Below, one piece after another: positions 1 to 64,000 of a stretch of DNA of 64,000 nt (its first letter is position 1; the number at the start of each line of letters is the position of its first letter). The DNA is taken from NCBI GenBank assembly GCA_019096065.1, contig JAGUCH010000009.1:2986001-3050000 (forward strand). The letters are read 5' to 3'. Under the pieces are notes generated by a model. It made no database searches and was not told the DNA's origin. It worked only from the letters and a program-made list of their open reading frames with translations. The position numbers and the translations under genes were made by a program. This stretch comes from Paracyclopina nana. Its lineage: Eukaryota; Arthropoda; Copepoda; Cyclopoida; Cyclopettidae.

Positions 1-537
1 AGGGCCCAAATGCACAATTGCTACCAGTGTGCTTACACTTTTATCTCTGTCTTCATTGGTGACATAAAATATTGCCATCAATTTGTGTGCATGTAGTAAA
101 AAACCTGGTGAAGAAAAAAAGCACAGTGGACGGAATAAACACAAAAAACTGCATTCGCCAGCATTAATTTTGCTATTGGATTTTAACTCATGAATTACGA
201 CTGAAAAAACTTTGGGTGGTGTACTTATTCACTCCTGTGAATCCACACGTGTTCACTCTATGCTTGCAATTTAGGTTCGAGCAATATATGGGGTATTGTG
301 ATATCAGGAAAAAGATGGTTAAAAATCCGAGTGAAAAGTAAATAACAAAACCTCTAAAAAAGCACGTGGATCAACCAAAAGCAACAACAACGAAGCGACG
401 ACATCAAACCTCGCCTAAAAAAGTCTCTAAATAATGGAAAGCATAAATCTGTCGCCTAAAACTCACATTAAATAAATCAGCATGCACAATAAATGCCACG
501 TTTAAAAATATCTGCTCAAATATACATGGTTGGTAGG
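1..537. other. Intergenic, no gene seen
   Basis: AT-rich sequence downstream of the minus-strand secreted-protein gene. I see no exon-like open frame, repeat or RNA gene. It should contain the 3' UTR of that gene, but no AATAAA is visible on the minus strand. Confidence 0.5.
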
Positions 538-2554
538 CTAAGAAAATGAGAAAATATCTATGAGTAGTTGTAGATGTGACCTCAATACTGGCCTCAAGGC
601 CAAGATATGATCTTTCTTCTCGGGAAGCCTTTCAGTCCTCATAATTTGGGTGAAAAGCCACTTGATCACGCTCAAATTGGCTGTCATGGTTTTTTTCAGA
701 AGAGGTCTCAGCCCGCTCCTACTAGCAGCCTCTGCGGCCTCCACGGCCTCCAATGCCTTTTGTAGTTGAACCAAAAGTAAATGGGCTTGAAAAAAATCCT
801 CTTGGTGAATGTCAGCTCCGGCCTCAATGGCCTTCAGAAGTCGACTCAAAATAGCCTTATTTTCTATCTGACCACTGTGCACCGAGTCCAGGATCGAGGG
901 TGATGCAAAAAAAGTGCCATTTATTTGTTGGCCCTTCTTGAAAATAAGGCGGCTGAGCTTAATTAACTGGTGATGTTGTAGCTGACTCGATTTCTGATTA
1001 GCATTTCCTAGTAGTGGTGGTCGTGAGGTTGTATTGATTGGTGATTCGGGGTCACTGAGGCTGCTATTATGTGTTGTACTCGATTGGTGTTGTTCCTCCT
1101 CAGCTGCTGCTGCAAAATAGACAAGACCCAAATTAATTACATCCATACCAAATGAGGCAAGTTTCGATCCATCATCAATTCAAAGTTCAGTTCATCTACA
1201 AAATTCAGATTCATCAATTTTGAGAATGCAGATGCTTTCCCCTAGAAGTTATTTAAATGCAAACTTTTCCTGAGTAATAAAAACAAACTTTTTGTCTTCA
1301 TGAGGCTTTTTTGGTCATTACGCTAGAAAGTTGAGCAATTAATAAATTGCTGCAAGTTTACACAGATTTTGCAAGTTCAATAGTGCGGAGCTTTAACTTT
1401 AGTATATACCATTAAAATGGTGAATGTTTTGCCTTTTTTGAGGCAATAAAAGAAGAAGCGAGTTAGGTCCAGTTTGGCCAGCTGGAAGAAAATGTCTCGG
1501 CTTATCTCTGATTTTCACCTCATCACGTAGCACGGTTTTTAAGGCCTCAGGTTCAGGCTTTCTTCTCCCCTCATGCATGGCTGGAAAAGCTGAAATTAGA
1601 TTAGCATAAAATCTGGTTATACCACTGCACTTGAGCGCACCAAGCTGCGTTGGAAATATGAGCAAGAAAACGCGTGCGCGCGAGTGCGCTTTTCACATCC
1701 AATTAGGCGTCTAGTCAGCTACGCGCGCACGTGTCACGACCTGTTAGCACGTTATGTCACTACCAATTTATGAATGCAAAAATTGCATTTGACAACTTCA
1801 TTCACTTGAAGGGCAATTCATACATCCTGGTGAATTTCAAAGTAACTCACATCCATGTGAATTGCTCCCCAACAAAAACTTTTTTCCTTTGAAAACTCTT
1901 TCACAACATTTCAAAGCTGAAATGTGACAAAAAGGTACGTCTAACCTTTCAACTGAGTGAAGCTAATTGGGCTGGCGATATCTTCGTAGAACTTGGTTCC
2001 AGGATTTTTCCTCTTTACCAACATGTAGGCTTTTTCTTCAGTTACAGAAGCTCGTCGATTGGTCGCTGAGGCAGCAGGAAAAACAAAGCTGAAAAGACCA
2101 AAACAAAAGGTGACATCTAGTGGCGTAATTATCCATGACTAATATTGCTTATGCTCTACCTTGGCTTATGCTCGGCCTTTTTTCTCGGCCATTCTTCTAT
2201 TTGGTCTTCTTCAGTTTCATCACCATAAAATAGGATTTTTTCTTTCACCGCAGTCACGTATGATGGCAAATCTGGTCTTTTTCCTGGCATTGAAAAGGTC
2301 TCCAGAGGATTTTTTAATTTCTGCACACCCTCATCGCCTCCTTTCTGTGGCCAAATTGCTTCCAGAGGATTGCTGAGTTTCGTCAGGCTCGATTCGAGTA
2401 GAGGATTTCTCAGCTTTTGGACTCCGTTAGTATCTGCACGATTGGTGGGGAAAATAATGGGAGTAAAACTGGAGCCACCAAAATTATGTGGACTAAAAAT
2501 AGTGGAGCACTTGGCCAATTTGATGGTAATAAGGCACAAAATTAAAATGCCCAT
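538..2554 (-). CDS. Secreted protein of unknown function, 429 aa, four exons
   Basis: Seen: four exons at 2554-2160, 2088-1946, 1589-1410 and 1109-538 join with matching phases (2, 1, 1) and GT-AG borders; the 1290 coding bases close in frame. The product starts with a hydrophobic signal peptide (MGILILCLITIKLAKC). Residues ~45-90 hold three imperfect repeats around VQKLRNPLLES, LTKLSNPLEAI and VQKLKNPLETF. The middle is rich in Lys/Arg with several dibasic sites (KRK, GKR, QKR). The last exon gives a Gln/Ser/Thr-rich stretch and then a helical C-terminal region of ~130 residues. Inferred: an extracellular protein, possibly processed at basic sites. I do not recognise the family. It is divergently paired with the LYRM7-like gene, 356 bp away. 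The start codon is the one that exposes the signal peptide. Confidence 0.75.
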
Positions 2555-2910
2555 GATGTAGTTTTAATTGATCACATGATCCACTAGCCGTGGATTATTA
2601 GTGACTCAATGAAGGTCGAACGCAAACTGACGCAAATATGGCGCACATGTCCCGCACGGCAGCTATTTATTTTACTACTAGTGGGAAAATCACGTTAACT
2701 GTGCACGTCAATAAAAAACGTCAACAAAAACAACCAATCCTTTCTTATAACCTTTCAATGGTGCTTTTAAAATAGTGTAAAATGAATAATAACTGAAATC
2801 ATGTAAATAGCTAAAAGCATAGTTATTATTCATATGATACTAGAGTTCAAGGTTGCGTGATTAGTTGAAAAATGTTCCGCGCAACTTTTTATATAATGTA
2901 AACAAATAAA
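2555..2910. promoter_or_regulatory. Shared divergent promoter region
   Basis: This 356-bp interval separates two head-to-head start codons (secreted protein on minus, LYRM7-like on plus), so it must hold both promoters. No clear TATA box in either direction; individual elements cannot be assigned. Confidence 0.5.
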
Positions 2911-3276
2911 ATGTCGCGGATTCGCGACGCGTTAAAAATATACAAACAACTCCATCGCACGTCTCAAAAAGTGTTCGCCAACGATGACAAAGGACTTTTA
3001 GCAGCTCAACTCAAGATCAGGCAAGAATTCGACAAGAATAGACATGTCACGGAGGAGAAAGCTCTTGGCGAACTGCTGAAGTTTGGACGTGAAGTGAATG
3101 ACGTTCTCGTCAAAAAGGTTGTTCAGCTTGAGCAAGTTGAAGAGCAGACTTTCAAAGCCAACATACGAAAAAATGAGGTGGAATTTGGTGAAAATACGCT
3201 TTTCCGAGATGACATCACCGAAGAACAATACAGAGCCAAAAATAGACAGCGTAAAAAGAAGTGTTCTGATCCATAA
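2911..3276 (+). CDS. LYRM7: LYR-motif mitochondrial complex III assembly factor (LYRM7/MZM1 type)
   Basis: A single-exon, 121-residue protein. Residues ~5-50 match the LYRM7 family closely from memory: a LYR-like IYKQLHRT, then QKVFANDDKGLLAAQLKIR and EFDKNRHVTEE, corresponding to the human LHRTRQQVFKND region. The C-terminus is basic (KNRQRKKKC). Known for the family: LYRM7/MZM1 is a matrix chaperone that stabilises the Rieske iron-sulfur protein (UQCRFS1) before its insertion into complex III. The human protein is about 104 residues, so this one is slightly long at the C-terminus. No intron is needed. A CATAAA lies ~15 bp after the stop but there is no canonical AATAAA close by. The start is the first ATG and aligns with the family N-terminus. 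Confidence 0.88.
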   Translation: MSRIRDALKIYKQLHRTSQKVFANDDKGLLAAQLKIRQEFDKNRHVTEEKALGELLKFGREVNDVLVKKVVQLEQVEEQTFKANIRKNEVEFGENTLFRDDITEEQYRAKNRQRKKKCSDP

Positions 3277-6200
3277 AAATGCACCCTGAACATAAATATA
3301 GGGAGAAAAAAAGCAGTTTTACTTCGTAAGTCTCAGTTGATTTTTAGACACATTTTCTCGAAATGCAAAACTTGACAATAGTTAGATGCAATGCATTTAC
3401 TAAATGTCTTGATTGATTCTTCTCATTTTGGCCTTTGGTTTGTAGAATCTCACAAAATAACTTCAAGATGTCAAAAGCTTTATTTCACTTGTTATTGGGG
3501 CTTTTATCGAAACTACAGTTCTCAATGCCAATATTTACCATATAGCTTAGTGTGGTAGTTTTTCAGTAGTGCTATTTTCGCAACTTTTTTTATGAAACCT
3601 CGCAACCTTTACAATTATTTTTGTGCTCTCCATTTTTGGTTTTATTTCAGAATTGTGCTAGTTTTAGCAGGTTGTACACATGGAAAACTTTTGTTTCCAC
3701 TTGAAAGCGAATCAAATTTACTGTTATTACCATCATTCCCAACAGTTTTCAGGATGGTAACCATTCCTGGTCGCTTTGGAAGACCACACATGTTTTGGCA
3801 GAAGTGTAATGGCTTACCACCCCCTTTTTTCTTACTTTCAAGAGCAGAGAAAAGGAACACCTCATGACAAGCGAATTTATTTCTAACCAAAAGTTTCCCC
3901 TTCTAGACTGGAGCTGTCGTAACCGAAGAAGCAAACCTAAATCGGAAACGTGTCGACAGATGTACGAAAAAACGGCAAAAAAGGTTTTTTTGTACATTGC
4001 TTACAGAAGCATCGATTTGAGGCTAAAGCCAAAGACGACTACTTATTGCTAAGAAAGAAAATCATTATAAATGCCACATATCTACTTAACCATGACCAAA
4101 GCAGAAAAAATTCTTCAGACACACAAGTAGTCATAAATTATGGCACGTTTCACTGTCTGCAGTAAGGTAAAAAAAATGGCAACTAGCAGGTTGATTGATT
4201 CGACAAAAAACTAAGAAAATCAGCGTAGCGAATCTGAGAACTTAGTAGAACAGCCTGAAGTTCATTACAAAGTTGCCCGCAAGTTTTCATAAAGAGAATA
4301 ATTTCTGGTCGCGCTTTTGGATCACTTTTCAAGCTCTCAGTTTCCCCTTTTTCATACAGAGACTCTAATCCTTTTTTTTTTCTTTATTGAATGCTCCTCG
4401 TGTTTGAACAATTGAATTTGCACACTGTGCGAGCATTTCTAAAAATTGAGCTGCCAATCATTTCCCATTGTGTTGTGAAAATTGAATAAAGTACGAAAGT
4501 GATTCTAATTGGTCTTTCATTTGGTATCGTGACATTTTTGATGTACTTCTTTGTAACATGTCATGATTTTTACAGAAAAAAAAACAACTTGGGGAATTCA
4601 GGGGGAAACTGCTGCAGCTAAACGCAGTTGTGACTCGATTTCAACTCGTAGCACATTGTGTGACATAAAAGATAAGCTGTGGGCAAAAGTGCTGACCTTA
4701 TGGTTATTATTCATGCTTTTTGTCACGAAGATGGGTAGCTTAAAGTTGTCATGTGGCGTTCATCTATTACAATACTCTATATCAATTTGTTTTCTTGGTG
4801 GGCCATTTTTTATTAGCCTACTTTTTAGTTAACGTCCAACAGCTTAATTTTTCTCGAAAAAACTTTTGACGACCAACGATAAAAATAATTTGACACAGTT
4901 CACTCAACTTTGTTTTCAGTTCGAAAGACTGAAATTAACCTCAAAATGAGTGAGTATTGTAACGATAAGATTTTGTCAAAGTTTGTTAAATGAACACCGC
5001 AGGATTTGAGATGTTATCGTTTACCTTATTCTGAATTCAAGGAGAGAAATCAGATATTGTAGCATAAATGAAGCATTAACTCACTCTCTACCTATGTAGC
5101 ATTGTGTGCAAAGTAAAGGAAAGCTTAACCAGCATGGGGGCAAAAATAAATTGGATTGGTCTGAGTCCACTGGTCAATAACAAAGATTCACAAGAGGAAG
5201 TGGAGCAATATGGTTATTAATTCTGAGGGCTGTAACGAGTTATGAAAAATGGCTGATCACACATCAATCTGAGTCGACCATAGGAATTAAGTCTTCTCCA
5301 ATTTCCTCGAACGTGTGATCCAAAACTGATTTTGGCAGCTAGGAGGAAATCAAGAAGCTTTATAGTAGCACAAGGGTTGTTGTTTTTGAAATGCGAGGAG
5401 GCAACTTGGCATTTTTTCCCATTCCACATGAAAAGTAGAAACAGTGATCACGTGAGGCGTTTTTAATAAATAACTGCTTTGCTAGCATAATGTGCACTAT
5501 AGCTGCATTTGTGATAATTGCCGGAGTTCTCTCGTGAAATTAGCAAGTTCACACGCGCCAGCCATTGTGATTGACTATGGAAATCGTGTAAAACCACTTC
5601 CTATTAATACATATTGCAAATCAATTTTTATGGTATAACTGTGAATAATGCTCCCTACAGTGGCGTCAAATAGCCATTTTCTCTGTAGATGTCCCCAAGT
5701 GTGTATTTTTGGCATTGTTGGCTGTGCAAAAAGCCAATCCCCACCAGACCAGGCAGCATCACAATACAATATACGCGGGGTATATCTGCAAAGGAAGACC
5801 AAGCCATTGACCTCTTTTTCCAAGGATGGATTGCACCAGTAGCAGGCTCAATAGCAAACATCATTTGGCATAGGAACCACTATAAGAAACTACGTAGCAT
5901 GCAGAAAAATACCTTATATACTAGTAGGATGTATTAATGATGGAGTGTTCGTCTCTCTAATGCATAAATTGATAAAAATCATGATTTTTTTCATTCTTGG
6001 GTTAATTTCAGTTTTGAGAACTGTAACAAAGTGGAGTGTAATCTATTGTTTCAGATTTTAGGTTTTTTAGGGCTCTTGGAAGTTTTTTGTGCAAAACTTC
6101 GAAAACAAATGCGTACCTCAAAAGCAAAGGTCGTCAAATCCTTGATTCAACGAAAAATACCAAGGTTTTAAATATTCAGCTGGTTGATGGGGACATGGCA

Positions 6201-9200
6201 AAGTCACAAAGTAGGCCAGCCAAGTTTGCTAATTAGTGCTATACTTTATGTATTAGCTTGCTAATTATAATATCCTCTACTCTGCAGAAGAATTGAGCAT
6301 TCTGGAAAAGTTTGCTACATTATTATACAGCATGGTTCACTGATATTGCACACTACTAACGAAAATCGGCCAAATCGATAAACCGATCATAGAATTTTAG
6401 GGCAAACAATTAGCCGTTGCTACTGACGCATTTTCAAGCGGACACAATGAGTTGCGCGCTCGCCTATCAGGCCATGGGTCACAACAGATGGAAAGAAATA
6501 GTTCCTTGAGTGAGCTAGCTAGCCCTACTCAGCCTTTCAGAATAACAAATCAACTGCTACATGAAGATTTTGTTCAAACCTTTTGTGAGGTTTTCATTAG
6601 ATTTTGAAGACAACATTCATATTCATTGTAAAAAGGTGTTTTTATTATCCAAAGAATAAAGGAGGTTTGTTTTCATTTCAAAAGTTCTTCAAGTAATACA
6701 GCCACAGCTGGGAGAACCTTACTTAGCTCAAAAATCATCACAGAATACAGATACTTGAACAGTGCATCAACCAACTAAAGCTATATTTCATATTGCCAGT
6801 GCAGTGATGTCAACAATTCAGCCATTACTAAAATGACAGTACTTGTCTTGCAATTCAGCCATGACTTGAAAGACCAAGTACTTACTAGTTTTCTTGTACG
6901 TCATGTTGTCTAAGTAAAACCTGAAAAACAAAATCATGTCAAGGGCTGGGTTCACATGGGTCAATCCACTTTTTGGCCTTGTATCTGTTAATCCAAGCCA
7001 AAGTCAGACCCAAATTGAAGCACAAAGTGTCCTCTTTTCTTAACATTAATGTCAATTGAGACACGCCAAGCTTTTCTTCATATAATTGATAACAGCCATG
7101 ACTTGAATGCCCAAGTACTTGTGTGCTACTTTGCCCATCATTTGTGCCTCCATCTATCATGTTTCTGTCGAGCAATTACAATCACACTTCTCTGGCTCAA
7201 GAAACACAATTTAACGGCATAGAGCCGAGCCAGAAGAGATCAATTAAGCAGCAGACAATAGAGCAGGAATGCGAGAATGAGTTTTCAAACTGGAGAACGC
7301 TCCAAAACTGCTTTTTTGGGGGCTTCTGATCCAGAAACATTTACATGTCAGTTACACAAAAAGTGACTGAAATTAATTGGCCTTCTTTACTAATTGGCAG
7401 ATTGAGCTAGTGAAAATAAGCCTTGATTGCACCTTCTAGCCGAGAAGGAATTTGTTTACTATTTGCTAGCTCTGTGTAGCTTCTTTTCACGCCTTTTTGC
7501 GGCTTCTTGGCTTCTCCACACTTGGAACAGAAAAGATTAGCAGTATGACCAGTGGCCACCAAAGTGACCGCGCAGATGCACAAAGTTACACAATTATGAT
7601 GATGAGAATTAGTTCTCCTTCCATAAAATGGTGGCCTTGGTTTCGACTTTTGACTCCGCGCAAGGAAACCTCTGAAGTATTTCAGAATACGAAATGAGAT
7701 TCTCCAACCTCAGATTCGTTGCTAGAGACCAGAGAGAGATTTCAAACTGATTCGTCATGGCACGTCAAAATATGATAATGAAGCTGTACAGTATACAGAA
7801 TATCCCACAGTTTTCCGAGCATGTATTTGCTCAGCTGAAGCGAGCCTCTAATTTTTAGGCATATAACATAGCAACAAAATTCTTTTTTATGCACTCGGCT
7901 CGATCTTTGAGTGGCATCATGCTTCGATTATGATGGGACAATGTGTATATATGCACTATATAGAAAATGTCAAAAGTTATTTCAGGAGCAGCAAAGCAGA
8001 TGTTATCAGATGATATCAAAACGTTTTGCCACACATCATCCCCTCAGCATGCAGCTTTAATCCCCATATTTTGGGTAATCCCACCGCTACTACTACTACG
8101 GCTACAAAATGGGGTTCAATAATGCTGCTTCAGAATTGACGACAATTCAGCTCGAACAACCTTAATAGGGCAATTGCTAGCGGATATAGCACTGCTGCAA
8201 AAGTAGGAGCACCCTTTTATTCGCCAAAGCTTGGAGCTACTGGCTTTAAAACTCCCCCTTTTTCATGCCAAGTTTGACCCCAATCTTCCTTTTGCAGTTT
8301 GGAATTGGCAATCTATCTGCACAGATCGGGATATTAACAGAATGTTTAACATTCCTATCATTGCTGCGAACGTCAACTTGAATTAAGATCCCTATCAACT
8401 TTGCATCTCTGTCCTCACTCTCAATTGGGACATATCAATTTAGTAATAAACAATTAATCTGCTACATGCAGCATATACAACATAAAAAATATAGGGGGAT
8501 GCACTTTTATGTCGTGCACATTTACGCATCATTGCCTTGCTTTTTTTCACGAAGAAAAATATCATAAATTATAGCATTTTGCTTTCCGGTCTCTAAACAG
8601 AAATTAGCCTTAACTTGAAAGAGATTTTCTCAATTTCAAGTTTTTATAAGAATTCCTTGCATTATTGGCGTCATATTTTTATGCGACAAGAATACCAGCG
8701 GTAATATGAGAGATCTAATTGAATGATTTCAGAGATTCACGGTTTGGCGACTTTTGTTAGAAAGGGCTCTCGCATGACTGGACAAGAATTGGGTCTGTAA
8801 TTTTCGTTTTCTTGCGAGCTGGCATTTCACAAATGCCAGCAATTTACAGCATATTGAGCCTAGAGGCCACGATTTGCCAGAAATTACACGGTGGTATCAA
8901 TTGGAAAAAGATAAGGTGTGAACCAAAACAAGAATGAATGCATTTTTAACCATTACAAGGTGTAACAAGAAAAAATCTTCACCTGCTTCCTGGAAAAAAT
9001 TGTGCATTGGTGCCTACAACACCGGAAAAGCAGTCAATATTTGGGACTATAGCCATCATTATTTGTTTGTGCCATTATTCATGAGTATTTCACAAGGGCA
9101 AACATATTCTCATATTGTATGATAGTTGATAAAAGAATAATCCTCAATTTCATTAGCCGTTTTTTGCTAGACTTCTGAGGCTTCTGTCTCAGTTATCAAC

Positions 9201-10736
9201 TTATTGAAGATGATGTCAGCAAATCGATAATTGGGCAAATCGAATTAATCACCACCGGAATAGCAATCGATGTCGATAATCTTCATCAAAAGAGAGAATA
9301 TCTCACTTTAGGCTCAAACAGCAACAATAACAAAACCCACGTGGTCACCGCGCGCAAGTGTAAACAAATCGCTAGTTTCTTTCTATATTTTGTCAACGCA
9401 ACCTCTTTCTACAAATAAATTGATAATGTTGACCTTTCAGAAGCAGACATTCAAATTGCCACAGACGTCATTAAAAATGCAAGAGTTTCAGCAGTGAATG
9501 GTTGGTGGAAAAGTCCTCCAGAGCAGAGATGATGATGATGATGCTCCAATTCTTTCACAAAAGAATTCTTCCCGAGTGGGGGAGTTAGGCTATGTGCTAC
9601 ACAGTAGCATTAAAGGTCCTCGAAAAGACATGGGAACAGCAAAAATGGCTGCTCTCACATGATATGGGAAAAAGGTCGTCATTTTCCATGTTTTCTATAC
9701 CACAAAATGGTAACAAACGATACCTTTGTAAACTGAGTGATGCTATGCGCTGCTCCATTATTTTTTTCCAAAATGGCTGCCTATAAAATGTTCTTTATTC
9801 GGCGAAGACGTGTGTGTCCTGCTTTGCGATCGATAGTGCCATTGTAAATTCGGAGAAAAAGCAGGAAGGGGAGATTTGTAGTATAGTAGGAGCTAGATGG
9901 TGATCTTTTGCAAAAGCTTACGTGATTTACTTGGAAGCTTAACATCGATCCATGTTCACCCGTGGAGATGACTCATCATGCAACCTAACAAATTTGGCAT
10001 ACAGCTCCATTACATAAAACCCCCAACCCTACTATGCACTATTGTGGAGCTTTGTATTTTCACAGCAATAAAGTTGGCTTTTTTGTTGTGAAAAATGAAC
10101 ATGGCTTTCAGCACGAGCAGAAAGGGAGCAATATATTGAATAATTCATTTGGAATTTAGCATCATCAAAGCATTGCTCGGTGACCTCTTTTCCTTTTGAA
10201 AAGATCATGCTATAGCAGAAGTAGACTGCACTTTCATATAATAGGTTGATGGAGTTTTGGCAAGTTTTGCTTTTAGCAAAGTTTCACATCATGGAATGGA
10301 GCAAAGTTACAACTCACAATCAGTGTATGAACCACAGGCTCAGGTCCTTTTTGCTGTTTTTAATTTATGTAGCTTTTCTGTTAAAGAAAAATCTCAAAAG
10401 CGTACTATAGATCCGGAAAGAAATGTAGGACAAATAAGATATTTTTGTTATGCTTTTTTCCAGTTGAAAGGCTGAGCCAAAAGCGCATTTTGAACGTATA
10501 CAGGTGGGGTTGCTCTCTTTACGCATCAATTCAGAAAAATCAGTTTTTTTATTCACAAGCTAATATAATATGCAGTGCAGTGTGTTGAAAGAATAATTGA
10601 TACGTTGCAGCCCAAACATTCCATATCCTGCAACATTGAATGCGTTGCTCAGCAATTTACTGCATTATACCTTCAAAAAAAATTTGTCTACCCTAATTTT
10701 TCCACCACTTTAAAAAGTCGTATGGCAGGCTAGAAA
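3277..10736. other. Gene desert, no supported gene
   Basis: About 7.4 kb of AT-rich sequence. The open frames (longest about 90 codons) have no domain, signal or splice support and look random. The only order I see is a ~30-bp direct repeat (6855-6884 and 7093-7122, CAGCCATGACTTGAA...) and a short GAT run near 9530. A copy of the recurrent TGAACACC motif lies near 4990. Confidence 0.45.
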
Positions 10737-11714
10737 GGCTCTACTGGTTAAAGGCTAATCGGTAAAAGGCTATTTGGTGTAAGGCTAATTGGTAAAAGGC
10801 GAAATGGTGAAAGGCCAATTGGCGAAAGGCTAGATTGGAGAAAGGCTACCAAAAAAAGGCTAAATTGATAACGATACAAGAGTTCAAATCATTTAATAGC
10901 TTTTTCTTATAAACATTTCTATGAGGTAAGCAAGGCACTTTGTGAGCTTATATCTCAGCATCTACTCGTCCGTTTGGAACCAAATTTGGTGGAATTCATA
11001 AGGACAAATTGAAAAATCTTCATGCCAATTTTCATCCGGATTGGAGGACGCTAAGGCCGCCATACTGAAAGTGAGGCAAATCAGTTAAGCAAAGGAGAAA
11101 AATTAGCCACCTCCTTAGAGACCTCCGATCCGGATGAAAATTGGCATGAAGATTCTTCAATATGCTCTAATGAATACCTCCAAATTTGGTTCCAATCGGC
11201 TCAGTAATTTTCGTAAATCAAAAAAGCAGCTGCTTTGCTTTTAAAAATGTTACGGGTTTGCTTAGCCTTTTTATCTTAGCTTAGCTTCGTCTGGCAACAT
11301 GAGAAAGGCCTAGTGTCTTGAAAATAGAATAAAGTTATTTTCCTTGGTGACAACAGAATCAAGTCTTGCTTATTCTCAATAAGCTATATCAGCTTGGTCA
11401 GTCAAGTCAAGACAAGTAATTCTTGTTTGTAAAATTTTCCTTTGTACAGATCCAAGCCTATTTATGAATTCCTAAGCTAAGCCCAAAAAAGCAATTTTTG
11501 TCACAAAAAAAAAAAGAAAATAAGACTTAACAAGGACAACCAAAAGATAGTGATATGTCACTTGTGAACCAATCAAACACTATAATTCAAAAACATCTGC
11601 TATTGGCCTTTTAAATATAGCCTTTTACCAATGTAGCCTTTGCCCAATTGGCCTTTTACCAATTAGCCTCTAACCAATTAGCCTTTTGCCGATTAGCCTT
11701 TAACCAGTACACCC
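10737..11714. mobile_element. Foldback element, 978 bp, tandem-repeat arms, 8-bp TSD
   Basis: Seen: the left arm (10737-10870) is a run of ~16-bp units of the form GGTAAAAGGCTAATT; the right arm (11605-11714) is the same in reverse complement. The ends are GGCTCTACTGG and, read inward from the right, GGGTGTACTGG. The octamer GCTAGAAA flanks both sides (10729-10736 and 11715-11722). The interior contains a second inverted repeat, ~10975-11050 with ~11127-11195 (CCGGATGAAAATTGGCATGA). No coding capacity. Known: foldback elements of the FB and Galileo kind have long terminal inverted repeats built of tandem units. An 8-bp TSD fits the hAT or P/Galileo superfamilies; which one is unresolved. It is non-autonomous. 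Confidence 0.85.
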
Positions 11715-12997
11715 GCTAGAAAAAGGCCAAATGGTCAGAAGACACCCATCAATCTTCACAAACATATGAAACCTGATTCTTTAGAGTAAACAAAAAAGCC
11801 TCTCACTAATGGAGATGGATCGAAAAATGGGTCGTGCCCTCCTCCTTCCTAGTTTCTGTTATGAAAAATGGCTGATTGATACGTGCCACGTGCTCAGTGA
11901 TTATTTGATGATGCCTGCTTAGTTTGGTAGTAACTGGATCGATGGAAAATTGCTGCCTTCCTGTCTTCCCTGGATTGGATGAGTGGAATGCTATGTCATC
12001 AACCTTAATCACTAAATATTTGCTAGCTCACAAGGGAAAATCAATAAACTCACTTTAATAGTGTGGTCAAATGACTTTTGACAGTAGTGCTAATGGGTAT
12101 GTGGTGCATATTGTCAAATTATTAATAACAGGAAGGTGTGTGTGCATGATTGTGATTTGGCGGAAAAAAAGGTCACCGGAAATAGGTGCTCGCATTAGCA
12201 TGCATGTTTAGTAGGTATATATGGCTTTTGTGCATTTGCCCATGCAATTTCATGCCAGCTTGATAGAACGTAACACATATGTACGTACTATAGCAAGGCA
12301 AACATGATCGAAACCACCTAGATTGAAAAGGAAAACTTGCTTTTAGGCTCATCTGCAAGTCCAGAAAAAAGGAAAAAAGTACTACTTTTGCCTTTGTTGC
12401 TCAGTTTCAGTTTTGCGAAAAAAATTGACGGAAGATTTTATATTGGTAAAAAGGGCCTTACTTTGAAGCAAACAGCCTTAGAGAAAACAGCGTAGTGTAC
12501 ATGAACGGCGCATTAAAGGAGCATAACTGGTGAAGTTGTTGTTTGTTGATTGTCAGTGCAGTCAACCGATTTTAAATGATGCCATGTGATTCTAACCGCT
12601 AACTACTCTTTTGGTTTTGCGCGAAAATGTGTGGTTCTCTTTTAGTACATGGTAAAAGTGAGATCGACCATAAGACGCAGAACAATTAATGTCTACCCTC
12701 TCTTTCACACAAAAATGCTCTTTTTTTTTACTTGATATATGATACAGTTGTAAAATATGCGTCATTGCTCTTGCTGAGTCATATTATTAGATGCAAAAGT
12801 CTCGTGAAAAAATTGATAGCACAGAGAGCAGCGGAAGCATCGAAATGTGAACATGAGAATGCAATTTCACTATTACTGCCAATGGTGAGTTAGCGTGACC
12901 AATGCTAAAAATACTGTACCACTCCTCCTCCTGCGCGAGCTTCGTCTTCTTGTGCCAAAGCTAGAAATCGAGCGTGGAATTAACCATGATTCTCCAA

Positions 12998-13127
12998 ATG
13001 TGATGTTCATCTAAATAAGAACTCTTTTCAGCTTTGTAGTACAACAACAAAAAAATGATCAATGGGAACTTTTTTAAATCATAATTTTAAGCGTTGATTA
13101 AATATCCTCTGTAGATGAACACCACAT
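12998..13127. mobile_element. MITE with ATGTGRTGTTCATCTA inverted ends
   Basis: A 130-bp sequence bounded by ATGTGATGTTCATCTA on the left and TAGATGAACACCACAT on the right, a 16-bp terminal inverted repeat with one mismatch. Non-coding. Single copies of the right end (TAGATGAACACC) occur at several other places in the window, so it is probably one member of a common family. The superfamily is not determined. Confidence 0.65.
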
Positions 13128-13883
13128 TCTAGATACGTGAAAATTCAAAGCCCAATTTCACTCCCACTGTGAATCGGACAATTTCATTGCTCTGTTCTGC
13201 TGCTTTTTTTGGTAAATTCCAATGTACGATAGGTGTCTATTACTGGCATGGCAAAAATTGATTTTGACCACATGATTCGCATACATGACAATCCTGTGAA
13301 TCATGACAGAAAAAACGCCATACACTACAACATAGTGGCAAAATAGCCATTTGGGATTTGATGTACAACTTCCCAAACAATTGACGAGTTACGTATAAGA
13401 ATAAAGTACACCGAAAAGTTTTTCTCATATCATACAGTGCGTCAAGATGGGGGAAAAGGGGGAATATTTTGAAATGCGATTCTAGCAAAAGAATTTCGCC
13501 AAGGGAGCCATTTTGAAGCTTGTGAACAGTTATGGCGGCCACCAATATTTCCATGCTTGATTCTCCTCGCTAGAACGCGCTCACATTTTATTGCCTACAT
13601 TGCTACCTTTTAGGAGTACACTGCAAATGGTCGTCGAACCTAAATGACAAATCGATACGTTTGCAGTTGTTGTAGCTGTAATACACAGACAGTAAAGTGT
13701 CCTCGCCGAAAGCAATGTTTACTTCGTCAAATCTAATGGTCATTTTGACATAAAAAATATGCTTTTCACCCTAACTTTCCAGCTTTCCAACAGTTTTTGT
13801 TGGAGGATAATTTCCGGTTTTATCATTCCAATCATTCCTATATGAAAAAAGTGGGGCAATCTCATAAGAAAGAAATTAGGGAA

Positions 13884-13955
13884 TCCGGACCGGATTCGAA
13901 CCTGAGGAGTTGAGCGTGGGAGCCGAGAGCCTCCCAGTTGCGCCATTAATATCCC
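13884..13955 (-). tRNA. tRNA-like sequence (tRNA pseudogene or SINE head)
   Basis: On the minus strand there is a good A box (TGGCGCAACTGGG, ~13945-13933) and, at normal spacing, a B box (GGTTCGAATCC, ~13902-13892). Between them GGGAG and CTCCC can pair as an anticodon stem, with a loop containing CTC. The T stem has mismatches and the acceptor stem pairs only in its outer part. It is therefore more likely a decayed tRNA copy or the promoter head of a SINE than a working tRNA gene. A tRNA covariance search would decide. Confidence 0.4.
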
Positions 13956-16900
13956 GTTCATGTGCCCCCAAATTCCTTACGATAATGCACGCCGAACGCC
14001 TTACCGAAAGGAGAAAAATTGTCTTATGACAAACAAAAAAGTAAACTTCTGCTGATGCTAACACTTTGGAAAAAACGGGTCAATTTTAAGACTATTGAAA
14101 AGTAAACACTCACAAAGCTTATTTCAATTTCAGTGCCAAACTGGTTACTTCTGAATCAAAATGTCTCACACAAATTCATATGAATCAACTCAAAAATTGC
14201 AGAGCTGTTACATCTAAGATACAGCTGAAATAATCAAAGTTTTTCTGAATTTTGCCCTAAATTTGTTAACTCGTTTCCTGGTTCAACTAGTTGAGAAGCC
14301 CTTCCTAAGTGGTTTGATACCAAAACTCCTTTGCCTTATGACAATTTTTTACTTTCCGAAAAGCAACTTTGCACATGAACGGGATATAAGTTATCCATGA
14401 CTTTGTTACATGGCCTCGGACTCCTATCTAGTGAGGAAATAAGGATTCTATCTGATTTCCAGCCTATTACAGTAAATGTTGATTGATACAGAGCGGTCTT
14501 GATAAGTGTTCCCCTCTGTTTCCAACCCTTTTTCTGGAGCTCACTTCGCTAAGCTGTCCTGGTGCAGACATATGTTTGACTGGTCAAGCTTATCAGTCAT
14601 GTGGAACCGAGATCATCAGGATCCATTTCAATCAGACATGCTGATACTGATTAATGAATTAGAACCATTTTCGGTCACTCTTGTGTAATTTGCAAGAAAT
14701 ATTGAATTGGACACAGTTGTGCGCTTTCTCACATGGGAATTTGTCCCTGTTTGCCCCTGAGGAGGCTTCAAGCATGGCAAAGGGATTTCTTTTGTTTGAA
14801 TAAGATATCGAGAGATCCGAATGGCAAAAGCCTTTGGGCTTTACTCGCGTTGAATTGTATCCATTAGCAATAAAGCTTTTACGACTGTATGAAGATCCAC
14901 GGAGGGATAACAGCTGCTCAGAAATGATACGCAAAACTGTTTCTCCTTTTTTATTCGCTCTGGAAAATAGGACAGGCCATTGAGAAAATCAAACGCATCT
15001 GGTAGCCCTGAAACCCTTGCACTTTTGCTATATTTAGTGAAATATTCTGCGGGACCAGCCTATCCTGTCTAAATAAATGCAAAAAGCCTTATTTGGCTCT
15101 TTTGTGGAAAGGGTGATATTTTTCCAGTAAAGACCATCTGGTTATCACAATTGGACTCATAATTGACTTTGCCAAGTACTTTTGGCTTTATTTCGAATTT
15201 TGTTATTATGGTCTGGTAGCTCTGTTGCCAGTAGCGGATTCTAAACAAGGGATCAGAAGCTTTAACAGGGACGCTTTTCGTGTACTTTTTTCACGAGGTG
15301 ATCGCAGGTGGAAAAAGGAGGGTCAAAGCTACCAATCATTGTGTGCATATTTTATTTGTCCACGACCGCAAAGTACCAAGGGTTGTTTTCTCTCGTGCAC
15401 TGAAGATCGATGGAAATGTTGATTTTTGCCAGGTAATAATTATGGTGGAAAAAAGCGACGCCAAACATCATTTTTTAGCTCTCCTCCTCTTCCTTGTTTG
15501 TTCGATGATTCCTAATTCATTTTCAGCCTCCCCTAACAACTTTCAGCGAGCTTTCTACTACACATAGTATATGAAATGGTGATGCCAAAATAGCACACCA
15601 TATTTGTGTTTCAGGGGGAGCCACCACTGTATGCTGCACTGCAGAGTTATTAAAAAGCACATACTCCAATAAATTCTAAGCCATCAAAAATGAGATTCAT
15701 GGGAAAACTTTTCTGAGTTTTTACATTAGTTCTACTCTCATTTTTTTGCTACATACAAGGTGTAATGTATGTTGTTAAATAGGTAGCTTTGGGCACCCAA
15801 GATAAGGGATCTGCTACAACTCATCCAATTTAATTAGGCTACGCATCTCTCAGCTTATTTGGCCTCTAATAATGGTAACCGAGGCACAAGATCTCAGCTG
15901 TGCCAAAATCGTATCACACATGCATGATGAGAGATTCCATTCATCATCTCATGAGGGATAGATGCGGGCACAGCACTGATGACAATTTATAAAAAATGAC
16001 TTGGGACCACAGATACATGATATTTTCCAGCCTTTTATGTGATGTTCATGTGTGCCACTACATTAATAGGCAAATCAACGATATCTCAAGCTCTGGCGAC
16101 ATTTTCGATTTTTCAGCAATTCTTCCAAATGAACGCTGCATTAATTATTCCATCGTGAGATCGAGGTGGTGTAAAAAAGGGCTGATTATTCAGCTAACTG
16201 CCATTCACTTTTAAGAGGTGCCACCATCACTTATGCAGAACTCGTTTGACGAGCCCTTTTGTTTTTAAATTAAACCATGTGAAGGAGTCCAATTCTGAAG
16301 ACATATTTTGCGTAGGATGTGGATCGAGAATGCTCTTTTTATCATCTTGGCTCCCTTTTGTGTGTCGTTGACAGTATGATTAATTAGACAACATGTTTGC
16401 TGTCACTCATCCTTTCAAAATTAAAATGGCCAATCAAGGATCATCAGTTAAGCTCCAGTTTTTAATTTTCCAGGCTATTTTTGAAAAATCGAGATTTTTT
16501 CCATATGCATGGATAAACTTTCTTGGGGGTATATCGTGTTCCCGCCGAGCAAATTGGAGGAGGTGGAAAAGTGATGATGATACCATTTTGCCACTAGAAG
16601 GGAAGAAGAACCAAGAATTATGGAAGCAAAAGTTCTAACATAGTTAGGTTAGGGTTGTTCAGGGGAGAAAGCAAAAATCCTGCTGCTGCTACGAAGAGAG
16701 GGAGGGGGATTTTTCCACCGAAAAGTCCAGCAGCTGCCAATTTTCATGGTAGATTTTTCAGGCTCTAAATTGCATGATGCCACAATATAGCATTCAGTGC
16801 CATTACTCTTTTCTTGCACTGATTTTTTGTATCAGCCAATGCAAATGGACACTTAATTTTCACATTTTTTCTTCAAAATGAGAGTTTTGACCCAAAATAG

Positions 16901-17895
16901 CCAAATGTGTATGGATTCTATTGTTATGCGAAAGTTGTTGTTATTATTCAGATTTGCATGACCTTTTGCTGAAGCTCATGAGCACCTGCTGTGTCAACAA
17001 TGAATGTCCGAGCTTCATTAATATTTGCTCCACATATCCGCTGAAGCTGGCTTAGCTTTCCCTACAGTAGTTGTAGAGTAGCACTAGCTACTATATAAAC
17101 TTAGAGAGTGGCCAACGCCAAAATCAAGCATTGAGGTATCAGCTGTCAATTTCAATAGTGGTTCCTTTTGAATGCGATTAAAGAAATCTGAGGCAATTGC
17201 GTACCTTGATTTAGAGTCAAAAATGATTTTTTTCGAAGGAAAAACCTGAATTCTAAGCTAAAGAATATAGTATTTAATTTTTCCGAAACAAAAGTACTAA
17301 TTTGAATAATTATTCAAACAATTAAAATAGGGTTTTGGCTTTTCCCGCTCCCCATGCCGCTTCCTAGGTTTTGTAGACATAAAAGATATCTTTCCGACTT
17401 GCTTAAAAGGTTACGTGAAAGGAACCAGCGCAAACTTGCGGATTTCGTTGTCCGCTCTCTAAGTTTATTTAGTAGCTAAGTAGCACTCACTCTCAAGGGT
17501 CTAGTTGCAGAATACTAGACCACATCGCGTGGAATTATGCAGGCTGTGGTCATCTACACGAGCTGATCACCCTGCATAAAAGAACTGCCTTTATGCAAGC
17601 CTTGGAAACAGAAATAATAGCATTTTGGCTCCCAAGTTCATTTGGAAGCTTCGTAATGGGCTTTAGCCATCATTGTGAGCAACATCAGACATGGTGGGTG
17701 AGTCCTCCTCTTCAGGACAATTAAGGAGGAAGTGAGATACTCTACATTTTTCTCACTAATTGTTCGATATTCTGTGGAATTCTCGATGACTCAAGCTGGT
17801 GAACAAAAAATGCCAGCGACAACATCAAGAAAGCTGTCCTTGAGAAGTGACAGTTTTTTTGGGTGTAAAGTGCATTTCGCGACAAAATATATTTA

Positions 17896-18117
17896 GGGCC
17901 TGTTCACCTGCTTATTATGGCCGTTATTTTGGCAAAATATTGGAAAGAAATACTGAGAAACTGAGAATTTTTATATTGGTGTAGCATGGCTTTTGGTGCC
18001 AATAGACCGATTCCGAAGTCAAAATCTGAAAAATGATTTTGCAAATACCAGATATTTGCGAATTTCATCATAATATCGCGCGTTATTTTGTTGATAATAA
18101 TGCAGGTGAACAGGGCC
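17896..18117. mobile_element. PIF/Harbinger-type MITE, copy A (222 bp, TTA TSD)
   Basis: Ends are GGGCCTGTTCACCTGC and GCAGGTGAACAGGGCC, a 16-bp perfect terminal inverted repeat, flanked on both sides by TTA (17893-17895 and 18118-18120). A 3-bp TTA target duplication and GG-starting ends are typical of PIF/Harbinger (Tourist-like) MITEs. Two more copies of the same length lie at 19734 and 27119. Confidence 0.9.
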
Positions 18118-19241
18118 TTAAGCTAGATGTGGCTCAAAAAGGGAAAAATCATTTAATATGGCATGGACACTCAAAAATCGTGACAAGTGTTGTTTTTGGA
18201 CTGCTGAGCAAACAAATGTGCTTTTGGTACTCCACACAAATCATCGAAAGATTAATGAACTCACCCCCTCATTGTGGCTAATGAATTTTTGCCTTTTATG
18301 TTTTTATGGACCTTTTGTATCCCCTGTTGGCCTTTTTCCCTCGTACTGGCACACGTGAACACGTTGAAAAGTCCATCTATAAACGCTACTTTTTGTAGCT
18401 TGAATTTTATTATAAAAATACTATGGGGTGAGGATCGAAGTGAGTAAATATTTGCAGTCATCCAAAAGGATCATACACGTCAAAAACAGTGACCCAGTAT
18501 GCCACACTTTTACGCAGACAACTCATGGTAAATGGTATTACCAGAACTATTGCTCACCAGACCGAAAGATCGAAGTTGCACTGATCATGATGATGATGAT
18601 GACAACCACCCATAGTCCAACATGAGCGCACCATGGAAAATCAGACATCTGCCAAAAAATCAGAGGATGATGATGAAAAAACTAGCTGCCTTTTTTGGCT
18701 TTCCAAGATTAATAAATCTACTATACAGTGTCTGTAATGATGTCCAAATAGAAGCAGATGCGCCCGAAATCGCCATCTGGTAATAGATTATTTGACAGAA
18801 CACACCCCTTCAGCGACCAAAAAGGATTACCATCTTGATTGGTCACAATATTTACTTCGTTACTTATTTATTTGCCGTTTCAGAGCGCGCGCGCCCACGA
18901 GCAAATCTTTCACGTGCACGCGGGTTGCCTTCATTAATGTCCTGTTCATGTATGGAGAATGCTTTTACTCTTTAGGAAAAAGTGCTATTAAACGTAAATT
19001 GAATCTGCTGCTGACTGAGATCCAGAGATTCCAGCTGGTTCAGCTTGAAACCGATCAGCATTTTTGTGGGCAAAAACATCGATTTTTACTAATTTGAATT
19101 TTCAGTTTATCCATGCCCAATGTTTTGCGCTTGTCGGACATAAGTTTATTTTTTGCTTGAATTTTCCGAAAAAAACGCCCATTAGCCACTTGAAGTCGAT
19201 CTGATTTTGGTGCATCAGCTGAAGACTCATTTTACGATTAA

Positions 19242-19707
19242 CACAGTGGATCAAAAAGCCGATTTTACGCGCATGAGAAATTACGTCAAATCGCAGATTT
19301 CCGATTTTAGCACCCATTTTCAGTTTCTAATTTGTATGACTTCTAGGCTATCTAAAGAGCACAAATTAATGTTTATTGACAGATAAAGATTCAAATTTGG
19401 TGAAGGAAACATAATTTTTGGACAAAAGTTGATTCTGGCGAATTCAGTAGAACAGCAACTTTGTACAATTTGAGCAAAAATTGAATCTCCCATAACTTTT
19501 GATTCCAAACGACTCCAATTGAGTGACCAAGTCAGGGAAGTCAAGCTTATAGCATAAATTGATAATCCACCAGAATTGGCTGCTCTTACTTGCTCTCCCG
19601 GGTGCCAGGATGGAATATTTTTAGCTTACCGCTAATAAGAAAGAGGTGCTACGTTCATTTCGCGACTTTTTTCCGTGCGCGTGAAATCGGCAAATAAACC
19701 CACTGTG
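19242..19707. mobile_element. Transib-like non-autonomous element, apparently complete, 466 bp
   Basis: Begins CACAGTGGATCAAAAAGCCG and ends CGGCAAATAAACCCACTGTG. The terminal repeats (~31 bp, imperfect) share CACAGTGG, GCCGATTT and ACGCGCA. GATTA occurs on both flanks (19236-19240 and 19708-19712), leaving one extra A before the left end. Known: Transib and RAG-like transposons use CACWATG/CACAGTG heptamer ends, like the recombination signal heptamer, and duplicate 5 bp. No transposase is encoded. A second copy, split by a 17-kb insertion, occupies 27665-45180 and carries a clean 5-bp CAGTG duplication. The superfamily call is inferred from ends and TSD only. Confidence 0.75.
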
Positions 19708-19733
19708 GATTAGTGATTTTTTCTTCTTATTTA

Positions 19734-19955
19734 GGCCCTGTTCACCTGCATTATTATCAGCAAAATAACGCGCGATATTATGATGAAATTTGCAAATATG
19801 TGGTATTTGTAAAATCATTTTTCTGATTTTGACTTCGGAATCGGTATATTGGTACCAAAAGCCATCCTACACCAATATAAAAATTCTCAGTTTCTCAGTA
19901 TTTCTCTCCAATATTTTGCCAAAATAACGGCCATAATAAGCAGGTGAACAGGCCC
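19734..19955. mobile_element. PIF/Harbinger-type MITE, copy B (222 bp, reverse orientation)
   Basis: Same family as copy A in the opposite orientation: ends GGCCCTGTTCACCTGC and GCAGGTGAACAGGCCC, flanked by TTA at 19731-19733 and 19956-19958. It sits only 26 bp from the Transib-like element, so two elements inserted nearly side by side. Confidence 0.9.
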
Positions 19956-20914
19956 TTAATAAGTGATGTGCTATTTGTGAATTTTCTTAATTGAGGCTAA
20001 CATGAGCAGGGCATTTTTAAATGATGCTTCAAAATCTACGTGAGAAGAGAAGCTCTTATTAATGATGCCATTTTTCATATCCAAATCGTGACTTTTTAAA
20101 TTGACTTCTAAATCTGGATTAGAAGATATGAGAAAATTCAGTGGGATAATACAATGTGGCAATCTTTCTGCTAATCATGTGTAATGATAAAGCTAATTAA
20201 AGCTGCTACCATTTCAAGGCTAAGTGAGGTTTGATGGAACGATTGAGATGATCTTAATGGTCAAGAAAGGAATTCCACAGTGGGCTAAATTGGCCCGATT
20301 GGCCCTCATCTTTATTATTACATAGACTTCTAGCGTTGGCCTTCCAAAATGTGGTGATCAAGATTTGGCGGATAACAACAAAGTTGGACACTCGATCCAT
20401 TCAGGTGATGAAATCTCCAACTCAATTTCCAGCTCTAACTTACATTTTAGTTGATATAAAAGTCACGCCTTAAAGAGGATGACTTTTCTATAGCAAATGT
20501 TGTTGTAAAACAACCGTTTTCTTTTGTAAATTGTCACTCTCGTGGAAACTGGCCCACGATTTTTTTGTTGGCTGATGCTTCACTTTTTACAGCTTCATAT
20601 TTTACGTGGATAAATATTGAGAGTTTTGCCCGAAAAAACTTACCTTTTTCAACAACGCTCAATTATGGCACTTACGGTCGTAATGGCCAGTGTGTGGTGA
20701 AAAGTGTGATGGAGCGTCGTTTCCTGGGTGTTAGAAACATAAATAGTTGATTTAGCCACTTAAAAGATATTACAAGTTAAGCACTAGCCCCAAACTGTAG
20801 CATTTGTGACCTGGACAAAAATTGTCTCATTTCTTTCTAATTCCCCAACTTAAGAAATTGGGCTTTTTTGCAACAGGATTTTCTGCAAATGCAAATTATT
20901 TAAATACAATCAAA

Positions 20915-21059
20915 GGCTTAGTCTCTTCTGGAGATTTCATAGTGACCAAGCCACGGTCATTATCGATTCTTATGTAGTTCCATCGCAACCTACTCAGTAC
21001 ATAAGAAAAGATAATGACCGTGGCTTGGTCACTATGAAATCTCCAGAAGAGACTAAGCC
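20915..21059. mobile_element. 145-bp near-perfect hairpin MITE, AAA TSD
   Basis: The two halves of ~50 bp are perfect reverse complements (outer ends GGCTTAGTCTCTTCTGG and CCAGAAGAGACTAAGCC), with a loop holding CATCGCAACCT. AAA flanks both sides (20912-20914 and 21060-21062). Two relatives of exactly the same length, with the same loop motif and the CGTGGCTTGGT core, lie inside the satellite array at 32812 and 33283. Non-coding. The 3-bp TSD suggests PIF/Harbinger, but AAA is not the usual TWA. Confidence 0.8.
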
Positions 21060-21062
21060 AAA

Positions 21063-23406
21063 GCTTACATTTCATTGGTTTGAACTGAATTCTTGAATTC
21101 TGGAATATGTTATTTTATACCTAGACAACACAATCATTTGGCCAACTTAACTCGCTAAATTTAGCTTTAGACAGACTCCCATGGGAGATGAGGATTTGAA
21201 AGCTTCTTTTCCCCCTACTTGAACTTTGTGCATTGTTTTCAATCCTGCTGGGACGGGGAAACACTTCTCATAAACTCTACTTTCAAAGATAACATCTAAA
21301 CACGTACATAACCTACAAGAAAACCTCAGAGGAAATTGCTCATTTTCTAAAAGCCTCAGAAGCTCCTCTTGTAGTGCTGGTAAAGTGAAAGCAAGATTTA
21401 TTCCCTCCATAGACTGATTGAGGGGGACCTGCCCATTTTCTATTCAGGGGACGACGACATGAGAAGAAGCCTGGATGATGCTATCAATTGCCTGAATGGG
21501 ATGATTGAGACAAATGATCAAGAGTTGTGGTCAATAAGCAACTCTGAATATAGCAACTTTATGCATTTTCAACTGCATGCACATTTTCTGTGTAAAAAGT
21601 GGAGTAAAATGGCTTTTTTGGGGGGTAAAAGAGCCTTTTTATTGTACAGTATATACACGGTGTTTTCTTGTTTTACTTTTATTATGTTATTGTTTTATTG
21701 GAGCCCCATGCCATACTTGCAAGCTTGTATAAAGTGTATATGCTGTGTGCTGAAAAACATCGCGTTTCTTTTTATGCCTAACTACACTTGAGCTTTGTTT
21801 AACGAGCTCTACGGAATTGCTAGTCAATAGATAAAAATAGTGCATTGTTTTTATGGGTTTCTCAGCTAGCTCCTCCCTTTGAAAATTCAGGTTTAAAAAA
21901 GAAACTAGACTGACCAGTTCATAAAATTGTTCGAGATGTAGAACTCTGTGGAAATTCCGATATGGAAATGTCAGAGAGCTGTCAATAAAAGTCAGTGAGG
22001 CTACCATGATTTATGTGGCCATTTTCAGCTGTAATTGTTAATGGAGAGGTCACTTCAATTGGAGAATGAGTGAAAATCCTGAAAAGAGTGGTTTTGCACA
22101 ACAATTGTTAGCAGGGCTTCAATTTCATCTGAGCATCGCGTTTGCCCGTAAAAGGTGAGCAAAGGAAATCGGTAAATGTCTATCTATCATCTGCAAACCA
22201 TGGACTTCGATTGATGAATTGCCTCCCTCAAAATTCATATGGTAACGCCTTTGACTACTTCCAAAAGTTTGCCACAAAATGCAATTGTCACGACTAAAGA
22301 ATTTGTAACGTTTTTTCCGTATAGCCTTTTCATGCAAAAGTGCTGATGTTGACAGAATTCGACCTTATTGTGATGCTGTTCAAATAAAAGCTCCCTAAAC
22401 CGAAAATTGTGTGTGTGTGAAGCATACTCGTGACACTCGAAAAAAGCTTTTTTCATTTATACCACCACACCTATTGAGTGCATACGTGCAACTTTTCCCA
22501 TATGGTTTTTCACGCTACTCATTCTTATGTGTAACGAAAAATCCGTCAAATCTTAATTTGAGTACAGCACAGCTAATCCTCGTTTAATCACTGGAGTCTG
22601 AAGCTAAAAAAACGAGACTCGTTCAATTCATGTGCGGTTTTGTGAGGAAACTTTTTTTTTGCATCAGACTCTAGTAATTTGAATAAAAGGGTAGTAATGA
22701 TAAGTATATGGTGACAAAAGCCCCCTTATTTTCCAGAATGGAGCAATTTGAATGCAAATTGGATGAATGTACCCTCGAAAAAAAGTAAATCATGCTTTTG
22801 ACACGTTGTTGTTATTCTCCTCTAATACATTTCCATTGTGTGAAAACTTTGCAATGACGAAGAAGGACAATTGCTGACCACTGTGCAAATTGTGCATACA
22901 ATACAAAAAACTGGCTTTTCCATCCATGTATTTTTCTCTCGATTTTTTGTGACTATTATTGATATCCAGATTCTCACACTCATTCAAATTGGTATATATA
23001 GTAGTATTAATTGAAAACATCGATTTTTGCACATTTTCCACTGTGTGCCATTGTTAGGTTAGGACTTGGGTTTTTGCACAAATCATGTTGCAAAAACACA
23101 ATTTTCTTCGGCCCACATTTGATGTGGAGATTTCTTCATGATTTTGGTTCGTCGTCACCTCTATTGGCAGCAGTGGGTTTTTAGCAGTCCATATATGGCA
23201 TTTTGACTGAACTTTCAAGCACTTTTGTTGACTTGAGTGCTGACAACTTCTTCTTCTCATGCACCATTCGCACTGTTACACTTTTCTTCTGCGCTATTTA
23301 CACACTGAGACAATGATGCTGATACAACCAAATAAAATAGCAGTAGTAGTGACTCAGTCTCATCATTAGTATTTTGGTGTGGCACTTGAGTTGATTTGGC
23401 GCCAAA
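21063..23406. other. Gene-free stretch
   Basis: No exon chain can be supported. A minus-strand open frame at 21147-21410 and a plus-strand one at 21459-21550 (DDAINCLNGMIETNDQE, behind a possible acceptor) look slightly protein-like, but neither has a partner exon or a recognised domain. Confidence 0.4.
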
Positions 23407-24927
23407 TTAGAACTTGAGAAGAGAGAAAGCCGCAGCTGCTACGAGCAGGCTGATGTTGACTGTATTAACCAGGCTGGCTCCTCCAACAGCTGCGCTAATA
23501 GGATATGGTGTTGTGGGTGGGTTGGGGTTCTCGTCGCAGCACACTGACCCAGACGGGTTCGTTGTGGGGCAGCAATATTGGCCAAGACCCAAGTCCTGAA
23601 AATAAAATGTATACATAGAGTAGGCCATAAACATATAGGGCTCCTCAGTATAAAATAAGCTTGGCATATCATCCAGTTGAGCTAAATTATTTTTCTTTTT
23701 ATAGATCCCTTTTGGATATACAGCCTATCTTTTTTTCTGTTCAAATCAAGTTTTAATTTTTTAACGTGGACTTTTGGTGCAATATTAGACTTCAGGTGCA
23801 AGACTGAATTTTTGCCAAACAAAAGAGGAAACGTAAAAGAAGCTTTACTCGGCTCAAAAAGGACCTTATTTGTGGAACATGCTTTTCTTTACAGCTAGGC
23901 AGCATAAAAGGACATTTGTTTAGCGCAAGAAAAACGACTTCTTTTGACTTACCCGACATCCCAAGTGAGAAATGCATGGCAATTTGGCAAATTCTTTGTG
24001 GTACTTTTCTTCGCAACAAGTGCCACCACAACACTCGTAATCTTTGCTGCATTCATCTGCGTGCTGGCAGCTTTTTACCTATAAAAGCAGGAAGAAAAGG
24101 CGGAAATTAAGAGGCCTACTTTAATGCATAGTATTTTAAGTGGCTTACCTCATCAAAACAGAGGCCTCGATTCACCATACGTTTATCATGATGCCTGAAG
24201 CATTCTTGGCCAGCTTCGCAGTCATCGTCGTGTCTGCAAGTTTTTCGCCGATTTTTGGGCTCGATCAGCGAATCGTTTTTCCACGGGTAGCAAATATACT
24301 GGAAAATATGAGAAAAACCTTTATGCTAAAAATGTTTCACTTGAAAACTATGTGTAGATGCCCAGCAATTTTTTAGTTTCTAAGGTGAACGCATATAAAT
24401 AAGGGTGGCTTTTTTTGGTGCAAAGTCATAAAATGTGTTTACGAGAGAAGCCCCACAAAAGACATATTGGAAACAAAGAAAGCTTCTTCATTCTGTACAC
24501 AGGATTTTTTGCACCTTTTCTTCAGCTGTTGTCCTTCTTCTTTTCAGAATTGTGTAAGAACAAGTATACACTTGGCTCGTTCTTAACGAAGCCAGCAGCA
24601 AATTAGCTTTTGCCAAAGATAATGCTTTATAGCAGGCAATTTTGAAAATATTTTGCGCGACTTGACAAGTACAAAAAATCGGCTCAAGAACGAGCCAAAA
24701 ATGTGCAAAGGCTTCCCAACAAGTGAAAGTAGGACAGCAATAAAAGCTACCTGAAAGCATGCGAATTTGTCGCCTTTGCCCAATTTGAGGCAATCCGAGT
24801 CATCTATGCACACTGGGAAGGGTGTGGGCGAGGGCTCTGAGATGATTTGCGAGTTTTGGGCCCCGTAGGCCCCACCGTGCATCGCGCTGAAGGTCAGCAC
24901 TGCTAAAAAGACGATGTTGGTCTCCAT
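23407..24927 (-). CDS. Cys-rich, probably GPI-anchored secreted protein, 213 aa
   Basis: Four exons, 24927-24751, 24298-24149, 24078-23953 and 23595-23407, all separated by phase-0 introns with GT-AG borders, join into one frame. Residues 1-22 are a signal peptide (METNIVFLAVLTFSAMHGG). Residues ~40-170 hold ~20 cysteines in small modules, such as CIDDSDCLKLGKGDKFAC, CRHDDDCEAGQEC and CQHADECSKDYECC. The C-terminus is a Pro/Thr spacer, then small residues and a hydrophobic tail ending FSLLKF with no cytoplasmic part, the usual shape of a GPI-attachment signal. The CxxxDDCxxGxxC spacing recalls EB-, WAP- or dickkopf-type knots, but I cannot assign the family. Role inferred only: an extracellular, membrane-tethered binding protein. 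A TATA box stands just upstream. Confidence 0.8.
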
Positions 24928-24960
24928 GATGATGTGGAAAGCTCCGCCGCCGCTCCCTCT

Positions 24961-24967
24961 TTTATAA
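24961..24967 (-). promoter_or_regulatory. TATA box of the Cys-rich GPI-protein gene
   Basis: TATAAAA on the minus strand, 34-40 bases before the ATG at 24927. Transcription would begin about 30 bases downstream, leaving a very short 5' UTR. Position and sequence are right; start-site mapping is needed for proof. Confidence 0.65.
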
Positions 24968-27115
24968 GCTGGCCTTGAAAGGTGGAAAAAGGCCCAAAAA
25001 GCAGCCTTCACGTGGCACTGGCTCGGACAACTTTTGACACTACTCAATTCAGCTTTTAGGCCTTCGTTTAGCACAATCAATCAAGGCCTGGTTGCTTGCA
25101 TATAAATGCAGTTTTTATGTATACAACGTACGCGTGTACGTATATGGTTGCGGACACTGACTGAAACGCAGCAACGGCGCTTCGCCTCGCGTCGCCGTCG
25201 TTATACTCAAACGCGTCGACGTCGTCGTCGTTTGGCTCTCTCTCTGCAGCTATATTACACGCAGAAGCTCCCTTCCATGCCATGCTACATACAAAGCAAG
25301 CCCACCACGATTTTCAAGGGAGCCTCCTTCTCTCTCCCTTTATTTGCGTTCGTTCTTCGCAACCTTCAGCGCCACGCGCACTTTCTCAAGAGGGAGCCTT
25401 TTAAACCCTTTTTTATGGTATTACTGAAAATACCCTTGTTTTCAGAGCAAACAGAGATTAGATCTCTAAGATCGAGCCCAAAGCTGAGTGTGTCAGTTCT
25501 CAGAATTAGGCTTTTTTAGGCCTGGACGTTGTGGCTCGTTTTTATCCTGAAATATTTAATGCTCCGAAAATTGTGGAACTGTCTGTATGAAGATCAGAAA
25601 AATTGTCATTGTCCAATTTTCATTTTAACCTCTATGGTAAATAGCAAGAAATGGAATGCTAAGCGTGGAGCAATGGAGAAAATGCCAGGCATGAAATATG
25701 CACACAAAAGAAAGGCCTTGGGAAACTATTGCACATGTTCTCAAATTAGCTTGCAGAAATCCGCTAAAAGAATGCCTGGCACTTTGGAAAATGCTCAACA
25801 TTTGAAAATGGAGAAATGTCAGCTGCTGCTGCTGCTGGGGACTAAAAGACTTATGGCATGTGTAAGTGCAGCTTTCAAAACAAATTTCAACATCGTTAGT
25901 ACGTGCGTAGCTAAGGAGGGGAAAAAGCTCCCCTTTTTGCTCCAAATTGTAACCCAGGCAACCAACGCAAGCAACGCAGCAACGATTGCGAGGTCCCTTT
26001 AGTTAGAAAGTCTTCTTCTCTCTCTCTTCTGGTTTGAGCGCGCGCACGTGATGTCAGTGACGCCAGCTTTGGCTGCCACCTAGAAGAAAGTTGGAAACTT
26101 CCAGGGCTTTGGCACGCTGGGGAAAGGCCGAAAAATGCCTCGTGCTTTTACCCCCCTAAAATTCAATCTACGTCAAATTGTCAACAGAGATTTGTGCAAG
26201 ACTCATGAAAATTGCACTTTCACTTTTTTTCTAAATAATCATTACATACATAAAAGTCAAGAATGAGAAGATAAATATTTATAAAGAGGTTTTTTTGTTT
26301 CATTGATTTTTGGCCTGCTCTCGTTGCATTCATTTTATATGAATGTCGAGAAAACCCTTTTTTGCGTTTGACTTTCTTTCTTCTTTGTTGGCATCGCTCC
26401 CCTTTTTGTGGATTGTGTCTAAAACGGTTTTGAAACGGCTTACTGAAATCTGATGGCATCTAGTCGTTGTAGACGTATTTTTCGTAGCACAAATAGCCCC
26501 TTCTTGCTTTGATGAAAGAGCCTTTTGAGCGAGAAGTAGCAAGGAGCAATTTAGCCCAGGATTGCAGAAGAAAGCCAGCCCAAATGCGTCGTTGTATTTT
26601 TGGAACTACGCATCATTTATTTACTAGAGCTGGAAAGGAAAGGGGAAATTGGAATTGAAGTGGAAATTATGCACCCAATCAACAGCACACAAGATTACTT
26701 CCATACAGTATGGCTTCCCAAATGAAAGAGCCTGAATTATGGTGATTAATTCTTTATTAGCTCCTTTTCCACTGATTTATAGCATATCCAGACCTGATTG
26801 GGATTAGTAGAAGGCTGTAGATAAATCCTTCCTGCCACAACCACTCCTATAATACGGTCTTCACCTGCAAAGCCTTGGAGGAAAGTATTTTGAGGAAAAG
26901 CAACCTTTTCGTGTGAAAAACAAGCTCAAGTTGCCTTTCTTCAATATCACTTTGGCCTATTAATCATATTATCAAAACTATTTTTTATAATACGTATTTT
27001 TGCAGATGAACACCACGTGAAGATGAACCCTTTATTCTCGTTTATTCCTTCGGTAAATCCTCTGCCTTGATTGATTTTCTCGTAATTATCTGAGATTTTC
27101 CTGCAACTTCCTGAT
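24968..27115. other. Gene-free stretch with a CpG-rich patch
   Basis: Upstream of the Cys-rich gene. 25165-25235 is unusually rich in CG/CGTCG for this window (GCGTCGACGTCGTCGTCG). A plus-strand frame of 157 codons (25529-26002) has no domain, no signal and low-complexity composition; I treat it as chance. Nothing else is recognised. Confidence 0.4.
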
Positions 27116-27118
27116 TTA

Positions 27119-27340
27119 GGGCCTGTTCACCTGCTTATTATGACCGTTATTTTGGCAAAATATTGGAGAGAAATACTGAGAAACTGAGAATTTTATTTTT
27201 GGTGTAGGATGGCTTTTGGTACCAATATATCGATTCCGAAGTCAAAATCTGAAAAATGATTTTACAAATACCGGATTTTTGCAAATATCAGCATAATATC
27301 GCGCGTTATTTTGCTGATAATATTGCAGGTGAACAGGGCC
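27119..27340. mobile_element. PIF/Harbinger-type MITE, copy C (222 bp, TTA TSD)
   Basis: Ends GGGCCTGTTCACCTGC and GCAGGTGAACAGGGCC, flanked by TTA at 27116-27118 and 27341-27343. Same length and orientation as copy A; a few internal substitutions separate them. Confidence 0.9.
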
Positions 27341-27599
27341 TTAGCATGCTCTCCAAAATAGTATTCAAAGGCATTTTTCCTCCCGCGAGCGTTCATGGAT
27401 GCAATCATTTAAGGAGATGCAAGTTGGTGTGCTTTGATTGGTCATTGTAGGCCCACAAATCGATGATTCATCATTGGCTCTCGACTAAAGCAGCAAACGA
27501 GGGAGCCTCTGTTGCCACCAAGGGAGCCACATTGCAATTGTAAATAAATGAATTTTCTGGACTAAGAACCTGCTTTCATATAATTGATGTAATTACTAG

Positions 27600-27659
27600 A
27601 GGACTTGTTTTAATCTTGATCGTCTGATCTTATAAGCAGAGTTTTCGTCTGTTTGCTCA
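27600..27659 (-). pseudogene. 3' remnant of the duplicated PAN exon
   Basis: On the minus strand this reads on from the 45181-45255 fragment: CCACTG joined to TGAGCAAACAGACGAAAACTC parallels the intact PAN exon CCACTACAGCCAAGCCAGGGTTAACTC, giving H-x-x-Q-x-x-x-N-S in both. Similarity fades after about 40-60 bases. The fragment abuts the left target duplication (27660-27664, CAGTG) of the Transib-like element. Confidence 0.6.
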
Positions 27660-27844
27660 CAGTGCACAGTGGATCAAAAAGCCGATTTTACGCGCATGAG
27701 AAATTACGTCAAATCGCAGATTTCCGATTTTAGGTAACACTCTCATGTTCAGCGCACAAAAATGCTCAAATTGACATAGATATCAAATAAAAAAACACAA
27801 AAAGTCTAAGCAGGGCACGTACAATCACAATTTTTCTTTCCCAA

Positions 27845-30108
27845 CCACCACCCATCACCACCCAAATATGAATTTCGTTTTGCCTCTTTTTCCCCAATCA
27901 CCACCCATCACCACCCAAACTGATTTTGGATTTGGTCTTTTTTTTCTGATCACCACCCATCACCACCCAAATATGAATTTCGTTTTGCCTCTTTTTTCTG
28001 ATCACCACCCATCACCACCCAAACTGATTTTGGATTTGGTCTTTTTTTTCTGATCACCACCCATCACCACCCAAATATGATTTCGGATTTGGTCTTTTTT
28101 TCTGATCACCACCCATCACCGCCCAAATATGAATTTCCTTTTCGCCTCTTTTTTCCCAATCACCACCCATCACCACCCAAATATGAATTTCGTTTTGCCT
28201 CTTTTTCCCCAATCACCACCCATCACCACCCAAACTGATTTTGGATTTGGTCTTTTTTTTCTGATCACCACCCATCACCACCCAAATATGAATTTCGTTT
28301 TGCCTCTTTTTTCTGATCACCACCCATCACCTCCCAAACTGATTTTGGATTTGGTCTTTTTTTTCTGATCACCACCCATCACCACCCAAATATGATTTCG
28401 GATTTGGTCTTTTTTTCTGATCACCACCCATCACCGCCCAAATATGAATTTCCTTTTCGCCTCTTTTTTCCCAATCACCACCCATCACCACCCAAATATG
28501 ATTTTGGATTTGGTCTTTTTTTCTGATCACCACCCAAACTGATTTTGGATTTGGTCTTTTTTTTCTGATCACCACCCATCACCACCCAAATATGATTTCG
28601 GATTTGGTCTTTTTTTCTGATCACCACCCATCACCGCCCAAATATGAATTTCCTTTTCGCCTCTTTTTTCCCAATCACCACCCATCACCACCCAAATATG
28701 ATTTTGGATTTGGTCTTTTTTTCTGATCACCACCCATCACCACCCAAACTGATTTTGGATTTGGTCTTTTTTTTCTGATCACCACCCATCACCACCCAAA
28801 TATGAATTTCGTTTTGCCTCTTTTTTCTGATCACCACCCATCACCACCCAAACTGATTTTGGATTTGGTCTTTTTTTTCTGATCACCACCCATCACCACC
28901 CAAATATGATTTCGGATTTGGTCTTTTTTTCTGATCACCACCCATCACCGCCCAAATATGAATTTCCTTTTCGCCTCTTTTTTCCCAATCACCACCCATC
29001 ACCACCCAAATATGATTTTGGATTTGGTCTTTTTTTCTGATCACCACCCATCACCACCCAAACTGATTTTGGATTTGGTCTTTTTTTTCTGATCACCACC
29101 CATCACCACCCAAATATGATTTCGGATTTGGTCTTTTTTTCTGATCACCACCCATCACCACCCAAACTGATTTTGGATTTGGTCTTTTTTTTCTGATCAC
29201 CACCCATCACCACCCAAATATGAATTTCGTTTTGCCTCTTTTTTCTGATCACCACCCATCACCACCCAAACTGATTTTGGATTTGGTCTTTTTTTTCTGA
29301 TCACCACCCATCACCACCCAAATATGATTTCGGATTTGGTCTTTTTTTCTGATCACCACCCATCACCGCCCAAATATGAATTTCCTTTTCGCCTCTTTTT
29401 TCCCAATCACCACCCATCACCACCCAAATATGATTTTGGATTTGGTCTTTTTTTCTGATCACCACCCATCACCACCCAAACTGATTTTGGATTTGGTCTT
29501 TTTTTTCTGATCACCACCCATCACCACCCAAATATGAATTTCGTTTTGCCTCTTTTTTCTGATCACCACCCATCACCACCCAAACTGATTTTGGATTTGG
29601 TCTTTTTTTTCTGATCACCACCCATCACCACCCAAATATGAATTTCGTTTTTGCCTCTTTTTTCCCAATCACCACCCATCACCACCCAAATATGAATTTC
29701 GTTTTGCCTCTTTTTTCCCAATCACCACCCATCACCACCCAAACTGATTTTGGATTTGGTCTTTTTTCTGATCACCACCCATCACCACCCAAATATGATT
29801 TTGGATTTGGTCTTTTTGTTCTGATCACCACCCATCACCACCCAAATTTGAATTTCGTTTTGCCTCTTTTTTCTGATCACCACCCATCACCACCCAAACT
29901 AATTTTGGATTTGGTCTTTTTTTTTCTGATCACCACCCATCACCACCCAAATATGAATTTCGTTTTTGCCTCTTTTTTCCCAATCACCACCCATCACCAC
30001 CCAAACTAATTTTGGATTTGGTCTTTTTTTTCTGATCACCACCCATCACCACCCAAATTTGAATTTCATTTTACCTCTTTTTTCCCTATCACCACCCATC
30101 ACCACCCA
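27845..30108. repeat. Left arm: ~52-bp tandem array
   Basis: About 44 units built on CACCACCCATCACCACCC followed by a variable part of four main kinds: AAACTGATTTTGGATTTGGTC, AAATATGATTTCGGATTTGG, AAATATGAATTTCGTTTTGC or AAATATGAATTTCCTTTTCG. Marker variants (GCCCAAATATG at 28121, 28436, 28636, 28950, 29368) recur at ~200-, ~314- and ~418-bp intervals, so units are grouped into higher-order blocks. Open frames across it (HHHPNMNF...) are a by-product of the repeat. Confidence 0.95.
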
Positions 30109-30230
30109 GACGATGCTAAAGTTAGCACTATGACAAATTCAAAATTCGTCAAAACATGGTGAAAAAATGCAAAACTTTGTTAAATGTTGTCAAAAATACA
30201 ATTTTGCTCAGGCAAATATATCTCTTCATC

Positions 30231-30361
30231 TACAAACTCCTTAAGGAATCGGAATGCAAAATTCCTTTGCGCCAAAGAGTTCTCAGTACATAAACTAGCT
30301 GCGTAGAGTTGTATGCATGGATTTGTCACAATGCATTCTTTAAGGAATGGTAGATGAACAG
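30231..30361. mobile_element. MITE with TGTTCATCTAC ends, copy inside the giant insertion
   Basis: ~131 bp, left end TCTTCATCTACAAACTCC, right end GGTAGATGAACAG, with inner TTAAGGAATCGGAATGC. It is the reverse orientation of the copy at 63254-63401 (shared CCTTAAGGAAT, TTCCTTTGCGC, GCAGCTAGTTTATG). Flanked by TATA-rich sequence; the exact TSD is uncertain. Confidence 0.75.
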
Positions 30362-31012
30362 TATATTAATCATGTACGCTACGCTAGTTTTGCTCCTTGA
30401 CCGAAAAGTTGTTGCTAAAAATATTCTAGTTTATGTCAAATTTTGCACTGGGAGACTAATGGACCTGGACTTCCCAAGATCCTAACAACTACCTATAACC
30501 AGAATGAGCACAACTTGCTAGCTCAAAGTCAGTTTTATTTAAGAACTCTTGAATTTTAAGTCAAAATGTCAGTTGCAGCTGTCAGTGTGAGTCAACTTGA
30601 CTCAAAATTTGAGGCAAAGTCTACCTTTTTTTGATTTTGAGCTAGCAAGAGCTAAAACTTGGGCATCACATTATACTACCAATTAATTGCTGAAAAAAAT
30701 TGAATTTCTTGACAAAAGTCAATTTTGAGTAAAAGTGTTGGTTGCAGCTGATAGTGTGAGTCAACTTGACTAAAAACTTGAGGCGAAGTGAAACTTCTGA
30801 CTCATTTTGAGTTCGCAAGAGTGAAAACATGCGCATCGCTAGATGCTATGTATTTATCTCGTAGTGCTGCTAGTAAACTTCTAAGAAAATACAAAATTGT
30901 GGATAAGGTCAATTTTGAGTCAAAATGTCTATAATGGCTGATAATTTGAGGCATTTGGACCCTAAATGTGAGGCAAAGTCAAGCTTTGACTCATTTTTGA
31001 CTATGAGAGAAA

Positions 31013-31424
31013 GGCCTGGATCAGCTGGTTATTTCACCGCAATTTTGAGCGCCGTAATTACGATGCAATTGTCAACATAACAGCGATCAGCTGGTAATTG
31101 TAATCCAATTTTTGCTATGTGCAAAAATTACTTCTTTAGCGGGTTTAAAGTAAAACTTTAAGACCAAAATATAAAAATGTGATCATTAGAGCATAAACCA
31201 TCAAGAACAGCCTCTGTTATGACAAATAAGGACAAAAAATAGGCCAACTTAAATTGCAAAGGTTTGGCTGACTTTACTCTTAAAGTTCCGCCGCTACTTT
31301 GCTCGCCGAAATTGCACTGCAATTATCTGTAGTAGCTGATCCACTTAAATTGCAGCGCAATTACAAACAGCAGCTGAAATTATAACCGAAATTGCGCTGC
31401 AATCAGGACCAGCTGATCCAGGCC
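31013..31424. mobile_element. 412-bp MITE in the satellite, AAA TSD, empty site known
   Basis: Ends GGCCTGGATCAGCTGGT and ACCAGCTGATCCAGGCC are perfect inverted repeats of 17 bp. Inside, AATTGCRSTGCAATT-like and CAGCTGRT motifs recur in both orientations. AAA flanks both sides (31010-31012 and 31425-31427). Uninterrupted satellite copies (for example near 32518, 35270 and 39677) read GAGAGAAATAAAAAC and so show the empty site. GGCC ends with a 3-bp duplication suggest PIF/Harbinger. Confidence 0.85.
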
Positions 31425-31510
31425 AAATAAAAACTTATGCATCCCGTAACGCTACTAATAAACTATTGAGAAAATGCAAAATTCTGGACTAGTCAATTTT
31501 GAGTCAAAAT

Positions 31511-32110
31511 TGAAAGGGGTTGAATGACTGGGGCCTCAGATGCCTAAATACGTATTCTGCACTCTGAGGCTGGATCGACTTCCCCTTGGGACGAGGGGCC
31601 TCTACCTCTCTAGTCTACCACTCTGGTCTCCTCGTGGACTGGCAAGTACGACAGTCCTGGTCGGCCTCTTCTTAAGCCCTTGTAGCCTCAAGGCTCTATA
31701 GCGTCTATGTACCTCCAGATCCGGAGACGAGACTCTTGAGAGGCGAGATATCCCACACCGTAGGATCACTACCGAATTGAGAGGCCTCTGGATGAACTGA
31801 GGCTTCAAGTCAGCGCTACGCGAACAACTCAGGTTGAAAGGCTGAGTTCTCGATGGAGTTTGTTCACTAAAAAACCACTGTTTTGTTGTTCAATAGGCTG
31901 CTTTTATTGCTATCTTAGACCCTCCAGGTCTCAAGTCTGCAATTACTAAGTACAGCTAAACTTAATTGGACATCGCGATATGGCGTCCCACAGGCGACTC
32001 CCGGATGATCCGGCTCGTTCTTTGCTCGGCGCCTTCCCTCGCTCTCGTCCTCTACGAAGCTGCCTGCGCGCTGCCTGCGCTCATCGGGCCCCACTATATG
32101 TCACGCTTCA
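31511..32110 (-). mobile_element. Solo LTR of an LTR retrotransposon (fossil)
   Basis: A 600-bp, relatively GC-rich block with TG...CA ends and a 4-bp target duplication AAAT (31507-31510 and 32111-32114). A minus-strand AATAAA and the end TGAAGCGTGACATATAGTGG suggest minus orientation. It interrupts a satellite monomer cleanly. No internal retrotransposon region is present, so it is a solo LTR left by recombination. A Gypsy-type source is likely but not proven. Younger than the satellite monomer it split. Confidence 0.75.
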
Positions 32111-32811
32111 AAATGTCAATAGTGGCTGATAATTTGAGGCATTTGGACCCTAAATGTGAGGCAAAGTCAAGCTTTGACTCATTTTTGACTATGCAAGAGC
32201 CAAAACTTGCGCATCGAGTAATGCTGCTAATAAACTACTTAGAAAATGCAAAATTCTGGACTAGTCAATTTTGAGTCAAAATGTCAGTAGTGGATGATAA
32301 TTTGAGGCATCTGGACCCTAAATGTGAGGCAAAGTCAAGCTTTGACTCATTTTTGATTATGTGAGAGCCAAAACTTATGCATCGCGTAACGCTGCTAATA
32401 AACTATTAAGAAATGCAAAATTCTGGACTAGTCAATTTTGAGTCAAAATGATAATTTGAGGCATCTGGACCCTAAATGTGAGGCAAAGTCAAGCTTTGAC
32501 TCATTTTTGACTATGAGAGAAATAAAAACTTATGCATCCCGTAACGCTACTAATAAACTATTGAGAAAATGCAAAATTCTGGACTAGTCAATTTTGAGTC
32601 AAAATGTCAGTAGTGGCTGATAATTTGAGGCATCTGGACCCTAAATGTGAGGTAAAGTCAAGATTTGACTCATTTTTGACTATGCAAGAGCCAAAACTTG
32701 TGCATCACGTAATGCTGCTAATAAACTACTAAGAAAATGCAAAATTCTCGACTAGTCAATTTTGAGTCAAAATGATAATTTGAGGCATTTTGACCCTAAA
32801 TGTGAGGCTCA

Positions 32812-32956
32812 GGCTCATTATCTTCCGCATCTTTGATCGTGGCTTGGTTGCGGTTGTTATCGGTTCTTATTTACTGACGAGGTTGCGATGTCAGTAAATA
32901 AGAAGCGATAACAACCGTAACCAAGTCACGATCAAAGACGCAGAAGATAATGAGCC
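32812..32956. mobile_element. 145-bp hairpin MITE in the satellite, copy 1
   Basis: Arms GGCTCATTATCTTCCGC and (from the right) GGCTCATTATCTTCTGC fold over a loop with AGGTTGCGATG. Relative of the 20915 element, same 145-bp length. The satellite empty site GTGAGGCAAAGTC shows that exactly 3 bp (TCA left, AAA right) were added, as for the other members with AAA duplications. Confidence 0.8.
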
Positions 32957-33282
32957 AAAGTCAAGCTTTGACCTATTTTTGACTATGCGAGAGCCAAAAC
33001 TTGCGCATCGCGTAATGCTGCTAATAAACTACTAAGAAAATGCAAAATTCTGGACTAGTCAATTTTGAGTCAAAATGTCAGTAGTGGCTGATAATTTGAG
33101 GCATCTGGACCCTAAATGTGAGGTAAAGTCAAGATTTGACTCATTTTTGACTATGCAAGAGCCAAAACTTGTGCATCACGTAATGCTGCTAATAAACTAC
33201 TAAGAAAATGCAAAATTCTCGACTAGTCAATTTTGAGTCAAAATGATAATTTGAGGCATTTTGACCCTAAATGTGAGGCTCA

Positions 33283-33427
33283 GGCTCATTATCTTCCGCA
33301 TCTTTGATCGTGGCTTGGTTGCGGTTGTTATCGGTTCTTATTTACTGACGAGGTTGCGATGTCAGTAAATAAGAAGCGATAACAACCGTAACCAAGTCAC
33401 GATCAAAGATGCGGAAGATAATGAGCC
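33283..33427. mobile_element. 145-bp hairpin MITE in the satellite, copy 2
   Basis: Nearly identical to copy 1 and exactly 471 bp downstream within the same satellite context, so it arose by duplication of a satellite block that already carried the element, not by a second insertion. Later copies of that block (near 35550 and 39970) lack it. Confidence 0.85.
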
Positions 33428-36400
33428 AAAGTCAAGCTTTGACTCATTTTTGATTATGTGAGAGCCAAAACTTATGCATCGCGTAATGCTGCTAATAAAC
33501 TACTAAGAAAATGCAAAATTCTGGACTAGTCAATTTTGAGTCAAAATGATAATTTGAGGCATTTGGACCCTAAATGTGAGGCAAAGTCAAGCTTTGACTC
33601 ATTTTTGATTATGTGAGAGCCAAAACTTATGCATCGCGTAATGCTGCTAATAAACTACTAAGAAAATGCAAAATTCTGGACTAGTCAATTTTGAGTCAAA
33701 ATGTAAGTAGTGGCTGATAATTTGAGGCATTTGGACCCTAAATGTGAGGCAAAGTCAAACTTTGACTCATTTTTGACTATGGAAGAGCCAAAACTTGCGC
33801 ATCGCGTAATGCTGCTAATAAACTACTAAGAAAATTCAAAATTCTGGACTAGTCAATTTTGAGTCAAAATGTCAGTAGTGGCTGATAATTTGAGGCATTT
33901 GGACCCTAAATGTGAGGCAAAGTCAAACTTTGACTCATTTTTGACTATGGAAGAGCCAAAACTTGCGCATCGCGTAATGCTGCTAATAAACTACTAAGAA
34001 AATGCAAAATTCTGGACTAGTCAATTTTGAGTCAAAATGTCAATAGTGGCTGATAATTTGAGGCATTTGGACCCTAAATGTGAGGCAAAGTCAAACTTTG
34101 ACTCATTTTTGACTATGGAAGAGCCAAAACTTGCGCATCGCGTAATGCTGCTAATAAACTACTAAGAAAATGCAAAATTCTGGACTAGTCAATTTTGAGT
34201 CAAAATGTCAATAGTGGCTGATAATTTGAGGCATTTGGACCCTAAATGTGAGGCAAAGTCAAGCTTTGACTCATTTTTGATTATGTGAGAGCCAAAACTT
34301 ATGCATCGCGTAATGCTGCTAATAAACTACTAAGAAAATGCAAAATTCTGGACTAGTCAATTTTGAGTCAAAATGTCAGTAGTGGATGATAATTTGAGGC
34401 ATTTGGACCCTAAATGTGAGGCAAAGTCAAGCTTTGACTCATTTTTGATTATGTGAGAGCCAAAACTTATGCATCGCGTAATGCTGCTAATAAACTACTA
34501 AGAAAATGCAAAATTCTGGACTAGTCAATTTTGAGTCAAAATGATAATCTGAGGCATTTGGACCCTAAATGTGAGGCAAAGTCAAGCTTTGACTTATTTT
34601 TGACTATGCGAGAGCCAAAACTTGCGCATCGCGTAATGCTGCTAATAAACTACTAAGAAAATGCAAAATTCTGGACTAGTCAATTTTGAGTCAAAATGTC
34701 AGTAGTGGATGATAATTTGAGGCATTTGGACCCTAAATGTGAGGCAAAGTCAAGCTTTGACTCATTTTTGATTATGTGAGAGCCAAAACTTATGCATCGC
34801 GTAATGCTGCTAATAAACTACTAAGAAAATGCAAAATTCTGGACTAGTCAATTTTGAGTCAAAATGATAATTTGAGGCATTTGGACCCTAAATGTGAGGC
34901 AAAGTCAAGCTTTGACTCATTTTTGATTATGTGAGAGCCAAAACTTATGCATCGCGTAATGCTGCTAATAAACTACTAAGAAAATGCAAAATTCTGGACT
35001 AGTCAATTTTGAGTCAAAATGTCAGTAGTGGCTGATAATTTGAGGCATTTGGACCCTAAATGTGAGGCAAAGTCAAACTTTGACTCATTTTTGACTATGG
35101 AAGAGCCAAAACTTGCGCATCGCGTAATGCTGCTAATAAACTACTAAGAAAATGCAAAATTCTGGACTAGTCAATTTTGAGTCAAAATGTCAATAGTGGA
35201 TGATAATTTGAGGCATTTGGACCCTAAATGTGAGGCAAAGTCAAGCTTTGACTCATTTTTGACTATGAGAGAAATAAAAACTTATGCATCCCGTAACGCT
35301 ACTAATAAACTATTGAGAAAATGCAAAATTCTGGACTAGTCAATTTTGAGTCAAAATGTCAGTAGTGGCTGATAATTTGAGGCATCTGGACCCTAAATGT
35401 GAGGTAAAGTCAAGATTTGACTCATTTTTGACTATGCAAGAGCCAAAACTTGTGCATCACGTAATGCTGCTAATAAACTACTAAGAAAATGCAAAATTCT
35501 CGACTAGTCAATTTTGAGTCAAAATGATAATTTGAGGCATTTTGACCCTAAATGTGAGGCAAAGTCAAGCTTTGACCTATTTTTGACTATGCGAGAGCCA
35601 AAACTTGCGCATCGCGTAATGCTGCTAATAAACTACTAAGAAAATGCAAAATTCTGGACTAGTCAATTTTGAGTCAAAATGTCAGTAGTGGCTGATAATT
35701 TGAGGCATTTGGACCCTAAATGTGAGGCAAAGTCAAACTTTGACTCATTTTTGACTATGGAAGAGCCAAAACTTGCGCATCGCGTAATGCTGCTAATAAA
35801 CTACTAAGAAAATTCAAAATTCTGGACTAGTCAATTTTGAGTCAAAATGTCAATAGTGGCTGATAATTTGAGGCATTTGGACCCTAAATGTGAGGCAAAG
35901 TCAAGCTTTGACTCAGTTTTGATTATGTGAGAGCCAAAACTTATGCATCGCGTAATGCTGCTAATAAACTACTAAGAAAATGCAAAATTCTGGACTAGTC
36001 AATTTTGAGTCAAAATGTCAGTAGTGGATGATAATTTGAGGCATTTGGACCCTAAATGTGAGGCAAAGTCAAGCTTTGACTCATTTTTGATTATGTGAGA
36101 GCCAAAACTTATGCATCGCGTAATGCTGCTAATAAACTACTAAGAAAATGCAAAATTCTGGACTAGTCAATTTTGAGTCAAAATGATAATCTGAGGCATT
36201 TGGACCCTAAATGTGAGGCAAAGTCAAGCTTTGACTTATTTTTGACTATGCGAGAGCCAAAACTTGCGCATCGCGTAATGCTGCTAATAAACTACTAAGA
36301 AAATGCAAAATTCTGGACTAGTCAATTTTGAGTCAAAATGTCAGTAGTGGATGATAATTTGAGGCATTTGGACCCTAAATGTGAGGCAAAGTCAAGCTTT

Positions 36401-39400
36401 GACTCATTTTTGATTATGTGAGAGCCAAAACTTATGCATCGCGTAATGCTGCTAATAAACTACTAAGAAAATGCAAAATTCTGGACTAGTCAATTTTGAG
36501 TCAAAATGATAATTTGAGGCATTTGGACCCTAAATGTGAGGCAAAGTCAAGCTTTGACTTATTTTTGACTATGCGAGAGCCAAAACTTGCGCATCGCGTA
36601 ATGCTGCTAATAAACTACTAAGAAAATGCAAAATTCTGGACTAGTCAATTTTGAGTCAAAATGTCAATAGTGGCTGATAATTTGAGGCATTTGGACCCTA
36701 AATGTGAGGCAAAGTCAAGCTTTGACTCATTTTTGATTATGTGAGAGCCAAAACTTATGCATCGCGTAATGCTGCTAATAAACTACTAAGAAAATGCAAA
36801 ATTCTGGACTAGTCAATTTTGAGTCAAAATGTCAGTAGTGGATGATAATTTGAGGCATTTGGACCCTAAATGTGAGGCAAAGTCAAGCTTTGACTCATTT
36901 TTGATTATGTGAGAGCCAAAACTTATGCATCGCGTACTGCTGCTAATAAACTACTAAGAAAATGCAAAATTCTGGACTAGTCAATTTTGAGTCAAAATGT
37001 CAATAGTGGCTGATAATTTGAGGCATTTGGACCCTAAATGTGAGGCAAAGTCAAGCTTTGACTCATTTTTGATTATGCGAGAGCCAAAACTTGCGCATCG
37101 CGTAATGCTGCTAATAAACTACTAAGAAAATGCAAAATTCTGGACTAGTCAATTTTGAGTCAAAATGTCAGTAGTGGCTGATAATTTGAGGCATTTGGAC
37201 CCTAAATGTGAGGCAAAGTCAAACTTTGACTCATTTTTGACTATGGAAGAGCCAAAACTTGCGCATCGCGTAATGCTGCTAATAAACTACTAAGAAAATT
37301 CAAAATTCTGGACTAGTCAATTTTGAGTCAAAATGTCAATAGTGGCTGATAATTTGAGGCATTTGGACCCTAAATGTGAGGCAAAGTCAAGCTTTGACTC
37401 AGTTTTGATTATGTGAGAGCCAAAACTTATGCATCGCGTAATGCTGCTAATAAACTACTAAGAAAATGCAAAATTCTGGACTAGTCAATTTTGAGTCAAA
37501 ATGTCAGTAGTGGATGATAATTTGAGGCATTTGGACCCTAAATGTGAGGCAAAGTCAAGCTTTGACTCATTTTTGATTATGTGAGAGCCAAAACTTATGC
37601 ATCGCGTAATGCTGCTAATAAACTACTAAGAAAATGCAAAATTCTGGACTAGTCAATTTTGAGTCAAAATGATAATCTGAGGCATTTGGACCCTAAATGT
37701 GAGGCAAAGTCAAGCTTTGACTTATTTTTGACTATGCGAGAGCCAAAACTTGCGCATCGCGTAATGCTGCTAATAAACTACTAAGAAAATGCAAAATTCT
37801 GGACTAGTCAATTTTGAGTCAAAATGTCAGTAGTGGATGATAATTTGAGGCATTTGGACCCTAAATGTGAGGCAAAGTCAAGCTTTGACTCATTTTTGAT
37901 TATGTGAGAGCCAAAACTTATGCATCGCGTAATGCTGCTAATAAACTACTAAGAAAATGCAAAATTCTGGACTAGTCAATTTTGAGTCAAAATGATAATT
38001 TGAGGCATTTGGACCCTAAATGTGAGGCAAAGTCAAGCTTTGACTTATTTTTGACTATGCGAGAGCCAAAACTTGCGCATCGCGTAATGCTGCTAATAAA
38101 CTACTAAGAAAATGCAAAATTCTGGACTAGTCAATTTTGAGTCAAAATGTCAATAGTGGCTGATAATTTGAGGCATTTGGACCCTAAATGTGAGGCAAAG
38201 TCAAGCTTTGACTCATTTTTGATTATGTGAGAGCCAAAACTTATGCATCGCGTAATGCTGCTAATAAACTACTAAGAAAATGCAAAATTCTGGACTAGTC
38301 AATTTTGAGTCAAAATGTCAGTAGTGGATGATAATTTGAGGCATTTGGACCCTAAATGTGAGGCAAAGTCAAGCTTTGACTCATTTTTGATTATGTGAGA
38401 GCCAAAACTTATGCATCGCGTACTGCTGCTAATAAACTACTAAGAAAATGCAAAATTCTGGACTAGTCAATTTTGAGTCAAAATGATAATTTGAGGCATT
38501 TGGACCCTAAATGTGAGGCAAAGTCAAGCTTTGACTCATTTTTGATTATGCGAGAGCCAAAACTTGCGCATCGCGTAATGCTGCTAATAAACTACTAAGA
38601 AAATGCAAAATTCTGGACTAGTCAATTTTGAGTCAAAATGTCAGTAGTGGATGATAATTTGAGGCATTTGGACCCTAAATGTGAGGCAAAGTCAAGCTTT
38701 GACTCATTTTTGATTATGTGAGAGCCAAAACTTATGCATCGCGTAATGCTGCTAATAAACTACTAAGAAAATGCAAAATTCTGGACTAGTCAATTTTGAG
38801 TCAAAATGATAATTTGAGGCATTTGGACCCTAAATGTGAGGCAAAGTCAAGCTTTGACTCATTTTTGATTATGTGAGAGCCAAAACTTATGCATCGCGTA
38901 ATGCTGCTAATAAACTACTAAGAAAATGCAAAATTCTGGACTAGTCAATTTTGAGTCAAAATGATAATTTGAGGCATTTGGACCCTAAATGTGAGGCAAA
39001 GTCAAGCTTTGACTCATTTTTGATTATGCGAGAGCCAAAACTTGCGCATCGCGTAATGCTGCTAATAAACTACTAAGAAAATGCAAAATTCTGGACTAGT
39101 CAATTTTGAGTCAAAATGTCAGTAGTGGATGATAATTTGAGGCATTTGGACCCTAAATGTGAGGCAAAGTCAAGCTTTGACTCATTTTTGATTATGTGAG
39201 AGCCAAAACTTATGCATCGCGTAATGCTGCTAATAAACTACTAAGAAAATGCAAAATTCTGGACTAGTCAATTTTGAGTCAAAATGATAATTTGAGGCAT
39301 TTGGACCCTAAATGTGAGGCAAAGTCAAGCTTTGACTCATTTTTGATTATGTGAGAGCCAAAACTTATGCATCGCGTAATGCTGCTAATAAACTACTAAG

Positions 39401-42400
39401 AAAATGCAAAATTCTGGACTAGTCAATTTTGAGTCAAAATGATAATTTGAGGCATTTGGACCCTAAATGTGAGGCAAAGTCAAGCTTTGACTTATTTTTG
39501 ACTATGCGAGAGCCAAAACTTGCGCATCGCGTAATGCTGCTAATAAACTACTAAGAAAATGCAAAATTCTGGACTAGTCAATTTTGAGTCAAAATGTCAA
39601 TAGTGGATGATAATTTGAGGCATTTGGACCCTAAATGTGAGGCAAAGTCAAGCTTTGACTCATTTTTGACTATGAGAGAAATAAAAACTTATGCATCCCG
39701 TAACGCTACTAATAAACTATTGAGAAAATGCAAAATTCTGGACTAGTCAATTTTGAGTCAAAATGTCAGTAGTGGCTGATAATTTGAGGCATCTGGACCC
39801 TAAATGTGAGGTAAAGTCAAGATTTGACTCATTTTTGACTATGCAAGAGCCAAAACTTGTGCATCACGTAATGCTGCTAATAAACTACTAAGAAAATGCA
39901 AAATTCTCGACTAGTCAATTTTGAGTCAAAATGATAATTTGAGGCATTTTGACCCTAAATGTGAGGCAAAGTCAAGCTTTGACCTATTTTTGACTATGCG
40001 AGAGCCAAAACTTGCGCATCGCGTAATGCTGCTAATAAACTACTAAGAAAATGCAAAATTCTGGACTAGTCAATTTTGAGTCAAAATGTCAGTAGTGGCT
40101 GATAATTTGAGGCATTTGGACCCTAAATGTGAGGCAAAGTCAAACTTTGACTCATTTTTGACTATGGAAGAGCCAAAACTTGCGCATCGCGTAATGCTGC
40201 TAATAAACTACTAAGAAAATTCAAAATTCTGGACTAGTCAATTTTGAGTCAAAATGTCAATAGTGGCTGATAATTTGAGGCATTTGGACCCTAAATGTGA
40301 GGCAAAGTCAAGCTTTGACTCAGTTTTGATTATGTGAGAGCCAAAACTTATGCATCGCGTAATGCTGCTAATAAACTACTAAGAAAATGCAAAATTCTGG
40401 ACTAGTCAATTTTGAGTCAAAATGTCAGTAGTGGATGATAATTTGAGGCATTTGGACCCTAAATGTGAGGCAAAGTCAAGCTTTGACTCATTTTTGATTA
40501 TGTGAGAGCCAAAACTTATGCATCGCGTAATGCTGCTAATAAACTACTAAGAAAATGCAAAATTCTGGACTAGTCAATTTTGAGTCAAAATGATAATCTG
40601 AGGCATTTGGACCCTAAATGTGAGGCAAAGTCAAGCTTTGACTTATTTTTGACTATGCGAGAGCCAAAACTTGCGCATCGCGTAATGCTGCTAATAAACT
40701 ACTAAGAAAATGCAAAATTCTGGACTAGTCAATTTTGAGTCAAAATGTCAGTAGTGGATGATAATTTGAGGCATTTGGACCCTAAATGTGAGGCAAAGTC
40801 AAGCTTTGACTCATTTTTGATTATGTGAGAGCCAAAACTTATGCATCGCGTAATGCTGCTAATAAACTACTAAGAAAATGCAAAATTCTGGACTAGTCAA
40901 TTTTGAGTCAAAATGATAATTTGAGGCATTTGGACCCTAAATGTGAGGCAAAGTCAAGCTTTGACTTATTTTTGACTATGCGAGAGCCAAAACTTGCGCA
41001 TCGCGTAATGCTGCTAATAAACTACTAAGAAAATGCAAAATTCTGGACTAGTCAATTTTGAGTCAAAATGTCAATAGTGGCTGATAATTTGAGGCATTTG
41101 GACCCTAAATGTGAGGCAAAGTCAAGCTTTGACTCATTTTTGATTATGTGAGAGCCAAAACTTATGCATCGCGTAATGCTGCTAATAAACTACTAAGAAA
41201 ATGCAAAATTCTGGACTAGTCAATTTTGAGTCAAAATGTCAGTAGTGGATGATAATTTGAGGCATTTGGACCCTAAATGTGAGGCAAAGTCAAGCTTTGA
41301 CTCATTTTTGATTATGTGAGAGCCAAAACTTATGCATCGCGTACTGCTGCTAATAAACTACTAAGAAAATGCAAAATTCTGGACTAGTCAATTTTGAGTC
41401 AAAATGATAATTTGAGGCATTTGGACCCTAAATGTGAGGCAAAGTCAAGCTTTGACTCATTTTTGATTATGCGAGAGCCAAAACTTGCGCATCGCGTAAT
41501 GCTGCTAATAAACTACTAAGAAAATGCAAAATTCTGGACTAGTCAATTTTGAGTCAAAATGTCAGTAGTGGATGATAATTTGAGGCATTTGGACCCTAAA
41601 TGTGAGGCGAAGTCAAGCTTTGACTCATTTTTTGATTATGTGAGAGCCAAAACTTATGCATCGCGTAATGCTGCTAATAAACTACTAAGAAAATGCAAAA
41701 TTCTGGACTAGTCAATTTTGAGTCAAAATGATAATTTGAGGCATTTGGACCCTAAATGTGAGGCAAAGTCAAGCTTTGACTCATTTTTGATTATGTGAGA
41801 GCCAAAACTTATGCATCGCGTAATGCTGCTAATAAACTACTAAGAAAATGCAAAATTCTGGACTAGTCAATTTTGAGTCAAAATGATAATTTGAGGCATT
41901 TGGACCCTAAATGTGAGGCAAAGTCAAGCTTTGACTCATTTTTGATTATGCGAGAGCCAAAACTTGCGCATCGCGTAATGCTGCTAATAAACTACTAAGA
42001 AAATGCAAAATTCTGGACTAGTCAATTTTGAGTCAAAATGTCAGTAGTGGATGATAATTTGAGGCATTTGGACCCTAAATGTGAGGCAAAGTCAAGCTTT
42101 GACTCATTTTTGATTATGTGAGAGCCAAAACTTATGCATCGCGTAATGCTGCTAATAAACTACTAAGAAAATGCAAAATTCTGGACTAGTCAATTTTGAG
42201 TCAAAATGATAATTTGAGGCATTTGGACCCTAAATGTGAGGCAAAGTCAAGCTTTGACTCATTTTTGATTATGTGAGAGCCAAAACTTATGCATCGCGTA
42301 ATGCTGCTAATAAACTACTAAGAAAATGCAAAATTCTGGACTAGTCAATTTTGAGTCAAAATGATAATTTGAGGCATTTGGACCCTAAATGTGAGGCAAA

Positions 42401-43170
42401 GTCAAGCTTTGACTTATTTTTGACTATGCGAGAGCCAAAACTTGCGCATCGCGTAATGCTGCTAATAAACTACTAAGAAAATGCAAAATTCTGGACTAGT
42501 CAATTTTGAGTCAAAATGTCAATAGTGGCTGATAATTTGAGGCATTTGGACCCTAAATGTGAGGCAAAGTCAAGCTTTGACTCATTTTTGATTATGTGAG
42601 AGCCAAAACTTATGCATCGCGTAATGCTGCTAATAAACTACTAAGAAAATGCAAAATTCTGGACTAGTCAATTTTGAGTCAAAATGTCAGTAGTGGATGA
42701 TAATTTGAGGCATTTGGACCCTAAATGTGAGGCAAAGTCAAGCTTTGACTCATTTTTGATTATGTGAGAGCCAAAACTTATGCATCGCGTAATGCTGCTA
42801 ATAAACTACTAAGAAAATGCAAAATTCTGGACTAGACTTTGACTTATTTTTGACTATGCGAGAGCCAAAACTTACGCATCGCTTAACGCTACTAATAAAC
42901 TATTAAGAAAATGCAAAATTCTTTGACTTATTTTTGACTATGCAATAGCCAAAACTTGCGCATCGCGTAATGCTTTACTTTTGCAAACTTTCAAACTCAA
43001 ATTGAGTCAAAAATCTCAAAATTTGAATCATCTTGACTTAAACTATCAGCTGCAACTCATATATGTATTTTATATAATTATCACAATTGACAGCATTAAA
43101 CTATGGCTGGCAAAATCTCAAAGCTGAGCGCTCAGTGCTATGTCAGCTTGTAGTTGTTCAATTCTAAATT

Positions 43171-44775
43171 GATGGGTGGTGATCAGAAAAAAAGACCAAA
43201 TCCAAAATCATATTTGGGTGGTGATGGGTGGTGATTGGGAAAAAAGAGGCAAAACAAAATTCAAATTTGGGTGGTGATGGGTGGTGATCAGAAAAAAAAG
43301 ACCAAATCCAAAATCACATTTGGGTGGTGATGGGTGGTGATTGGGAAAAAAGAGGCAAAACAAAATTCAAATTTGGGTGGTGATGGGTGGTGATCAGAAA
43401 AAAAAGACCAAATCCAAAATCATATTTGGGTGGTGATGGGTGGTGATTGGGAAAAAAGAGGCAAAACGAAATTCAAATTTGGGTGGTGATTGGGAAAAAA
43501 GAGGCAAAACGAAATTCAAATTTGGGTGGTGATGGGTGGTGATCAGAAAAAAAAGACCAAATCCAAAATCATTTTGGGTGGTGATGGGTGGTGATCAGAA
43601 AAAAAGACCAAATCCGAAATCATATTTGGGTGGTGATGGGTGGTGATCAGAAAAAAAAGACCAAATCCAAAATCATATTTGGGTGGTGATGGGTGGTGAT
43701 TGGGAAAAAAGAGGCAAAACGAAATTCATATTTGGGTGGTGATGGGTGGTGATTGGGAAAAAAGAGGCAAAAACGAAATTCATATTTGGGTGGTGATGGG
43801 TGGTGATCAGAAAAAAAAGACCAAATCCAAAATCAGTTTGGGTGGTGATGGGTGGTGATCAGAAAAAAAGACCAAATCCAAAATCATATTTGGGTGGTGA
43901 TGGGTGGTGATTGGGAAAAAAGAGGCGAAAAGGAAATTCATATTTGGGCGGTGATGGGTGGTGATCAGAAAAAAAGACCAAATCCGAAATCATATTTGGG
44001 TGGTGATGGGTGGTGATCAGAAAAAAAAGACCAAATCCAAAATCAGTTTGGGTGGTGATGGGTGGTGATCAGAAAAAAAGACCAAATCCAAAATCATATT
44101 TGGGTGGTGATGGGTGGTGATCAGAAAAAAGAGGCAAAACGAAATTCATATTTGGGTGGTGATGGGTGGTGATCAGAAAAAAAAGACCAAATCCAAAATC
44201 AGTTTGGGTGGTGATCAGAAAAAAAGACCAAATCCAAAATCATATTTGGGTGGTGATGGGTGGTGATTGGGAAAAAAGAGGCGAAAAGGAAATTCATATT
44301 TGGGCGGTGATGGGTGGTGATCAGAAAAAAAGACCAAATCCGAAATCATATTTGGGTGGTGATGGGTGGTGATCAGAAAAAAAAGACCAAATCCAAAATC
44401 AGTTTGGGTGGTGATGGGTGGTGATCAGAAAAAAAGACCAAATCCAAAATCATATTTGGGTGGTGATGGGTGGTGATCAGAAAAAAGAGGCAAAACGAAA
44501 TTCATATTTGGGTGGTGATGGGTGGTGATCAGAAAAAAAAGACCAAATCCAAAATCAGTTTGGGTGGTGATCAGAAAAAAAGACCAAATCCAAAATCATA
44601 TTTGGGTGGTGATGGGTGGTGATTGGGAAAAAAGAGGCGAAAAGGAAATTCATATTTGGGCGGTGATGGGTGGTGATCAGAAAAAAAGACCAAATCCGAA
44701 ATCATATTTGGGTGGTGATGGGTGGTGATCAGAAAAAAAAGACCAAATCCAAAATCAGTTTGGGTGGTTATGGGT
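43171..44775. repeat. Right arm: ~52-bp tandem array, inverted relative to left arm
   Basis: About 31 units, the reverse complement of the left array (GGGTGGTGATGGGTGGTGAT with the same variant parts). Blocks of at least 207 bp are identical to the left arm: 44166-44372 and 44522-44728 each encode the same 68-codon frame as the minus strand of 28369-28575. The GGGCGG marker recurs every 356 bp (43946, 44302, 44658). Confidence 0.95.
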
Positions 44776-45185
44776 CGATTTTAGCACCCATTTTCAGTTT
44801 CTAATTTGTATGACTTCTAGGCTATCTAAAGAGCACAAATTAATGTTAATTGAGAGATAAAGATTCAAATTTGGTGAAGGAAGCATAATTTTTGGGCAAA
44901 AGTTGATTTTGGCGAATTCAGTAGAACAGCAACTTTGCACAATTTGAGAAAAAATTGAATCGCCCATAACTTTTGATTCCAAACGACTCCAATTGAGTGA
45001 CCAAGTCAGGGAAGTCAAGCTAATAGCATAAATTGATAATCCACCAGAATTGGCTGCTCTTACTTGCTCTCCCGGGTGCCAGGATGCAATATTTTTAGCT
45101 TACAGCCAATAAGAAAAGGTGCTACGTTGATTTCGCGACTTTTTTCCGTGCGCGTGAAATCGGCAAATAAACCCACTGTGCAGTG

Positions 45186-45255
45186 GCTCCATAATCGATG
45201 ATTTATTCGGCTTTGCCTCTTGACAACCCATCTCTTTATAAGCGGATTATTCCCC
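45186..45255 (-). pseudogene. 5' remnant of a duplicated PAN exon
   Basis: On the minus strand GATGGGTTGTCAAGAGGC and TCGATTATGGAGCCACTG parallel the intact PAN exon GATGGGCTGTCACGAGCC and TCGATTGTGGGGCCACTA. Similarity continues upstream into the intron (GGATTTTTATGG against GGATTTTCATGG). There are indels and the splice acceptor is not conserved. The remnant is cut at the CAGTG duplication by the Transib-like element and resumes at 27659. It starts about 40 bp after the polyA signal of the intact gene, so one exon, not the whole gene, was duplicated. Confidence 0.7.
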
Positions 45256-45295
45256 ATAAAAATCCAGAAAATATTCAGCAGAGAAAATGGAGCTT

Positions 45296-45301
45296 TTTAT
45301 T
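45296..45301 (-). terminator. PolyA signal of the PAN gene
   Basis: AATAAA on the minus strand, 15 bases after the stop codon at 45316-45318. The 3' UTR should be very short. Confidence 0.6.
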
Positions 45302-45315
45302 CACTTTCTTGGATA

Positions 45316-46488
45316 TTATGCTTTGTGCATGGAGCAAAAGAGTGAGGTGAATCCTCTCTCTTGGGTGATTGCCTGGTAATTTTGTTGGAACTTCCAGCAG
45401 TTGTAATTGGTGTTGCCTGCCCTGAAATAAGGATCCCAAGTGACAGCATGGCACATCGAATCTCCTGAGCAATCGAGAGCACATTCATGCAACGAGTTAA
45501 CCCTGGCTTGGCTGTAGTGGCCCCACAATCGACTATTTACATTGGGCTCGTGACAGCCCATCAGTGCAAACGGGGATAAACCTGTGAAAATAACCATGAA
45601 AATCCAAGTGAAGTTCAAATGTAAAATTGCCCCATGATAAGTCACTTTTGTTGGCAAAATCAATTAGAGCTCTCTTGTTTATAACAAATATCATTATTAT
45701 TGTTGCGTGCAGCTTTAGAGAGGATTCATGCATGATTGCATGTTTTTTCACTGTACGCACAAAAACTATTATTGTTGGCTGGACCTCTTAAGGGCCACTC
45801 ATTGACACATTTACTCAGAGCATTAAAAAATCTCGTTAAATGTGTACGACGACACAATTTGAAGCATGAATGAAAGAGAAAAAACGAGAGCATTCGTCCA
45901 TTGCAGTTGTATTGTTTACACGTGGGAACAGCAGTTTTTTCTCCACTCTGTATTTAACAAGAAATATGATGCTCAGTTCAACAAGCCCCAGGGTTGCAAA
46001 TAACATGTTGATTATTGTTGTTGTTGGCGTTGTGGTAGAAGAAGCCTTGTTGTTGCTGCTGCTGATCACCCGAAAAAAATCTTCCCAATAAAAGATTACC
46101 TGCTGATGAGCCTCCATTAATGTTGATATTAACGGCACTCGAGCCAGGATTGAAAACCTGAAATAACACCAAAGCTTTCACCTCATTACGAGAGATTAAC
46201 TATTTTCCCTGGTTGATTCATTCACACTCAAATCCCCATTCTCCCCTCAAGCTCACAATAAACTTCCATTTAGCTTTCAGAATAGGGACAATTACCTGAT
46301 TGAGTTGACGCTTTGTCCTCAAATCAGAGGCTGAACTTTCATCAAGTCTGCAACGGAAAAAAAATGTTTGATCGAGCTGTTTTTCACAAAATATTTTGAG
46401 CTTTGAAAACTTACTGAGGATATGCATTCGAAAATGCAAGAAATAGAGCCAAAATGATGGTGCCAAATCCACTTGAAAAGTTCCTCAT
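45316..46488 (-). CDS. Secreted PAN/apple-like domain protein, 149 aa
   Basis: Exons 46488-46415, 46347-46296, 46157-46100 and 45581-45316 join with phases 2, 0 and 1; the 450 coding bases close in frame. Residues 1-22 are a signal peptide (MRNFSSGFGTIILALFLAFS). A basic RTKRQ near residue 38 could be a furin-type cleavage site. Residues ~71-146 form a six-cysteine module: MGCHEP, LHECALDC, SMCHAVTWDP, NYNCWKF and SLFCS. The ECALDC...C.A..W......NCW spacing resembles PAN/apple domains, which bind proteins or sugars outside cells. Family call inferred from this pattern. If intron 3 is retained, the frame continues into a Gln/Asn-rich tail ending VICNPGAC (stop at 45978). A broken copy of the last exon lies just downstream. 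Confidence 0.8.
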
Positions 46489-46629
46489 TTCTGGGTAGAT
46501 AAAATTCTAAGGTAAAGTCGAAGAAAATTGACGCTATTTCAGCTGATTTCTTAAGCTGACCTGTCAGTTGACTCTGTTCTCTGGAGCCGAGCAAATAGCT
46601 GACCCAATTGAAAATAGGAAACTTGACCG

Positions 46630-46647
46630 GCGCGCGCGCGCGCGCGA
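46630..46647. repeat. (CG)n run, ~18 bp
   Basis: A pure alternating CG tract in AT-rich DNA, ~140 bp upstream of the PAN-gene start codon. Alternating CG can adopt Z-DNA and may mark a promoter; no function is shown. Confidence 0.7.
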
Positions 46648-48007
46648 AGCATTCGTTTACGAAGCTGAAAGAAAAACGAGCGCTTGTTTGCGTTTGATTT
46701 TTATCTCGAATCCAAAATGGGCTTTATGCACGCGAGTGAGAAATCCAGCTGCAAATGTCACATCTCGAATTTAGCTTCCTTTTTTGCAAGCTTCTCCCTT
46801 CTATTCATGTGAATCGATAAAAGAGATCTACTTTGAATAGAATTATTTGGGGGAACTACAGCCTCTGTATGCACACTGGAAGTCATTATATGATGGGATG
46901 AAAGCCATAAAACCTCCTATAATAGCACAAATATTTCAGGCACAATTGGGAAACCCAATTTTATCATTTTTACTGTAGGTAATCAATAGCATTTTTTAAA
47001 ATTGGGTGCGAGCAATTTTCCATTTCAATGGCCCTGTTTTTTGCCATGATCGCATTATTTGAGCTGAAAGTAAAAGCACATAAATCATTACATATTGTTG
47101 TAGCACAAGAGGAATTACCAGGGCGTGCTCTTATGAGTGAAGCCAGATTTGCATCTAAATGGAAATCGATATAGCTATTAAAAAAGCTGATATCAAAATT
47201 ATATTGCAATCACATCCAACCGTGAAAGTTATTCTTTCTCGACTTTTGTTTTTTCAGTTTCAACTGTTGTTCTAAGCTGGCTACTTAGGGGGCTACCCCT
47301 GTTAAGCAAATAGAGCATCATTTGCTTAACATGCTCCCCTAAATTGCAAAGTTTGTGACAACATTGCGAATAAGAGCATTTGGCGAAAAAAAACTGCTGG
47401 GATGTTGTTCTATATGCTCCCTGCTGAGATTAAGTGCATTCCCAAGGCAATCCATCATTACATTGTGAATACGTATAGTATGCAATACTCCACACGGTTT
47501 CTTCTTTGAATGTATTAATTCAATATCCATCTTCCATCTGATGCATATTGCGAGTGACAATCTACTGAAAGAACGTACTGGCCAAAAATTGGACTGACAG
47601 CCTTTTTCCCAAGGGGAAAAAGCACCATTATCATGGTAAAACGAAAGCAGCTAGCACGGTCCCCTGCATTTTGCAGTAAAAACGTGCTCTTAATTAATTT
47701 ACCCTTCCTATTATTTTGCAGTTGAATACAAAATTACGAAAGGATTGATACAGAGTGGCTTTGAAGTCTAAATTTGGGCCAAATGCCAGTGCCAAGTTCT
47801 TCCTAAAAGCCTTGTTCAAGCAATATTTGTCAGCTTCCTAGCTGAACAATTTAATTTAACACTGAAAAATCCAAAGTGAAAGCACTTATGTACCAATGGC
47901 AAGTTTTCGATAGCCAAAAAGAGCCAAAAATGAGTAAAACGAAAGCAATTATATTTTCATCGAAATGCGTGGAGTGTATGTGTGTACTATCACAAAAGTT
48001 TAGCCGT
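46648..48007. other. Intergenic, one strong hairpin
   Basis: Between the PAN gene and ARHGAP1. No exon chain supported. At 47285-47342 a two-part inverted repeat (TTAGGGGG with CTCCCCTAA; TGTTAAGCAAAT with ATTTGCTTAACA) forms a stable stem. Confidence 0.5.
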
Positions 48008-49811
48008 TTAATTAAATAACTCTTGCTGGTAGACTAGCAAGTACTCGGTGAATAAATTAATGGCGCCCACTGAGTACATGGACTCTGTGATTTCGCGTGG
48101 CCTTGCCAAATTCGGGCCAAATACCAGCGCCAAGTTCTTCTCGTTCATCTTGTTCAAGCAACTCCTGTCACTCACCTACAGACAAACAAGCAGATTAAAG
48201 ACAGGAAAATCTCAAGTGAAAGCAGTTGCATACCAGTGACAAGAATTCGACCAGGTGTTGAAGGACTGCATAGTTTTGGTGTGGCAGTTGCTCCAGAATG
48301 GCCTTGATTGCAGACACACGATCCTCTTTGGCCACACTCTCAATGTTGACAATTTGGTTGAACAGGTCGAAAGTGAGCAAAGGCTCCTCGAGCTCTTTGA
48401 GGAAAGTTTTCAGTATCACTGCAGCTATGTGAACATCTCCCTGGCTGAAAACGATTCTCTCGCCATTATTGATTTTCGCCATCAACTCCCTGATTTGAGA
48501 GGCGTTTCCGGATTTGCGGAAAATGCCTTCTGTCTCGAGGTTGTCAGGCTTGGAGAGAAAGTCCATGCAAAGGTTCATGATTGGCGGGATGAGCTGATCG
48601 TTGTTATTCATCCGGATCCATTCCAGGGAGGCACCAAATTGCTGTGTGGGCACTTTGGATTCTTGGAAGCTGCTGGCATCGGTTGTTAATGCACCAGAGG
48701 GCTTATAACGAGCCACTATCTTGCGATCATGCCTGCAATGACGTAACACCTTATTACCCAATTCAGCATCGTATTAAGCAGAAATCATTTACTCAATGAC
48801 AGCCTTTGGAATGGGGATTTGCTCGAGGGCCATGGATTGCGCCAGCTCATGCAAATAGTTGACATATTGGACTTTTCGTCCGAATTTGACACTGATGATG
48901 GGTCTGAAGAAGTTCCACACGATCCGGATGAAACTGGTGGGATGCACGAGAAAGAGAGTCTTCAAATTTTTCTTGTACCGCCTGTCCAGGGCCTTGTAGG
49001 CCTCCCAAAGCCACTTGAGTGGTGGCTTGTTTTTGGATGTCAATCCGTGGTGGAAGTACACCAGGGAATAATCCATGTCCACATAAGCGTCCAGGGTGAA
49101 CATCAAGTACCGCAGAAACCTGGATATCAATAACGTTTTGTAAAAATCCATGGCAAGCACACCAATGATAATAACAGTACCTGGGGTAATCAAAGGTTTT
49201 GTTGGATGGAAGTCGACATGCCGAAATGACGATGATTTTGCGACCAGCTGCATCATCACCAACCACTTCAACGATGCCATGCCTGGCAATGTCGATGAAA
49301 TCCTCGTCCTCAATGGAAGTCCCAGTCAAGGTCAAATTTCTGGCACTGTCCTCAGAGAGCCTTCGGTCTGCGATTTCTTTGGCGAGAGCTTGCTCAAAAT
49401 CCTCCTCAATGGTGCCATCTGACATGGGTGACTCGATGTAATCCGCAGGGGAGCCATTTCCAAGGCGATCCACTTCAGGCAGCTCAAAATCTGCAATAAC
49501 ACTACTAAGCAAGTGCATGATTTTGAAGCATAATTACACACCATCATTTTCAGGATGTTTTTGCTGCAGGAGATCCGAGTCGTCAAACTCCAGATTTGGC
49601 TCGTAGTCATGGAAATCTGACAGCGAAGGGTATGGATCTTCACAATCTGCGTTGTAAGTAGCTGCAAAGTAGAAGTGAAAAAAAAGGATCAGCGAGAATT
49701 TTGGTGATCCATCAATGGCGATGTGGGAATATAACCTAAATTGATTGCAGCATTACCAGCAAAGAAAGTCTTGGTTGGAGCAGCCAACAGAAAAGAAGTC
49801 TGCGCAGACAT
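48008..49811 (-). CDS. ARHGAP1: Rho GTPase-activating protein 1 (p50RhoGAP/Cdc42GAP), 492 aa
   Basis: Six exons: 49811-49757, 49661-49542, 49490-49181, 49119-48793, 48732-48234 and 48175-48008 (phases 1, 1, 2, 2, 0), 1479 coding bases. An acidic N-terminal region (~1-120) precedes a CRAL-TRIO/BCH domain (~125-270: GRKIIVISACRLPS, LVYFHHGLTSKNKP, LFLVHPTSFIRIVW, VQYVNYLHEL) and a RhoGAP domain (~300-485). The catalytic arginine finger is R343 in ETEGIFRKSGN; AAVILKTFLKELEEPLLTF and NLALVFGPNLARP are classic. Known: it speeds GTP hydrolysis by Cdc42/Rho at endosomes and the cell cortex. Human ARHGAP1 is 439 residues. Exon 1 has a second in-phase donor 21 bp downstream (49736), giving 499 residues. 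Confidence 0.93.
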
Positions 49812-49989
49812 GATGACAGAATTCACATTATAATTTCCACAGAGTTCTAAGCTTGGATGCACGAGTCCATGACGATCATCGTCGAGGTGTTCACTTTCCG
49901 CTGCGGCAGCGTTCAGACTGACGCAACATTTTGACGTACATTATATTTCGTGTGGCGTCGTTCAGCCAGGTTCAAATCAAGCTCAGATC

Positions 49990-50510
49990 TGGATGACAAG
50001 CTCAACCAAGCAGAAAATTCGTAGAACTTGCCAACACTTTTGTGGACCAACTAGGACCAACTAGGCCGCATTTTAAGTTTTTTCTTTTCCAATTTGGAAA
50101 TTGGTGCTCAACACAATAGTTCTGTTCTTTGTTGTTGAGCTATCAAGTAGTCTTGATTTCCACTAAAAACACTGAATGTGTATCACTCGCCAACTTAATT
50201 AAGTTCGACTAGTCGGATTGTAATTTGAACAGATCAAATGAGCTTTCAACTCCACTTGTAAAGTTGAATTCTCAAGAGTCGGTGACCAGTTGTGCACACG
50301 TATTCAAACATATGTATTCACATGCGTATTCCAACAGATCGAATAAAAAACAGATCCGGATGGCCAGCCTCACTGTGCAGAAAGTTCGTGGATCTTGCCA
50401 GCACTTTGGTCGAACTAGGACTAACTAGTCACAGTTTCAAGTTCTGAGAATTGTCTGATTGCAAATCTGACGCAACCAGCACAAGTTCTGGGCTTTGTTT
50501 TTGAGCTAAG
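49990..50510. repeat. Diverged direct duplication upstream of ARHGAP1
   Basis: Two ~150-bp segments about 365 bp apart match in order: CAGAAAATTCGTAGAACTTG / CAGAAAGTTCGTGGATCTTG, then ACTAGGACCAACTAGG / ACTAGGACTAACTAGT, then TTCTGTTCTTTG / TTCTGGGCTTTG and TTGAGCTA in both. An old local duplication of promoter-proximal DNA or an unrecognised repeat. Confidence 0.6.
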
Positions 50511-51462
50511 GAAGAATATTACTCCTGACGATGATTATTATGGGAGAAAGTGGAAATTTTTAGGAACACACACAGCTTACGACGTCGAGTGTAAGATGAC
50601 AACTGACTATGGTAATTCACGGTCCGCCTACTGCCTTTTTGCGAACATGCAAGCATATAACATGGTGGAGCAAAATATGTCTAAAAATGGACACAGCAAC
50701 GACTGCCGTGTGCAATAATCACGATTTTTAAGCAATCTTTTCACTTTATGTGCAGGCTAAGAAGAAGATTGCCAGCATTTTTCCACTTCCGCTATTTTAT
50801 AGATTCTGCTGTGCAGTGCAATATGTCACTATGACATAAACTACATATGCCAACTTCCACGTACACAAAGGATTATATAACCATCAGGACCAAAAAGTAG
50901 TAAACAAAGCATGGCTTCATCATATACATGACGTAAAAAAAATGTTATTTCGCATTCGATATTCGATCTTGTAGCGCTATTGTCTGTCTATATAAGGATC
51001 TTGGATGAATACTTTTTGTCTTTCAATGCAATTCTATTGAATCATGATCGATTTTGCTGGCCCCACCAAAAATTCAATATCAATCAAGTCACGCTATTTT
51101 TGCCCTTTCTTCTATTCGACTGTATCTTGCATTTCATCCCAAAAATGTGCATGTTTCCTATATCAAATTAAAGCCTCTAATTTAGCCGAATTGAAGTATA
51201 TCTTACCTTGTGTCGTCCGAAACGAGCTCATTTTGGCTATTTAGTAAGGTAGGTGTTTTCTCCTTTCAGCCTGTAGTACAGCTTAAGTCCAGAGGCCAAT
51301 ATTGTTATGAATAGCTATAACTTAAGCTACATGGCTTTATCAGCTCACTGCCACTCCGATAGCTGGTGAAAGTTGTTTTCAGCAGCCTTGGAAAGGCCAA
51401 GCCTTAGCAGTGGCAAAAATAGAAAGGAGGCCTTTTTTGAGGAGAATGCTGCTTGCTGCTCC
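50511..51462. other. Intergenic, nothing recognised
   Basis: AT-rich, no supported exon, RNA or repeat. Small open frames here look random. Confidence 0.4.
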
Positions 51463-51470
51463 GTTTGAGT

Positions 51471-51963
51471 TAGTGATGGAACGAGTTTGAGCTTGGCTTG
51501 AAAGCTTGAAGCTAAAACCCAGCTTGAGCTACATAAGCAAAAAGCTTGGGATCGCTCGAACCAAATTTTGAAAAGCTTGAAAAAGCTTGAAACCCAAAAA
51601 ATGCAAAGCTTGAAAAAGCTTGACACCAAAAAATTTCAAAACTTTATCCATTTTTAACCAAAACAAAAAAGGGCTGATTTTAAAATTAACAATTACGTGA
51701 AGGAGTGAAGTACTTAAATCTAAGTTTAAGCTATTTCTGTCATTTATTGCGCTTTTGGGGTAATTTTGTCAAATCTGGTGACTAATCGCCATTGTTTATG
51801 TTAATAAACTAAGAAAGTGAAAAGCTTGAAAAAAGCTTGAAATGTGAAATTTTGAGCTTGAAAAAGCTTGATAATAATTTTCAAAAGCTTGGGATCGCTC
51901 GAACACTTTTCAAAAAGCTTGAAGCTTGATCAAGCTGAAAATTTCCGGCTCGTTCCATCACTA
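51471..51963. mobile_element. hAT-type MITE, 493 bp, 8-bp TSD
   Basis: Ends TAGTGATGGAACGAG and CTCGTTCCATCACTA are perfect inverted repeats. The octamer GTTTGAGT is repeated exactly at both sides (51463-51470 and 51964-51971). The subterminal and internal parts are packed with AAAAAGCTTGA in both arms and GGGATCGCTCGAAC twice. 8-bp duplications and TAGTGATG-like ends are typical of hAT. No transposase. Subterminal repeats of this kind are usually transposase binding sites. Confidence 0.9.
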
Positions 51964-51971
51964 GTTTGAGT

Positions 51972-52681
51972 CGACAGGACAGAGGTCGTTTTAGTCGTCG
52001 TGCCACATTTTCATATCTTTTACACGGGAAAGGACTGAGGGGAACAGTCTTCGCTTTCCTTTTTGGATAACGCGCAGACAACAAGTGGAAGAAGCGGAGT
52101 GCTATGTAGCCCCACTATAGCGCTGCTGTCAAATGAGCTTCCCAATTCTGCCACCAGAGGGCCGCAAGGGAACTTTTCAACATTTCGGTTCTTCACTCAT
52201 TTCCAATTTAGTTTTTGGGGGCCAATTTTCTTGCAATTTTTGCGAATCATGAACAAACAGCTGAATTTCAGTATTCACTGAGACAGATATCAGGTTATTG
52301 TTTTAAGGCTGAGCTAGCGCTATGACAGGTACAGGTAGAGAATTCACTGAGTATGACCTCATTATTTCCTTTACAGAGGTTGCGTGAGCACTCATCCCTA
52401 ATTTGCGCTTAATATGCGTTTGGATGATATATTTCATTTTTTTAAAAAGAGCAACGTTTGAAGTTGGACAATTCTATTTTTGATTTGTGGGTCTGTATAT
52501 TTTTTTCTTGGATAAATCACAAATTTGACAATTACGAGGGACAATGATGCCATAAAACTAAATACCTAATTGTGTAACGAGGCACATGTTTGTTTCCAGG
52601 TAATTTAGCAGCAATTCCGCTAAATATCCCTTTGTGTGCAACTCAATTCCAATTATGGAGAGCATGGAAAATAATTTGCTT
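51972..52681. other. Intergenic, nothing recognised
   Basis: Lies downstream of the GPCR gene and upstream of the hAT-type MITE. No exon, RNA gene or repeat supported. Confidence 0.4.
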
Positions 52682-52687
52682 TTTATT
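52682..52687 (-). terminator. PolyA signal overlapping the GPCR stop codon
   Basis: AATAAA on the minus strand; its TAA is the GPCR stop codon (52683-52685). If used, the 3' UTR would be only ~15-25 bases. Confidence 0.45.
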
Positions 52688-55404
52688 GACCGGATTTTTT
52701 GCATGGCAAGGCAAGCCTTGCAAAGAAGTTGCGCCAAGTTTGCACAATCCTCAGTCGAAATTGGCTGTACCAGAAAGCATAAATAATCGGATTGAGTATG
52801 GAGTTGATCATGCCAATTATAAGCGCAATTTTCTGCCATAAATCCTGCATTTTCCCGTGGAATGTTTGCAGCACCAACTGGCAAATACGAGCTTGACTTA
52901 GGGGCTTGGATTTTGGTGCCTGAAGAAAAAAACAGCTCGAATTGCTCGAGTGTGTGGCTGCGAAAAACAAACATTCTTGAAGGCTGCAACAAAAAGAAGG
53001 AGAAATTCATGCAGAAAAAACGGAAACTATTTCCATAAAATAGTAGCTATCGTTTCGTTATTTCTTTTTCCTTTCGTTAAAAATTTTCATCTATAACGAT
53101 AAATCATCTTATTTGAAGAATTTATGAAGCTAAAAGTAGCCATATTCGCTATTTTGGGAGCCAATCCAGTAAAGAAGGCTATGAATAGTCAATGTCAATT
53201 AAACTTGTTTACCTGAGCATTGGCACTTCTTCTTCGTCGTTTTTTTCATAGCAGTTGTATTTGGTCAATGCCTTGATGATATCCTCAGAATTGTGAACCG
53301 TGAAGTCGTGAATAAATAGGACTATCAGAGGCAGCCAGGAAATTGTCAGCACCAGGAGCAAGATCAACACATATTTGCCCGCACGACCATTCTTATTAGG
53401 AGTGTTGGTGCCATTGGCCGCGGAGGAGGATCCTGAGCCATTGTTTGCATTGCTAATAACCACCACGGATGAGTAGGATCGCCAGCGAAATTGGCTCCTT
53501 ACATTCTTCTGAGGGCTCACTAATTTTACTTGTCACATAATGAAAACCATTCTTAATTAAGATTTGTCATTTTTTGTACCTTCGAGAGCCACTTCGCTGG
53601 AAGCGACTGGCGAGGAAGTTGGATGATCATAAATTGATCCAATATTTGTAGTGGAAATGGATGCTTTCGCCGATGGAGGATTGGCAGCTCCAGAGGAACA
53701 ATTTGAGATATTTCGACAATTGCTGCAAAGCCTATTCTTGCGCGAATCAACCCGAGCTGGACCTCTGAAAAAATAATATTATGCCTCAAAAAAGTCGGTC
53801 TGGTGCTCCCTTACTGGTTAGATGCGAGTACCTTTTGAGAGTGACGGGTCGATTTTGCAAGGTTTGCTCGCGTTTCCTCTTTGATGTAGCAGCCTTAATG
53901 CAAATTTTCCCATAGGCTCCGTAAGTGAAGAAAATGATGGTGACAATGGCGGACATGACAAAAATGATGTGAGATTTGGGCTCAAGGTGTCCCATAAAGC
54001 ACTCTGGGTCGTCCTTTTGCTGTTTTCAAGAAAATTGAATTTCCCTCAGCTGCCAGACAGCTGCTTTCTTATATGAGCCCCTTTTGTGTCCATTTCTAAC
54101 TACCAAGTCAGATAACACTGGCAGCCATACATCTTTCTCTAGAGCAGCTTTAATGCCCTACTTTTACTAAGTATTACATGCAGTTTATGTGATGTTCATG
54201 TGAGCCTAATTCTTGGATCAAGACAATTTTGATTGGCAATAGTATTTCGAGTCTTGATTCTTTCAATTGAAAAAAAGATGCTCAATTGATTTTTTGTCCA
54301 TATTCCCAAAAGTTAATTTCTAAGGTTTTTCAGGGAGCTTAACAAGATGAACACCTAATGTACGAGCTCTGCTAAATGGATAGCATCCGCTAAATTAGTT
54401 ACATAGCCACAAGCTAAACACTTCTTAATCAAGTTAGGACACCATGTCATATCTTGGCTTACCTCAAATTGAGCAAATGCAAAATAGCACATGACCATAG
54501 GAAAAAGCCACGTGGTCAATATGGCTGTTTTGATAAACACCGGAGTGACAATGGCCAAATACTTGATGCCATACATGATATAAACGAACCTAAAAAATAC
54601 CATTAGATTGGATACTATACGTGTTTTTTCCAGGCTGGAAAAATAGCTTTCACCTGTCCAAAGTGATGATGACTGAAGCCAAAAATGATGTGGCAACAGC
54701 ATAAACCCATAACACGACCTGAGCTCTGAATTGAATGCACGGTTGATGAATATGTGCAAACATACGTAGAAGTAGAACACAATACCTGCAGGCTTTCATC
54801 CTAAGCTGATCTAATTTCACAATCTCCTCAGCATTGAGGAAGTCATTGACGGGTTGTGCACCAGTAGTAGTAGTGGCAAGAATTTGGCTTTCTCTAGATT
54901 TAGTGCGAAGCTCAATTTGAACCACTGTGAGCTCCACAATAACCAAGAGAAAATCTGCCAAAGCCATGTTGCCAATGAAAATAAAGGCTGCTCGGTGGAA
55001 TCTGAAAGAGATTTACAATGCAATGCTTCTTAGATCAGCCCTTAATTCCGCGCTACGTAGCATTATGTTATAAAGTAGGTTAGATTTGGTATTTGGTCTG
55101 CTATCTAAGAATTGTTGCTTATTTTTAAAAGCCCGTAAAAAACAGTAGATGAACACCTCATTATAATATACTACTTTTTCTCCCCATTTTTTGGGATCGA
55201 AAATCTAGTGGAGCTTCAAAGTTTTTCGCTGCAGCATTTGACATCAATTTCTATTGTTGAAAATCACCTGGGTAAGATTGGCACTGATTTGGCCGACTTG
55301 ATGGCCAAGAATGGATGCTTTGTGATGAGGATCACTGTGAAGAACACGACAAAGTTCAAAACTGCCTGAGGGATTCCTATGAAGAATGGCATATTGTAAA
55401 ACAT
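52683..55404 (-). CDS. Rhodopsin-class (class A) GPCR, ~510 aa
   Basis: Eight exons: 55404-55268, 55001-54786, 54725-54654, 54589-54463, 54019-53832, 53764-53580, 53519-53213 and 52983-52683 (phases 2, 2, 2, 0, 2, 1, 2), 1533 bases in frame. Seven hydrophobic segments: TM1 ~5-29; TM2 with NMALAD (D62 is 2.50); TM3 ending LDRF at 140-143 (DRY variant); TM4; TM5 ~201-225; TM6 with SWLP at 369-372; TM7 with NPIIY at 475-479. C117 and C191 can form the usual TM3-loop disulfide. Intracellular loop 3 is long (~130 aa, Ser/Asn-rich). The third extracellular loop is exceptionally long, ~80 aa with 5-6 Cys. The DRF.YIMYGIKY and NPIIYAF segments recall the adenosine/melanocortin (MECA) group; ligand unknown. 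The N-terminus may be longer: an acceptor precedes the ATG and the upstream exon was not found. Confidence 0.85.
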
Positions 55405-56529
55405 TCTGTCAACAGTGGCCTGAAATAGTAAAAAGCCCTCTCCTTGTTTGTGGCCTCGCCAATCCACTGGGAAATACCGAGGATACACTTTAGAGTACAA
55501 ATTCAAGTGTTGGCTGAGGTTGGAGAACTCTCGCAGGTTCAACATTGTATTTGGTGTAATAGTACAACTACTTATCGTAAGCAAGACACGTCAAGAACTA
55601 CTGATCAAGCTTTCGATGTTTACACTCCATGCTAATGTATCAAATATGTGCACTGTGGACTTCTGGACCCCATCACCTATCAAGGTGCTATTTCCATCAT
55701 TTTGACAGGACTTTGAATAATTCCAAATAAACAAAGAGTGTATTTTCAATTGGATTTTTAAACAAGAGAATAAAAAGATATTTTTTAGGGGTTCAGCTTC
55801 AAGATAATATAAAATATTTGAAAACTGGAGAGATTTAAATTGCACGCTATTTTTCATTCCAGTTGCACGCCAGTGAGAAAAATGGTGAGTAAGTGCGCCA
55901 TGCATAAATAATGCTGCAATTGACTGGCAATTGTAAATCTTTCCGTTTTGATATATACTGTGCTGTGACAGAAATACAAGCAATAAGCCATAATTTGCCT
56001 GGAAAAGGGAAAAGCGCGAAATCATGGTAAACATGCGCTAGGTTGCGCGCGCGTCAAATCAAAACAAATTTGCGTTGCGTTCTCCGCTGTTGTTAGTAAA
56101 TAGTAAACAAACGCCTCGAACTTCAACTGAATTTCAATTAAAACCAACAGAGAACATCTTGATTGTGTCTTCTTCTACCACTGCAGCACCAAAGAGTAAG
56201 GCACTTCCAAAAACCAAACCATTTGAGCAAATGCCTCATGACAGCTGTCACATCTAAACTTTCCATCAAACTTTCCAAGAAAGAAAACGAATTATATTTG
56301 CTGCCAGAGCAAATTGAATTTTTCCTGGACAAAATAGAGCCTAATTTTATGCAAAGTTGTCAGCTTGAAGAGCCAAGCAAGGTGATGTTTGATTTTCTTC
56401 TTCTTCCATTTTTCTCTTGGCTCTTCTTCTATGCAGTATAGAAAAGAGGAGCGCTTTAGAAAGCAACAACTACTTTCTACTGTTACTCAGTTGCCTGCAA
56501 ACCACGATGTGACCAAGACACTTGACAAA
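55405..56529. other. Intergenic region between GPCR and hig-like gene
   Basis: Divergent promoters of the two genes must lie here. It holds a possible in-frame upstream exon pair for the plus-strand gene (56238-56381 and 56437-56529) and a GC-rich ACGT-poor patch TTGCGCGCGCGTC near 56044. A missing first exon of the GPCR may also lie here. Confidence 0.4.
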
Positions 56530-59500
56530 ATGGAGCCTTTTCATAGATTAAGACTTTTTTGGCTCCTTCTTGTCCTTGTGGGCGCTTTGGCTGATTTGTC
56601 CCAATCTTGGCCTTCAAGCACAGAAGAAGAGGAGTTTGAGCAAGATGATGTTCCCAGCTACTTCAAAGGTAAGAAATGCTTTTAGCCCTTAAATCAGAAC
56701 AGACTCTAACGTTGAAGGCTATCACCACTTCAAAACAGGAAAATGAGGAAATGAACCCACATTTAAAAATACCATCTATAATATTAATGACTCTCCACAG
56801 CTCAGATTTTGGTGGTCTAACTCTGCTATGGAACCTTAGCCCCATATTGCCATATTTTTGCACAAAAAAGAAAAAAATAGATGAACGCCACATAAAGGCA
56901 TTACAATAACGAAGGCTTACTAGAGCGTAGATGTGTAGTTGTGGATTTCTTTTGAAGATAGCTGCTATTTAAAAGTTTGTGAAGACTTGCTGATACTATT
57001 TTTTGCAATTTGTTTTTTCGAGGGGAACGAAGTAGAAGCCTAGAAATAAGAAAAAGTTTCCCGTTGTTTCTCGATACACAGAAATGAGAAAAAGGGGAGC
57101 AAAAAAAGTTTCGATACATGTAGCAAGTTTCGCTACATTTTTTCACTTTTCAGAGCTGCCTTTCCTTTCAGGGGATATCATTATTAATAATATATACACT
57201 AGAAATGATGGATTATAGATATTAAAGAAAATCGTAGCAGCATAGGTTATTGGCTTTTTTGGGTAGTAAGCCGTCGCTTTTAGCCAATCCGATACAGAAC
57301 AAATAAACCCAGCTTAGTTTTATCTCCTTTATTGAAACCAAGCTAGCGAGCCCTAATCCTATTTTCAGACAGCAGCAGCCCTGTGGCACAGCCATAGCCA
57401 TTAAATGACCCCGATTTCGCAATACTTTCGACGGATTCTATAAAATGTGCACAACCACTGCAAAATGGGCTCACTTTTACTGTATTGAGGAAGCTTTTGG
57501 ATTTCCAAGCCCCTCAAGGGCCTTACACCATAATTTACTTGCTAAGCCAAAAAAGGCCTTTGCTTAATTAATTTGCTGCTTTATGACGTCCTTGTAAATC
57601 ATGAAACACATGACAACTCTTTAAAGAGTCTCGACTAGAAAATTATGCGGTGTTCATCTGCGCACCCAAATCGAGGCAAATTATTTTCACTTTTGGAACC
57701 TGATGAGCCAAAAGGGAAAATCGAGTCTCGTTGTCTTTTATGGCCTTTATGGACAAAAATGAAATCATGCCAAATCTCAATTTGACGTAGATGAACTCCC
57801 CTTGAAGGCAGTAGCTCTTTGCGGCATTTTGGCTGCTACAGTGGTATAGTAGCTCTGTACTATGTAGCTGTAGCCATACTAAAGTAGTGCCTTTTTTACG
57901 ACATCAAAGTTGGACGGGTATCTTGTTGCACTTTTTGCCTTGGCCTTTTTCAGGGCCACCATTATTACTGTGTGCTGTATATCGACAACTTCCTAAGCTA
58001 GGGCAGTACATGGTGTAATTTGGAGCAGCAAATATGGATGCATTTAGGAGATTGTCGTATTTTCAGACCCATTTCAAGACATTGTTTCCGCCATGGCCAA
58101 TGAAGAGGAAGAGGAGCTGGATTCAACGACTTCGACATCCACAACGGCAACAACAACTAAAACTACCACTACAACTGTTATGACAACCACCATTCCCAAA
58201 AGCTGCCCAGCACCTGATGTAACATATAACGGGAGCCTTTTGTCTTCTGGGAGAGTGGAGGCCTTCAAGGACATCCACGACGTGGAATTTGAGGTTCGAA
58301 CTGGGCCATTCCCCGGGGACAATCAAAGGTGTAAGCTGACTTGCTTAGAAGGACAATGGGTGGGCCCACTCTGCAGAACTGCCGAGGGTAAGGAAACTCT
58401 GGTATACACCTTATATACATTATTTTATGGCTGCGTCCCTTTTGCCCTTGGCCGTTTGCCCTTGGCCGTTTGCCCTTGGAACTTTTGCCCATTGAACTTT
58501 TGCCCATGGAGACTTTTGCCCTTGAAACTTTTGCCCATGGACACTTTTGCCCTTAGATACTTTTGCCCTTAGGACTTTTGCCCTTGAGGACTATTGCCCT
58601 TGAGACTTTTGCCCTTGGGGACTTTTGCCCTTGGGGACTTTTGCCCCCAAGGACTTTTGCCCCCAAGGACTTTTGCCCCTAGGGACTTTTGCCCTTGGGG
58701 ACTTTTGCCCTTGGGGACTTTTGCCCTCGGGGACTGTTGCCCTCGGGGACTTTTGCCCTTGGGGACTTTTGCCCTCGGGGACATTTGCCCTTGGGGACCT
58801 TTGCCCTTTTCGGACTTTTTTGAAGTTCTGATAGTTTGCTTTTAACCTACAATTAGAGAATAATGAAAATTAAATCTGAATTTTGTCCGTGTGCGTGTAC
58901 AAGGCCAATTGATCTACTGGACATAGTAAAAGCAACCAATAGAAAGTCCTCAGAGGCAAAAGTCCCCACAACCAAAAGACCCACAGCCAAAAGTCTCAAA
59001 AGGCCAATGTCACAAAGGGCAAAAGTTTAGGAGGGCAAAAGTTCTCAAGGGCAGAAGTCTCAAGGGCTAAATTCCCCAAGGGCAAATGTCCCCTAGGGCA
59101 AAAGTCTCCAAGGCCAGGGCAAAAGTCTCCAAGGCAAGGGCAAAAGTCCCCAAGGGCAAAAGTCCCCAAGGGCAAAAGTCCCCAGGGGCAAAAGTCCCCA
59201 AGGGCAAAAGTCCCCAAGGGCAAAAGTCCCTAAGGGCAAAAGTCCCCAAGGGCAAAAGTCTCCAAGGGCAAAAGTCCCCATGGGCAAAAGTCCCCAAAGG
59301 CAAACGTCCCCAGGGGCAAATGTCTCAAGGGCAAATATCCTACAGGCAAAAGTTCCCAGGGGCAAAAGTCTCATGGGCAAAAGTCTCTACGGGCAAACGG
59401 CCAAGGGCAAATAGACCAAGGGCAAACGGCCATGGGCAAAAGTCCTGAGACCTATTTTATTGCTTCATGTCTAATAAATCATGACGGAACTATTCCGCTT

Positions 59501-62500
59501 TTTTATCACCAAACTACTCAAGTATTATTGTCCTCTGTTGCGCAATTAAAAAGAGCGCGAAATTCAAATTATAGAACTGGATCGAATTTTTCTAGCATAA
59601 ACTCTGGCTGTATCGTTGGGCAAAGCTTTATATTTCAGAGAATTTGAGTCGTCGTGCTGAGTTTGCCACAATAAAAATTGGCTGCTGAATGTAGTATTTT
59701 TTAACTGAAGTGTTCACAATTCACTGAATCAGCCTGTAAATAGCCAAATGGAAGACTCTGTTCAAATAGCTCTACAAATAACATCATGCTCCAATTAGCT
59801 CGGGTTTTCGTTGTTATTGCATTAGCATTGATCCATGCAGGTCAGATATATGCATTTATTATGTATTTTCAGATGCAGAATACCAGACGTTGCTCAAAAG
59901 TTGCGAACTGAATCTTCACCCACCAAACATGCATATCACGTATCGCTATCAGGAACTGGAGGTAAATGAGCATGCCACAATGTTTTCAAAATACTTGGTA
60001 GTATATTCCACCAAGGTCCAGCCATGATGAGGAGACGTTAGGAGAATATGTTAGGCCCTAACTTTCCGAGTCTTTGGATCCTTGGCCAAAAATGTCGACA
60101 ACACCATCTTGTACCCTATAATGAGTAGTTCATCTACTGAATATTTGATATCCTTATGAAAAAAAGTATTTTTAAGATAATTCAATTTTGTTGATATGTT
60201 AATGCCAATTCCTACTAGTTTTCAATGATTTTTTTTTGCATTTTTTGCCCTAATTGACAGATAGCCTCACTCTTTTAGCAATACTTCTTTTTGGCAAATA
60301 AGCTTGTTTGTAGATGAACACCGCATCTTCAGACTTTTCTAATTACCAATGTGGCATAGCTAGTGTCGTTGTTTGTCTCACCACCACCAAAAAAGAGCCG
60401 ATCACTCGAGGGCTTTCTAAATGAGAAAACTTTCTCCTCCTTCTCTTGGCTCTTGATACACAGACAATATGGGCCCACTTTTTTTAGAAAATAATATGAA
60501 TGCATGTATAGGACACTGCAAAAGGGGATCAAGTGACACAGTTGAGCATGTAAAAATGGAGCTATAGAGGGCAACGTTGTGCAGTAAACTTTCTCTTGTA
60601 GTACGTATCCTAGTACAACTAAAGTTGCTATGGTACGAATTTCATCAAAAGTTGTGCATTTTGAATAATAGGATCGTGGACAGTTTATGCAAGTTTCCAG
60701 CTGAGCTTCTCTACAGAAAAATACTATTTAAGTAGCAGTCTTTCCTAGCATCAAACGAAATTGGCTAGAAGAAGTTTAAAAGGGAAAGAGAGGCCACCAT
60801 GATGGCAATAAACACTCCTCGACTGAAAGGAGTAAGGCAAACAATAGGAGATTGAACAAAAAGCAGCTCGTTCCATTCCCCTTCTTCGCAAAAAAAAAAA
60901 TTCATGCTATATCAAAGATAGAGGAGGAATTTGTTTAAAAACGAGGATGAGGTAAAGGCTGCTGCTTTTGCAGACACTATATGGCCTAATCCAGGAGTTT
61001 GCACCAAAGAAGAGAAGCCTCAAGAAAGAGCTAAGAGGGACGTGCAGTGAATATGGAACATTTAGCACAAAAGGTGATCCTTAAGGAGACCTCGATGAGG
61101 AGATGTTCCTCACAATGGAATAGACTAGATATATAATATGGTGACAAAGTGGAAAGAAGAGCTTTTCACACCATGGGCAAAGTGGCAACGGTTAACCCTG
61201 CTTTTTTCCTCTTTCAGCTGAGAGAAAGCACTCTGTTCCCAGATGGCAGCAGCATCGAATTACGCTGCAAGGAGTCGCAAAATGGCGGCTTCCCTGGCCA
61301 TTTCTACACCCTGGACGGCAATGCTAGCCTAACCTGTCATGACGGCCGTTGGGACTCGCGCATTCCAGTGTGCAGAAGGACAGCTGACAGCAGAGCCAAT
61401 TATTCAGGTATGCAAATTGACGAGAGTCTACGTGGATTAATTCAACTCATTATGAAGAGCTGTGCGGAAATTAGAAAGTCGAGGGGAAGTTTCAACTAAA
61501 GTTACTAACTAGCCGAGCTTGCCTACATAAATCAAGCAGAGCTCAAAGAAATGAGCAAATTTCTCCTTTTCACTTTTTTTATGAAAAAGGAAAATAATGA
61601 AGAGCATACTATCTAGTTTTGTGCAGGCTCAAATTGCTTTAAGGCCATTCAGCCCTTTATTGCAGTACACTAGCGCAGTATGCGTAGTTGAAGCAGTTTT
61701 TTCATGTAAGTACATATATATGTATGGTCTGTGTTATTGGAGTGTCATAAAAGCAATGCCATGCTACACCCATAAGGGGGCATGTGGTGATTCATGGGAA
61801 AAGTAGCACAATCTCAGATTACGACCAGAACCATCCACGTGGTGGATCTTAAAGTCCAACTTGGCCTTGTTCTTCTTGACCAAGTCAGCCTTGCTCGCTT
61901 CTGTGGCCTAAGGGCATTTTGATAGCCACGATGGTGGCATGCTACTTTTGACTTTATATTTGCAACTGTGTTTTATTCTGAAAACTAAAGGAATTAAGGC
62001 TCATGTGGTTAATTTTGAAGTGAAAAGACTTTACGAGTTGGATTATAATTTTTTATGAATTTTGGAGACTGGAAACTAAATTGAAAGGTTACGCTCAGGC
62101 AGCTTTTTGACGTGAGTTTGTATTCTCGAAGTCATTTCAACAGAATACAAAATTACGTACCCTGCTATTCAACTGAATCCAAATGCTTAGCAAGTTTAGG
62201 CTGTGTTCACCTGTTCCATAAAAAGACGATTTTCTAGCCTACTATCGTGGATAAAAAACAGCAAATTCAAGCCAGTTTTTAATGACATATTCACTAAAAC
62301 CTTATTGAGTTACATCTGACAGTCCTATCTGGGTTTCAAGCATCTTTATACTCATTTTCACATCGATGTTTCCACCATGATATGCAGCTGAACACAGCTT
62401 TATTGGAGGGCATGGATATAAAAACGAAAGAGATGAACACCATCTAGCATGTATTGTGAAGCAACCTTTGCGTGTAGCAGCTTATTACATAGGACTGGAG

Positions 62501-64000
62501 ATGGCTGAATAATGGGTGATTAGACTGCAATGCAGCATTTTCATTTCAGAGGATTTGGTACCCCAATTGAGCCTTCAACTGGCCTCAGGTCATGCCTCCG
62601 TGGGCCCAGCTGGAGAAGTGCTTGCCTATCCAGGATCCATTTTTCACATGGATTGCCTTTTTGACAGGCGAAAGGGCAACCCAGAATGGAGCCCAGAAAA
62701 GCAGGGCAAGAAGTATCCAACTGGTGAGAAGAGACATGCTCTCAATTGGTGCCAACTCTAAGTGCCAATTTTTTAATTAAAGGCTGGGTGGTGGATAGCG
62801 CAGACCGAGATTGGAAATTTCGTATCAGCCTGTATTACGTCGGTGACGAGGACTCGAATACATTCACGTGCAAAACTCCGCGAGGAAAAACAAACTCCAT
62901 CACTGTTCTTGTCATAGGTACGAAAATACTGCGCTACGAACGCGATACATTTTTCAATTTCGTAAATTCAGCTGAGGAAAATGCAGATTTATTTTTTAAA
63001 TCAAGTGAAAAACTTTGGGGTGAAAGCCCAGCGTCAACAACTGGCTGTGGCAGCTGGAATAAGCTACATTTCTCTTGCTCGAAGATGCTAGCTGCGATTG
63101 AATGCAGATTTCCTCAAAATCAATTTATTTCTGCCATGTGCTACATAGTACAAGGAAGCAGTGAGAGATTTCCTGGCAGTATCACTTTGGCCAAATGTAT
63201 TCTCTCCCTGCTTTGTTGCTTCCAACCACGACGATCTTTAGAGCAGCCTAATACTCTGTTCATCTACCGTTCCTTAAGGAATGCATAATGTCGAAACCAT
63301 GCAGAATGACAACTCTACGCAGCTAGTTTATGTACCGAGAATTCCTTTGCGCAAAGGAATTTCGCGTTCCGATTCCTTAAGGAGTTTGTAGATGAACAGA
63401 GCATAAACTCACCTCATTTTCCCACGGTGTAGTATTAAGCTTGCATGCTTCACACACACACCACCAAAAAACTTCTATGTCGTTCACACCGAATTTCCTT
63501 GAACTGTGAACGAGTTTTGTGCGCATTTAAAAGTATAATGCCATGCTAGATAATGTACAGAATTGTGCCAGCTTTAGCCCGGTTCCAACAATGAAAATCA
63601 GTATAGTATGGACACCTTACTTGTACTTATAAGTATAGTATGGTCCGTGCTAGCTCGCGCGCTCAGCTGCACCATACTATACTGGTTAATCGTACTTATA
63701 CTATACTTATTTTGTTGTTGGAACCGGGCTATAATCTTATTCATGTCCAATGAAATAGCCATTATAAGTTCGAAAAAGCCAAACTCTGCAAATTTTTGTC
63801 AACAAATGTTAGCATCTGGTAGCGCTAGTCAACAGGCTCCTGATTCTTAAGAGAAAACTGCTTTTGGTTGTACCCCAACGAAAAATAAAGAACTCAATGC
63901 GGCATGTTGACGATACAGTGCAATATTTCATTCAATTTGCAGATATTGAATGCCCCGAATTCGATATATCCGATGTCGAGTTGGAAAGCAGGATGGAAGG
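56530..64000 (+). CDS. hig: Hikaru genki-type secreted sushi/Ig synaptic protein (5' part; runs off window)
   Basis: Exons 56530-56668, 58067-58387, 59873-59961, 61218-61407, 62550-62723, 62783-62917 and 63943 to the window end. Phases 1, 1, 0, 1, 1, 1 agree and the frame is open throughout (~368 residues so far). Order: signal peptide (LRLFWLLLVLVGALA); acidic then Thr-rich linker; sushi/CCP 1 (~93-150, CPAPDVTYNG...CLEGQWVGPLC); CCP 2 (~165-238, two exons, SLTCHDGRWDSRIPVC); Ig-like domain (~247-349, PGSIFHMDCLFDRRKGNPEW, YPTGWVVDS, DRDWKFRISLYY, FTCKTPRGKTNSI); start of a further CCP (IECPEF). Known: Drosophila Hig is a synaptic-cleft matrix protein with Ig and CCP domains. The YPTGW...ERDWK.R.S.YY...TFTC.TPRG.TNSI signature fits hig or its partner hasp; I cannot fully separate them. 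Confidence 0.8.
58429..59452. mobile_element. Foldback element in hig intron 2, 1,024 bp, 8-bp TSD
   Basis: Left arm (58429-58815): ~24 units of CTTTTGCCCTTGGGGA, 15-17 bp each. Right arm (59030-59452): ~26 units of the reverse complement GGGCAAAAGTCCCCAA. A ~200-bp unique centre joins them. Both outer ends carry TTTTGCCCWTGGCCGTTTGC. The octamer TATTTTAT flanks both sides (58421-58428 and 59453-59460), and both ends begin GG. Non-coding; open frames such as LPLGTFALGDFCPWG are repeat artefacts. The left edge is 41 bp after the exon donor at 58388, so a 1-kb hairpin sits right behind a splice site. Confidence 0.9.
62199..62398. mobile_element. PIF/Harbinger-like MITE in a hig intron, 200 bp
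   Basis: Ends GGCTGTGTTCACCTG and CAGCTGAACACAGC (imperfect inverted repeat) flanked by TTTA (62195-62198 and 62399-62402), compatible with a TTA duplication. Its ends resemble the GGGCCTGTTCACCTGC family but the interior differs, so it is a related subfamily. Confidence 0.75.
63254..63401. mobile_element. MITE with CTCTGTTCATCTAC ends in a hig intron, 148 bp
   Basis: Left CTCTGTTCATCTAC, right GTAGATGAACAGAG: a perfect 14-bp inverted repeat. Inner TTCCTTAAGGAAT and GGAATTCTC-like segments match the reverse-oriented copy at 30231-30361. Non-coding. Confidence 0.8.
63577..63729. mobile_element. Palindromic MITE with GCCCGGTTCCAACAA ends, TA TSD
   Basis: Left GCCCGGTTCCAACAA, right TTGTTGGAACCGGGC, perfect over 15 bp, then further pairing of AGTATAGTATGG with CCATACTATACT. 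TA flanks both ends (63575-63576 and 63730-63731), as for Tc1/mariner-type MITEs. It lies about 210 bp before the last visible hig exon. Confidence 0.8.

Follow-up and report, generated by a model that had tools for sequence, protein, structure and literature searches.

A 17-kb Foldback-Like Insertion with a Satellite Core, Nested in a Transib-Like Element of the Copepod Paracyclopina nana

Introduction

Tetris of Drosophila virilis is an apparently non-autonomous foldback that is flanked by 8- to 10-bp duplications and whose arm repeats have expanded into satellite arrays with as many as 66 copies (PMC4079207). Tm1 was described as having composite arms with unlike end motifs, and duplications of 8 to 10 bp, mostly 9 bp, were present in 45 of its 53 complete elements (PMC3169594). 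The origin of satellite DNA is an open question, and the clean boundary of the insertion reported here lets one ask whether such elements carry satellite seeds. The window, i.e., the whole stretch of DNA analyzed, comprised 64,000 nucleotides of P. nana contig JAGUCH010000009.1 (assembly GCA_019096065.1; positions 2,986,001 to 3,050,000, forward strand), and all coordinates below refer to it.

Results

Outer element and its unsplit copy

The outer element and its second copy had the following components:

27660..27664, +, CAGTG, left target duplication of the outer element
27665-45180, outer Transib-like element, split by the inner unit, with CAGTG on each flank
27665..27733, +, left part of the outer element; terminal inverted repeat starting CACAGTGG; 69/69 bases identical to 19242-19310
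44785..45180, +, right part of the outer element; ending CCACTGTG
45181..45185, +, CAGTG, right target duplication of the outer element
19242..19707, +, second copy without the inner unit (paralogous empty site), 466 bp

The unsplit copy at 19242-19707 was found by self-comparison of the window, and its flanks differed from those of the split copy. Both copies had RSS-heptamer-like termini with CACAGTGG at each end, and the inverted ends were alignable over 39 bp from this motif onward; the consensus of the RSS heptamer is CACAGTG. The split copy was bracketed by the 5-bp target duplication CAGTG/CAGTG, found at 27660-27664 and 45181-45185 just as the original prediction had it, and the unsplit copy had GATTA on each side with one extra A at the left junction. 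A count by eye over the alignment of the two copies gave 13 substitutions and one gap, 14 differences in 466 columns, and the right alignment (44776-45180 versus 19302-19707) gave 96.6% identity over 406 columns. One 101-aa frame per copy was scanned against Pfam with no match, and the exact element pattern had 0 matches in viral_contigs. As read from its ends and duplication length, the outer element would be a non-autonomous 466-bp Transib-like element.

The original prediction also had a host exon resuming on both sides of this element. The joined flanks aligned to the PAN-like exon at 45316-45663 with a score of 30 (maximum of 200 shuffles, 18) and a shifted reading frame, and the right flank alone scored 25 (shuffle maximum 17), so that the left flank contributed only 5 points. 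By itself, the left flank scored 21 (shuffle maximum 20) elsewhere, namely at an exon-like sequence near 27.4-27.5 kb that lies apart from this exon and may represent a further exon copy. The intact PAN-like exon matched PAN_1 at E 0.0018, short of Pfam's cut-off. The exon claim thus held only in part: the "host exon" was a decayed duplicate of the PAN-like exon, with weak support on its left side.

Boundaries of the inner insertion

Comparison with the empty paralogue delimited the inner insertion:

27725..27733, +, CGATTTTAG, 9-bp duplication to the left of the insertion
27734..44775, unstranded, foldback-like inner insertion, 17,042 bp
44776..44784, +, CGATTTTAG, 9-bp duplication to the right of the insertion

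The left and right alignments to the unsplit copy overlapped by exactly 9 bp (19302-19310), and these were CGATTTTAG, placing the insertion at 27734-44775. This 9-mer occurred singly in the 466-bp copy and twice in the split copy, once on each side of the break, and the duplication proposed around the inner insertion was thereby confirmed. In a free search of windows of 61 and 36 bp, a shared 9-mer arose at a chance rate of 0.009 (20,000 random pairs); with the paralogue the chance was far lower, since the repeat fell exactly on the break, and a chance origin was rejected. The empty paralogue in the window, to which the original prediction made no reference, removed the main doubts, namely a chance 9-mer and an assembly join, and two nested insertions were present, each with its own duplication. 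The predicted "dated" mobile boundary was exact and put the events in order, but it gave no absolute date.

Arms, cap, and spacers of the inner insertion

The non-satellite parts of the inner unit were as follows:

27734..27836, +, left cap, 103 bp; unmatched elsewhere in the window and lacking a counterpart at the right tip
27837..30108, +, left arm, 52-bp array, 43 cut units
30109..30550, +, left spacer; contains a MITE-like repeat at 30221-30368 (86% to 63249-63400)
43170..44775, -, right arm, inverted 52-bp array, 30 cut units; extends to the tip

The 52-bp arrays and the satellite (32127-42835) were located by Tandem Repeats Finder, and the arm units were cut at the same motif in both arms. 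The 43 units of the left arm fell into 17 types and the 30 units of the right arm into 15; nine types were letter-for-letter common to both arms, covering 34/43 left and 22/30 right units. Read from outside to inside, the two arms had a similar unit order as far as a pair of types that both contain; beyond it they were largely different. The longest exact inverted match between the arms was 309 bp. Such likeness of the outer parts with divergence of the inner parts would fit sequence exchange between the arms.

The inner unit had long inverted tandem-repeat arms and a 9-bp duplication, within the 8- to 10-bp range of foldbacks, but matching terminal sequences were not found at its tips: local alignment of the end 110 bp gave a best match of only 7 bp, and the right end fell within a 52-bp unit. 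The prediction of a foldback therefore stood in its arms and duplication and not in its tips, and the unit looks like a non-autonomous foldback. No Pfam match at E 0.1 was obtained for the five inner ORFs of at least 90 aa, so no transposase was seen in the unit. The two array-side spacers showed no homology (score 12; shuffle mean 11.7, maximum 18), self-comparison revealed no second copy of the unit in the window, tRNA and Rfam scans found nothing, and the exact 52-bp unit pattern had 0 matches in viral_contigs.

Two smaller foldback-like structures were identified elsewhere in the window:

10737-11714, inverted tandem arrays of 15-bp units; 8-bp direct repeat GCTAGAAA outside
58429-59452, inverted tandem arrays of 16-bp units; 8-bp direct repeat TATTTTAT outside

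The chance of the flanking 8-bp repeat, as estimated from 20,000 random window pairs, was 0.024 for GCTAGAAA and 0.017 for TATTTTAT. Foldback-like elements may thus form a whole population in this genome.

Satellite core and later insertions

The satellite and the insertions into its monomers were arranged as follows:

30551..31510, +, left-edge satellite monomers, 72%, 74%, and 92% to the consensus; the third split by the MITE at 31013-31424
31013..31424, unstranded, MITE in a monomer, 412 bp; GGCCTGGATC ends; AAA duplicated
31511..32110, unstranded, solo-LTR-like insertion, 600 bp; TG...CA; AAAT duplicated
32111..42835, +, core satellite; higher-order blocks, chiefly of 168- and 155-bp monomers
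32808..32955, unstranded, hairpin insertion 1, in a monomer, 148 bp
33279..33426, unstranded, hairpin insertion 2, at the same place in a second monomer, 148 bp
42836..42974, +, right-edge pair of direct monomers, both truncated
42960..43060, -, vestige of the satellite in inverted orientation, next to the right arm; nhmmer E 7.9e-5

All the inner contents originally predicted could thus be located (inverted 52-bp arrays, satellite core, MITE, duplicated hairpins, and the solo LTR as a solo-LTR-like piece). A 17-base anchor, present 67 times, divided the satellite into 66 units of 25 types, 34 of the units being 168 bp and 21 being 155 bp. Exact repeats of 1,412, 1,614, and 1,898 bp were present, and the core was a kilobase-size head-to-tail array with higher-order blocks, as is satellite DNA. 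The exact satellite pattern had 0 matches in viral_contigs.

The monomer alignment comprised 22 distinct monomers, one of them joined around the MITE; excluded were the two with hairpins, the monomer preceding each (of a type present elsewhere in the satellite), the monomer with the LTR-like insert, and the last monomer. Identity to the consensus was 72% and 74% for two left-edge monomers, 92% for the third, and 93-99% for the other 19, and the two-monomer stretch at the left edge was 68% alike to its neighbour. The inner insertion is necessarily younger than the element it split, so that the 3% divergence between the outer copies served as its yardstick; against this 3%, the far greater divergence of the two edge monomers (72-74% identity to the consensus) indicated that their duplication probably predated the insertion. 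Conversion between the outer copies could make them look younger, which would weaken this argument. The exact blocks speak for late amplification, with array length and near-identity of blocks depending on the assembly. Probably, the insertion brought a short satellite array that was amplified afterwards.

The MITE, the solo-LTR-like piece, and the hairpins were all recognized as insertions by comparison with unfilled monomers. The two hairpin monomers differed at 8/303 positions, two of these within the hairpin, and no target duplication was resolved around the hairpins; their position at the same place in two monomers suggests that the hairpin was copied together with its monomer.

Inverted vestige beside the right arm

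The vestige (43060-42960) was detected with an nhmmer profile at an in-window E of 7.9e-5, a value carrying a large composition correction, and the next reverse-strand match was at 0.17. Three further comparisons agreed: (i) its local alignment with the left-edge stretch scored 36 (200 shuffles, maximum 30); (ii) a trimmed vestige piece scored 34 against the same stretch (shuffle maximum 24); and (iii) the trimmed spacer gave 11.8 bits with the profile, where only 26/500 shuffles scored at all (maximum 2.8). The vestige was undetected with one younger monomer as query (18 versus a shuffle maximum of 22), and its spacer gave no signal in direct orientation (21 versus 24).

An inverted vestige beside the right arm hints that the founder was present in both arms. 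One possible reading, put forward tentatively and held somewhat less probable than its negation, is that an inner domain of the foldback's two arms gave rise to the satellite: the left copy would have grown into the 10.7-kb array, the right copy would survive as the vestige at 42960-43060, and a carried seed would have landed and grown into a new higher-order satellite. If this were true, a foldback carried the seed of a new satellite into a gene region.

Discussion

Proposed history and its alternatives

A Transib-like insertion, then a foldback insertion bringing arms and a few monomers, and then amplification of the core is considered a likely history as a whole. A 466-bp non-autonomous Transib-like element would have inserted into the decayed PAN-like exon duplicate; this outer insertion was shown by the 5-bp duplication, the RSS-like ends, and the second copy elsewhere, and the exon was shown in part. 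A 17,042-bp foldback-type non-autonomous element would then have entered the outer element; this second insertion was shown by the 9-bp duplication against the empty paralogue, and it presumably used a transposase of Mutator/foldback type supplied in trans. On arrival, as divergence suggests, the inverted arms of the foldback would have contained 52-bp arrays and its middle a few satellite monomers or more. Unequal exchange or copying would afterwards have expanded the middle array into higher-order blocks, and the outer parts of the arms may have been kept alike via arm-arm exchange. The MITE, the solo-LTR-like piece, and the hairpin entered monomers, and the hairpin would then have been copied with its monomer.

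Four alternatives were weighed against this history. A satellite array amplified to large size before the foldback moved, so that a whole higher-order satellite jumped at once, is unlikely: the edge monomers do appear older than the insertion, but central blocks identical over up to 1,898 bp fit a later amplification, without being decisive. Rather improbable, too, is a capture without any transposon, in which a satellite-bearing fragment (e.g., extrachromosomal) was taken up by the small element where a double-strand break had left staggered ends, with fill-in accounting for the 9-bp duplication. The unlike inner tips and the right end lying inside a 52-bp unit would suit such a capture, but the inverted arms stood in mirror order at both ends, the 9-bp duplication matched the foldback habit, two smaller, similarly built elements lay in the window, and unlike end motifs were also described in the foldback Tm1 (PMC3169594).

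An assembly join placing an unlinked satellite set between two element halves is very improbable. Assemblers can go wrong over exact blocks of 1.4-1.9 kb, but a false join would not leave a perfect 9-bp duplication where an otherwise continuous element is broken. The array length may still be wrong. A single foldback with CACAGTG ends, its arrays and satellite original to the Transib-like element, would account for the symmetrical nesting of ends and arms but was rejected as scarcely credible, because the unsplit 466-bp copy at 19242-19707 in the window was continuous across the site and had one CGATTTTAG versus two at the break of the split copy.

The preferred history of seeding followed by amplification is testable at the same site in other individuals or sister species, given the exact boundary, the readable order of events, and a satellite unlike the arm repeat.

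Comparison with known systems

By analogy, the present case appears to work like Tetris and Tm1, and it differs in size, in its two unlike tandem repeats, and in its empty paralogue. Xstir and miDNA4 of Xenopus are smaller elements than the present inner unit. These tandem-repeat MITEs are similar in that internal tandem repeats of a non-autonomous element serve as a satellite source, but the review covering them describes no long inverted arrays of the kind seen in the inner unit, as far as its account of them goes (PMC12628747). The outer element resembles Transib/RAG-like transposons in its RSS-heptamer-like end and 5-bp duplication, and it differs from those described in PMC7204232 in being only 466 bp and lacking a transposase.

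Tm1, a Mutator/Foldback element of root-knot nematodes, shares with the inner unit composite arms with short tandem units and 8- to 10-bp duplications; the Tm1 account gives 1,080 and 2,593 bp for two elements and 13- to 15-bp units, with some elements encoding a putative transposase, and within its description of these elements there is no satellite core (PMC3169594). Tetris, with the TIR-220 satellite of D. virilis, is similar in being apparently non-autonomous and in having long inverted tandem-repeat arms, 8- to 10-bp duplications, and kilobase arrays within the element (PMC4079207). The original prediction had regarded a satellite with so clean a mobile boundary as rarely seen; the idea of foldbacks generating satellites had already been published in 2014 with Tetris (PMC4079207). 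As described there, the Tetris satellite is the arm repeat itself (about 220 bp), whereas here the arm repeat is 52 bp and the core satellite 168/155 bp, and their sequences are unlike; relative to that description, the empty paralogue in the same window is a feature of the present insertion (PMC4079207).

Directly upstream of the unsplit copy of the outer element (the non-autonomous Transib-like element), 18867-18891 displayed a 76% match over 25 bp to the inverted end of this element and was possibly a relic of that end. A repeat of about 232 bp was present in three copies (17890-18121, 19730-19961, and 27111-27341), which were 93-95% alike with one of the three inverted, and its inverted ends contained CTGTTCACCTGC.

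A long hairpin at 20892-21082 had ~70% similarity to the satellite hairpins (insertions in satellite monomers) at 32808 and 33279. Two structures of foldback-like build harbored (i) inverted 15-bp arrays with GCTAGAAA on the flanks and two tips resembling each other (GG.T.TACTGGTTAAAGGC) at 10737-11714 and (ii) inverted 16-bp arrays with TATTTTAT on the flanks at 58429-59452.

Host gene exons containing CRAL-TRIO and RhoGAP domains (Pfam) lay at 48195-49325 on the (-) strand.
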